Shown here: positions 1-64,000 of the stretch, piece after piece
How positions within the stretch are numbered: the stretch's first letter is position 1
Layout: every line of letters starts with the position of its first letter
Source: Siderastrea radians
Taxonomy: Eukaryota > Cnidaria > Anthozoa > Scleractinia > Rhizangiidae
Assembly: GCA_964017195.1 (NCBI GenBank)
Contig: OZ024890.1
Span: 65,832,367 to 65,896,366 of the forward strand
Reading direction: 5' to 3'
DNA length: 64,000 bases
Position numbers and translations under genes: made by a program
The notes under the pieces: model-generated
Seen by the model: the letters and a program-made list of their open reading frames with translations, nothing else
Databases searched by the model: none
Told to the model about the DNA's origin: nothing

Positions 1-925
1 CCCTGTATACCCTTGTATAACCTTGAATACCCTTGTGTACCATTGACTACCCCTGTATACCCTTGTATACCCTTGTTTACCATTGTATACCCTTGATTAC
101 TCCTGAAGACCATTGAATACTCTTGACTACCCCTGTATAACCTTGTATACCCTAGACACCCTTGTGTACCTTGAATACCCATATATATTCATGTATACCC
201 TTGTCTATCCTTAAATACCCTTTTATACCCTTCAATACCCTTGTATACCCTTGAATACGCCTGTATACCAAATGAATGTATCCCCTTGAAGTCCCCTGTA
301 TACCCTTGATTACTCTTGACTACCCCTGTATACCCTTGTTTACCTTGTATGCCCTTGTTTCCCCTCGTATAACCCCTGTATACCTTTAACTTGTATTTCC
401 TTTAATGCCACTGTTTACCCTTGAATACCCTGAATACCCTTGTATACCTTTGAATACCCTTGAATACCCTTTTTTGCCCTTTTTTACCCTTGTATACTCT
501 TGAATACCCCTGAATACCCTTGTATACCCTTGAATATCCTTGAATACCCCTGTATACCCTTGATTACCCTTGTATACCCTTAAATACCGCTGTATACTCC
601 CATATGCCCTTGTATACCCTTAAATACCACTGAATACCGTTCTATACCTTGAATACCCTTGTATACCCCTGTATACCACTGTATACCCTTGAATATCCTT
701 GAATACCCCTGTATACCCTTGAATTCCCCTGTATATTCCTGAATTCCCTTGAATGCCCTTGTATATTTTTGAATACCCCCGTATACCTTTCTATACCCTT
801 AAATACCCTTGATACTCTGTATACCACTGTATACCCTTGAATATCCTTGTATTAACCCTTGATTACACTGGTACAAAAACCAGGTGTGTTCTTGTGTGTG
901 TCTTGAATACCCCTGTATGCCCTTG
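1..925. repeat. Minisatellite, ~10-bp unit, array 1 (left edge open)
   Basis: A degenerate tandem array of a roughly 10-bp unit reading TACCCTTGTA, TACCCTTGAA or TACCCCTGTA on the plus strand. It begins at or before the window edge and fades near 855, with a last cluster at 899-925. The open frames inside it on both strands are products of the repeat and are not genes. The same unit occurs in the opposite orientation at 1797-2996. Confidence 0.95.
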
Positions 926-1796
926 ACCCAACAATCAGTGTTCAATAATTTGCAGTTAACAGCATCCGCACAAACAATGTGACAAATTCAAGGCAAACTG
1001 GAGTTTGCAAGAAAGAGGGAAGCTGCATTAGTGAATCTTCATTATGGTGTTACAGCCCTCGATAACTAAGGGGAAAACCGTAAAACTTAACCTTTTGTTT
1101 TTTCTTAGTAAGCTTTTCCCTTAAGCAAACCATCTTTTACTAGCCCTTTCAGCCCCGAAATTAACATTGCAAATTTTTTTCTTTTGTATTCCCATTTTTG
1201 TTTTCCTATATTTTATTAATTTCCCATATTCAATTTTTTTATATTTCGTTTCTCAATTGGTACTAATTGAGAGAGTTGATTGGATGTCTAGAGATTTTAT
1301 CTTTGGTGATCATTTTTGTTTTATCAAGCAGTGCTATTTTGAGGAGAAATAAGATGCTTGAGTACTGGGGGTTCAAAAGTGATAGGAAGGCAAAGTGTTG
1401 AGCCAAGAATGTTGAACCTGCTTATTGATTCCAAAATATAAGTTTAATAATTCTGTTCAAGCTGGGTAGTATATATCGTTATTACCTGTTTAAATGACGT
1501 TGTATAATTGTAGCTTATTAGATACGTTTGGTATCAGATTTTATAAAGAAAGTCTATGTACCCTGCAATATTTTGAGGAGATGTGCAAAAATCCCATATC
1601 CAGGCCATTTTGTTTCTCATGTTAAATAAATCCTTGGTTTTGTTATGATTTAGTTTAGTCTGGTCATCAACAAATTTCCAGAAAAGATTCACCAAGCCTT
1701 GACATGCTTTGGGTGTGGCAGCTCCCAGCGTTCTCCAAAATCTGCAAAATAAGTAGCCTGTATTGCAGACGAAACTAAACCCTTAAGAACACAGCA
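926..1796. other. Non-repetitive spacer between two minisatellites
   Basis: This AT-rich stretch separates the two oppositely oriented arrays. I see no convincing coding region, tRNA or other feature. A 61-codon open frame at 1167-1352 is phenylalanine/isoleucine-rich because of poly-T and has no recognisable motif. Confidence 0.6.
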
Positions 1797-2996
1797 ATCA
1801 AGGGCATGGAGGGGTATACAGGGGTATACAAGGGAATTCAAGGGTATTCCGTTTACAAGGGCGGTCAAGGGTATCCAGGGGTATTCAAGAGTATACAGTG
1901 GTATTCAAGGGTATACAAGTGTATATAGGGATATACAGGGTAAACAAGGGTATACAGGGGTATTCAAGAGTAATCAAGGGTATACAGGGGAATTCAAGGG
2001 TATATATTGGTATTCAGGGGTATTCAAGGGTACACAGTGGTATTCAAGGGAATGCAAGTTAAGGGTATATATACAGGGGTATACAAGGGGAAACGAGGTG
2101 TACAAGGTAAACAAGGGTATACAGGGGTATTCAAGAATAATCAAGGGTATACAGGGGAATTCAATGGTAAAAATAGGTATTCAAGGGTATGCAAGGGTAT
2201 ACAAGGGTACACAGGGGTATTCAAGGGTATACAAGGGTAGTCAAAGGTATTCATGGGTATCCAAGGGTATTCAAGGGTATTCATGGGAATTCAAGGGTAT
2301 ACAGGGTTATTCAAGGGTATAATAAGGTATACAAGCGTATACAGGGGTATTCAAGGGTATACAGGGGTATTTAAGGGTACACAGGGGTATTAAAGGGTAT
2401 AAAAGGGTAAATAGGGGTATTCAAGGGTAAACTGGGGTATTCACGGGTATAAAAGGGTATTCAAGGGTATACAAGGGTATTCAAGAGTATTCAGGGGTAT
2501 GCAGGGGTATACAGGGGTATTCAAGGATATTCAAGGGTATACTGTGGTATAAAGAGGTATTCAAGGGTGTACAAGGGTATTCAAGGGTAAACAGGGGTAT
2601 TAAAGGGTATACAAGGGTAAACAGGGGTAGTCAAGGGTACACAGGGTATAAAAGGGTATTCAAGGGTATACAAGGGTATTCGAATTCAGGGGCATGCAAG
2701 AGAATTCAAGGGTATACAGGGGTATTCAAGGGTATACAGGGGTATACAAGAAGGGTAAATGGGGGTATACAAGGATATTCAAGGGTAAACAGGAGTAGCC
2801 AAGGGTATACAGAGGTATGCAAGGGTAAACAGGGGAATACAAGGGTATTAAAGGGTAAACAGGAGTAGTCAAGGTATACAGGGGTATGCAAGGGTGAACA
2901 GGGATATACAAGGGTAAACAGGGATATACAAGGGTATTCAAGGGTACACGGGGGTATTCAAGGGTATAAAAGGGTATTCAAAGTATACAGGGATGT
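1797..2996. repeat. Minisatellite, ~10-bp unit, array 2 (inverted relative to array 1)
   Basis: Tandem units read GGGTATACAG, GGGTATTCAA and variants, the reverse complement of the unit in array 1. Point variation is high and no unit is uniform, so the array is old or evolving by conversion. All open frames in it are low-complexity (IQGYSRVYKG-like) and are not genes. Confidence 0.95.
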
Positions 2997-3021
2997 ATTG
3001 ATTACAATATAATCATTGGGC

Positions 3022-3142
3022 ACATTATGCCCAATGCATCCATGGCATTCTCCCATGGAGTATATACCAATTTGGGTGTATTGATTATATGCCCAATGCA
3101 TCCATGGCATTCTCCCATGGTGTATATACCTAATTTGGGTAC
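3022..3142. repeat. Two-copy tandem repeat, ~60 bp
   Basis: Two near-identical copies of a segment containing ATGCCCAATGCATCCATGG, CATTCTCCCATGG and GTATATACC, directly next to the inner edge of minisatellite 2. The unit is rich in short palindromes (CCATGG, ATGCAT). Function unknown. Confidence 0.85.
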
Positions 3143-4016
3143 ACGGGTCGTTTGGATGATTTGGGAAAAGCAAGACATTTTGATCTCAAGTTTCAGTATC
3201 TCATGTGTTTTTTTTCGAAATGTTTTAGCTTTGCTTTTGTTAAATTCGAATTTTTCACCGTAAACAATGATCTAATTATCAAGGATTAGGGAAATCACGA
3301 GCGCGTTGCCTGCATAATTTTTACGGAGGCGGATGTACACAAATTCAAGAACTGACTTCACAAGTTAGTCAATGGACAAACCTGCTTTATATTAGTACTG
3401 TTTTGTACTCGAGGTGAGTTTTTATCACAGCTGTTTTATTACGAAAGTTTACACGGTACATTGTACTTTTCAAGCAGTTTGCGAATTCCATCTGCAGGAA
3501 GCTAGACCAATTCTTTCTTATGGACGCGTAAAGTTGCTCTGCTCGATCAATCGGAGTAAGACCCGATCGACAGCGATTGTGCATCCTGTAGTTTATTTTG
3601 ATTCTATTCAGCTGTTACATTTTTGCAAGTAACAGCTTATCAATTACAATTTTTTTTATTTATTGACTTCAGAAGTGAAAAACACTTTAAGCTAATAGGT
3701 TCAAGCATCGATCTATTCGATCTGATGTTATTTGAAGTAATATTCACAGCGGTCTTACCCAAGCGAGTATAAGAGAGACATACGCGTAGAATGCATTGTC
3801 ATTACGGTAGGTCATTACTATGGCGCCACTGTGCTTCTCCTTACCCTTTCTCCACTCTGTGCGGTGCCTCTTTCAGATGATTTAATTTTGTTTTTCTGCC
3901 CTCCTCATCCCACGGTCCCTGTCTTTCACTGGCCTGTACCTTTCATCTGAAAGAGGCTGCCAAATTCCCATAACTTAAAGGAGTGCCCGTAAGACCAGTG
4001 TAAATAGGATACTGTA
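3143..4016. other. Intergenic, no gene seen
   Basis: No coding region with recognisable motifs on either strand. A short inverted pair (CCTCTTTCAGATGA near 3866 and TCATCTGAAAGAGGC near 3943) suggests a decayed small palindromic element. Confidence 0.5.
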
Positions 4017-4334
4017 TAAAACACGAGAAAGAGTGTTTCATCAGGATTTCTCAAATTCATTAATAATTAATAAACACAAAACAAAGGAAACCACTTTCAT
4101 GACAGTAGTTTGGATCACCGGATCCCAATTAGCAAAAAATTTTGCGAAGTTTTGCTTTGAATTGCTCCAAGAATTATGAATGATTTAGAAGCCATATCAA
4201 AAACTCGAAAGAGTGTTTCATCTGATCAGGTATCCAAGCACCTCGAAGTCGGTTAAAAAAAATTGGATGCAGCACGTTTTTCAACCCACTGCTCGGTGTT
4301 TGGTTATCCTGATGAAACTCTCTCACGTTTGATT
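4017..4334. mobile_element. Small MITE-like element
   Basis: Both ends carry an imperfect inverted motif: GAAAGAGTGTTTCATCAGGA near 4026 and ATCCTGATGAAACTCTCTCA near 4307. A direct internal copy of the motif (GAAAGAGTGTTTCATCTGAT) sits near 4208. The element of about 320 bp has no coding capacity, which fits a non-autonomous DNA transposon. The exact ends and target duplication were not resolved. Confidence 0.55.
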
Positions 4335-4992
4335 TATTGTATTTGTTTTAATGAATATGTTTCACTGCTTTATAAGGGCGGAATTGTCTTATCACAAAGA
4401 AGAGAAACGAGTTCCACTAATTTCACCAATTTTTGCATCATGTTTAGTTAGTTTTGTACTACCTTTGGTCATTTTCAAACCTAATTGTTCGTTTTTAGAA
4501 AAGATTGTTTCAATTTTCAATTTGACTAAATCGTTACGAATTCCGAGACAACTCGTTGTTTACTTTTGCAAGGGGATTCCCAGGTTAGCAAAGCGGGTTT
4601 TTGTCATGAGATGTGCTTTAACTTGATTGAGTGTAGAGGGATAATGTATAGCTTTCCCCAGACTGACGATCTGCTTGTGTTTATCAAGTATTATATTTTG
4701 ATTTTACTGCTATGCTTACTGTCTGTATTCACAGTCTAGGTGCAACAGTTAATATTTTGTCATCTCAGTGTAAACATTCTCAGCGGTGGGCAAATTTCTA
4801 CTGCGCCGAGGTTCAACATTTGAGTTGAATTAACTTTTTCAGCAAAATACATAAAAAGCAGCATGAAAGATAAGCTGAGTCATCAGAGTTTAAACATCAC
4901 ATCATCCAGTAAAGCTATAGTCAAAATAATTTAAAATTATTGTGACAGACAGTCACACTTTTTGTCACGCCGGTTCGTATGTTGAAAGTAGT
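4335..4992. other. Intergenic, no gene seen
   Basis: AT-rich sequence with short open frames only; none shows a known motif. Confidence 0.5.
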
Positions 4993-5285
4993 GATCGAGT
5001 CGCTCATGAGCCAAAGGCCCAGACGAGCCGGAGCTTAACCCAGTTTCTGTAGCTTGAAGCAACTGAGAATATTGCTATTCCCCCTGAATGGGATGGTAGT
5101 CCATCGCAGGATTACCCCCAGCAGTATGTTGCCGGTACCCATAATTTTATACATCTGGGTGGAGTGAGACAATGTGGGGTAAAGTTTCTTGTCCAAGGAA
5201 ACAACACAATGGCAGAGACTGGACCTCGAGCCATTGACCTTCAGTTCTGAGGTCCAATGCACTACCCACTGTACTACTGCAAATG
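4993..5285 (-). mobile_element. SINE, tRNA-derived type
   Basis: Read on the minus strand, the element starts with a tRNA-like head (GTAGTACAGTGGGTAGTGC followed by GCTCGAGGTCC) and continues into a body with CTTTACCCCACATTGTCTCA, CCCTGCGATGGACTA-like sequence and a GAGCCGGAGC-type tail. I recall this body from SINEs scattered through marine invertebrate genomes. The 75-codon open frame inside it is not a gene. Confidence 0.65.
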
Positions 5286-7390
5286 CTAAGCAATGTAAAA
5301 ATATGGGATTTGTAAGTTGATTGATGCTAACATTTGTTAACCTGGGGGTGGGGTGGGTCAGAACTGCCAGTTAAAATGGTCATTGGGCTTTCTTGTTATT
5401 CCAGGGGTATGCATGCATTAGGAGCATTTTTGCGAAATAAATGTAACAATACTGATGATTTGATGAAAAAAAAAACTATCATGGTGTTTGCTTAGGTTGT
5501 GCAATGGCCACCTGCTTTCCTTAGGAAAATATTGGAGAGGGGCATCTGTGATTTAAAATATTATTATTGTTGCCCCGCCGTCAGGATGGGGCCTAGTATA
5601 CGTAGTACCCGTGTTTTTTGTTCCGTTTTATATTTTTTGGTGGTCACTTGTCCCACCACTTGGCCAAACAGATATTGGTCGCAAACTTCCGCTACGCTGC
5701 TTGGGATCGTATCTTCAGTGACCGTAATATATTTTGCAGCCTGAGGGGAGGGAGAACAACTTTAAGGTATAATGCTGCTGGGGCTTTTCTTGTTTATAGT
5801 GTTCCAGTATCCTGCCATTCTCTATTATAGCTATCGACCTTTTGTTCGTTTCTCTCTGTTGTAATAGTGCACGGAGGATTTGATGCGTTATAAGCCCTTT
5901 TGAAAGTGGTCTTTCCTGGTATTTTGTGCTAGCTTTTTTATGTTATTTTTTTCTTTCGCTCACAGTTCTCTTACCAGATATTTTATACCCGGCGAAATGA
6001 TGCTGCAGTATTTTTTTTAATGCTATGAAACAGGATACATGAAATGTCTGGCATTGAATGTTGTTTTTATTTCTGGGGAGGTTAATTTTTTAAAATGTTC
6101 ACTCTACTTGTTGATCACTAGTGGACAAGTAAGTGATGCATTAGTCCATATTAAGAAGGACAATATGAGTGAGCAATTGAGGTAGCTACATGGCCAACAC
6201 CTATACTGCAAACACAGATTTAATTGTGCCTAGTGAAGTACAGTTGTACATACATCTGATGTAGTGGTTTGAAAATTAAGAGCCAATCAGATTATTTCAA
6301 CATATTCCAGAAAAAAAATCACATGGCCTTTGGAATAATTATCAATGGTGCAATATGAATGCACCTCTTCAATTTTTCTTGAGGAGTCTAGGCAGCTGTA
6401 GCTGTACACACGCCACCTTTTTGTTTCTTTTGTTTGTGTACTTGTTTGTTTTTAGGGCAGCAAAGATACACGTTCCAACAATATGATACAGTCATATATC
6501 GATACAAGGACCACGATACTATACACAATAACTTATTATACAGTATATTTAAACTGTGTTTGATAAAATGAGTTACCAACAACTTAGACCATTACTTTCA
6601 AATAATTTATTTCCATAATAGCAAATTTAACAGAGTAATTATAACAAAACATCAAATCGCCTTAATTACAAGGGCTAAAATGCAGAGCTTGGGTAAGGAA
6701 TATTAAAGACAGTGATTTCACAAATTGGTTGATGTAGCATATTTTATAACCTCCCACGGGAAAATCTACAGTTAATGCTTTGTATTGTATCCTAATATAA
6801 TATCACAATATGTTGTTCAAATGTCAGTGTTAGTATCGTGGGAAAAACATCGGGGTTCACCAGTGCATCGGTGTATCATTGCAGCCCTATTTGTTTTTGC
6901 TAAGAATTACGTCAGTTTTTGGCTTACATTCAAAAAAGAATTTCCCATAGAGGTGGGAATTTATTTCAAACGTATTAAAACAAGCAAAACAAAAGAGCAG
7001 TGCTTCACTTAAGTCTTCAATTATTTTGAAGGTGATCTTGAGTGCCTTGGCAAGGAAAATCTTGCACTGTGGTGTCTTTCAATATGAAATGTATTCCTGG
7101 TGTCTGTAGATGTGTGATCTCTCTCTCTCTTTCTTGGATGTTTGATTTATAAAGTGGCAAATTACCGTGTCATTGTAATTAATAAGTCAGAAGACTTGCA
7201 CTGTAAGAACTGTGACAGATGCCTTATCCAGTCCCCTTGCCTGGTAGGCAAGAAAATGAGGTGAAAAAGTCTAACTTGCACACCTTCAAAATCTGGAAAA
7301 GTCCTGGAAACTAGACAGGACGTTGACTCATGTATTGACTCCAAGTCTATGAACTGCAATTATTTGCACAGCAATCATTTTTTTTTCCAG
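5286..7390. other. Upstream flank of gene A, no gene seen
   Basis: No supported coding region. A polypyrimidine tract followed by CCAG at about 7381-7391 looks like a splice acceptor just before the start codon of gene A, so an untranslated first exon probably lies somewhere here. I could not place it or a promoter with confidence. Confidence 0.45.
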
Positions 7391-7443
7391 GTCCTTATTG
7401 TGAGGAATCAAGGCTTAGAATTACTTGGATCAGCAGTTTTAAT

Positions 7444-8734
7444 ATGGCAGAGAAAGTGTTACATGCAACAGATGAGAAGGCAAATTTTCAGCGGTTAACA
7501 CGACTTCTGGTGTGTGGAGGAATCACACTTTTAAGGGAAGTGTTTGATTTTATTCACCTACCAGCTAATCTTTCGAGAACATTGAATAACCCTACAACAA
7601 AAGCACGCCTGCAAAGGCTAAGAGACCACAAAAAGGTCATTACCCAGCTAGAATGGAAGCATCTCTACCCATCTCCAGGGTTGTGTGGAACGTCGTCCAA
7701 TTTTGACATCACATTGCTTTTCAAATTGTTTAGAAACATATGCGGATTTACCCCTCCTAAATCTGGATGGGACAATCTACCTAACATCACAGATCACTCT
7801 CTTGAAGCAGACTTAGCTCGTATCAGATTCTACCGCAATGAAGTGTATGGCCACAGCAACGACATGGAAATATCTGATGCTGACTTTGTTGCTCTTTGGA
7901 GAGAAATCAGTGAGGCGTTGTTGAGAATTGCACACAACATAAGTAGTGCAAAGAAAGATGAGTGGGAAAAGGCCATCAATAAATTTCTGAATGAACCTCT
8001 GACTCCAGATGGCGACCAATCCGTAACAGAACTTAAGTCTTGGTACAAGAAAGATATGGATACTAAAGATGAAATGGAAAAGCTGACAAATGAAATGAAG
8101 GAAATGAAAATTAAGGAAGAGCAAAGGAACATGTTACTTATGGAGGAACTGAGAATTGTGCAGCAACAACAGAAACAAACAAACACCACGCTCAAGCAAA
8201 TGATCAATATTGTTATTAGTCCTGAAAGCTTTAAACCAGGTGGATCATCCAGCAATAGCCCAGGCCATTTGCCCAGTGACCCACAACTGCAGGAAGCAGG
8301 TGTGCAGACTCAGGCAGAGTGTGTGATTCCTATAGCTACGGAGCAACCACAAGCAGAAGGTGCAGCCGGCCAGTCTACTGGGGAACTGCAAACCAATCAG
8401 CAAAATTCTCCAGCAAATCTAGACTTTTGGTATGTTTTGTATTCTTTTAAAGAACCCATAATTCTTCTATTAAGATACTTGAGAATTAAGCTAGGAGTTG
8501 ACGTTCAAGACAACAGGCTAGGAAGTCTGGTGATAACAGTCTCCTGCAGCTCACTGGAAGTCCTCGAACAATTATGGGGAGACTACTGCAGTGGCCATCT
8601 GAATGAAGTGGTCCAGAAAACACTTGTAACACAGGAACTTTTGAAGGAGCTTTGCCTTAGTGAGGTGAAACTTACAACCATCATTTCTGAGAAGGAATAC
8701 AACATGTGCAAGGGGTGGTTCATGCATAGATCAG
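7444..8734 (+). CDS. Gene A exon 1: DZIP3-like HEPN, coiled coil, TRADD-N-like
   Basis: A single long coding exon of 430 codons plus one base. The N-terminal part resembles the HEPN domain of DZIP3-type proteins that is abundant in cnidarian immune-type genes. It keeps a HEPN signature R-x5-H (RNEVYGH, Arg131 to His137), the motif that forms the RNase site in active members. Residues 199-258 are charged and heptad-like (KDEMEKLTNEMKEM). A Gln/Ser/Pro-rich stretch (265-325) follows. Residues 325-425 match the pattern of the TRADD N-terminal domain: SLVITVSC, LEQLWGDYCSGHLNEVVQ, LCLSEVKLTTII, EYNMCK. The start ATG is preceded by a likely acceptor at 7391. The donor after TCAG at 8734 leaves phase 1, shared with the next exons. 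Confidence 0.8.
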
Positions 8735-11700
8735 GTAAAACTATTAACCTCTAACTCTTAAAAGCCATGGGAGGGACACTTATTAATAAGCCTTATGAGT
8801 GTGCATTTATTAAAAGAGTGCAAACATTGCACAAAATCCAACACATGTGCCACTTCTCAAGTGATTTTTTTAACTGATCCGTTGCTAGTGGCGATGAGTC
8901 CAATTCATAAAATGCCTATTTTGTTGCTGGTCACTTACGCCAGACATCCAACATGTCAGTGCACCCTTGATATCCGGTTTTCACTTCACCATGCAATCTC
9001 TTGCCCCTTCCAGTTTTCACTCGAAGGCCAGAAAACCAAGTGCAATTTTCTTCTGTCTCAGTTACCATGTGATGATATAAATTTTGTCATGCCATATTTA
9101 TATCTTTTTAAAAACATACTGCTTTAAACAAACTTGTAAACACATTTACACAAACAAACATGTAGTTCAAACAAAATGACTATTATGTTGCTTTTTATGC
9201 ATGTTATAAACGAGTAGTATCAACTTGAAGATGTATCAAGAATCCCTTTATTAATTTCTGGCTCAAAATCGTAAAGTGTCCATACACAACGTGTGTATTA
9301 AATATCTCAGTATAAGCCATTTTTTTTGTAATTAAAAAAAATGTCAGTTCAAAAGCTAAATGTGTTTTTTTTTTATCTTATTATGATCCCTCTCTTCTGC
9401 AGACATTGTGGGCAAACAACTTTGTGTTGAAGAAGAAATCTCAACAAGTGAGGCTGCCAAAGATACCAGAGTACATGTAGGTGCAACTACTGGTGACATT
9501 GATGAAGGTGAACACAGTGAATACCAAGGGGAGGGTATGAAGGGAACTAGACAGAGTGAAACAGAATCAAGTGCTAAGAAAGGTATGTACAACTAATAAC
9601 CTTGACAGCATCATGCAGCTATGTAATATTTCATAACTTGCTCTGACGGAAAAAGATATGGCTTTGCTTTCCCAATAATCACCATCCCTTTCTGTCCTGT
9701 TGCGAAAGACGGAAGTCACAACATAACAAAAAGATAGTCTGAGACAACTTGCTTCTTTCAGGTTAGGAGATTTCATTTCCACAAAAAGGGCTAAGAAAGA
9801 CATTCTATTAATTTTGGCATTAATTAAATTTAGGTGAAATATTAGTATTATTTTCCATTATCAGCACATTCTAATAGACAAAAGCCAAAGTATGAGCCTA
9901 AAAAAGCTGGGATGGGTTTTGAAAGATGACATTTAAACATACCACTGCTAGAGGTATATATTCTTGTTCCTAACTTAACTTTATTGTGTCTTGTTGAGAA
10001 TCTCTCTAGTGACATTGAATCCCATAAAATAACATTATTTTTAGTCCCACAGAGCAATTTTACAAAATTAAATTATAAAAATGTGTTCGTGAATTCATAG
10101 TTAGATAAGTCATGGAGGTATAATACTGCTACATTCTTTAGTGATCCTTTAGTGTGTCGCTCAAAAAATTGACAAAAGAGTTCACTGACTTAAATCTAGC
10201 CTGCTTGCTGGCGGTTTGAGGGTGTTTTATCGCAGAAAAAAACCCTGGAAAACCACCCGGAGTTCGCGATCGCCGGCGCCATCTTGGACTCAAGAAATCG
10301 GTCTGGGGCGCGTGACAAAGCGAAGTAGAGGGGGGCAGGGGGAGAAAAAGAAAAACCGCCCGCCCGAAAACTCGTCTCCTGTGAGTCGCAGATTTTGATT
10401 TCGAGGCATTCTGATTGGTCGATTTACATTTTGGAGACACGTAGAGAAGAGGCAGACAAGTGAGACAAAATAATGTCGAAGGCCAAGGAGAAATCGAGCG
10501 AGCGTTAGATTTTTTTGAAATTGAAAGATAGAAACGTTGTTTTGAAGCCTGAGCAAAGGCAAGCTGTGTGCAGTCTCCGAAAAAGGTGAAGATGTCCTGG
10601 TTCTTCTGCCTACTGGCTTTGGGAAAAGCATGATCTTTAGGTCTTCGGAATCGCAGAAATAGAGAACAATTTTCACATAATCATCGCCAAGTCTGCGCCT
10701 AGCATGCAATAGATATTTTCCCAACCAAAACCATTTCCAGGTTAAACACTCTACATCATACATAAGCTAAATACCTCTTTCCTGTCCATGTTTCTACGGT
10801 GTGGGAATCATCGCTAACTATTGCATAGACGCGCTGATGAAGCTTGCCATTCGGATCTTTGAGAGCAACAAGAAAGCGTTCTTCCAACACTTCCCTTGCG
10901 AAATGGATTCCCAGCTTTCTGGGAATTCCTAGGAATTCCTAAGAATTCCCCAAAATTCCCAACTATGCAAATTAGCTGTGACTAAGAAAGCTTGGAATTC
11001 TTGGGAATTTCTGGGAATGAGAGATATAAGGTCTGTGTAGGCTTGGAATTCCTAGGAATTCCTGGTTATTGCAAGCTATGCAAATTACCTACAATTTAAG
11101 AAGCTTGGATTTCGTGGGAATTTCTGGGAATAGATCTTATAAGATGTAATAAGGCTTGGAATTCCTAGGAATTCCTAAGAATTCTCAAGATCTTTTCAGG
11201 TTAAAGCTTAGTGTTATTTTTGGGCATTTAAGAGTGGCTTAATCCAAGTGTAGATCGCTAAACTGCTTTGGAGTTTTCTCACACCAAGTATCTCTTGACC
11301 TTTGGACAAAAACAAAACAGCCACCGAAAAACAAAACTGCTATCTTATATATACTACAAAGTACACATATCCGTCAAAATATTCAAACTTTCAGATAAGC
11401 ACATTTTGAGTTTCAATTTCTACTTGGAATGTTATGCTTAGTCTGTGCAAGAATTAACCATAAAACAGAAAAAATCATTTGTCAAAGAATAATCAGTTTT
11501 ACTTTACCTTGTTAATTTACATGATCATATCTGTTCAGTTCAGCATTGATTGCATGTCTTAATATTCACGCAGCCACTTAGCAATTTAACGATTAAAATC
11601 CGCAGGTTTCGAACTTTTGCGGGGGTAAATTTGTTCTAAGTCTCCATAGGTCCCAAAAAACGATTCAGTTGTGACTTCTTAGCAGAATGCAATCCTTAAA

Positions 11701-14700
11701 GTGAGCAAGAAAAGTGGAGCCGGAAGTAGCAGCCATTTTGGAATCCTGAATATGTGAAGAGAGACTGGTAATGAATGAGCCGCTTTGGTCAGCAGCCTTA
11801 TCATTGCGGGCTCAGAGAAATCCGGCGCCACAAATTTCAAATGTTCAACACATGTTTCCTTGGATTTCCTATTCTTTCAAGCTTAAATGATGTCTCAAAG
11901 CAACAAAATTTGGATATCTACTCTTAAGAAGGAGGTACGTTTAAAAGAAAATGATTTGTAATGATAGATTGGCTTCAAAATTAACGATTTTAAGAAGATC
12001 ATGTTCTCTCCTTTCTTCTTGAATTCGAAGCTATATTTAGATGCCGAACTAGCTAGTTACATTTGAGGCAGGTTTATTTAACTAAAGAAGCAGTTATGGC
12101 ATAGTTGTGCAGTTTATAGAGAAGTTAAAATGAAGCATCAAATATAATGTTCTCCAGTGCCTTTCCACTGCAGTGTGTTTCCATCGCTTTAGTTTAAAAA
12201 GGACACAAGATAACTCTGATGTTTTGAGTTTACAATGTCTTGATCTGAAAGCAATAATAGAGATCATTTTCTAGAGAGCTGAAAGAACAGAACTGTTAAC
12301 TGAACACAACAATGACTCAGAACTGATTTTAATCACACAATGTTCTGTTCTGCTCTACTAGGTACAATATTCAATTCATGATCAGCTGCTGTGAGAACAG
12401 ATGTGACACTCATTACCAGAACACTGCAGTGTCAAGTCAAGAGTAGCCTGCTCAATATTAAAGCTAAGTCACTTTTAATAACTACTCAAACTCATAACCA
12501 GGACACAAGGCAATTGTAAATGTATTGTAAGTTGTCTCTAATCCACTCTGATTGAACACAGCAAAATATTTTGTGAAAGAAGAAAAACCAAGAAAATGAC
12601 TTTGTTGTCTGATTCACTTTGTGTATACCGATGAAGCTTTATTTAAAAGAAGTATTCAGAATTAAATAACTGTAATTTTTCCAATGTTGAATTCAATTTT
12701 CTTCCAGTCACTGACTGTGTTGACAATTCTTGAAAATGTATTCACTGATGTGAATTTCAGAGGACAATACATACCTGTAAGTCATTTACATATGTCCAAG
12801 AAATATAGTCTTCAATATGTCATATAAAGACTCTTGTGAACTTTGTGGAGATGTTATTTTAATCACAGCTGCACTGCGTCATTACAAGATGTAGTCTCCA
12901 GGTTATTTTCCACTGCGTCAGTACAAGATGTAGTCTCCAGGCTAGTTTCCAGAGCGCTGAATCTGTGGTGAATTAATGCTCTAAATATATTCACAAGAAA
13001 AGGTTTTAAGGCTTTATAGTACAGGCATTAAGTTTAAAATTTTCAATAAATCAAAACAATGTTGAATTTTGTGGCCTGGGTGACAAACTTGTAAAGAATC
13101 CTTAAAATTTTTCGAATAAATACTTAATCAACTTTAAGTTTGTTTCTTGTTTGATGTGCATAATTAAGATCCTAGTAGTAACTATTCTCTCTAGGGGCTC
13201 CGCACAAAAAAGCCTTAGAACGCTGATTACGTAACCCTAGCATGCTGCGTTCAGTCCGTGGCTATCCATCACGTGTCTCATTAGTATGGGGCTCTTATAT
13301 AAGGCCACTCCCTTGTCGCGATAGCTCATTCAGTCTTTTCGGTGTTTCGAATGCTTCTTTTCGCGTCCCGCCCACCTCCCCGCAGCGATGAACCGGCACT
13401 CCCCCAGGAGCTCCCCGCTCCTGACCGCCTTAGGCTGAGTCTCCCATATCTTATCTAGTCTAAGGCATTGTTTGCGGACAGCCCCGGAGAGAATATATTA
13501 CTATTCTCAGTAATTCCCAGAATTCCTAGGAATTCCTAATTCAATTTGTTTCTCAGATTTTATTTAATCCTCTCAGATTCCTATGAATTCCTAGGAATTC
13601 TTAGGAATGTTATCCAAGCTAATCTCAGACCATGCAAAGCTTGGAATTCCTAGGAATTCCTAGGAATTCCATGTTCCAATTACCGTGAAAATTCACACCT
13701 TCATTCCTAAGAATTCCTAGGAATTCCTAGGAATTCTTAGGAAAAAATTCCTAGGAATTCTTAGGAAATTCCTAGGAATTCCTAGGAATTCTTAGATTCA
13801 TTTCGCAAGGGCTTTGTTCGGCGGAACTGTAAATAAGCACGGCTGGCTCCCCCAGTACTCTGCTAACGTTCTCATCAGTGAGTTCCATTCCGGTACAGAG
13901 ACCTTCCAGTTGCGGTATCTTGTCGGAAACTATACTGTTCAACGGGCAAATTACCAACACAGGATGAACGGCCGCCCTCCCTCTTTGCGATTCCGTAAAA
14001 ATCATGCTTTTCCCAAAGCCACTAAGCAGAACAGCCAGGAGATCTTCACCTTTTTGTAGACTGCTCACGGGTAGCCTTTGCTCAGGCCTCAAAACAACGT
14101 TTCTATGTTTCGATTTTAAAAAATTCTAACGCTCTCTCGATTGCTCCTTCGACATTACTTTGTCTCACTTATCTGCCTCTATCTGCGTAACTCCAAACTG
14201 ACGATGATTGGACGAAGTCAAAATCTGCGACTCCCTCCCCCCCTCACTTTGTCACTCGCCCCAGACCGATTATCGCGCGCATCCAAGATGGCGCCGGCGA
14301 TCGCGATAAAAACACCCTCAAACCACCTGCAAGCATGCTAACTTAAATCCAATCACAATTAAAGCCACGGATGACATGTACGGTAACCTTATCGTGTAGT
14401 ATAAAAATAATATACGTGGTATTTTACCAGGTTTACAGCGCAGTCACGTGACGCATCGCTAGTGACTTGATGGGGCATGGGCTCTGTAATCATAAATTAG
14501 TGTTTAATGTATTCTATAGCTTTGGAACCTCCAGTGGATAAGGACCATTCTTCTTTTTGCAGAACCCCGTACGTCAAGGGAAAGAAAGTCGGGAATCCCG
14601 CTTTGTCTCCCTAATAACTGGGAGTGGGATTCATGGACAGAAAAGTGTAATAAAAAGGGAGACAGGCGTTCTTCCCTTTATGTGATCGAGGAGGCACTTG

Positions 14701-17700
14701 AGCAACTCAGGAGGATAAAAGGTATGTCCGTTTTTCATTTGTAATCTTAGTTTATCTTTTTCAAAAGAGAATACGAGGAATAAAGTTTTCTTTAGCTAAA
14801 CTGTTCTGCTGAGTCTTATTTAATGATCTAATACCTTCCATCTTTCTTTAACATAACGTGTCACGTGTTCTAGGACAGCAGCAGCTTAAACGTTTGACTC
14901 TTAATGAGATCTTGCGCATAATAACAGCAGGAAATTTGTGTGCTCATAGCGTCGAGCGAAATAACATTTTTAAAGTATTATAATAATTTTTTTTTTTTGG
15001 AATGAAGTTCTTTTCAGTGGACATGTTTTCAGTATGGCGGCCATCTTTCCAACCACCTCGCTTTTTTCCATGCCATTAACAACATTCGCTAGCATCACAT
15101 AACAAATTTACTTTTAGATAACCGATGTCGTTTTATGCTCCAATAGGTCCCGTGTGTGTGGTGTCTATTGCTGGTACATACAGGAAGGGGAAGTCATTCG
15201 TATTGAGCGAAGCTTTTAACCAGCCTGGTGTCTTCCCTCTCGGACATGAAATGGTGGCTGAAACAATGGGAATCTGGTTATGGATTGTACCTGAGAAGTA
15301 CAAGGTTTGCCCAAATTTGATAAGAACCTTTATTGGATAGTTATCCCGTATTAATGTTCAGAAACAATGGCTGGGGAGAAACAGGACTGTGAATTTGATA
15401 TCATGTAGTCTGCTTTTGGTTACTTCTTTGTAGCCTTCTTTATATTTTACTGTTGTTGGTGCATGTTTTAGGATTCTAATGGCCGGGAGTTTACAGTGGT
15501 GTTGCTTGATTCTGAGGGAATTAACTCTGCAGCCAGTGAAGGCTTTGATGATCACCAAATCTTCACCTTAACTGTTTTGCTGGCATCCGTGCTGATTTAC
15601 AATTCCCAAGGTGTTCCTACAAGACACGATGTAGAGGGCTTAGAGTATCCTTTTTCTTTCAATCAAAGCCTTTTAGTCAAAAACATCTTTTAGATCTTAT
15701 TTAACTGTCCATTGAAGTGGCATCATGTGGGGTCATCCCAAGGATTTTTTGTTCAATTAAATACTGACTTTAACGTGAAATTTGTTATCCATTTGGAGAG
15801 TGGAATGAAAGGTTTAGACTACATGGTATTTTCACGCAAAATGATTGACAAGTTAACTGCTGGATTAGGATTTTGTTGCATTTTTAACATGTCAGTTCAC
15901 AAAAGCCAACTGGAGAAAATATCGATAGATGCTTCTTAGAGTGGTGACTATAATGACTACTTTTGATGCCAAAAAATTTCTTTAACACTTTACAGCTTTA
16001 TTGTTAAACTTGCTCAAAGAATTCAGATACGATCAAATGCTGGAGCAGTTGGGGTGGGCAACGACATTGAGTTCTTTCACAAGACATTTCCATATTTCAT
16101 CTGGCTACTAAGAGATGTAATACAGTCCATTCCGAGCGACTGTAAAGACATCAAGGATTACTTCTTGAAAAAGGTCAGAATTTGATATCTGATCGATCGT
16201 TTACTAAGTGTGCCTTCATTTGTCTTACGACACCCAATATATATTGATTTTCAGGCAGGCATGGAAATTTACCTTCAGTGGCACTCGCTTGGAGCTTCAG
16301 AGCCACTAGATTTTTTTAAATCTTAAAATGTGGGAGTCAGCAAAAGACATCAGATATTGCAGTCAGTCAATTGTCTCAAATGTGGCGTCGCACATTTTGT
16401 TCTGGAAATGATGTAATATGTTTTCGTTCCTACGTCGCCAATTAAGAATTCTCCAAAAAAAGAAAAAAAAAAAGACATCGCAGTGTCAAAATTCCAAATT
16501 CATTGTTAGCATTGCATGCTGATTTGTCTGCGATTGTAATTAAGTGTGAGCAACACCTAAATAAGGGGGAAGGGCTAAGGCTGTTTAAGTATCAAGGGGT
16601 CAGTTTAACTGCAACACCTTCGAAAGCTGGTAATTTCATTGTCTGTAACGTCTCGGTTATGACGAGACGTTACTACTGCAGAATAATTTAATTTCTCTTC
16701 CGTGACCACGCAAAACCACCTTTTTGGAGGCTCAAAAGCAATCACGTTTCCGTATTTCTAGGAACAACTCAATAAAACTATTAGTTACAACTGACATTAA
16801 CTGGAAATTGAAGCCCATGCTAGCACTAAAGCATGGACTAGACAAACACAGATCCGGCTAGTGTGAATACAATTACTTTGTTCGTTTACTAGGTGTTTAA
16901 AGAACAGGGTTCATCAGCCTCCGGTCATACAGGCAAGCAAGTCGCCGAGAGCATATTACGCCTGTTCCCTGGGTTTGATGCATTCACGTTGCCTCCTCCT
17001 ACAATGGATGTTGAATTGATGAAAAGCCTCAACGAGCACTGGAGTAGGAATGATCCCCGGGCCAATCCTGTATTCTGGAGTTGTTTAGATAAATTCAAGC
17101 TCTTGATACGAAGAGTTCTTGCTCCTAAACACAGCTTCAATGACGGGGAATATGTCACTGGAGAAGGTAGAGTCTACAGTAAAAGCCTATGACTCGGTGT
17201 GATCAATCAATCAGTTAGTCAGTCAGTCAGTCAGTCAGTCAGTCAGTCAGTCAGTCAGTCAGTCAGTCAGTCAGTCAGTCAGTCAGTCAGTCAGTCAATG
17301 AATCAATTAGTCAATGAAGTGATTAGTTCATGAAATTGAGATATGTTTAAACAGGTGTCCAATTAATAAAATACAATAAAAATGCGTGAAATGTCCCTCA
17401 GCCCGTCTAGGCCAGATAGTAAATTTTGCTAAACTGTTTTGCATTTTGAACCATCGGTTCTCCATTTTTTTTAATGACAGACCTACATCAAAACTGCAAA
17501 TATCCAACGAGAAGTCTAATCGACTTAGCTTTCTTGGTAATATTTGCGAGGCAAAAACAAGAAATTATTTGCCGTAGTTTGAAAAACGGGAGCCAGTAGC
17601 TGGTCTGTTGCTAAAAACGAAATGAGCCGGAAATGAAATTTGTACGAACTCAGAGAAATAATTGAGTGGAGTTGAGCACATCTTCGAACGGTATAACGGT

Positions 17701-20700
17701 TATTATTACAAACTGGACTAGGTATATTGGATTTCTAGCATTTTGATTGGCTGAACGGAGCTAGGCTATCAGCTCATATACCTGCTGCGACAAATATGGT
17801 CAATAAACACTCAACAACAAAGTGAGCTGAAAGTTTTTTCCTCGCGAGCAACCCGACGAGAAAAATGGACGAGAAAAATCACTTGGCAGCGAATTTAAAT
17901 TAAGCAGAAATGCCCACATCGTCACCAACAAGTATCACCAACAGCGTCGTCTAACACAAATCAAAATTGTTTGAAGAAACTGTGCAGAAATAGAAATTTA
18001 AGCATTAAGCGTCGTGTTTACAATTAATTTCTTTCATCGATCGTCACGTCGATCATTGAAATTGAACACGGTAGGTTTTATCAGGAAAGCTTTCCACTTC
18101 AAAATATCACTGAAGACAAGACATAAAATAAAACACAGTGAAATGGGGCAGGATAATTTATTAAAAACTATCACACATTCATGGCGAGTCGGTGCGAAAA
18201 TCATGAAGCAGTCTAAACAAGTACTAAAAAAATACAGCGGCAAACTACCAAGAAGGAAGGAAGGGCGAGATTTTTTTCGCCTTTAACACGCCAAATTGAC
18301 ACTGGTTTACCTGCACTCGTTGTAGCTCTGTGTTCCAACAGGTCCAAATGCTCAGATAGAAATCGGATGCCATGTAAACGGAGTTGAATCGCTTTTCCAG
18401 TTGTTTGAATGTTGTTTTTAAGCTTACCATTCCGTCCGCAACCTCTAAACCGAGAACAACTGCATTTTGCACTTTGCATGTTCTTCACTACAGTAATCTT
18501 GCTTCTGAGCTGCATGGAAATTACCTCTTCAAGTTCAAATTTGTTCTGTCTTCAGTTCGATGAAACACGCACATGATGGCTCCGTTGTGCGAACAGATTA
18601 CAAACTTGTTCAGTTTCAACTCCAGCAGCTAATATGGTGAAATTGTACAGCTTCCATCCGCTTTGAACGATGATAACAACAATGTTTCAGGAAAAATCAA
18701 ACATGTACCATATTTCAAAGCCAATAATTAGAAGATTTCTTTCCAAAACTTGTGCTGCTTTGTTCACTTTCGAGCACTGAGTTTTCATTGATTCATTCAG
18801 CTTTGCAATGAAACGCTGCAACACTTCGCAAGGTTTTGGCGCCTTTTTCGTTCAGTCGTGTGAGCGATTCTTGTTCCGTTTAAATTTCTTTTCTCATTTT
18901 TCCCGTTCTTTCTTGTCTTTTTTTTTAATAGTGGTTAAGTTTTTAATAAAACAATTATTCTACTCGGGCTTGCTGGATATCAAATGATTATAACCAACTC
19001 GGCGCTACGCGCCTCGTTGGTTATCTATCATTCGATATCCAGCGCGCCCTCGTAGAATAATTGTTAAGTGTAGAACTTCGGCCTCAGATATTGCTTAATC
19101 CCATTTCCTGTCTCACGATCCCGGCAAATTTTAATTTATTGTAGGTCTCGCCGCTTTGGTTCAGCACTACGTTAAAGCAATAAACACCCCCGGTGCTATT
19201 CCTAATGTTGAAAAGGCTTGGGACACATTCGTGGACCAAAAATGTTGTGAAGCGAAACAGGCCGCTCTAGGGACGTACATCGCTCTTCTTACGTCACAGC
19301 TATCTGGTGAACTGCCATGTGACAACAACAAGATTCGTCTGAGTCACAATGCCGCACTTCAGGCGTGCGAAGAGCAGTTCGTGAAGGATGTTGCAGGAAT
19401 TTCTACAGAAACAGTGGAGAACCATACCCGGGATCTCAAAGTAAGAAAAAAGCAACTGACTACGCTTTTTTTTAACTTTTAAAATTGTTTTTAACAATTG
19501 ACATTTACATGTACTTTGTAGTAATTTTCCCGTTTGTTTGCTTTTTTGGTTGGATGTGATGCTACATGAACTTGTTGTTGTTGTTTTCATTAATGTTAAC
19601 GTTTGATTTGACACAAAAAGCCCTTTTTCGGTATGCTTCACGTCGATAACACGCATTTCACACAAAAAAATAGTAACTAAAGATAAAATATAAAATAAAA
19701 CCATGGGTAGGCACGGACTACGAAAGTGATTTGGGTAGTGTGGTTATAATTTTTGGCCTTTCCATTGAATTAGAATCTAAATGCATTAGGAGGGAATATT
19801 GAATTTTTGAAGGCTGATATTTTTCACCCCAGAAGAGGACTGATCTATTTTTCTTGTGACTAGATATCCGTGGAGGGGAAATTAAACTCTTGGCTTGCTG
19901 ATAATGCAAACTCGACAAGGCAAGTTTGCAGAGATCTTCTTGTCCAGCTTAAAAAGCGTCACTTGGATCCAGTCCTACAGCAACTACAAGGGAAAGCAGG
20001 GGCCAAAGTATCGTTTGATGACATCATTGGTGGCTATGAAAGAATTAAAGACGACTATGAGACGCATGCAACAGGAGCCAAAGATGTCATTACCGCGGTA
20101 TTCTACGAATTTCACCCAGTAAGAATATATTTTACCTCTTTTGTGTATGTCTACTGACTGTATTGAAGAGACATTAAATTCTTTGATCGACATCAAATTT
20201 ACCTTGCGAGGGAGGCCCGAATATGATGGGGGCAATAACGGTTTGCACTTCTTCCTCTCTTCCAGTCCCATAGGATCAACAAGAAAGTCACGGGGGTTTT
20301 TCTATAGTATTCTATAGTTAGTATGTGAGTCCGAGCCACCCAATGTGGTGGTACTTAAATACCTCTTTTGCTGAATTAATCAATTGGATGTGATATGTAA
20401 TGCGGTATCTTGAAACATTGCATTGATACGCTCAATCCTAAGCACTCATGATCACAATTTATGTCTAAACGAAAGAAACGTTTTATAATCGTTTTAGGAA
20501 CTGGTGAAAGAAAAAGAGCAAAACCTGGGACTGCTAAGACAACTAAAAGACTTTGATGAAAATCTCGCTCGAGAGTTGGCTGCTAAGGCTTTGCAAGATC
20601 AAGAAAGGAAGTGGCTGCAGGTAAGAAGCCAGAAAATGTTGGCCGTGAAACTTATTATTTAGTGCACATGTGTGTTTACATAGCACGATGGATCGAAGCT

Positions 20701-22566
20701 TAAAACTTAGTCTTTTAGAAGCTTGAGAGTACGTTTTGTCTTAATCAACCCTGACCGTTATTACGCTAAACCTAACATTGCAATTATGGAATACCCCCTA
20801 CTTGCCTCAAATGAAGCATCCTAAAACATCCTGAACCATTTACACCAGTTGACCTACACCCTCAATCATTTCTATCGCTTTTGACATTTACCAAGGAAAT
20901 AGGAGGAGAAAGCTGGTTTCAAAAGGTCTGAAATGATAGGGAAAAAATTAAAAATATTCAACGCGTTACAATATGAAATTTTCTATTTTGGGGTGAAAGG
21001 CGTCCAAAAGTAGTCATTGGGACCCAACCAAGGCTTTTAAGTTGCAACAACTTCTTCTCTACCTTAAAGTTAAGATTTTGTTTACGGTTTACACAATTTC
21101 TAAACCACTTAGTGTGGGCACTTTAACCAGTAGAATATAATTAAAGTGTACCTGATCCAAAATATGGTTTCCTTAAGTCTAGAAGTAACTAAAAATAATG
21201 AAACTCACCAAATTTTTAACTGAACGCTTATCTTCTTGAAGCCTGTTTTCTTGTTTGTTTGTTTTTTATCAGATAAGTGAATCATTCATTTCAACTAAGA
21301 AAATGTGCGAAAAATGGTGAATGAGAAATTGCAAGTCGGAGACTCTTTTGCTTTGCAGGAACAGCAGTCACGTTTGCAGCAGGAAAATCGAGAACAGAAA
21401 AGAGAGGTAACAGTTACATAATATGATGCATGGTATATATTTGTCAATAGCTTGCATGACTCATTATTTGAGTCGCCAGAACTCAAAATATACTTAGTCA
21501 ACTGCACAGCTGTACGAGAAAAATAGTTCTTTCCCCCAAATTTAACTTAGTATTGTACTTAACAGTTTTTTCATATGCGCTGAGTTCTCCGTATTGAGTT
21601 ATCCTAGAGGTCAGAAAATTTATGACTGCGAGTCTGACTTGAGTTGGAGTTCAGTTTATGAAAAAAAGAATGACAAAAGAGCTAGTGCTCAATTACTACT
21701 TGGTTATTTAGTTTAGATGTAAGGCACAAGTTTAGCGGTTATCTTCCAGACAAGGTTCGAAAACATTGTTTAACAGCGTTCTCGTAGTGTTCAGTCTAAT
21801 TCCCGTCCGTCCGAAATTAAAGGAGAGAAGACTCAAGAGAACATAATTAAATATCTTTTTCAGAAAATAATAAAATACTTGTATAATCAAATTTTTCTGA
21901 TTTTTGTATTCTTAGATGGAAATATTGATAAAAAATCTAGACGAGGAAAAGAAAAGATTCCGTGGGCGGATGCAAGGCGAAATGAGCGCACAACGAGACC
22001 AAATGAAGAATTTGATGGATGCAAACATGAAGCAAGCACAAGAGTATCGGAAAGCTTTCATTAAAGAAAGGGAAGCTTTTCAACGTCTCTTCAAGAAAGT
22101 ACAGGAAATTAACGAAGAAAACATGAAAATGATAAAGCATCTGTCGGAGCTAGTCGCCAAGAAAGATAAAGACAAGGACGAACTTCTTCAGCGGATGAAA
22201 GATGAAGATGAAAAAGGGAAAGAGGCTGTAACACAGAGGATGAATGCCAAACACGATCAAGAGATGGAGGCAATCCGTCGCGACTTGACTGCAAAGCTGG
22301 ATGAAGCCTCAAAAGGTGGCGAAACAAGGTTAATAAGACGAACCAAAGATGCAGAGAATCTGCATGGTAAGATAAAACAAACATCTGAAGCTCAGAAAAC
22401 GGTTGAAGAACCCAGTTTTTTAAACAAGGCGGCCAAGTTTGTAGGACGTGAAGGTGATCCCGTGGCCGGTGCTGTTGTCTCTTTCGTCGCATCTGCTTTG
22501 GCTCCAATTGATGCACCAGTCGCTGCCGGTGTAAGTGCTGCCACTGAGTTTTGTAGCATTATGTAG
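7444..22566 (+). CDS. Gene A: HEPN / TRADD-N-like / guanylate-binding protein fusion with CaaX end
   Basis: Predicted exons: 7444-8734, 9403-9582, 14563-14721, 15147-15304, 15472-15644, 15996-16173, 16893-17166, 19145-19440, 19864-20118, 20498-20620, 21359-21406, 21916-22566. All have AG/GT borders and matching phases, giving 1261 residues. Domains in order: DZIP3-like HEPN (about 40-165), coiled coil (about 199-258), TRADD-N-like (about 325-425), acidic linker (431-490), a short cap with IPLCLPNNWEWD, GBP GTPase (544 to about 750), GBP helical region, long charged coiled coil, and C-terminal CSIM. GTPase motifs: G1 GTYRKGKS at 553-560, switch Thr583 (ETMGIW), G3 DSEG 609-612, G4 LLRD 691-694. 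The family hydrolyses GTP and coats pathogen membranes. HEPN and TRADD-N suggest RNA cleavage or death signalling (inference). Splicing is predicted only; intron-1 read-through would end at 8752 and give a 436-residue HEPN/TRADD protein. Confidence 0.72.
9403..9582 (+). CDS. Gene A exon 2: acidic linker
   Basis: A 180-base exon between a polypyrimidine tract ending CTGCAG and the donor GTATGT. It keeps phase 1 on both sides and encodes 60 residues rich in Glu, Ser, Thr and Gly, without a recognisable fold. It links the TRADD-N-like domain to the GBP part. The open frame also continues through the donor to a stop at about 9594, so an isoform ending here is possible. Confidence 0.65.
9618..9865. 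repeat. Dispersed repeat copy in gene A intron 2
   Basis: This stretch resembles 31788-31935: both contain CGGAAGTCACAACA, GGT(T/A)AGGAGATTT, AGGAAAGA/AAGAAAGAC, GGCATTAATT and ATTATTTTCCATT in the same order and orientation. It is probably a decayed copy of an interspersed element. Confidence 0.55.
10905..11185. repeat. Palindromic AGGAATTCCT satellite, left cluster
   Basis: Clusters of GGAATTCCTAGGAATTCC and variants at about 10918-10960, 11041-11066 and 11157-11190. The unit is its own reverse complement. It sits just inside the left arm of the 4.2-kb transposon and mirrors the larger cluster at 13505-13800. Confidence 0.85.
11640..13190. other. Transposon interior, nothing recognised
   Basis: No open frame above 60 codons with a motif. 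A 30-bp direct repeat is visible near 12875-12950 (CTGCGTCA(T/G)TACAAGATGTAGTCTCCAGG twice). Confidence 0.5.
13195..13500 (+). promoter_or_regulatory. Possible core promoter or solo-LTR remnant
   Basis: GCTCTTATATAAGGCC at about 13289 is a good TATA box, and TCAGTC at about 13330 lies at initiator distance. A GC-richer stretch follows with ATGAACCGGCACTCCCC at about 13388, opening only a short frame. The arrangement fits a promoter inside a mobile element or a solo LTR; an alternative promoter for the GBP half of gene A is conceivable, but the next GBP exon (14563) has no in-frame ATG. Confidence 0.3.
13505..13800. repeat. Palindromic AGGAATTCCT satellite, right cluster
   Basis: Dense tandem copies of CCTAGGAATT, self-complementary, ending just inside the right arm of the 4.2-kb inverted-repeat transposon. 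Such sequence can extrude hairpins. Confidence 0.9.
14563..14721 (+). CDS. Gene A exon 3: conserved cap exon before the GBP GTPase
   Basis: Encodes 53 residues containing IPLCLPNNWEWD, a basic GDRR and LYVIEEALEQLRRIK. The same module precedes the GTPase in gene B (32798-32954) and gene C (53847-53982), so it belongs to this GBP subfamily. In gene A the exon has no in-frame ATG and an in-frame TAG lies upstream (about 14518), so translation must enter from an earlier exon; the phase-1 acceptor fits exon 2. Confidence 0.78.
15147..16173 (+). CDS. Gene A exons 4-6: GBP GTPase core
   Basis: Exons 15147-15304, 15472-15644 and 15996-16173. Exon 4 holds G1 (GTYRKGKS, with the Arg at the place of the catalytic arginine finger of human GBP1) and the switch-I segment ETMGIWLW. 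Exon 5 holds G3 (DSEG) and SVLIYNSQGVPTR. Exon 6 holds FFHKTFPYFIWLLRDV, where LLRD replaces the usual TLRD guanine-specificity motif. The junctions have phases 0 and 2, identical to those in genes B and C. Confidence 0.88.
16893..22566 (+). CDS. Gene A exons 7-12: GBP helical region and CaaX tail
   Basis: Exons 16893-17166, 19145-19440, 19864-20118, 20498-20620, 21359-21406 and 21916-22566. They start at VFKEQG, pass through GLAALVQHYVKAINTPGAIPNV (the start of the helical domain in GBPs) and end in a long charged coiled coil. The last exon (216 codons) is longer than in gene B and adds KDKDKDELLQRMKDEDEKGKE-type heptads plus an alanine/valine-rich segment before CSIM. The coiled coil may drive oligomerisation as in other GBPs. 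Confidence 0.85.
17211..17297. repeat. (GTCA)n microsatellite
   Basis: About 20 nearly perfect GTCA units in gene A intron 7. Confidence 0.98.
18942..19072. mobile_element. Palindromic MITE end
   Basis: A hairpin with arms ACAATTATTCTACTCGGGC...GGATATCAAATGAT and their reverse complement around a short loop with GCGCTACGCGCC. This hairpin is a recurrent transposon end in coral DNA (from memory). The other end may be near 17690, but I could not match it securely. It lies in gene A intron 7. Confidence 0.6.
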
Positions 22567-22955
22567 CAGCTTTGACAAGGGAAGGGGGGAAGGGGGGATT
22601 TTCCAGGAAAAAGAGTTTCTTAGATTTGTCATGTATATTTATTGCTGACATGAGTACAATGCTGCGTGTATATTGCCAGGCCATTCTATTGGAAGTTTGG
22701 ACGAAAGTCCCCGTTTGTCTTGTAACTTTTTAAAATTAACTCTGAAGTTTGTTCATTTGATGATTACATGAATTATTTGGAACATAACCTTTAACGTTTA
22801 TTAAACATCTGAATTATTCTCATTTTTCGGCAATCAGGGAGATGCTGTATTTGTTTTTACCTAAGTAATGAAGACTTTCATTTCATTCATTCAGTGTTAC
22901 TAATGTCGTTTTATTGATCTCTGACACTGGTATTAAAGGATCTGGCTAGTTTTAT

Positions 22956-22961
22956 AATAAA
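22956..22961 (+). terminator. Polyadenylation signal of gene A
   Basis: AATAAA about 390 bases after the gene A stop codon (22564-22566). The sequence between is AT-rich 3' untranslated sequence. Confidence 0.5.
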
Positions 22962-23221
22962 TGTTCTTCGTTTTAAAATTCGCTGCTGTTAAGAGATAAA
23001 ATTCGCTGCTTCTCAAATATTTCACGGCACTTCTGGAACTAAATTAAATTACAAAATACTCGTTTGTTTATTAACGGTTTTATTGATTGCTTATTCTAAA
23101 GAATGAAACTGAAGGTATTTCTCTTAATTTCCCAAGGTTTTTTTCGCAGAAAATCGGTGACAATTTCGTAGAGAATGTTTCCTGATACCACCTGAAATGA
23201 GAAAGGATTCAAACATGCAGC

Positions 23222-24382
23222 ATATTTTGCGTAGTTACTAAAAGAAGGAATGAGCTATAATGACCTACAATGAGATACAATGACCTACAACGAGCTACAG
23301 TGATCTACAATGAGCCACAACGACCTACAATGAGCTACAATGAGCTACAGCGATCAACCACAATGACCTACAATGAGCTACAATGAGTTACAATGAGCTA
23401 CAATGAGCTTCAACGACCTACAATGAGCTACAATGACCTACAAAAAGCTACAATGAGCTAAAATTAGCTAGAAGGGGTTAATAGTATCACCATCCTTACC
23501 TTTTTATACCGTAGAAAGGTCGGTCCATGCGAGAGGAGAATAATTAGCGACCACTCGATCACTTCAGAAAATCACCGGAAGTAAATAAAGGCCGTTCTTT
23601 TAAGAATTAACTTAAGCATGCCATATTTTACGATTTTACGTTATCTTTTAACCGGAACTGGCCTCGATTGTTTGTCCATGACCTGTCACGGGCGTAAAAA
23701 CAAAAATAAAAAAAGTGCTCGCAAGGTATTGCAGGTCATGTGATAACGTGTGATAAAACGCTGGGCATTATTTATACACTTTATGTCATGAAGAGTACTG
23801 CACTTATATGTAGCTACATGGACTGTCACGCAACGCTTCTCACCTGCCGCGAAAGCTGCAATCATAGAAAATCTGCAAAAATCGTAGAACAGGCTGGGTA
23901 ATTCTTGGACACCTTGGATAATGTTTGGTATTCTCGGAAAGTGCTTCTTACAATGCGAGCACCTTACCCCTTTGTAAGTTACGCCAGTGAGCGGTCCTCA
24001 ACAAACAATCGAGGCCACTTCCGGTTAAAAGAGAAACGTAAAATATCGAATGCTAAAGTTTTTAAAAGAACGGCCTTTATTTACGTCTGAATGCTTTTCG
24101 CTAATTATTCTCCTCTCGCGGGACGACCGACCTTTCTGCCATATAAAAAGGTAAGGATAGTGATATTATTAACCCCTTCTAGCTAATTTTAGCTCATTGT
24201 AGCTTTTTGTAGGTCATTGTAGCTCATTGTAGGTCGTGTGTAGGTCATTGTGGTTGATCGTTGTAGCACATTGTAGTTTATTGTAGGTCATTGTAGCTCA
24301 TTGTAGATCATTATAGCTCATTGTAGGTCATTGTAGCTCATTGTAGGTCATTCCTTCTTTTAGTAACTACGGCATATTTTGA
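23222..24382. mobile_element. 1.1-kb foldback element with inverted minisatellite ends
   Basis: CATATTTTGCGTAGTTACTA at the left and TAGTAACTACGGCATATTTT at the right are inverted. Inside them are mirror arrays of GAGCTACAATGACCTACAAT (23248-23465) and its complement (24180-24350), then further inverted blocks such as AGGAGAATAATTAGCGA / GCTAATTATTCTCCTCTCGC and CCGGAACTGGCCTCGATTGT / ACAATCGAGGCCACTTCCGG. There is no transposase. Confidence 0.8.
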
Positions 24383-24557
24383 TACATGACAACCTCATTA
24401 TGTTCTGAATTTTCATTCAGTTTCAGCTCAGACAGAGCAACCATGTACAATACCGGAACGGGTACCTTCAAGTTAGCAATCTAGTAATTTTGAGCGCTAG
24501 TGCCTAGAAGATACATTGTAGCCGGTGATTTTCTTATTTTTGCCGACATTTGCAGGA

Positions 24558-24739
24558 CGTCTTGCGAATTGCCGTTATGGAAAATTTGCATACCGAGGAT
24601 CGTGCAGCGGAAGAAATTTTGATTGGCTGTTTTTTTGAATGTCAATCGATCAACAAAGTGGGCGGTAGACGTTCCGTAGAAGAGTTGTATCAGGATCTAT
24701 GTTTCGTTTCGCCCTTTCCGCCTGAATGTTTCACCGTGC
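24558..24739 (+). other. Unrecognised short reading frame interrupted by a MITE
   Basis: After CATTTGCAG an open frame of about 60 codons begins DVLRIAVMENLHTEDRAAEE and runs into the MITE at 24739. I recognise no family. It could be a decayed exon or chance. Low support. Confidence 0.2.
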
Positions 24740-25095
24740 CCCAGGGGGGTACTCGAAGTATACATGACGGGGGGGTCCGACGTATTTTTTTGGGTTGAAA
24801 ATTTACACGCTCGGTATTTTTTTGGGTCAAGAGATCTGTCACGTATTTTTTTAGGTATTAAAAAAATACGCGTATTTTTTTGGGTCTTATCTCCGAGCGA
24901 ACTTTTCGTTTCGGGTTTTCATTGCGATCGGAAAGTATTAAGGTATTTAAGTCTTGTATTTTCTTGGGTTGGAAATTTTGATGCCAGGTATTTTTTGGGT
25001 CTAAAATTTCAGGCTTGTGTATTTTTTTGGGTTTACAATATGAAGCTCCGTCGGACCCCCCCCCCGTCATGTATACTTCGAGTACCCCCCCTGGG
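24739..25095. mobile_element. MITE with ~38-bp terminal inverted repeats
   Basis: The left end CCCCAGGGGGGTACTCGAAG followed by TATACATGACGGGGGG is mirrored at 25056-25095. The interior repeats CGTATTTTTTTGGGT several times. At 356 bp without coding capacity it is a clear non-autonomous element. Confidence 0.88.
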
Positions 25096-25199
25096 CACCA
25101 TGCGAGACGAAAATAGAGCCTGATCGCAGGTTACCACCGCCCTTGCGGTTGTTTGCCGTTTGGTTAAAAAAGGGGAGGCTGTTAATTGCCCCCGCCCCC

Positions 25200-25239
25200 C
25201 CCCCCCACCCCCAAAAGGAATATAGATAAGATAAGATAA

Positions 25240-25291
<52 letters not shown>

Positions 25292-27804
25292 GGACTATCT
25301 ACCTATCTAACTAACTACAAAAATTTAATAACAACAAATTCAAAATAACAAAAGAAAAGTCTGCTTTTCATGGAGGCCGTGTCTAAAATTCACTTACATG
25401 TAAAATTTAGATATTACTTTAAACTGTGCCGACTTAATTTAGATTTGAAATCGGCCAGTGAAGATGCTTGTCTTAGGTCTACAGGTAAGTTGTTCCACAA
25501 CTGAGCTCCGCTGTACGAAAAACTTTTTTTGAGATAATCAGTTCGAGGTTGTGGAAGAACTAATTTGTTTTCGGTATTCCTTAAACGATAAGCACTAACA
25601 TCGTCACGATATACGAATCTTGATCTCAAATAATCAGGAGTCATACCATGTAATGTTTTATACATTAGGATAGACTTCTGTTCCAATCTTTGATAATAGA
25701 GTCTTCGCCACCCCAGTGTCCGGAACAAATCATCTAAATTACTATCATAGCTCGCAGACATTAGGGTACGAGCTGCGCGGTTTTGAAGCCTTTGCAGTTT
25801 TTCAGCAAGGCCCTTGTTACAGCTTCCCCACACTACGTTGCAATAATCAAATTGTGGTTGAATAAGGCTATTATAAACTTTGATTAAAATATTAAATGGA
25901 GTGAGATGCCGAATTCGTTTAATTGCACCAATGGCACAAGCTATCTTCTTAGAAATGTTTTCAATATGACACTCCCAGTTTATATTTTGATCAACATAAA
26001 CTCCGAGGGATTTAGCGGAGGTTACTTGTTCTATTGCGTTCTCATTTATAGTAAGAGAGGGACTTTCCGTAAATTGTGATAACTTCTGCCTTGATGCAAT
26101 AAGCATAAACTCAGTTTTCGTCATATTTAGAGTAAGCTTGTTAGCAGACAGCCATTCGTACACATTTCTCAGGTCGTGATTAAGGCGATAATTTATATGC
26201 TCAATGTCAGTGCTAGCAAGTGTTAGGCTAGTATCATCTGCGTACATTCTGGGTTCCGAATATGTCAGACAGTGTGGTAAGTCATTAATATATATCAAAA
26301 ACAGAAGAGGTCCCAAAATTGTTCCCTGGGGAACACCACATCTTAGACATTTCGGAGTTGACTTACAAGAATTAATATGACAAATCTGTGTTCGATTATC
26401 TAAATAAGAAACAAACCATTGATGACTGGTCCAACAAATCCCATAGTATTGCAATTTTCGCAACAAAATATCGTGATCTACTGTATCAAATGCCTTTTTG
26501 AGATCTAAAAAGACTACGGCATTAACAAGACCACGGTCTATATCCAAGGCCCAGCTATCTGTAGCTTCGATAAGTGCGGTGAGCGTGGAATGCAGAGACC
26601 GAAAACCAGATTGATGGCACGAGAGAAAGTTGTTTTTTGTTAAATAATGATAAAGTTGATCGTAAATTATCCGTTCAAAGACTTTGGCCACAACTGGAAT
26701 TACTGATATTGGCCGATAATTCGTCGGATCAGAACGCTTCCCAGAATTTTTATACAATGGAGTAACTCTGGCAGATTTCCACTCATCGGGAAAGATACCC
26801 GTCAGTAGGGATTGATTAAACATATGAGTGAGAGATTCCGCCAGTAAGTCAGGACATTCCCTTAGAAGTTTCGCTGAAATATTATCTAATCCTGTTGCCT
26901 TTGACCTACAGAGCTTTGATAGTAGTGCAAAAACACGTGTAGGTGTTGTTTTTTCAAAAACAAAATTTTTATCAGTTGCGGTAAGAAATTCGTCGAAGGA
27001 TTTATCAACTTCTGTTACGTCTCCACTAAGGCTTGGCCCAACTTCTGTGAAAAAGGAGTTTAGCATTTCTGCTATATCTGTTTGATCTTCAGAATTTACC
27101 CCACTATACTCCATTTCATTAATAACAGTTTTATTGGATTTTCGTGAGGTCAGTTCATTGATTGTTTTCCATGTTTTCCTTTGATCCCCACAACAATTGT
27201 TGAAGGCATTTTCATAATACGCTTTTTTAGCGCTGTTAATTTCCCAATTCACTTGATTTTTAACCATTCGAAATTGGTTCCAAATAAATGGATCCTTTGT
27301 CTTAATAGCCTTTCTTTTGAGGCGGTTTCTGAAATTCATCCGCTTTTTTAAAATAGTGGTTATCCATGGTGATTTAGAATCTCGTGTCCGTTTGGTCTTC
27401 ATCGGTGCGTGCTTTTCACAAACATTCAGGAATAATTCTTTCCACCTCCTCCACATATCATTAGGATCATACAATTTCTTTATATCATCCCAGGGTTGGG
27501 CTAAAATATCCGCATAGAAATTTGCGCTATTAAAATGTTTAAACTGTCTATATGTTATCAAGTTAACTCCCTTAGAGAAAGTGGGAATTGAAATTTTTCG
27601 ATATGCATAAACTAAACTGTGATCACTTATGGCGACATGAGACACCCCTGAACAATATATTTCAGTTTCAAAGAAGAGATAATTATTCGCAAGCGAAGAC
27701 AATCGCTCTGAGGGACGAATTAATACCAAACGTTGCCTAGTAAGATCTGAAGTCATTTGCAGTTGTTCTATATTGTAAGAGAGCAATGGTTTTAAATTAG
27801 ACAA
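25200..27804 (-). mobile_element. 5'-truncated LINE (CR1/L2-like) with reverse transcriptase
   Basis: A 796-codon open frame (25414-27804, minus) begins within the C-terminal part of an apurinic-type endonuclease (SDHSLVYAYRK) and continues into a full reverse transcriptase: FLDLKKAFDTVDHDIL, GVPQGTILGPLLFLIYINDL and YADDTSL (catalytic Asp pair), then the typical thumb and C-terminal region. The N-terminal endonuclease catalytic half is missing, so the copy is 5'-truncated. The 3' end reads AAATAAAGTTATC followed by repeated TTATC units (GATAA on the plus strand, 25223-25250), as CR1/L2-type LINEs end in short tandem repeats. The frame has no stop, so the insertion seems recent. Confidence 0.9.
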
Positions 27805-29204
27805 TTACAATTTCAGTTTAGATACGGCGTATGATTCATAACGCTTTCGAATTTTTATAATAATAGTAATGGTATAGTGATGGTGCCAGATAGCAGAAAC
27901 AGAGATTAAAGCAGTCCTTTTTGAAAACTTTATTCGCAGATGTGGTGATTAATTACACAGCGTAATTGCGACCACGGTGTTCAAAATGGAGAATAATGAA
28001 GAATGGATGTTACTAAAACGAGGCATGGGGAATGGGGAATGGGGAATGAGAAATAGTGGTCAGCGGTAATACCTAAAAAAGTAAGTTTGAGTCTGCGCAG
28101 TACGGCAAAGAGACGAGTGACTGCACGTGGTAAGCGAAAGATGAAAGGTAAGAATGTTTATCTGTCAGTTTTTCCTGAGTTTTTGGAATTACTGAGTTTC
28201 TGTTCATTAAAATTAACCAAAACTATTGATTTGCAGGTACTAAGACTGACAATAATGTTAAGGATCACGAGGGTATCGTTATTGACGGGTTGGTGTAAAA
28301 AGATTCGTATCACTTTGAGTACAGTCGCTTCGAGTGTAACTTTAATCTTCTCTGTATTTTGATGTTTTAGCGATGAACCAGTGACAGAGGATGATTCTAT
28401 GTTCGCAACTGGCGAAAATAAATCTTTGTTTAAGGTACGATAACGTAGAATACGGCTTGAAAATCTAAACTGAACGCTGCTTAACTGTTAGCACTTGCCA
28501 TCGAATTTTGAATTGACTTGAATGGCGTTCATATTCGAGTTACAGAGTTGTTACAATCTAGATTCATTTATCAGTGGCTTGCAGAAAGAATTGAGTGAAG
28601 TGACTGCAATATTAAGCTGTTCTTCAATTAAAAAGAAAATACCCCAGAGAAGAAGCATGGAGAATAGCTCAATAATCTAGTCACTTCACTCAGTTCTTTC
28701 TGCAAACCACTGATTATTGAATCTAGATTGTAACGACTCTGTAACTCAAATATGAACGCCATTAAATTAAAATCAATTCAAAATTCGATGGCAAGTGCTA
28801 AAAATAATTCAGCAAGGTCAGTTTAAATTTTCAAGGCGTATTCTGCCTTTTCATACCTTAAACAACGATTCATTCTCGCCATTTGCAAACATAGAATCAT
28901 TTTCTGTCGCTGCTTCGTTGCTAAAACGTCAAAATACACAGAACATTTACTCTTAGTTTTGATAATAACACTCGAAGCGACTGTACTCAAAGTGATACGG
29001 GTCTTTTTACACCAACCTGTCGATAAACGATGTAAACCTCGTGATCCATAACATTATCGTCACTCACATTACCTGCAGATCAACAGTTTTGGTTAATTCT
29101 GATAAACAGAAACTCAATAGTTCCAAAAACTCGGGAAAAACTGACAGATAAATATTCTTACCTTCCATCTTTCGCTTGCCACATCCAGTCCTCGTCTCGG
29201 AGGG

Positions 29205-29410
29205 TGTAAACTGCAGGTTGCAGGTTGCAGGTGCAGGTTGCAGGTTGCAGGTTGCAGGTGCAGGTGCAGGTTGCAGGTTGCAGGTTGCAGGTGCAGGTTG
29301 CAGGTGCAGGTTGCAGGTTGCAGGTGCAGGTTGCAGGTTGCAGGTGCAGGTTGCGAGTTGCGGGTTGCAGGTTGTGGGTAGCGGGTTGCAAGTTGCGGGT
29401 TGCAGGTTAA
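29205..29410. repeat. GCAGGTTGCAGGT minisatellite
   Basis: Tandem GCAGGTT and GCAGGT units in irregular order; the overlapping open frames encode only repeats (CRLQVAGAG) and are not genes. Inverted partner at 30866-30957. Confidence 0.95.
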
Positions 29411-30865
29411 TTACAAAGTAAAAAGCAGTTAATTAAAGGATAACAAAATTAAAGGAGTAAGAACGGCTTCAATTATTTGTAAAAATTGTCCTTTTTATAT
29501 GAAAAGGCATGCCATAAAAAAAGTCTCCCAAGTAGTTTAGTTAGGACGAAGGAATATCAAACGTTGAACAAAAGAGACTTGGCAAAGACAGAGGTGTCAT
29601 GCCGATGGGGTCATACAGTTTTACCAGGTTTTGTTCAGCAGGTTTAATTTTGCATGTTTGTAGGTTCGAGAGCAGCATTTTTGTTGTATATCATCACCAA
29701 TCCGAACCAAATAAAACCCATGATTAACACGTGAAAAGCCGATAACATCGTCAAAAGCAACGAGTTTCAAGAATTTTATTTTTTCTCGAGCGTTTCTGTG
29801 TCTTGCTTTAATAAGCATAAATTTGTGGCGGATAAAAAGTGAAAGTGCTAATACTTTCACACGGTTGTGGTTAAAAATGTACACGTTGCGCTTGAATAAA
29901 AGCGAATGAAATGCCTCAGACAAAAAAAAACACTCAGATGTTTTCGGAACAAGTGTCGAAGTATCAATGGCAATCGAAAACTAGCTTGACGGGCTGCAAA
30001 ATTGCCAAACGAGAAAAGAATTTGGCCCCAAATTTGGCCTCAAGCTCTACTTTACAATAGTGTTTGAAGAACATTCTGAAAAGAAACATTTCAAAGTTCA
30101 AGGTTGTAGTTTTCATGTTCCTATAGTTTACTAAGCAAGAATGTGCGAATACACAATAATGTGCAGCATGTTTGATTACTTGCACTTTGCACAACATATC
30201 GAATTGAAATTAAGTTGAAATGTTAATTTCAGTTCTGCAAGGTGACTGGTTTTTGGCTGGTTAATATAACTGGATTTTGTTTGCATTTATGATGCAAGCT
30301 CACTGGTAATTTCAATAAGTTCACATTATACATCAGCAGTTAAATTAATGCCCGATCCTGTAATCTTTACAATCCTGTGATCGAGTCATTCTATTGTTGT
30401 TATTAAAACCGCCTGTCTTAATACTTGTATGTATTACACCAATTGAAAAATTACGTAATGGTAATTGCTGAACTGAAGATGACAGCAGTTTGTCGAAACA
30501 TGTTTTCAAAACTTACAACTATTGTGATTTTTCCTAAAATTGTCAACTCCACGGACTTAAAAATCTCAGCATCTTCGGGAAATTTAAAGTGGGTGGCGGT
30601 TGATCTCCCTTATGGCCTCGGTTGATCATCGCCAATAGTTAACGATTAAACCGCACCTTTCACCTAATATTTCCATTCCAAACTGGGAGTGTGGCGTATC
30701 TGCGAGAACACATTGAAACGGTTCCGCAAACTTACATACCAAGAGTCTAGTCCAGTTCAAGTTTCTCATTACCAAGGTTTCTTTACAAATGAAACAATTC
30801 TGATTTTCTTGAAGAAATTTAAGTAGAAACGTACCATATAAAGATCATACATCTTCTGTTTGAAA
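29411..30865. other. Foldback interior, no gene seen
   Basis: Short open frames on both strands (up to 100 codons at 29621-29923, minus) lack recognisable motifs. Confidence 0.45.
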
Positions 30866-30957
30866 AAAATATAATCGCAACCTGCAACCTGCAACCTGCA
30901 CCTGCAACCTGCAACCTGCAACCTGCAACCTGCACCTACAACCTGCAACCTGCAGTT
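30866..30957. repeat. AACCTGCAACCTGCACC minisatellite
   Basis: Tandem CAACCTG units, the reverse complement of the array at 29205-29410; a TTTACACCCTCC flank also matches in inverted form. Confidence 0.95.
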
Positions 30958-31037
30958 TACACCCTCCGGTCCTCGTCTCTTTGCCGTACGGCGCAAACTC
31001 CAACTTATTTTTTTAGACATTACCGCTGACCACTATT

Positions 31038-31128
31038 TCTCATTCCCCATTCCCCTTTTCCCATTCCCCATTCCCCATTCCCCATTCCCCATTCCCCATT
31101 CCCCATTCCCCATTCCCCGTTTCAGTTC
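31038..31128. repeat. (CCCCATT)n microsatellite
   Basis: Tandem CCCCATT units; the inverted partner is the short GGGGAATG array at 28026-28050. Confidence 0.95.
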
Positions 31129-31165
31129 CCATTCCTCGTTTTAGTAACATCCATGAAGAATAGTT

Positions 31166-32797
31166 GTCTCCTCTCTCTCCAGTTTATACAAGGCAAGATA
31201 CTCTCTTTCCAGTTAATACAATCATCATAGACACGTCATTGACACAGGAAAATTTTCTCTGATAAATTTTACGAAAAGGTACGAGGTTTGGTGATTATTC
31301 GTCTAGCCGTTTAAAAGTTGTCTCCTCTCTCTCCAGTTTATACAAGGCAATTAAGATACTTTGTAAGGCCTAATTCAAACGTCGAACATTTCATGTGCCG
31401 AACCTAACGCGATTAAGTAAAAGCTGAGAGATCTTGATAACCAATATCACTAAACAAATAAATGTGCCCGTTCAAAACAGAGCTTGTCTTCGAGTCTTGA
31501 AGTGTTATTCCAAGAAACATAAAGATCCTGTTGCACGAATTAAAACTCGCATACCGTGTAAACTATGCACGTTGAGTTCGTTTGTTTAAAGGCATATACA
31601 TATATCTCATCATTAATTTCTAATCCACCTGAGCTTCCTACAACATTTCAGTTTCAGTTTCGAGGGATAAACACGTTTATTACAGTTTACAAGTGTAGAA
31701 GAAGGCGAGTGACATTTATACATGTTCTTAGAATAGATTACGGGATTCCCCGAAATATACGTATTTCAGTTTCAAATGCAGCCAACATATTCGCGAAAGG
31801 CGGAAGTCACAACACAACGAAAGAGAGACGTCGTTTTTTCAGGTAAGGAGATTTATTGTTTAAACATAACTAGGAAAGACCAACCATTAGGCATTAATTT
31901 TCGGATGAATATTATTATTTTCCATTGTAAACAAACCTTCCATATTCCTCTACTGGTTTACAGAAACCAGGGTCTCTCGAAAAGTTTACAGATCGCCACT
32001 CGGTCGTAGCGAGAAAGGGGGTTAGCATATCTAATACGTACACCCGTATAAAGCTTCACAGAAGTTGTGTGTGAATCCATGTAGGAATTAATGTAAAACG
32101 TGTGGAAACGCACTTGAGGGCTTGAGAAATTTGTTTTAAATATACCATTCATGAATGATGTCGCGCCGAATAGCTGAAGTATAGTCTTGAGCGAAAACAG
32201 AATTTCGAAAACGTAAATGTAGTTGTCGAAAACTGAAACTTCATTCCAGAATTTCAGTTGCTGTGTGTGTGGTAAGGGAAATTGAACACGGAGGTCAGCT
32301 AATAAGCGCAGGGAAGTTTTGGCAATGTTCATGCAAACTAACACTTCATGCAGGCAATTTACATAATTTATATTTCCATCGTCACACAACTTTCGACTTC
32401 AGTAACGTCAGTATCCCGTAACGGCATCGTCCCATGGCGCGAGTTATTAACGCAACGCCATCGGTACTAGCGTTTTGTGAAAATTGCAATTTTTTTATCG
32501 CAGAAGTTGTTGGTAAAGTCTAGCTTCATTTTAGTAAGCAAAATAATATTTCTAATAAATAAATAAATTATTATTAATAAGTTAATTAATTTATAAAAAC
32601 CTATGGATGGTTTAATGGTATTCTATCTTCCGAATGAACCTCGATCCTTTACAAGTCCAATCGTGGGAAATGAACGTGCTCTCTTTTTTTACCTATGAAA
32701 TAAGCTTTTCAGCAATCGCGACCTTAAGTGCAGAACCAGATGACAGAATTTTTGAAACATAAACTGACCACAACTCTCACCTTGTAAATCAGGAAAC
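31166..32797. other. Upstream flank of gene B, no gene seen
   Basis: Contains two copies of GTCTCCTCTCTCTCCAGTTT (about 31165, 31320) around a 100-bp block (ATCATAGACACGTCATTGAC to CGTCTAGCCGTTTAAAAGTT) that recurs at 35628-35728, and the dispersed repeat at 31788-31935. No coding region; a HEPN-type exon like that of gene A was looked for and not seen here. Confidence 0.5.
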
Positions 32798-35700
32798 ATG
32801 GAATTCAGACGAAATTCGGACTTAGCGATCCCACTTTGTCTGCCCAACAACTGCCACTGGAATCCAGCAACCGGAGAATACAGCAAAACAGGGGGTGGGC
32901 GTACGTCACTTTATGTCGTCGACGAAGCTCTTCAGAAACTCAGGACCGTAAGGGGTAAGCTTGCTAAAACTCTTTTCGTTGCGTGTAGCAACCAACAGAT
33001 ATGTTGGTCACAGATTCATCACCTCCTTTCTGCCTTCCAGGTTTCCTGTATTTGCCGCACTAAGCGCAGAAAAATTTAGCGTATGTTCAGTGAGGGCACG
33101 GTGGTGTAGTAATGTTGCACTTAACCTCCTGTAAATATTGAAAACAGCTTTCTTCCTTCCAGCAATGCTTCTTTTGTTCTCGTCAAGCTTTCTTTCTTAA
33201 CCCTATTCTGCCTGGGATTTTTTTGAGTTTCTGAGCCTGGGGGGGGGGGGGGGGGGCACTTTGTGCCCCCCTATAGATCTCGAGAAGTATTAAAGCTCTT
33301 GCGATGAAACTTGGCACGTTTGTAGCACGCCATTAGCTTAACAGATTGGGCCTATGACGTGTCAATTAGGACGTGACACGACCAGTCCGGGATCGTTATC
33401 AATTTTGATAACTCAGAGCAAAACAAACCATTAGCCAATCGCCTCTCAAATTTTTGTGCACGTGACGCTATTTGCGAGGCATCGGCCATAAATTCAATAT
33501 GGCGGACGAATGCGAGACGATTTCGGAAAGGCTGAGAAGTAGTTACATTGTACCTTCTTCAAGTGAATTTCATGTTTATATCACAGGAATATGAAAAGAA
33601 CATTATTTGAGAATGGTATTACGTATTAGACGTCCCTTCCCTCCGAACGCGGCAAGCTGCCGGAGCGCGGAGACGCAGCTGTATTCGCAGGCTAAGAAAT
33701 TATTTCCAAAAGCTGTGACATGAATTTCGAATACTTCATTGACCCAGCTCGATATCCTGTTAGTAGAGTCTCCTTCGATCTAGAAAAATCGGAGGAAGAT
33801 TGAAGGAGACTTTGCTCGCAGGATACGACGTCAAATTTTCTCAAGCAACGACTGTTCTGAGGGAAATGACAAGTGAAGGAAGACAACGATTATTCTATTA
33901 ACAAAGCGTTTATTCATTCATTTGATTACACTTTATTTTCACAGTGTTCGCTCTGTTCTTGCTTCTTTTTCTTTGCCGTGTTCATGGCAGGGAAGGTGAA
34001 CGTTCATCAGTCTGTAGTAAAAACGAAATAATCACCATGAACAAATATTGCTTTCACAAACGACGATACAGCTTATACTTGTGCTTGTATATTGAAGTAT
34101 TCTATTGCACGGGAGGTGATTGAGGCTGCAATTGTTCATGTATTTAAGACTTAATTTGCATGTGCAGAAGTTTGTTTAGAACGAAAGATATAAGCTTAGC
34201 TCTAAAGAAGCTACAACTTTCAATTTCTTGACGAAAAAGGTCTATAGCTACACTCCGTGATGCGCAACACAACATCCTGCAACAGAATTAAACACAATAA
34301 GCCGCGGCCGGGCCGGCTAAACTTTAGAATACCCGGGCACATATTTGCATGTCATTGAATATTAAACAATTGTTTCTTTTGTATTCATATGGCTCGTTCT
34401 TCAAAGCATTGAAAGATATGTAGACAAGTGGCCAGGTATTCTAAAGTCGCTCCGAGAGCAGCTCATTAAAACCACATTTAGTCGCTTAACAGACGACCAG
34501 ATTTGGTCAAATTTAACTAAGAATAACACACAGGCACTAAGCCACAAGATATCAGAAAAAGACAGATTTGAACTCGAGATCAAAGTCTTAAAGATGCGAC
34601 GCCTAACCTCATAAACTGCTCAATTCAGTCATCATTCAAACATCCTCCAAACTAAACCCACTACAAAAATATAAGAAGCAAAATTGGTCGAAAGATCGAG
34701 ATATATCAGACGCGGCTTACAAAGACGTGAAGTAGGAGTCGTGCAGGTCCTCTAATACCATTTTATAGCCGTAAGCTTAAGCTTTAAAGCTAAAATTTGT
34801 CACAGAAATTCAAACGCATCTGCGTAACAAAGTCTGGGGATTACCACAAAAATCTATTTAACGAAGCATCTTAGACATGACGGATCAAGCGACGCAGTCA
34901 ATAGGATCACAAAATGGCGGTTAGTGATGCAATCGGACTGCAAATAAAAATACCCCAGTGCACTTTTTAAATAAATCGTGCACAACGATAAACAAACGAC
35001 AAATCGAAAGGAATAAGGTTAAAGATTACGACATAATTTTTGTGGATGCCACAAAAATCTTTAAACAACTCAAATTTAACGGCAAAGTGGAAAAACATAC
35101 CTGATTTGGACGCAGAATCTGTAGTGTTCTTTCTCTTTGCGAGTAAAATTTGCTTCTTCATCGTCTGCCTTCATCCGCCATCTTTGACACACGTGGAGTT
35201 CATTCCTTCCCTGGCTTTCTCGAATAGAACTATTGGTATATAACTCGAGTATTACCGAACAAATAACGAATAAAGCTGACCAAGTACGAACATCCCCGAT
35301 TTCTGAAATGGCCGCCATGTTGTGACGTAACATGGTTATCAAAATTGATAACGATCCCGGACTGATGACGTCACAATAACGTCACAAACCCGGCATTTTG
35401 AATTTGAGGCCGTCATCTTGAATCCCAAACCTGCCGTCATACAGCTGACAATGACGTCACCAAAAAATATATGATTTTGTTCTAAGAAACATATTTAGTC
35501 AAAAGAAGCACACAAAAGTAAAAAAAATTAACTTCTTACAAACGGAGGGGGAAACCTGAAAAAGACTGAAAAAAGACAGAAAATAGTCAAAATACACTTC
35601 TGAGTAGACGGTTGCCATGGAAACGTCAATCATCATAGACACGTCATTGACACAGGAAAATGTTCTCTGATAAATTTTACGAAAAGTCACGAGGTTTGGT

Positions 35701-38700
35701 GATTATTCGTCTAGCCGTTTAAAAGTTATAATTCGTTAAAGTCAGCGCGGGCACAATGTACCCCCCCACCCCCTCGCCCCAGGCCGAAAAGGGTTTATTT
35801 ACGTTCAAGCATGTATAAATTAATATCACTCTACAGAATTTTTCGTCTAACATAATACACTATTGTCTAACAGAGAGCAGCCAGGCAACTCTTCAAGCAT
35901 TGGGAACTGTAGCTAACGCTTATTCCTCGCTGAACTGAGCTCTATTGAAAGAAGGGCTTGGTTTATATCCAGGAATGCGAGCAAGAGATGGAAGTGGGGT
36001 TGGGAGGGTGCTGATGACTGGATTGGATTTTTTAACGAGATTTGTTTGATAGAGTTTTTCTCAATTTAACCATTTTGCATTCCTTTTTTTCTTTTCTTAG
36101 GTCCCGTTTGTGTAGTGTCGATCGCTGGACCATACCGAAAGGGAAAGTCCTACATTTTAAGCGAGGCGTTTGACCAACCAGCGGTTTTTCCTCTTGGACA
36201 CAATTTTGACCCTGAAACCATGGGAATCTGGATGTGGGTTGTGCCACAAAAGTTTCGGGTAAGGGCGATAGGCATTCCACAGTTGTGTTTACTCCTTTCT
36301 TCTTCTTTTTTTTAATCTCTGGTATTCCTAGTAAATTCAACTTCAATTTGTATATTGCCTTTGTAAACTTACACCAGGACTCCAATGGACAAGAATGCAC
36401 CGTTGTGTTACTGGATTCAGAAGGGATTGATTCTGTTAGGGTAGATGGTTTAGATGACAATCAGATCTTTACACTCACTGTGTTGCTGGCATCTGTCCTG
36501 ATTTACAACTCAGGTGGCGTTCCAACGAGACACGATCTTGATGGTTTGGAGTATCCTTTTTTTTCCAAATGCATAATTATAATGATCTGCTGTTGCCTGA
36601 AGAGGGTTTCTTTGTATGACGAGTCAACCTACGGATGGATAACGAAAAAGCCAAAGTTTTCGTTACGTTCAAGCTGTTCTGCATGGTTATGGCCTTTTGA
36701 GCTTTCATGTTTCGAAAGAAAGAGAAATGGGCCCAACGAACGTTTCACACTACTGCCGCAAAAAGCATGCTACTATAAACAAATAAAACGTACAATCGAG
36801 AGAGTGGAGGATTTCCCTTACTTAGTACACCGTTCCCCTAATATCTCAACAATCTAAGTTTTGCTTGGTGAAAAATTCCTTAATCACATGTTCAGCTTTA
36901 TTGTGAAGTTGTCTCAGCGTATAAGAGTTCGTTCAAAGAACGGAGGACCGAGCATGGGAATGGGACAAGAAGACACAGAGTTTTTCCACAAAACCTTTCC
37001 ATTCTTTATATGGCTTCTGCGCGATGTAACACAAGCTGTTCCTCCTGACTGCAAGGATATCAAAGAGTACTTCTTGACAAGGGTATGCATACACGTAACA
37101 AAGGTAGCTACATAGGTCAATACAAAAATCGCCAAAATGGTTGGAGATTTATCGTTTTTACCAATTTCCTCGTTTTTATTTATAATTTACCATTTAGGTC
37201 TTTAAAGATCAAGGTTCGTCACACGGAGATCCAAGCCAGCAAGTAGCTGAAAGTATTTTACGTTTCTTTCCTGGATTCCAAGCCTTTAAACTGCCTCCTC
37301 CCACTGTCGATGATGAAGTTCTAAGAAATATAAAAAGGAACAAAAGCCAGCTGAAACCTCGGTTCCTCGATGGTTTTGATCAATTTAAGAGAGTACTGTG
37401 GTCTATGTTGACTCCCAAATACAGCTTTAATGACGGAGAGGTTGCAACTGGTGAAGGTGAGGCTCAATGCTCCTGTAACTCTCATAATTCCTGTGTTTTG
37501 TGCATCTGTACATCTGTTGCAATCAAAGATGACTTATCAGCATACCCTTTGCGGGTTCTGTACTTTTGTGTACAGATAGGTGTGCCCTAACATTACGAGG
37601 GCCAAATGTGGTTGTGCCTGTCGCTTTGAATTCTGTTTGTGTGTTAAATTTATCACGTACGAATGAATATAAGTACATATCCTATCATGTAATCTTATTT
37701 TATTTTGTTCTATAAATTTTCCGTCGCCTAGTTTTTTGTTTTCTGCATTAGATTAGCCACTTATCGTAGATGTGGCTTGGGAAAATTTAAGAGTTTCAAA
37801 GGTATCCGAGATGTACTTATAAACTGGGGTACTCTTTAAGTTGAATTCTGTGTTGTGTAATATATGTTCAGGGATTATGATTAAGGACACGAGACCATGA
37901 AGGTGACCCAATGAATATTGCAGGACTTGCCGCTCTGGTTCAACTTTACGTGGAAGCCATCAACACTCCTGGTGTGATTCCTAACGTGCAATTAGCCTGG
38001 GAGACGTTTGTGGTAACAAAGTGTTCAGAAGCCTCTCAAGCGGCTCTCAACATTTATGACACCACGATGACTTCAGAACTGTCGGGCCAGCTGCCGTGTG
38101 ATAATGATAAGATTCGACAGATCCATAAAAATGCCCTTGCGAAAGGTGTTTCTCAAATGGAAGGTGAAACGTTTGGAATATCCGCCATAACATATGAGAA
38201 GTACCTGCGAGAACTGACGGTATGGACTTAAAAGATTTATCAGCATTGTTTATAGGGCCAGTTCTTGATGTGTATGTTGTTGTAGTCGTTAGAGTGAAGA
38301 CTGGAGGTCTTTCAGGTTTCAATCCTGGCCTCCCCCACTGTGCTGTTCCTTTGAACAGTGATATTTTGTACTGTTAAACGTAGGTATGATAATCAACCGT
38401 ATTGGGATATTCCATATTTTGGTAATTTGCAAACGATCGCTACTAGCTTCACCTCTTCCCTCCCCCAACCAAATCTACCCGAGTAAATGTAATGTTAGGC
38501 ATAATAAATTAAACGTAAGAGGAAATGGGGAACCGTGGTTGGGTAGAGGGGGGTGGTTCTTAATTGTGCCTAGGACGATCGGCCATCATTGTGGCTCTAA
38601 CGGAGTGAAATACTACGAAAACTGAACAAATACTGGGGAAACTGTTGAATGTACTATTATTCCATCATAAAAGAAAAGCAACTCTACCAATTTTTCGGCC

Positions 38701-41248
38701 CTGCCATAGACACTGGTGGTAAATACTGGAAGACTTTCAGGACGGTTACTGATTCTGCTGGGTCGGTTTGCCGATCCTGGCATGTCTGTTAAACACCAAA
38801 AATCGCCTTCGTAATTACATGGAAAAATCTCAGTCGGGCGGGCCAACAAGTTCTCACGACTGCTTATTTATTTATTTATTTCACATTGTTTCTCGTGACA
38901 GCTTGAGCTTCTGGCTTTAGTCGGAGTTGGGCTGGCAGTCACCTCATGTAATACCGGGCTGAAATTCAGATCTCTCTGAAGCGAGCCAGTTCGGTTTATC
39001 AGGCCAGCCCTGCTAATGTAATCGGCCCCTTAAGGTAATTATCCTAGGTAAATAGTATTTTTAGCGATCCTAAGCATGTAAACAGCTTAATTCCTTTTTT
39101 TTCTGATATAGGCTTGTGACCCGGGCCTGCACTCACATGCATCTCCCTTTTGTTTCCCTGCAATTCTGTCTTCATGGCGGAGTAGTCTTCCAGTTCATTT
39201 GACATGTATTTGTGATTTAAATATTGGCAGGCAACGTTTGATAAAAGGTTGGGGTCTTGGCAGCTTGAAAATGAAAAATTGACACGGGAAGCCTGCGACG
39301 GTCTTCTAAAGCGCCTGAAAGAGGAGCACTTGGATCCAATCCTCGCTCGGCTTCACGGAGAGGAAGGGGCGAAAGTATCATTTGAGGATATCCTTGAGGG
39401 ATACAACAGGATTGAACAGGATTACAAAATCCGTGCCAGTGGCGCTAAAGATGTTTGTGCTGCTGTATTCTTCGAGTTTCATCCGGTAAAAATAACTTTT
39501 TTATTAGGTACCTAGAAGTTACAAAATAAAATACAAACTCCAGTTATTGCCAGTCTGATTTGCAGAATTCAAACATCTTTGAACACTTATATGTATTAGG
39601 TACTGATGGAAGAAATGCAGCAATACTTGGGAGTATTGCGGCATCTGAAGGACTTTGACGAAAAATTAACTACAGAAATTGCTGCAAGAGCCTATCAAGA
39701 GCAGGAAAAGATGAGACTTGAGGTAAGAGTATCAGTAAGCTGTGCAAAGGGAGGCAAACAGACGGAGCCAACACCCATTTGTTAATTTCTTTTTTCGAGT
39801 TAAGCCGAGAACTTCGACAGGAAGATCCCACTTCAACGCAACGCTTGATCTGAATTCAATGTCATATAAATATTTAGTTCAGGAAACCTTTTAACCTTCT
39901 TTAGCGGACTCGTAAAAGCGATCATACCATTCTGGCAAACTAATGGATTGTTTGTTTTCATAGATATGTGAAATACTTTTAAGCTTCTTACCTTGTGGCT
40001 TTTTAAAACGAAATAATTGAGTTAGGCGAAAACATTAAGTAACTTCTTATTGCTTGGTTGAAGAGGAATAGTCGTTTAGCCTTTTCATGGTGAAAAAAGG
40101 TCGTCTTCCTTAGAAACTGTGGGACTTGAATTCTAATCAGGATCGGGTTTCACAAAAGTTTACATTTTTTTATTCCTTATAGCTCAGAAAAACTCTTACA
40201 AACTGGTTACTTCCTGAATGAGTTTCATGTAAGGAATCCCCCTGCATGCGTAAATAGAATAGATGCGTTTTTCAATATTCAATTCGATATTACATATCAG
40301 ATTATTACTGTTTTTTTTAAGGAGGAACACGCCCGTTTGCAACAAGAAAATCGCGAACGGCAGATGGAAGTAAGAACCAACAGTTTTATGTATAGTTTTA
40401 AGTTTAAAAAATGTTAGATACATGTTAATATGTGTTAGAGGTTGAAATCTTTTAACGTCTAACACCCGCACACATCTAATTAAACAAAGTTATCATACAA
40501 AAATTAAAAAACAAAAAAAAAAAGGAATAATCAAGCATACAATTTACATTCTTAAATTTTAATAATTCTTTAAGCCCTCATGCACTACGGTGTAATAGTT
40601 CAATTTTGATGGCAACTGAGCTGATATTCAGAAGCTAACGTTTCATACTGCGTTTTTTCGCATAAATAGGATTCCATCCACCATTCCTTAGTTAGTTAAG
40701 GTTTGGCGATTCTCCTTCTCTTTCTGTTTTAATTGGGAAACACAGCGTTGAAAATATTGGCAGCAGGAGGAGGTGTGGAAAAATTGCCAACCAGACCTAG
40801 GGCAGCAACTCAACAGTATGATGTCTAAGTATAAATTACCAAAACGTAAGGCTGCCTAAGCTAGTATGTATTGTTTTTAAAACAGATGGAAATGCTGCAA
40901 ACAAAATTTGAAGAGGAAGGAAAGAGACTCCGTGAGCAGATGGAAGCAGATGTAAAGGCTCAACGAGATCAAATGGATAACATGCTGAAGGCCAGCATGA
41001 AGAAGGCTGAAGAAGCAAGAAAAGCTTTCATGAATGAAAACCAAGCATTAAACGCAAGGCTCGGAGAAATGCAGAAGTCAATTGATGAAATGCAGCGAAT
41101 GATGGAGAGCTTGAAAATGCAGCTATTGCAAAACCAGAGCAGGCAGCAGGAAGTTAGAAAGCCTGGATTCTTTGACAAAGCACTGCAAGTGGTGACCGGT
41201 TTAGGGACCATTGCTGGAGCCGTTTCATCCAAGTGTAGTGTTATGTAA
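32798..41248 (+). CDS. Gene B: guanylate-binding protein with CaaX end, 672 aa
   Basis: Predicted exons: 32798-32954, 36101-36258, 36378-36550, 36896-37082, 37198-37456, 37924-38219, 39231-39485, 39600-39722, 40322-40369, 40886-41248. All borders are AG/GT with phases equal to gene A. Motifs: cap IPLCLPNNCHW, G1 GPYRKGKS at 62-69, switch segment ETMGIWMW, G3 DSEG at 118-121, G4 LLRD at 203-206, then the helical region and a coiled coil (EEEGKRLREQMEADVKAQ), ending CSVM. Members hydrolyse GTP, form dimers or polymers and target membranes; CSVM should be prenylated. ATG 32798 is used because it is the only one before the cap, but an acceptor-like AATCAG at 32792 in phase 1 allows an upstream exon as in genes A and C. 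Length is close to ordinary animal GBPs (about 590-680 aa). Confidence 0.87.
33198..35815. mobile_element. 2.6-kb inverted-repeat element in gene B intron 1
   Basis: The left end has AACCCTATTCTGCCTGGG, a poly-G run and CACTTTGTGCCCCCC; the right end has GGGCACAATGTACCCCCCC and GGCCGAAAAGGGTTTATT, an imperfect inverted match. Internal inverted pair: GGATCGTTATCAATTTTGATAAC (33391) and GTTATCAAAATTGATAACGATCC (35335). There is no transposase; a few 60-codon frames only. A related left end occurs at 42292. Confidence 0.6.
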
Positions 41249-41600
41249 ACCTTGTGAAAGCTACGCAAGATTTTTTCTCCTTTATGATTAGAACTTTGAT
41301 TTTTATGATGCACCAGTCTATAATGCAGTGGTCCGCAAGTGATTCCTTAAGTGTCACCTGACTGGCCACTTTAGAAACAATTACTTTTTTTGATTGAATG
41401 TAATCAATCCTCTTTATCTTCTTTCCAAATTTACATCGTTTACCCAGAGGCAAGATGAAACTCGTAGTCCTGTTTGGCCCGAAGTGATTTTACATGCACC
41501 ACGACCGCAAGTGGTGACCGGATTAGGGACCATTGCTGGAGCCGTTTCATCCAAGTGTAGTGTTATGTGAACACTGTGAAACCTATGCAAGAAATACTCT
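41195..41600 (+). repeat. Tandem duplication of the CaaX-coding end of gene B
   Basis: The segment encoding GLGTIAGAVSSKCSVM with its stop (about 41194-41248) and the following 3' sequence recurs at about 41511-41600 with few changes; the copy keeps the CSVM codons and ends in TGA. It lies in the 3' untranslated region. An alternative terminal exon is possible in principle, since the copy is preceded by GCAAG, but the polypyrimidine tract is poor. Confidence 0.85.
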
Positions 41601-41903
41601 TTTCCCCTTTGTGATTTTAATGAAAACCTAGATTTGTAGAATGTGCCGGTCTGACGCATTAGTATTTGTCCGAAATCGATTCCTGAAGTTTTACCTGTCT
41701 GGCCACTTAGAAAACAATTACTTTTTTCGATTCAAGGCCAAATTATGCTCGTTAACTTCATTCCAAATTTGTCCAGCCAGAAGTAGAGTTTAAGGTAGAG
41801 TTCCTTGCTAGTTACAACTAGGCGATTCTTATACAGGTGTAGCGAAGTCCCGTGTTCCCCTAATAAGCGATTGTACTAAGAATGTAGGTTAATCAAATAT
41901 TGA

Positions 41904-41909
41904 AATAAA
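41904..41909 (+). terminator. Polyadenylation signal of gene B
   Basis: AATAAA in ATTGAAATAAATTGC, 656 bases past the stop codon and past the duplicated 3' segment, followed by a T-rich stretch. Confidence 0.5.
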
Positions 41910-41939
41910 TTGCTTGTTATTCCCTTAGTCTTTCCGTGG

Positions 41940-43400
41940 TCAATATCAGTTGAATTAAGCGTGTCTTTGTTTGTTCTCGATAGTGATTGCCTATTTGAAT
42001 TCATTTGGCGGACATATTTTGGCGTTTTGCAACAGTTAAAGTGCGGATGAACATAAAGACCTATAGCAGCTTCTGTTTGTTACCAGTTAAGGATTTCAAA
42101 ATAACATACTATACCATGCGTAAATTGCAAGACCTGCAACCACGAATGTTATATGCCGTCATTGTTCTGTACTCTTCTGTAATTCGTGCTTGCTATCCAC
42201 TGGTTTGGTATATGCTAAAACAGTTATTCACCGAAGTGCAGGTAAAGAGTGGTAGATCTTTACGTCGTCGTTAAATATACCTAGTGAAATTTAACCCTAT
42301 TTAAGCCTGGGCTATTTGGGTTTTGTTTTTCGTTTCTGAGCTTGTGGTGCGTGTGTGTCTGGTGTGAAAAAGGGTGCGGGTTGGGGGGGGGGGGGGACAC
42401 ATTCCCTATTCTTATCTCCGAGAATATTAAAGTTCTGCAACAAAACTTCGTGGTAGATACTTGATGACGTCATATGATGTTGGAAGTACGTCACGATTTA
42501 CAAAATGGCAGCCTTCTTAGGATTTCTCTCTTTTTTTTTTTCCAAAACCTTGCAAACCAATTACTGTTGCCTAAATGTCACGAAAAGCAATCAAAGAATA
42601 CTCGTATGGTCTAAGAAATTAAAATCTAGCGAAGAGAATATAAAAATATTCATTTCAAATAGCAAAATTCAAAATTTTGAGGACCTCTTGTTACTGTTGT
42701 CTTTAGTAGACTGTTTTAATGTTTTAATGTCTACCAGCTGTGCAGAATTTGGACTGCAGAATTGTGAGTGGTACATGGAGATACGACCACGTCACTACTG
42801 TACTAAAAGAGCTTAATCGCTTCCAGAAGCTGGCCAGCGTTATCACCGAAGTGCCACGCTTTTCTTCAAGTGTAAATGCATGCCGTTTTTTGCTCCTTCC
42901 GGTATTTTTTTTACCTTCAAATGTATTAATCACACAAACATCAGTAATTGCACCTCTGGAATCTCCCTGTAATTGAACTTTCTCTATTCAAAACTACTTC
43001 TGACCAAAGAATGTTTTATTATGGACTGAACTGTCACTCTCTGGAATTCCGTTGAACCTATGCTAAATCTCAAAATGACTGTCTACGTCTTTAAAAAAGC
43101 TTTAGGGTTCAAGCTACTTACTCAGTTTTTTTGAATCCTGAATTTGGTATTTTTTCAAGTAGTTTTATTGTAGTTTTATTTAGTGATTATTACCTAAAAG
43201 CCCATTTGAGGAAAGATAATTTGTATGTAAATTGCCTATCAAAATGTGGTTGCCATGGCAACATCACAGGTACAACGCCGTTTTATACTAAGTTGTTTCC
43301 AGAAAAAGGAAAAGTCACAAAGACAAAGTGTGGGAGTTAAGGAACTGAATATCACGATAAAGTTTTACATGTACTTAATATGGAGTAGAGTATTATAGAG
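41940..43400. other. Intergenic with decayed poly-G transposon end, no gene seen
   Basis: 42292-42480 (AACCCTATTTAAGCCTGGG, a G-run, TTCCCTATTC, AATATTAAAGTTCTGC, then a TGACGTCAT site) parallels the left end at 33198. Short frames (up to 103 codons, 42505-42816) show no motif. Confidence 0.5.
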
Positions 43401-43402
43401 AT

Positions 43403-43640
43403 AAATGTAAAGAAGATCCTCGCAGTTATTAACGCAACTTATGCAGTTGCGAAAAGAAAGCCTGAAAAAATCAGGCTTGCCGGGATTCGAACCCTGACCT
43501 CTGCGATACCGGTTCAGTGCTCTAACCAATTGAGCTAACAAGCCAACTGGGAGCTGGTCATTAAATTGGTTCGTAATATACCCGGGAAAGATGAAGATGA
43601 AATTATGAATATATGAAATTCATATATTTGAACTGCGGAA
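43403..43640 (-). mobile_element. tRNA-derived SINE
   Basis: On the minus strand GGCTTGTTAGCTCAATTGG, TTAGAGCACTGAACC and GGTTCGAATCCCGGCAAGCC form a tRNA-like head with good A and B boxes (43473-43543). After it comes a body with CTTTTCGCAACTGCATAAGT and AACTGCGAGGATCTTC. The anticodon stem is poorly paired and the position-33 U is missing, so I call this a SINE and not a working tRNA. Confidence 0.75.
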
Positions 43641-43644
43641 TGAA

Positions 43645-43733
43645 GAAATAAATGTAAAGAAGATCCTCGCAGTTATTAATACAACTTATGCAGTTGCGAA
43701 AAGAAAGCCTGAAAAAATCAGGCTTGCCGGAGG
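43645..43733 (-). mobile_element. Second, truncated SINE copy
   Basis: GTAAAGAAGATCCTCGCAGT to AATCAGGCTTGCCGG repeats the body of the SINE at 43403-43473 almost exactly but stops at the start of the tRNA-like head. Confidence 0.85.
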
Positions 43734-43793
43734 TAACAATATCACATAGAGGTTACAATATCACCAAAGATATAATCACCGTTACAGCTGCTG

Positions 43794-43795
<2 letters not shown>

Positions 43796-43853
<58 letters not shown>
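43796..43853. repeat. (AATC)n microsatellite
   Basis: Fourteen perfect AATC units. The 95-codon frame through it (INQSINQS) is a repeat product. Confidence 0.98.
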
Positions 43854-43854
<1 letters not shown>

Positions 43855-44039
43855 CAAACCTTTATTTACAAAGATGACAAAATGGGCCAAGCCTGTCAAA
43901 ATATTTTCAACAAACGTTGAAACGTTTAAACAAATTATGCGTCTTCTAGAATACACACGGCCACTTTTCCAATAGGTATACCTGCCCCTCCTGACCTTTA
44001 CGCCGGGGTTAATAGGCAACCAAAACTCTTCTTTAAAGA

Positions 44040-44246
44040 TGCAAGGATGATCGAACAGCTAGTGTTTGGGTAATTTTGCTCCATAAATTGTTCTGACAAA
44101 ACTAACCCCATCGGAGGGTTAAAATCAGCTACGATTTTCACTTAGCTTTTCTAGCCCCGATTAAGGTTAGTTTTGTCTCGTAACCCACAAAAAAAAAGCC
44201 ATCCTTAATTATGAAAATACTAGCTGTTCGATCAGCCTTGCATTTT
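44040..44246. mobile_element. Palindromic MITE, ~200 bp
   Basis: GCAAGGATGATCGAACAGCTAG at the left and CTAGCTGTTCGATCAGCCTTGC at the right are inverted; GACAAAACTAACC and GGTTAGTTTTGTC form an inner pair. Confidence 0.85.
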
Positions 44247-44789
44247 GCAAGAAAAGGGTATGTCTAGACAGGAATTACCCACATCCTTGAAATATTTATT
44301 CATTACCATACCGAGACTCTGCTGTAAGGTTTTCCCAACAACTTAGATGTGTACAGTACAAGGATTTATTTCCACTAGGCCACACTCCAGAGACAAAAAT
44401 GCCTACTTATAATGGATCGAGAAACTGGACGGAGGGAGTACACTGTATCGGTTAATCTTGTCATTCATGGAAACGAGAGGCCGATAGACTGTTATATTTG
44501 TCTAGGTTTAAATAAAATTCTAATTTACCAAAACTAATAATAATTAACTAATTAATTAAAATAGGGGTTACAATTGTCAATGCGATGTGTAAAAGTGTCA
44601 TGTTTCAGTAATTATCAAACTATCTATATGCATTAATAAAACGAAATGCATTTATTTTCCTGTTACTTTGCTATATTGTAATTATCCTTTTAATTAGAAG
44701 TGGGGGGAGGCGAGTGGAATTTGCCGCACTTCCCTGTCACATGAATAAATATCAGGGGTTATGCAATATACTCCTCAGAAAAGAAGTTA
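44247..44789. other. Intergenic, no gene seen
   Basis: AT-rich; no coding or RNA feature recognised. Confidence 0.5.
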
Positions 44790-47700
44790 GAAAGGAAACC
44801 GAATCAGCTAAAAAAAATACACAATTCGAATCGAGACGAATCTCTCACCACGGGAACTCAACTGGCTAAAACCTTATCCGCTCTACTATTTTGCTTGCCA
44901 CAGTGTCTTTTTGCGGTTCCAGCGGATTTATAAGCTCCAGGAAAAAGAGGAAGAGTAAAAACCGTGGTTACTTACAGCAGCGCGATCAGATTCTGAAAAG
45001 TAATGTTCTGAGCTCAGTGCTTTGCAAATATACTGACAAATGCTCTGACCGTTTTTGTTACGTTTAACACGTTTTTTCCACTGAAGTTTCCGTCCACCAG
45101 AGCCGTTTTCAACATAAATTGAAACTTGTGTCCGTTACTTTAGACACGCCGCGCTTCTTTAGCTGAACCCGTTAGACGTAAACACACCCTTTTGATGTCA
45201 AGTTTACTATTCACAACCAATATTGCACAATCGTGCGAGTCATAGCGTTTCGAGGAAAGGAGATGATTTTGACAACCTGCTGTCAGTAGTAGCTGGGACG
45301 TGTATTTATTTATTGTGAAAATAATGCTGAACAAAAGTTGTACAGTCTCTTGTTAACTACTTGCCACATTGTTGGAATCCTCTGCACGAAACAGATAACG
45401 ATACGTATACAAGCGATATGAATAGTCCTTGTGATGATAATAAGACTCTGGATTTGCCTACAGTAGTACCGTAACACGTTATCGCAAACCGGTTTGTCTA
45501 GGCCACGACATTGAACTTCAATCAAAATGCAAGAGCGTGCGGCTAAGAACAAGCTCTCTCTTTTAGCTATGCCACTGGTCGCCTTTTATACTACGATTGC
45601 TACGATTATGTACTACGATTAAGTTTTAAACGTCTATTAATGTATGTAAACTTTCGTAGTAATCATGATCAAATGTTATTAATTGTGTATGTATACTTCA
45701 TTTTAGTTTAATATTATTTATTTTTAATTGATTCTTGTATTTTATTTTCGGAGTTATTATCACAGAAGTGCATCTCTGAAATCGAAGGTGAAATAAAGTT
45801 GCCGATGATAATAATGATGATATATAGTGATCCACATCACACACACACACACATGCATACGAAGTAAATGCAGTTAATAAACACAAGGAATGCCAAAATT
45901 GTTGCATATACAGGCCAATTCTTGATCATGCACAGAATCGCTTTAATCAAACGTTATGTTTTATAAATGGTCCGTGAGAGCAGTGATGCAAATTAAAGCC
46001 ATGATCATATATATCATGTTTTAACACAACCGAACACGTTGTTACTTTAGGGGTATCATGTTAAAGAGTAAACATTTGAGTCAAGTTTGATAACCCTAAA
46101 CCGTAAAGAATAAACAAACATTTGAGAAAACATTTGAGCAAACATTTGAGAATTTTTACAAATATTTGACGTGCAAAATCACGCGACAGACACGTTATAT
46201 ATGTCGTCTGCAGTAACCTCTATAGAAACTTTTCACGCATGAAACCACAATGTAATCAAACATTGTTTGACATCTTCTTTTAAATAATTCTGTCCCTGTA
46301 GAACATGCTCAACTGACAGATGCCATCACGCATTTCTTACGAGCCGTTATACATGTCACTGGCTAGGTTATATTTGGGTATTCCGAGAAAGCTTTGTACT
46401 GGCGCCAAACTATTCGGATATAATTGCCCGCAGTACCGTTCCTCCCACAAAATGCTTACCTTATCTGTTTTTTTTTTCCAAACATCCCATTACTTTCTGT
46501 TTTCGTCTTAATAGAAAATAATAATGATTAAATCATTAAAAAAACCGACGACAACGACGATGATAATTCAACAGAAACTTTATTATAACGTAAGGTTTTG
46601 TAAAGAATTTAAGAATGAACATCCTCGATATTAAAGTTGAACGACGTTTCGATGACTCCATGTCGTCAGCATAAAGTTCAAAGTACATAACAGAATTGAT
46701 TATATATATAGAAAAAATAGTGTGAAAATGTTTGGGGAATGAAGAGGTGTTGAAGTATTAAATTCTTATGTGAAAACGTAACGGGCAGTCAGATTCCGTT
46801 GGCGCAAAACTTTTAACATAACAATTGAAGACTTTCAATTAACACCTCTTCAGTCCCCAAATATTTTCACATTATTTTTTCTATATGTATGACCAATTCT
46901 ATTATGTATACTTTCTACTTGATAACGATGGCACGCAGTCATCGAAACGTCATTCAACTTTAATATCACTGATTTTCATTCTTAAACTTTGTTTAAGTGT
47001 TAATAAAATACTCGCAGTACACACCACTAATTAGGGGACAGTAGTTTATATGAAATTCTAGAACAGTCAAATAACATTCCCTCCAAATTTACATAATATA
47101 CAAGATAATGATAAAAAATTTTAAAATACCAGTCTAACAATAAAAGTAGCAATTATGTTATGATCTAGAAAGTTTGCAATTTTTACATGTATTCTCCCTG
47201 AATTGTGTTAAATTCACTTTTCATAATGCTCTCTTAAATGCACCTATTGATGGCAGGTTCCTTATACCAGCTCCAATTTTGTTCCTGAGAGTATAGGTCC
47301 CGGGTAACTTAATGAGTGTTTGCCATAAGTCACTATCTCAAATCTTGGTTTTTCATATTCCTTCACTTTCAGATTATAGCCTCAATGACTGAAATCTATT
47401 TCAGTCGATTCCAATATATATCAATTAACCTGTTAATCACTGGAAATCGGTTGACAATCGTGTACATTTTGACCTAACTACATGTATAAGCCTCTCACTT
47501 ATCACCATAGGCTAATAGTCTGTGTATAGTCGCATTACCTCATTGATAATAATTGCTGAATCAATTGATATCACAGTCGTTTTGAATCAATAATATAATT
47601 ACTGATGTTTCGTAATTGGTGTTTCGATAGACGCTGGTAACAAAACAAAACAAAAATGAGTGGATTGTTACTCCCAAAAAAGTGTAACTGCTTTGCATTA

Positions 47701-49440
47701 GCTGGTACCCGTTTATACCCCTAGGTAGAGGAGATAGACAGTGTGGACTAAAATGCAAGAGAAAGTGCGGGTTAGTGGTATGGAGGAAGGCACAAGTCTG
47801 AAAATATAAACATTGAAATCTTACACAGCATCACGTAAATAAGGCTGCCATTGTGTGTACTCAGTTTCTTTGAGCCTTTCATTCGATATTAGTAACTAAA
47901 CGAATAATAGATCCCTAGTTTAGTCTATAATTCAATATTGATTTCTTTTTCAGACACCTCTTTCGGGCAGGAACTGTTTATCAGAAAGAAACGGCAAAAT
48001 ACGTGCTCGACACAGAGCATCTGTTTTGTAATACAACTGTTAAAAAGATACTGGTCAAGAAAAGCAATGTTCAGGTTACATTGTGGTTTTACGCGTGAGA
48101 AGTTTCTAAACAGGTTACTACAGATGATATTTTTGGCGACGTATTTTTATTAATTTATCGTGTAATTTTGCACGTCAAATACTTGTACATTTCTCAAATG
48201 CCTTTTCTTAAACATGTTACCTCCGCCTGCAGTAACAACGTGTTACCCTGTGCTGTGCAGTGCTTAATTTTACTACTCCCACTATTTTATGAAACGTGTG
48301 CATCTTTTTGCAAATGATTTTCTGTATGACCATGCAACAATTCAGATGTGACAAGACATTGAATTACTAAATTCTTTTGAACACTCTTTCTTTTGGCTTC
48401 TTAAATGCATTTAATTCATACGTATGCATGTATATATGGAGAATACATGTAAAACAAGACGTTAAAGTAAACTAAAGTGTATAAAATAACTAACACTAGA
48501 TTATAGTTATCTTGAAAGTCCAAGTACATCAATATAATGTATAAAGCTCTGCAATGGATGGTATGCTAGACGTCGGACATTTTTCTATAACATGATTAAA
48601 TTGCAAACTCTGTTGTAGTCATATCTGCTTCTCTTCAAACAGTGAGAGATTTCAGCCGCACGCTCTAACATTTTAATTGCAGTAAAATTTGATGGGTCAC
48701 GAAACAGGCTGTTAATAATGTGGTATCACTGCATTTACAATTACAGGCTACCCAGAGCCTTATTACCATAACAATGACCATTTCGCTTGCATATCTATTA
48801 CTATGTCTGTTCATACCGTTCCGACATTGTAGCAAGTAGTGAGCAAGAGACTGTACACTTTCTGCCACATCGGTTTCACCGTAAATACACCCACCTTTAG
48901 CAGCAACTCGCCTCGTTCCAGCTACTATTGATCGCAGGTTGTCAAAAATCGTCTCGCTCCCTGAATACACCAAGAGTAGCACGATTGTGCAATATCGGCT
49001 GTAAACATAGTTAGACGTCACAAGTATGTGTTTACGTTCAATTGATGATTTAAGGTGGCGCATGACTAGAGTAACGAACACAAGTTTCAATTTATTTCGG
49101 AGACGGATGAAACGGATTGATTTGGCAATTAAAGGTGACAAAACAGTTATAACAAAGCTAACGACAGTGAGAACAACCGTCAGCGTATTTGCAAGAAACT
49201 GAGCTCACGTTACTAGAAACAGATCACGTTGCTGCAAGCAAGCACTTACCGAATTTGATCTTCCCCTTTTTCCTAGAACGTTTTCCTAGAAACGCGCTGG
49301 AACCACGAAAGAATGCTATAGATATAGCAGAGCGGAAAGGATTGAGCCAGTTGAGTTCCTGATGCGATTAGGTGAAAAGTTCGTCTCAATAATTTGTGTC
49401 AAAACTTAATCTAAATTGATATCGTCTTAGTTTTCAGGCC
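44790..49440. mobile_element. 4.6-kb element with long inverted arms
   Basis: Blocks in the left arm return inverted at the right: GGGAACTCAACTGGCTAAA / GAGCCAGTTGAGTTCC, GCGGTTCCAGCG / CGCTGGAACCACG, ATATTGCACAATCGTGC / GCACGATTGTGCAATAT, GACAACCTGCTGTCAGTAGTAGCTGG / CCAGCTACTATTGATCGCAGG, and further in ATTTGACGTGCAAAAT (46166) / ATTTTGCACGTCAAAT (48166). No transposase or other recognisable protein was found; open frames in the arms (e.g. 48665-49141, minus, 158 codons) have no motif. Confidence 0.7.
46563..47010. mobile_element. Nested foldback element, ~450 bp
   Basis: TTAAAGTTGAACGACGTTTCGATGACT and ATTTTCACA..GGGGA..GAAGAGGTGTT on the left are mirrored by AGTCATCGAAACGTCATTCAACTTTAA and AACACCTCTTCAGTCCCCAAATATTTTCACA on the right. 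It sits inside the 4.6-kb element. Confidence 0.85.
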
Positions 49441-49742
49441 TCAGTTGTGAAGTTATAGTTTCAACGACCAGGGACTGTTAAGGCAGGAATACAGGTATGA
49501 CCATAGTAATCTCTCGTTTCTGATGTGAAAATACGAGATTCATTCAAGTAAACGGCTATGTTGGCAAAAATTGAATTTGCTTAGTTGTCACAAGTTAAGG
49601 CCTCAGTTGTGAAGTTATAGTTTCAACGACCAGGGACTGTTAAGGCAGGAATACAGGCATGACCATAGTAATCTCTCGTTTCTGATGTGAAAATACGAGA
49701 TTCACTCAAGTAAACGGCTACGTCGGCAAAAATTGAAATTGC
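49437..49742. repeat. Direct duplication, ~145-bp copies
   Basis: GGCCTCAGTTGTGAAGTTAT through AAACGGCTATGTTGGCAAAAATTG occurs at about 49437-49583 and 49599-49742 with only a few differences. Each copy starts after AG and contains ATACAGGTATGA, so it may carry a duplicated untranslated exon (frames contain stops). It lies upstream of gene C. Confidence 0.85.
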
Positions 49743-50414
49743 TTTAATATCGCTAAAGGCCGGAAATCTTACATAAATTGTGACTCAAAGGTCTTTATGC
49801 ATAGAGCACCATTATTATTTCAAATATAACTGCCTGTGTTAGAAGACTGTGTTTCCTTGACGAAAAAGAAAAAAAGCCAAGGGAAAACCGAAGGTACAAA
49901 AACAAACAAAACTACAAAAATATACACTTAGAAAGCAAACCCTTATCACCACAAGAAGGACAAAACTGTCTGGTTCTGACATCTAGCATGCATGTTTGCG
50001 TTCGTGGCATTTTCAGTTTGTACCATACGGTTCCCAACTGAGGAACTGTAACATAACTGGGAAACACAAGCGATGATTGCTTGCCATCGTTGAGGCCAAA
50101 AGAGAACCAAAGCACTAATATAGTAAACCACATGTTTTTAAATAGGAATTTGACAAGTTTATTTTCATTAGAGTAACTGCCAATCGTATATGTTTTGGCT
50201 CATTGCACCTTCTCAAGCCATGCCGTCGACAGCAGTAGGCATTTTTAGGACGAAGTGCAGTTTAGTGGAGTAAAGCCTCTTTAAACCTATGCCAATGATT
50301 ACTTCTGAGTGTATTCTTATTTCTTTTACAGAAAAATGAGGTGCAGCATGCTGGAATTCAACACTCACCTATAATAATGCTTCTTCATATTATCTTTGTT
50401 TTGTGAGGTAGCAG

Positions 50415-51004
50415 AAAGCAACGCAAAATAGCACTGCACTGGTCAAAACACAGCTTGGTATTCGTGTAAACCTAAGAGCAGATTCAAAGAGGAATACTCA
50501 AGATATCATGGAGGTAAGTCCTGTCCGATTTGGTAGTTTTTTCACATTCCAAGGGAACATTAATTAGTTACTCATAACCTGAACTGCTTGACATAACGCA
50601 TGGCAAAGGTTGTAAACTTGTAGAAACATACACGCAAACATACAAACAAACATGAATTGCATTTTCTTTTCTTCACTGGTGCAAATCTTTAGTGAATATA
50701 GCAAGAGTCAATAAAAGTTGCTTATAGTACAATTAAAAAAACATATAGGGCATATAATAATATTTATAGTAGGAGCTTTTCTTAGGTTAAATTTACTTAA
50801 GTAGTCAGCAACAAAAACAATTTTATAATTTTGTATCTTATTACAGGAAAACGATCAAGAAGAAAAGATATTTAGCAAAGTTTTGTTATTCAGTCACATC
50901 TATTTGGGTGACTTGGCAGTATGGTTTTGTAAACATAACGATAATGACTCGCCGATCAAATTTCATTGGCCATATTTGAACGAATAACTACGACTAAGAA
51001 TAAC

Positions 51005-51044
<40 letters not shown>

Positions 51045-51065
51045 TTATAATAATAATAAAGGTTT

Positions 51066-51110
<45 letters not shown>

Positions 51111-54100
51111 GACTAACTAATAACTAAGACTTCGACACTGTCGAAGCATTTTTAACATTTATCAAAGATTTGTTTTTTAGAATGATCACGTTTCATTTAA
51201 AGACACATTGTCCATGTGGAGGAAAAGGGTAAATATACGTACTTTTGTTTGATTAATTTGTGCCTGCAGTACCCTTGTCTGAGCTATAAAGTTGCATCTT
51301 TGCTCTTTGCAAATTTTTTGATGATAGGTTTCATCGTGGAAGTTATGTTTTAAACTCTCTGCAAATGCTTGCTTAGCCATGTTTTTCTGCAGTAAAGAGA
51401 AACTAATGTTTGATTGCAGGCTAGAATCTTCTCTTGACTACACCTTGTGGAGTTATTTAGCTATGCATTTATTCAGTTACACACCAAAAGAAAGCAATAA
51501 GTTATAATCATTGAAACAAAAAAAAGTAACCTTCATAGTTTTCCAGTAGTGAAAATCTTTGAATATAGCAAGAATCAAGTACAATAGTGCGATTAAAAAA
51601 TGAATTAATATACATAGTAGAGGTTTCTTAGGTTACATTTATTTATGTAGTTGTAACGTCAATACTAATTTGTATTATTTTGTATCTTGTTATAGGAAAG
51701 TGATCAAGAGACAAAGGTATTTATTGCAGTTTCGTTATTCAGTCACCTTTATTTGGGTGAACTGTCACTGAGTGTGGTTTTGTAAACGTAACGATTATAA
51801 CTCGCCTATCAAGTTTCATTTACCGCCCATAATTGATACTACGTTCCTCTTAGGAGGACACACCTGCTTGGCGATTTCGACAAGGAAAGGTAATTTCTTT
51901 ATTTTATTTCTTAATATTTTTTTTGTGAAAGCTAATTCGTTAAAATCGAATTCAGTTTTTAAGGTTGCTTGTTTTACCCTATAAAAATTCAAGCTGCATG
52001 TGGGAGTTTTTTCTTTTTATAAAGTAATGCTATCTCTCTCAAGTCACGTGTAGATAAAGACCTAACCTCCTTTCCCCCGTTCAGGTCCAAATACTAGAAT
52101 ACCCGAAAGAAGATTAAAGAACTGTCCAAGCAGGGCGTGTCAGCAATAGAGTTCGAAAGTCAATTTACATGCACGAGCTAGCCGGCAAATATTCTTAAAA
52201 TATTATTATCTTGAATTTCCAACAGAGTCAAATAAATAAAGAAGGTGATGAAGGACAATTATTGAGAGCTGTTGCACCGACAGTGAATTCACTTGGTAAT
52301 CTGCTAACACCAACATACGTGGAAGTGAATGATCATCTTCAGCGGACGGCTAAAGAAGGTTAGCGACAGTATTCAGATTCAGTAGACGTAGCTGGTAATA
52401 GCTGTCACCTGACGGTCGAGGAAAAACAAATTACTAGCTATTTCTTGCAGTTAAGCGTCGAAAAGCCGTTGAAGAAAGGTCTTAATTAAACCTTGATAAA
52501 AGCCCTCTACAAAACCTGTAACTTTACCTTATGTAATTTTCATGTACTGTTCATGTTCCATTAACAAGAATGCTTAATTGTCACGTGCGTTATGTCCTTG
52601 GAGCACGTTGTTTGTTCGCTTCTTTTTCTGCAGTAGGAAACTTGTTTCTGAACCTTTTTGACTTACTTACTTGAGTAGAGGGTCGGCTCAATTGTCGTTA
52701 ATTTGACCAAAGTTCTTTTAAACACGGTTGAAACTGCTCTAAATGATAACCGGTATAATTTACCTAATATACAGATTTAGCCAAATATATATTTGTAAAA
52801 AAGCTGCCTTTTTACGTAAAAAGACCGGATCTGTGTAATATATATATATATATATATATCAGGACCGTAGTTTTACAAATGTCTGTAAGAAACCTGCTAT
52901 TTAACATAAAGGTGATGGAACATTTTATTATTTATGGGGACCGTATTTTTACAAATATATATATGTAAAAATGCAGCATTTTAGCGTAAAAAGACAGCCT
53001 TTTTATGGTCCCGATATTTTTACACAACATATATGTATATATTTCGCACTCAAGTCGTCAAATATGCCACGCACGCGGACACTTCTTGACAAGGTTAATT
53101 TTACTACTTATTAGTTTTCCCGTGACAAGATTCCTATCGACATGAACATGCTGGTGTTTTTCCTGGGAAAATGTGTTCCAACCGCCGCAAAAACCATGGT
53201 TTTGGACAGAAAAAACCAGAAGGCACTAGCTCTGCTATGTTTTTCGTCAGGACTGCGGCCAAATGCTGCGAACTCAAGCGTTGTGCTTAGCTTACCGAGC
53301 TCGCAGCAGAATCGACAACTAAGATGAAGTCCTTGAAGGCACACTTCCTAACTTGAACTTTTTGCATTCAACCAAAAAGACAACTGAGTATTCTTTAGAA
53401 CTTTTTCGTTCCATTTATAGATATTTGATATTTTTCTCAAGTTCTAAAATTCACTTCGGTCGAACTGAATCGTTTTGCTAAACAAGCTGAGCTTTTTATT
53501 AGAAAACCTCTTTTTCAAAGGCGACGGTGGTCATGCAATTTCCCGCCAAGAAAAACGCCATTTGCCCAAAAGCACCGCCCGATACCCGCCAAGAAAAGAT
53601 GGCATTCTAAGCCCCCTCCCCGTCGGGTTGCCTTGGGAATTCCCCCCCTCCCCAGGGATTGTACGGGTGGGCAGGTGGGTGTACGCTGACGTCACAACCA
53701 AAATTTCTCGGATCCATAGGTTTCCAAACTAGCTTAGCAATCGCGCTTCGCGCGCGGGCTCCGCTTTAATCGCTTTGCCTGCAAGCGATTGTTGACCACT
53801 GAAAGTTATTTTTCGTGTGCCATGAACGCATAACTCAGGAAAAAGGATGTCAGCAATACCGCTCTGTCTTCCAAACAACTGGGAATGGGACGCACGAACA
53901 GGAAAATGTTGGAAAACAGGAGACAAGCGTTGTTCACTAAAAGTAGTGGAGGAAGCAGTTGAACAACTCAAAGAGATTAAAGGTAACATGACAGCTGTAA
54001 GTACTCAACAAACAGGAATGTTTTTTACTCTTTAGTACTCTTCCGTTTTGTAACAGTCAAGGACAATTGATTTTGACATTTGTTTTCATATAAAATGATT

Positions 54101-55543
54101 TAGTAACAAACTCCCCCAAAGTATGTCATTTTTTGGTAAACATCTCCCAAGCCCTTTAATTAACGCCCCCTTTATAGTGTATTTTCCTTCCAAAAATCGG
54201 AAAAAAGCTGACATAGTCCCAAAAACTCCTATGTTCTCAAATTGTTTTGTGAAGTTGTGTATGTTTCAATCAGATACTGTGTTTCACAATTTTGATGCAA
54301 GGTAAGTTATAACTTTAGACCATAGACTAAGACTGTTCGATTCTTGAGTGGATGTGAAAACGTGTGGATGGATGGTTGGGTGGGTTGTTCGAAAGAGAGA
54401 AAACAAAGGCACAAGGACGATTAAAGGTATGAGTTTAACATGGGATATTCTTTACGATGATTTTTTGTCAGTGTTAAGCAAAAACGTACCTGAAGCTGAA
54501 AGTCATTTCTATTCTTTATGCTCCACAAGGACCCGTGTGTGTTGTATCCATCGCTGGTCCATACAGAAAAGGGAAGTCATTCATATTAAGCGAAACCTTT
54601 AATCAACAAGGCGTCTTTCCTGTTGGGCACAAAATGGAGGCTGAGACAATGGGAATCTGGTTATGGATTGTACCTCGAAAGTATAAGGTATGAGCTTTCC
54701 CGAATCAGAAATAAGCCATTGAAAGGTATAGAGATGTACTTTTATGTTTTCCTTCTGTGGAACTCAACTCGCCATGTATTGTTTTTGGCGCATTGCTGGA
54801 GTACAATAGCCACGTGAAACTTCTCCCCTAGACAAATAAAACATCACCAACAACTTTTTTTGTTCGTCAAAATAGTTATACGAATCGATCATGGATCGAC
54901 CGATCAATGGATCGATTGATTAATTGACTGATTCATTAACTGACTGATGGCACTAATCATTTTTAGTGAACTTAACGCCTGCTTAAATTAGATCAAAGAT
55001 TACGGTACCTGAGCTGATTCGTGGCCATCTTTTTAATATCAAAACTGAGGTCATCAAACTGAGCGAATTTGATATTTCTACTGCAAACGTATTTGAGAGA
55101 CGCAGTTAAGAAAGGTTGGATTTTAAAAATAGTGTTTTAAAGTTTTAGGCATATTCATTAACATTCTAGTAGTTTTTATTTTTTTCATTTATTTTCAGTC
55201 ACTAAGACGGCTTTTTGGATTTTGACGTTATTTCTTGACGACACTTTTATTCTTATGACTGTGGGACTCGCTATGTTAGAATATAATCCAGTCAAGGCCT
55301 TCGGTAAGGAGTCAGACGTTAAACAATTTGCTGTAAATAATTCCATTTTTCTTACTGATTCGTCTATAAGGATTCAAATGGCGTGGAATTCACAGTGGTG
55401 CTGCTCGATTCTGAAGGAGTTGACGCTGCAAATGGTGAAGGTTTTGATGATCATCAAATCTTTACTTTGACTGTTCTGTTGGCCTCCGTGCTAATATTCA
55501 ATTCCCAAGGTGTTCCCACAAGAAAAGATGCAGAGGAATTGGA
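50415..55543 (+). CDS. Gene C: third guanylate-binding protein copy, 3' part missing from window
   Basis: Predicted exons: 50415-50513, 51696-51716, 51854-51889, 52226-52358, 53847-53982, 54530-54687, 55371-55543. The first four encode about 96 residues with no family I recognise, rich in polar residues (QLGIRVNLRADSKRNTQDIM, EDTPAWRFRQGK, LLTPTYVEVNDHLQRTAKE); the join into the cap exon is in phase 1, as in gene A. The cap has IPLCLPNNWEWD. G1 is GPYRKGKS, switch-I ETMGIWLW, G3 DSEG. The exon expected next (FIVKL to LLRD) is absent from the rest of the window; instead the adintovirus-like element begins about 550 bases later. Start is uncertain: ATG at 50508 (IM|E) would give a short leader, or further exons lie upstream. 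ATG 53847 is the fallback start. Confidence 0.65.
50847..50867 (+). pseudogene. Duplicated gene C mini-exon with a lost splice donor
   Basis: After TTATTACAG the 21 bases encode ENDQEEK, matching ESDQETK of the exon at 51696. The donor that is GT in the later copy reads AT here. About 130 bp of flank (TATTCAGTCAC, TTTGTAAACATAACGAT, GGTGACTTGGCAG) is duplicated too, so this is a segmental copy. Confidence 0.65.
51004..51108. repeat. (TAA)n microsatellite
   Basis: Two runs of AATAAT units with a short interruption near 51042-51070, in a gene C intron. Confidence 0.97.
52359..53846. other. Gene C intron, decayed repeats
   Basis: 52770-53045 repeats units of the form TTTTTACGTAAAAAGACCG / CGATATTTTTACA with TATATA runs, on both strands. 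A possible exon at 52451-52478 (after TTTCTTGCAG) does not keep the phase needed for the cap exon. Otherwise nothing recognised. Confidence 0.45.
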
Positions 55544-56096
55544 GTATCCTTTCAGTGAAATCCTCTAAATGATGAATGATTTTTGTGGTCAAAAATTCAA
55601 TTTTCAGTTTCTTTTTAGTCCCCCTTCGAGGACACAGCCCACCCACTCTACTAAAGAGGTTATACTTCTTATGACATTCGAACCTCCCCTTGGAAGGGCG
55701 GGGTGAGTTGCATCCTGGCGACATGACAATTTCCACTTGCATGTTATTCGTTCTTTACGCCAACAGTTATTACGTGTCACCTACTCGTATTTATTCTGTT
55801 TCACAAAATGCATGGAAACCAGTAGTATAGTAAAAGGGGGGTTCTGTAACAGCTATAGTACTGGGAGAGTTATTTTCACATTTTAAACCGCCCACATAAG
55901 AAACAATTTTTAACAATGTAGAGAGAGAGAAAAGTTTTATAACAGAGAGTTCAATTCCCGTTTTTGCACCGATAACACAAAACAAGTTTTATAAAGGTGG
56001 AAAGAATGTTATTGAATCACTTAAAAACCGTAATAATATATTTTTGCAGATGTAACTGTCACAGAATTCCAAAAAAAAATTTCCATTTAGAGATTT
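55544..56096. other. Junction between gene C intron 3 and the viral element
   Basis: The GBP intron starts at the donor GTATCC (55544). The first viral-like reading frame starts at 56097. The left viral terminus should lie in between; I could not identify an inverted repeat because the right end is outside the window. From about 56000 the base composition becomes A-rich like the viral genes. Confidence 0.4.
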
Positions 56097-59000
56097 GTGT
56101 TATGTTATTATAACAAAAGTGTTACAGAACCCAAAATGTCTGTTGCAAGTAACCCAAATGATGTTTTGAATATGTTTTATGGTGAAATACCGGTGAAAAA
56201 GAGTTTACCTCGTCCATTAAAACCGCTTGTTGAAATTGAGGATGAGTTTTACGTATCAACCAATAATAATATTATTAGTAAGTGGCTTCGTGTTTGGAAA
56301 ATGGTTGTATCTGAAAAAAACCCTTACAAAAAAGATCTTTTTAAGTTTTCAAAAGCAATAAAACAAAGTTTTACGGATTTGATAAAAAAAGAACAAAAAA
56401 AGGTGAAAAATATAAAAGTTAGTCTTGAGTTAAAAATTAGGTTTAAAAAAGAAAAAGAAGAAGAAGAAATTGAATATATGGAGCAATATTTTCGAGAAAA
56501 TGAGCCACAGCTTTTTCAAGCAAACGACGATGAAAAAGATATAGAAGAATATTTCGATAACATTTTTGAAATAATAAATGGAAAACTTGAGGCATGGGTA
56601 GCGAAAGGGTCAGGATGGGAATTAGAAAAAATAGAGTTTGTGTACGTGAATGTTGCACGTTATCAGCCACTGCGTGGAGGAACATATTTGCCAATTCCAA
56701 CAAAGTTGAAAAACAAAAAAGCAGTAATGAACGTGGAAAATAAGGACAACGAGTGTTTGAAGTGGGCAATAAGATCAGCAATGTTCCCCCCACCAGAAGG
56801 AAAAAATCCAAACAGACCAAGTTCTTACCCAGTTAACGATGGTATTAATTGGAGTGGCATTGTTTTTCCAACACCAGTAAAACAAATTGATAAGCTTGAG
56901 GCGCAAAACGAAAACCTCGCAATAAACGTATTTGGCTGGGAAAATGATTGTGTAATTGTGCATAGGATAACAAAAAAAAGAAAAAAGCGTGCCGCGAATT
57001 AACCTGATTTTGATTGAGTCGGGTGAAAAACAGCATTATTGTTTTGTAAAAAGAGTAAGCGCCCTTCTTTATGATCAGAGCAAACATCGTGAAAAAAAAA
57101 CATTACTGCATGATGTGTTTAATAGGTTTTTCAAGAGAGGACTTGTTGGTTGATCATGAAAAATATTGCAATGGCTTAAAAGGAAAACCGACAAGGATTG
57201 ATATGCCAAAAGAGGAGGAAAAAATTCTTTCATTTCAAAATTATTACAAACAAATGAAAGTGCCTTATGTTATATACGCTGACTTTGAGGCTTTAGTAAA
57301 AAAGATTTCTCTTTGTGAGCTTGGGCCAGAGAGCAAGAAAAAAAGTTACACTATGAAAACAGAATATCACGAGGCACGTGGTTATTCTTACACGGTTGTG
57401 AGAAGTGACGGTGAAGTTTCAGGACCAAAAGTTTACAGGGGTGAAAACGCGGTGGGAACGTTTTTTAGTGATATTCTGAAGGAAGAGGTGAAAATAAGAG
57501 AGAGTTTGGCAGCACCAAAACCAATTGTAATGACGGCTGAAGACTGGAAAAAACACAATAACGCAACAGATTGCCACATTTGTAATAAAAGTTTGATAAA
57601 AGATGAATTCTTAGACTCTTTGCCGGTTTGGAGAATAGAAGATGATGAAGGTGGAGAAAAATGCAGCTATAAGGGTCAAGGGCATAAAAAATGTTTTAAC
57701 AGAGAAAAGAAAGAGAAACAATGGGGGATTCTTAAGCTACAAAAATTAACAGAAAAAAAAGACCAGTTGGAAGCAAAACAACAGAAAAATTGTATTTTCT
57801 GTGATTATCCATTACTTCAGAAAAACTACAGAGACGCAGTGAAAGACCATTGTCATATAACTGGAAGGTACCGCGGTGCGGCGCACAACAATTGCAATGT
57901 AAAACTGTACATTAACCCAAAAACAACTCCCATACCTATTGTATTTCACAATCTAAAAGGCTACGACGCGCACCATTTAATGCAAGAAATGTCGCAACTC
58001 AATAAAAAAGAAGAGGTTAAATGCATTCCTTTAAACATGGAGAAATATATCACATTTTCAGTTGGAGGTCTGCATTTTATTGACAGCTTGAACTTTTTAC
58101 AAGAAAGCCTTGATTCACTTGTAAGCGCAACGCCAAAGGGGTTATTGAAAATAACATCAAACATTTCAAAAGGAAGCGACCTGCTTTACAAAAAAGGGAT
58201 TTACCCTTACGATTATATGGACTCATGGGGGAGATTTAGCGAGACAAAGCTTCCGGACAAAGAGAAGTTTTACAGTAAGTTGAACGACGAGTATATAACA
58301 GACGAAGAGTATGCACACGCGCAGACTGTCTGGGAGACTTTTGAATGTAAAACGTTGGGTGATTATCACGATCTTTACGTAAAAACAGATGTTGCCCTGT
58401 TGGCAGATGTTTTTGAGAACTTTCGAAATCTATGCCAAGAGCAGTATGGGTTAGATTCAGCTCATTATTACACATCACCAGGACTATCCTGGGACGCTGT
58501 ATTGAAAAAGACAGGGGTCGAGCTTGAGTTATTTACAGACCCTGAAATGTATCTATTTGTGGAAAGAGGAATGAGGGGTGGAATCGCAATGGTAAGCAAA
58601 AGATACGCAAAGGCAAACAACCCGTATGTACCTGGCTATGACCCCAGCAGACCGAACAAATTCATCATGTATCTCGACGCTAATAATCTTTATGGATGGG
58701 CAATGAGCAAGCCACTCCCGAAAAGAAATTTTAAATGGAAACGTGCTATGCCCACTGAGGAAGATATTATTAAGAAAAAAGAAAACGCAAAGAATGGATG
58801 GATTCTTGAGGTGGATCTTGAATACCCAAAAGAACTGCATGAAGAACACAACAGCTTTCCCCTTGCCCCTGAGAAAAAGCAGGTTAAAAATGAACGGATG
58901 TCGGAATACCAACAAAGTTTGATAAAGGACTTGGATCTGAAAACACCAAAATGCAACAAGTTGTTGTTGACTCTTCAAGACAAAAACAACTAGGTGGTGC

Positions 59001-60070
59001 ATTACCGAAACTTGCAGTTTTATCTGAAGCAAGGAATGAAACTGAAACGTGTGCACAGGGTGTTGGAGTTCGAACAAGAATGCTGGATGGAGCCGTACAT
59101 CCGGATGAATACAGAATTCAGGAAAAAGGCAAAAAGTGACTTTGAAAAGAACTTTTACAAGCTCATGAATAACTCAGTTTTCGGTAAAACCATGGAAAAC
59201 CTGCGTAACCGTGTTAACATAAAATTAGTGAGAAGCGATGAAACAGACAAAATAAGGAAATTGATTGCAAGTCCTTTTTACTCAAGGCATGTTATGTTTA
59301 TAAACAACCTGTTCGGAATCGACATGCGCAAAAGCGAGCTGCTGCTGAACCAGCCGGTCTACACAGGGATGACAATACTTGACAACAGCAAGATCTTGAT
59401 GTATGATTTTTTCTACAACGAGCTGAAAAAAAATTATGGCCCAAAGTGTGAACTTTTGTACACAGACACCGATAGCCTTCTGCTTGAGATTGAAACGGAT
59501 GACATCTATAAAGATATCGAAACAAACAAAAATCTATATGATACGAGTGAATACCCGAAGGAGCATCCACTTTATTCAGACACCAACAAAAAAGTTTTAG
59601 GAAAAATGAAAGACGAATGCAAAGGAACTTCCATAACAGAGTGTGTCTGTCTGAGACCGAAAATGTACTCGATAATGAAAAGCAATGAAAAAAATATAAA
59701 AAAAGCTAAGGGTGTGAAAAAATGTGTCGTCAAGAAACAAATAATGCATGAACAGTACAAGGAATCACTTTTTGGTAAGAAGCAGTTATGGCATGGAATG
59801 AACATTCTTCGAAGCCAGAAGCATGAGATTTACGGCATGTATGTTAACAAAATCTCGATTTCCCCATTTGATTCAAAGCGATGGATAGAAGAAGATGGTA
59901 TTCATACAAAAGCCTATGGTTATGAACCCGCATTCAAATTTACAGATGCTGAAATTGCCGCAATTGCTGCAGCTGAAGAAGAATTAAAGTTGCTCGGGTG
60001 GTTACTCTATGTTTGGAGGGACAACCAAAAGCTCTTCGCGGACAAACCAGCGTTTTGGTCCGTCAAATAA
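56097..60070 (+). pseudogene. Adintovirus/Polinton-type DNA polymerase B, broken
   Basis: A family B (protein-primed-type) DNA polymerase in three pieces. Piece 1 (56097-57002) is the lysine-rich N-terminal region with YVNVARYQPLRGG. The frame changes at A-runs near 56975-56990 and again near 57093-57101. Piece 2 (57071-58993) has a zinc-finger-like CMMC..H..YC motif, ExoI YADFEAL, an endonuclease VII-like Cys/His block (DHCHITGRYRGAAHNNCN), ExoII FHNLKGYD, ExoIII KTDVALLADVF and motif A DANNLYGWA. An in-frame TAG at 58991-58993 interrupts it, where relatives have an aromatic residue. Piece 3 (58994-60070, same frame) has motif B NNSVFGKTMEN and motif C YTDTDS. All catalytic motifs are present, so decay is slight or partly due to homopolymer assembly errors. 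It would replicate the element's DNA; first gene, convergent with the integrase. Confidence 0.9.
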
Positions 60071-60989
60071 ATAATAGATAACCGGATCGTCTGGTTTTAT
60101 CATAATTTTTTCAATCTCGTAAACATTCAAAGACCAGATTGGGTCGGTGGCTCTTCGCCGACCACCTTCAAGTTCACCGGGTTGATAGAGATAGCGAACA
60201 CTTAAACCGGAGGGTAGTTTTTTTTCGTCCACACCAACGGGTCTCAAATAAGGTGTCGAGGGTTTGGATGGAACAGTTTTCTTTTTGATGGCATCAACAG
60301 GTTTTTGGTCAATCAGTCGAGTGACTTCTTTATTCAAAGCTGAAATAACAGCAGGCAGTCGAGCCACCCACGCAGTAGACCGCTGACCCTCAGAGAGGCT
60401 CATTTTAACCCCATATTGGTGTCCAAACAGCCGTTCAGCCAGTGTGCGGTTGAATCTTTCAACGATAGCTTGATCACGGTGAATATCACACACGACCACG
60501 TCTAACCTCGACATTATGTTTTGAAAGCAGTTGATTCACAGCACCCATAAACTCACGACCAGGATCGACCTGAAGCAGTTTCGGCCACTTCAAAGGACCA
60601 CGACTATAAATCCGTTCCAGAGCAGCTGCAACTTCTTTTGCCTCTTTTGTGGTCAACGGTTCGGCTTCTTTGTATCGAGAGGCCACATCTACCACTGTGA
60701 GAGCATATTTAAAAGTTTTACGGGAGCGTGGTGGGCGATCGTGTGGGAGATGCAGAAGATCGGCTTGGTGAACTTTGTTTGGAACAGGAACATCGAATTT
60801 AGGTCTTGGAATGTACCGTGGGGCTGGTAAATAAACTTGCCAAAGAGCTTGCTTCATCAACCAGTTTTGAGCCACATCTTCCGAAACTTTTGCTGCCTGG
60901 GCTAATTTTTTAATTGCTGCAAAACCTTTCCAATACCCTTGCGGGCTGTAATAAATTTTTGACAATTTATTGAAAATACGGGAGCTCAT
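60002..60989 (-). pseudogene. Retroviral-type (rve) integrase of the viral element, one frameshift
   Basis: The N-terminal piece (60486-60989) has YYSPQGYWKG, the HHCC-less helical region typical of Polinton integrases, PRPKF, the first catalytic Asp in HQADLL (residue 77) and the second in VDPGREF (142). The C-terminal piece (60002-60514) carries the third, Glu in IVERFNRTL, and a C-terminal SH3-like region ending GPKRWFVREELLVVPP. The pieces overlap at 60486-60514, where a frameshift separates Asp from Glu. The product would insert the linear viral DNA into host chromosomes. Its 3' end overlaps the polymerase 3' end by 69 bases on the opposite strand, a compact arrangement usual in this group. 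Confidence 0.9.
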
Positions 60990-61059
60990 TGTATACTATA
61001 CACAATAAAAATTGGACGACCCGTTTGGTTGTTTGCAAGGTGAGAAAATTTCGCCGAAA
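60990..61059. promoter_or_regulatory. Short divergent promoter region of the viral element
   Basis: Only 70 bases separate the integrase start (minus strand) from the next plus-strand ATG (61060). They contain TGTATACTATACACAATAAA, a nearly palindromic TATA-like stretch that could serve both directions. Inferred from position and composition. Confidence 0.4.
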
Positions 61060-61572
61060 ATGATTAAAGAAATGTTGCAAAAAAAAAAAGAAATAAACGT
61101 GTTATCAAAAAAGATTGATCGTTGTCCTTCATGCGATGAGCAATTAATTTATGTGGTGAATGAGTTCTGTCATGCATGCCAAAAATGTGGTAGAGTAATT
61201 GAATGTGATGATTACGAATATTTTGAAGAAGAAGAAGAAAATTGGAGAACAAGTTTCACTACTCTTCCAAAGAAAAATGATTATTTAAAAAGTGTTTTGC
61301 GGAAATGGAAAATTAACGAAATGTTTTCTTCCAGCGAGGTAGATTTTCTTGGTAACGTTATTGCTCAATTTCAGAAGATGTCCTGCAAGTCAGTGAACTA
61401 TTCCTGTTTTCTGTACAATTATTTTGAAAAGGTACCTTCTGAATGCTGGCCCAACAAAAAAGAAATTATGAAATCTATTTCTCATCACCTTCCTAAAGAC
61501 TTAGAAAGAAGTTGGATCGCAAAACAGGAGTTTGATAGATGGTGGTTGAAAGCCAATCAAGGTTCTTCATAA
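61060..61572 (+). CDS. Zinc-ribbon protein of the viral element, possibly VLTF3-like
   Basis: An intact frame of 170 codons from ATG 61060; an upstream in-frame stop lies near 61006, and no earlier ATG exists. Two Cys pairs (CPSC and CHACQKCG) spaced by 16 residues form a zinc ribbon. An acidic stretch (EYFEEEEENW) and a helical C-terminal half with NYSCFLYNYFEKV follow. The layout resembles the late transcription factor VLTF3 family of large DNA viruses and some Polinton-like viruses, a role that would switch on capsid genes. This is a pattern-level guess. It is the only apparently unbroken viral gene besides the small basic protein. The 3' end overlaps the oppositely oriented PLA2 gene by 16 bases. 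Confidence 0.5.
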   Translation: MIKEMLQKKKEINVLSKKIDRCPSCDEQLIYVVNEFCHACQKCGRVIECDDYEYFEEEEENWRTSFTTLPKKNDYLKSVLRKWKINEMFSSSEVDFLGNVIAQFQKMSCKSVNYSCFLYNYFEKVPSECWPNKKEIMKSISHHLPKDLERSWIAKQEFDRWWLKANQGSS

Positions 61573-62371
61573 ACATTTTCATATTTGCCTGTTTTTGGAT
61601 TTTTCACCAAACTCGTAACAGTACCCTTTTTCGGATGAGTCCAAAATTTCTTGCTTGTGACACCAGTTGGACCTGTGAAAGCATTTTTCGCAATATCACC
61701 TGACCAATACCGATCAAATACATGTTTTGTGGAAGGAATCATTTTTTTTTGTCAAAGTTTCAGCAAATTTCGCTACTTCCAATGGTTTATCCAAAGCACC
61801 AGTTCCTTTTTGTTTTTTAAACCCAACCCTAACTTTTGTTTTGCATTGATTGCATTTCTTGCAGCCGCATGGCCCCATTGCCTATGTTTGTAAGGAACTG
61901 CGTCAAGAGACTTAACCATTTTTTGTCTGCTTTGTTTTTGCATTTTTTGAGATTTTCACCATACTTTTTTTCACGGTTGGAACAAACATCATAATCAACA
62001 TCGTGTTGCATTGCAATCGCATCTGTAGCACCTGTGGGTTGTTGATATATTTCAAGAATTTCACCCGTTTCTGGATTGAATTTAACCTGCTTTTCAAGAG
62101 GATTGTATGGCCCTGTGTAATTATGTCCTGGTAATGTCCAACCTTTTTTTGGTTTCGGAAATTTTCCAATTGCTGCATGTATATCAATACCACTGCCCTC
62201 TGTGCGGGTCGGCAAAAAACTTGTTTTTGTTATTCCGCAACTAGCGCATTTTGCTTTCAAGAGGAGGAGTTTTCGATTGTTCTTTTTTATTTTTACAACC
62301 TTTTCAACCACCTTTTCACTTCCCTGTACATTGGGTGTGTTCCGCTTTTCTTTCACACAGTACATTGCCAT
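61557..62371 (-). pseudogene. Viral protein with phospholipase A2 domain, frameshifted
   Basis: From the likely ATG at 62371 the frame runs through a basic segment, CASCGITK, LPGHNYTGPYNPL (calcium-loop-like) and MQHDVDYDVC with the His-Asp pair of the catalytic helix of parvovirus-type PLA2 domains. The frame then leaves the true one near 61912-61920 and continues in others down to the piece 61557-61742, which ends ENVYEEP. PLA2 domains in parvovirus capsids open endosomal membranes, and related proteins occur in adintoviruses (from memory). As assembled, the reading frame is continuous with the protease upstream (see that entry), but an alternative frame has a stop between them, so they are probably separate genes. 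Confidence 0.72.
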
Positions 62372-62379
62372 TATATATT

Positions 62380-62850
62380 TTAAGAAAAATAATTTTTCAC
62401 AAATTTTCTCGTTTTGAAGTAAATCGTTGGAGAACATTTTCAAAATATCGGTAAAACTTGTTCCTTTATTTCTTTCATTTAAAAAGAGAAGGCAGTAGTA
62501 ACCACATCTCACACTTTGTTCCCATTGAATTTGGTTATCATTTCTGAAAAAATGTGTCATCCCATGCATTGACATTTCTTTTTCCCATTCCAAAGGTGGT
62601 GGAAGCCCAAATGAATCGAAATACTCATAAGTACCATCATTAGGCCAACAACATACCCAGTGAGTTCCCAAACTTCCAAAATCATCCAAGTTGATAATGC
62701 ATGGAGAATGAAACAAGGGTTTTTTTCGTTTCTGCTAAAAATGCCTTTGATGGGTATTCGTAAAAAGTTGCACCATTTTCTCAGGTCAATGTTGGAAAGA
62801 GGTTTATCAACAAATTTTACCTTTTTTTTAAACGATAATAATCCTCCCAA
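62380..62850 (-). pseudogene. Adenain-like cysteine protease, frameshifted
   Basis: The N-terminal piece starts at ATG 62850 (MGGLLSFKKKVKF, LRKWCNFLRIPI); at the T-run near 62720-62727 the frame changes to the one holding the catalytic region: His in LGTHWVC, Asp in YFDSFG, a Gln (NQIQWEQ) and the nucleophile Cys in RCGYYCLLFL. This order His-Asp-Gln-Cys is that of the adenovirus maturation protease family found in adintoviruses and Polintons, which cleaves capsid precursors. The expected stop is at 62380-62382 in a neighbouring frame. Its start overlaps the end of the small basic protein by 34 bases. Confidence 0.8.
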
Positions 62851-63200
62851 GTTCCATAAAAAGGTGGAGGTTGAATTTGCATCCCTTTACCTTTTGGTAT
62901 TCCTGGTGATCGTCTTGTTCGTGGTGGAGGTGGTGGTGGTTGTGTTTGCATACCTTTTCCACTCTGAGAGGTACTTTGAATATGTGTCTGGCTTAATTTT
63001 ATTACCATTCCTTTCCCTGCCGCTGATCTTTTTTTCAATCGCGCGATTTGAGTTTCAGTGAGAAGAAGTTCGTCACCACGCCCAATTTGGTCTGGTTTAA
63101 CTTTCAGATTAACAGGTGCCTTCTTAACATAAGCTTTTTGAAATTTCTTTTTCTGACCATCAGTCAGTGCGATTTTGAATGGATGATAAGTTGTGCTCAT
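62817..63200 (-). CDS. Small basic proline-rich viral protein
   Basis: An intact 127-codon frame with a clear ATG. It has repeated motifs of the form hydrophobic-x-Leu-Thr-x-x-Gln (KIALTDGQKK, LLLTETQIAR, IKLSQTHIQ), each followed by basic residues and GKGM, then PPPPPPRTRRSPG. Basic, repetitive proteins like this in adintoviruses and adenoviruses are core or minor capsid proteins; the function is inferred from position between protease and capsid gene. I do not recognise a named family. Confidence 0.6.
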   Translation of the reverse strand: MSTTYHPFKIALTDGQKKKFQKAYVKKAPVNLKVKPDQIGRGDELLLTETQIARLKKRSAAGKGMVIKLSQTHIQSTSQSGKGMQTQPPPPPPRTRRSPGIPKGKGMQIQPPPFYGTWEDYYRLKKR

Positions 63201-63240
63201 TGTGCGTATATATTATATTCAGAATTTTTTTTAATTTTTT

Positions 63241-64000
63241 CTAGACAACAACAAGTTCATTACCAAGTGTTTCTAAAACAAATTCTTCTTCATTTATAAC
63301 ATATGCGTATATAATGTATTGAAGGTTTGCTGTTTCGTTGAATTCGTATTCTAAAGTAAGATTAAGGGGATCATTTGTCATAAATTTTTCATTATTTCTT
63401 AGATCGAAGTGAATGATCGGGTATAAACTCTCGAAGTTTGCAATCTGTAGCTGAACACCGCTGTTGTAATCATAATTTCTGTAACTATAATTTAGCAAAT
63501 GTTCGTAAATTCTCAATTTGTTTTTGTCTGATAAAGGAACCATAGGGTAAAAAATTTTCACCATAATTTAGTCGACATCTCGTTAATTTTGCTGAGTTAT
63601 CACCATCGAGATCAAATGTGTCAAAAAAGTAGGGATTTCGAGTGTAAGACTTTTTTTTACGATATTTTTGAAAAAACACGAAGACATGTTTTACATTTTT
63701 AATTGCAGATGTAAACGAACACGTACCACCAGTATCAGTTCTTGGGGAGCTTTCCATAATTCTTTCTTTCAAGATTTTTTTTTTCTTTGGTTTTAAAAAA
63801 TTTTCATTCACAAATTTTTGTCCTTCACCGTGGAAAGATAGTTGTGGAACCCATAACGCAAATTTTTTTACAACAATTCTTCGTGCTGTTCCATCGTTTT
63901 GGAAAATAAGTTCTTCATCGTCTTGCAGAGTAATTTCAAACTCAATTTTCATTGGTGGTAAAAGAGTTTCGGAAAGATTTTCGAAAAATGCGTATCTGTT
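63241..64000 (-). pseudogene. Hexon-like major capsid protein, C-terminal part, cut by window edge
   Basis: The frame is open to base 64000, with the start outside the window. The piece ending at 63485 includes VVKKFALWVPQL, ESSPRTDTGGT and NPYFFDTFDLDGDNSAKLT; the piece 63241-63564 in another frame includes LLNYSYRNYDYNSGVQLQIANFESLYPIIHFDLRNN split by my reading at short motifs and ends LETLGNELVVV. The two overlap at 63485-63564, so a frameshift lies there. The pattern (YPIIHFDL, a beta-rich end with GNELV) is one I associate with the C-terminal half of the double-jelly-roll capsid protein in cnidarian adintovirus-like elements. Gene order after the protease supports this. Confidence 0.6.

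What the first reader, a model, noticed from the sequence alone, without database searches (positions are those of the whole stretch)
7444..22566. A single predicted gene fuses HEPN, TRADD-N-like and GBP GTPase domains
Seen: exon 1 (HEPN + coiled coil + TRADD-N-like), exon 2 and exon 3 (GBP cap) all join in phase 1, and the GBP cap exon in gene A has no in-frame ATG and an in-frame stop upstream, so the GBP must be read from upstream exons. Known: GBPs are interferon-type membrane-coating GTPases; HEPN domains are often RNases; TRADD-N links death receptors to signalling. Inference: the fusion could couple detection of a coated vacuole or polymerised GBP to RNA cleavage or cell-death signalling in one chain. 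I am not aware of this architecture being described.
Basis: partly seen in the sequence, partly recalled or inferred. Interest (0 to 1): 0.92.

Follow-up and report, generated by a model that had tools for sequence, protein, structure and literature searches.

The report
Coral HEPN–TRADD-N–GBP fusion gene
In this coral genome a membrane-coating immune GTPase appears to have lost its usual front end and to be joined in frame to a predicted RNA-cutting and death-signalling adaptor, and relatives of both halves are still present, so the origin of the fusion can be read from the DNA.

Summary
Twelve exons (7444-22566), GT-AG introns and matching phases give a 1261-aa chain: HEPN_DZIP3, long helix, TRADD-like N domain, acidic linker, GBP GTPase, GBP helical domain, and CSIM at the end. 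Comparison inside the same genome supports one gene. Exons 1+2 are a duplicated cassette: exon 2 lies downstream of exon 1 in 5 of 6 paralogues examined, and three of these have Death, caspase or DED-like exons further on that also start in phase 1. The GBP half has a near-identical duplicate, A', 232 kb away, preceded by two exons of the usual coral GBP kind (UIM-like). Whole-genome searches find these two exons only at A', apart from one weak match, so gene A has lost its own. A HEPN-TRADD-N cassette thus replaced the GBP's front end by a break inside an intron (9699-10164). No transcript was available. TRADD-N fusions to GBP, and to HEPN, were reported in 2021 (PMC8195603), so the kind is known; I did not find this three-part gene or its origin in print. 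The RNase and death-signalling mechanism is inferred.

The parts
7444..8734 (+). Exon 1: start codon, HEPN_DZIP3, long helix, TRADD-like N domain (aa 1-430); phase-1 donor
   Evidence: four other copies covering aa 1 or 2 to 430 in the genome; dN/dS 0.28-0.38 against them
7561..8013 (+). HEPN_DZIP3 domain (aa 40-190)
   Evidence: Pfam PF18738 4e-43
7834..7854 (+). HEPN R-N-x4-H motif (R131, N132, H137)
   Evidence: invariant in the 18 aligned sequences; fits the Rx4-6H motif with N after R of PMC3710099 (passages)
8008..8172 (+).
   Evidence: AlphaFold2 model, pLDDT mostly 54-77 here; no coiled-coil program was run
8182..8727 (+). TRADD-like N domain, split by a disordered stretch (aa 247-428)
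   Evidence: Pfam PF20694 over aa 352-392; structural match to 1f3v_A over aa 247-426
8735..9402 (+). Intron 1, alignable in part to intron 1 of HEPN-TRADD-N paralogues
   Evidence: blastn hits to par2, par4, par5, par7 of five compared
9403..9582 (+). Exon 2: 60-aa acidic linker, phase 1 in and out; inherited with exon 1
   Evidence: found downstream of exon 1 in 5 of 6 paralogues examined, 53-72% identity
9583..14562 (+). Intron 2, carrying the fusion breakpoint
9699..10164 (+). Breakpoint interval: HEPN-cassette homology ends at 9699, GBP-copy homology starts at 10164
   Evidence: par2 and par4 stay alike about 280 nt past the point where the window leaves them
10190..14347 (+). Composite repeat with long inverted arms inside intron 2; 10893-13813 is absent from A'
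14563..14721 (+). Exon 3: GBP cap, no Met, phase 1 in
15147..15304 (+). Exon 4: P-loop GTYRKGKS at 15173-15196, ETMGIW
15472..15644 (+). Exon 5: LLDSEG motif
15996..16173 (+). Exon 6: LLRD motif
16893..17166 (+). Exon 7: end of GBP G domain
19145..19440 (+). Exon 8: GBP_C helical domain
19864..20118 (+). Exon 9: GBP_C helical domain
20498..20620 (+). Exon 10: GBP_C helical domain
21359..21406 (+). Exon 11: GBP_C helical domain
21916..22566 (+). Exon 12: C-terminal part, CaaX-like end CSIM (22552-22563), stop
   Evidence: fast-changing on A's branch

Best explanation
A single chimeric coral immune gene. A HEPN-TRADD-N-linker cassette (exons 1-2, with intron 1 and the start of intron 2) came to lie upstream of one member of a tandem GBP cluster, in place of that copy's UIM-like 5' exons. 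Both the old and the new upstream exon end in phase 1, so the GBP reading frame was kept. Shown: open gene structure, domains, related loci for both halves, the breakpoint interval, intact reading frames and selective constraint. Inferred: one mRNA and one protein are made. Proposed mechanism (about 0.35 likely in this form): the GBP part binds GTP, is anchored by a prenylated CSIM tail and assembles on a pathogen-bearing or damaged membrane; assembly crowds the N-terminal HEPN domains into active RNase dimers, while TRADD-N recruits or releases death-domain partners. Membrane detection thus triggers local RNA destruction and/or cell death in one chain.
For: Splice phases and sites. Exon 2 lies downstream of exon 1 in 5 of 6 paralogues, exon-1 and exon-2 donors in phase 1 in all five. 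Three paralogues have other exons downstream that start in phase 1: Death 2.2e-11, caspase 9e-61, DED 7.9e-8 (below its cut-off). The near-identical GBP copy A' has two UIM-like exons and no HEPN exon within 28 kb upstream. Whole-genome searches with these two exons return only A' for the second, and A' plus one 44% match at E 0.41 for the first. Neither is in the window or the 10 kb before it. Intron 2 has no start exon of 5 or more codons with a phase-1 donor scoring 7/9 or better (0; shuffles 1.95). A against A': 0 gaps in 2315 coding sites, 39 gap openings in 5684 aligned noncoding sites, so about 15.9 expected. dN/dS 0.36 over the first 313 GBP codons; 0.28-0.38 for exon 1 against paralogues.
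Against: No transcript. 0 of the 219 database proteins listed to me join the two halves (of 428 hits only 120 were listed, and candidates are capped and length-limited). The last 458 GBP codons have dN/dS 1.17, with 18 derived replacements in exon 12 on A's branch against 5 on A' (some polarised on one outgroup sequence): relaxed constraint cannot be told from adaptation. Some modelled donors are weak (4/9 at 15644), though A' keeps them. HEPN activity and TRADD-N partners are untested.
Confidence: 0.72

Rival explanations
1. Two neighbouring genes: a HEPN-TRADD-N gene that ends at or near exon 2, and a GBP copy that lost its 5' exons in the rearrangement and is silent or starts from an unrecognised exon.
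For: No transcripts; reading on past exon 2 gives a stop after four codons; A' has a cap exon equally without ATG, so its absence is not evidence of fusion; the GBP tail changes fast. Start exons under 5 codons, or several exons away, were not looked for.
Against: Matching phase 1; no alternative start exon with a good donor in intron 2; the paralogues' Death, caspase and DED exons have no match in the window better than E 0.8; intact GBP frame with 0 indels where about 16 would be expected over both branches, about 8 on A's branch if split evenly; 4 derived replacements on A's branch and 5 on A' in the first 313 codons.
Confidence: 0.17
2. The fused mRNA exists, but the GBP half is a passenger: only HEPN-TRADD-N has a function and the GBP is decaying.
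For: dN/dS 1.17 over the last 458 codons and excess replacements in exon 12 on A's branch.
Against: GTPase motifs and CSIM end intact; dN/dS 0.36 over the first 313 codons; GT-AG at every intron.
Confidence: 0.08
3. Assembly error that brought a HEPN locus beside a GBP locus.
For: The region is a tandem array of similar GBP genes, a setting in which misassembly happens; no reads could be checked.
Against: The breakpoint lies inside a 71.5-Mb contig, within an intron, with a stretch of about 464 bp matching neither parent.
Confidence: 0.03

Closest known systems
DEDD2-clade TRADD-N proteins of cnidarians and other marine invertebrates (Kaur et al. 2021, PMC8195603)
   Same: TRADD-N with N-terminal HEPN in cnidarians, expanded in copy number, fused to variable immune or death effectors; GBP fusions are named.
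   Different: The exact HEPN-TRADD-N-GBP order is not given in the text I read (figures and source data not seen). They propose retrotransposition as one source of fusions; here introns on both sides are kept, so the join was made at DNA level.
Coral HEPN-TRADD-N fusion proteins (Porites evermanni with caspase; Oculina patagonica with kinase, ubiquitin or small GTPase) and Pocillopora meandrina HEPN-ubiquitin
   Same: Same N-terminal cassette.
   Different: None listed carries a GBP.
Coral GBP proteins with UIM-like N-terminus (e.g. Montipora foliosa guanylate-binding protein 6-like, P0055)
   Same: GBP, GBP_C and a CaaX-like end.
   Different: UIM-like N-terminal stretch instead of HEPN-TRADD-N.
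Guanylate-binding proteins 1, 2 and 5 of solved structure
   Same: GTPase motifs and helical domain.
   Different: No fused N-terminal domains (recalled).

Membership tests
Guanylate-binding proteins | GBP GTPase domain with GBP-type motifs | tested here: met
   PF02263 4.1e-41; GTYRKGKS, ETMGIW, LLDSEG, LLRD aligned to GBP2 chain 7e58_A; motif roles recalled
Guanylate-binding proteins | GBP_C helical domain | tested here: met
   PF02841 2.9e-19
Guanylate-binding proteins | GTP hydrolysis and membrane coating | not testable with these tools
   needs biochemistry
HEPN superfamily (HEPN_DZIP3) | Profile match | tested here: met
   PF18738 4e-43
HEPN superfamily (HEPN_DZIP3) | Rx4-6H catalytic motif | tested here: met
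   R131-N132-x4-H137, invariant in 18 sequences; motif described in PMC3710099 (passages)
HEPN superfamily (HEPN_DZIP3) | RNase activity | not testable with these tools
   needs biochemistry
TRADD-N domain | Profile match above cut-off | tested here: met
   24.2 bits on exon 1 against 23.7, but 21.9 in the whole chain; 14 of 18 cassette members match at 0.001
TRADD-N domain | TRADD-N fold | tested here: inconclusive
DEDD2-clade TRADD-N expansion proteins | Constant part joined to variable effectors within one genome | tested here: met
   Death, caspase, DED-like and GBP exons downstream of the same cassette; the joins are inferred from phase and order
DEDD2-clade TRADD-N expansion proteins | Clade assignment by phylogeny | not tested
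   no tree was built

The most novel reading that the evidence does not exclude
A coral has made a one-chain, membrane-triggered RNase: GBP polymerisation on an intracellular microbe's or symbiont's vacuole drives HEPN dimerisation and RNA cleavage, with TRADD-N coupling to caspase or death-domain partners. It arose by swapping a phase-1 front-end cassette, which serves as a general plug for several death and immune effectors in the same genome.
Probability: 0.25. Interest if true: 0.85.

Novelty: new variant of a known kind. Interest (0 to 1): 0.6.

Why it matters
It ties GBP membrane coating to a predicted RNase and a death-signalling adaptor in one protein, a link not known in vertebrate GBPs (recalled). 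It is also a case in which relatives of both halves and the junction interval of a new immune fusion can be read in one genome. That makes the origin of coral TRADD-N domain diversity testable, and here favours intron-level DNA recombination over retrotransposition.

Tried and rejected
Considered: a native GBP start exon in intron 2 (none of 5 or more codons with a donor of 7/9 or better; 2 at 6/9 or better against 8.95 in shuffles; the cassette's own exon-1 donor scores 7 and exon-2 donor 8). UIM-like exons of A lying upstream of the HEPN block (no protein match in the window or the 10 kb before it; no DNA match better than E 0.18; none genome-wide at the expected identity). The start-codon exon of A' itself was not located, so its gene model is open at the 5' end. 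Retrotransposed cassette (rejected: introns kept on both sides). HEPN-GBP fusions elsewhere in this genome: the GBP exon matches and the exon-1 matches lie close together only at gene A; the next nearest exon-1 match to the cluster is about 1.1 Mb away; both lists are lower bounds. Isolated TRADD-N fragment model did not list TRADD, probably because its first strand was left out. Exon 1 by sequence against solved structures gave nothing useful. Origin of the filler at 9700-10163: genome search unanswered; about 160 columns of it match 31793-31926 of the window at 68%, so it may be a repeat.

Literature searches for prior description. From their listings only PMC8195603 bears on it (passages and section 11 read). 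PMC3710099: passages only. The other listed papers were seen only in the listings.
Full report
Setting. The window lies at C4:65832367-65896366 of an 804.8-Mb genome in 439 contigs.

Catalytic residues. The HEPN motif R131-N132-x4-H137 is invariant in the 18 aligned sequences and fits the Rx4-6H motif with N after R described in PMC3710099 (passages). The GBP keeps GTYRKGKS, ETMGIW, LLDSEG and LLRD against GBP2 chain 7e58_A (roles recalled) and ends in CSIM, a CaaX box (recalled as a prenylation signal).

The front half is a cassette. The own genome holds four other copies of exon 1 over aa 1 or 2 to 430 (69-84% identity) plus fragments (98 of 160 candidates scored). In 5 of 6 paralogues examined, exon 2 lies downstream, and the exon-1 and exon-2 donors are in phase 1 in all five; parts of intron 1 align in four of the five compared. 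Within 20 kb downstream, three paralogues have a Death domain (2.2e-11), a caspase (9e-61) and a DED-like exon (7.9e-8, 32.9 bits, below its cut-off of 35.9). With the nearest AG as acceptor, all three start in phase 1, as does the GBP cap. These three joins are inferred from order and phase. I picked the three ORFs by eye from those of 90 aa or more and ran Pfam on them alone; the other three paralogues showed no effector that I recognised. Exon 1 is under purifying selection (dN/dS 0.28-0.38).

The back half had another front. Twenty matches to GBP exon 4 lie on C4:65.65-66.19 Mb, with matches to the cap exon among the rest of the 40 matches; two of the 40 lie elsewhere on C4. One gene, A', at 66.079 Mb, is 93-95% identical to gene A over the aligned exon and intron blocks. 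Before its cap exon lie two exons alike to coral GBP N-termini (best E 2e-10 and 4e-5): 66074144-66074308 and 66077041-66077191. The second carries a ubiquitin-interacting motif (UIM_2 22.0 bits, cut-off 21; UIM 17.9, below its cut-off of 21) and ends in phase 1 before a cap exon that also lacks ATG. The start-codon exon of A' was not located. Of the 26 best GBP hits listed, 15 have a UIM-like pattern in the first 150 residues by a loose pattern of mine. No HEPN exon lies in the 28 kb before A' (best E 2.6). Genome searches with the two exons return A' and one 44% match at E 0.41 for the first, and A' alone for the second. Gene A therefore has no copy of either at the identity expected.

The join. 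Homology to HEPN paralogues ends at 9699, 117 nt into intron 2; two paralogues stay alike about 280 nt further. Homology to A' starts at 10164. The 464 bp between match neither parent; part of it resembles 31793-31926 of the window at 68%. Intron 2 also holds a composite repeat with long inverted arms, shared with A' except for 10893-13813. Because introns survive on both sides, the fusion was made at DNA level, not by retrotransposition. Since A' has the usual coral front, the simplest order is GBP duplication first, then fusion in A.

Is it alive? Between A and A' there are 0 gaps in 2315 coding sites against 39 gap openings in 5684 aligned noncoding sites (from 13814 on, aligned blocks only), so about 15.9 would be expected. 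This counts both branches; about 8 would fall on A's if split evenly. Substitution is 2.8% coding against 4.3% noncoding. dN/dS is 0.36 over the first 313 codons, 1.17 over the other 458 and 0.80 overall. Polarised with eight database GBPs, A has 26 derived replacements and A' 12, with 8 unclear; in exon 12 the counts are 18 and 5, in the first 313 codons 4 and 5 (some sites rest on one outgroup sequence). The GTPase is kept, and the tail has changed fast on A's branch, by relaxation or adaptation.

Database and print. Three protein searches gave 219 listed proteins; 130 match the HEPN/TRADD side, 89 the GBP side, none both. One search had 428 hits, of which 120 were listed. The triple fusion may be private to this lineage, or missing from the data. 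Kaur et al. 2021 (PMC8195603, passages and section 11) report cnidarian TRADD-N with N-terminal HEPN, and TRADD-N clade fusions to GBP GTPases, and propose retrotransposition as one source of novelty. Their source data were not available to me, so the exact triple may be listed there.

Mechanism. GBPs assemble on membranes with GTP (recalled). HEPN RNases are active as dimers in known cases (recalled), and the motif is intact here. The simplest mechanism is proximity: GBP assembly brings HEPN domains together while TRADD-N links to death-domain or caspase partners, some perhaps encoded by sister cassettes. I put this at about 0.35 given that the protein is made.

Noticed in passing
32798-41248: Gene B: a GBP paralogue whose cap exon has an ATG five bases after a CAG acceptor-like site, ending CSVM; no HEPN match lies upstream of it other than gene A's and no UIM-like match in the window.
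   Followed up: partly
53835-55547: Gene C: GBP exons corresponding to exons 3-5 of gene A, the first with an ATG; no match to later exons follows in the window, and an integrase-bearing element lies downstream.
   Followed up: partly
56091-63567: Polinton/Maverick-like element (name recalled): integrase core (1.1e-10) and phospholipase A2-like (1.8e-8) on the minus strand, a large ORF with Endonuclease_7 (1.7e-7) on the plus strand; boundaries approximate.
   Followed up: partly
25414-27804: 796-aa stop-free frame with a reverse transcriptase domain (4.1e-33), minus strand.
   Followed up: partly
10893-13813: About 2.9-kb stretch inside intron 2's repeat, absent from A', with AATTCCTAGG repeats near its ends.
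   Followed up: partly
1753-2868: Long open frames in repeats coding GYSRVYKGIQ-like units.
   Followed up: no
L045 (C4:66071001-66081000): A' and other GBPs form a tandem array; three exon matches on C4 have identical scores, suggesting repeated segmental duplication or retained haplotypes.
   Followed up: no
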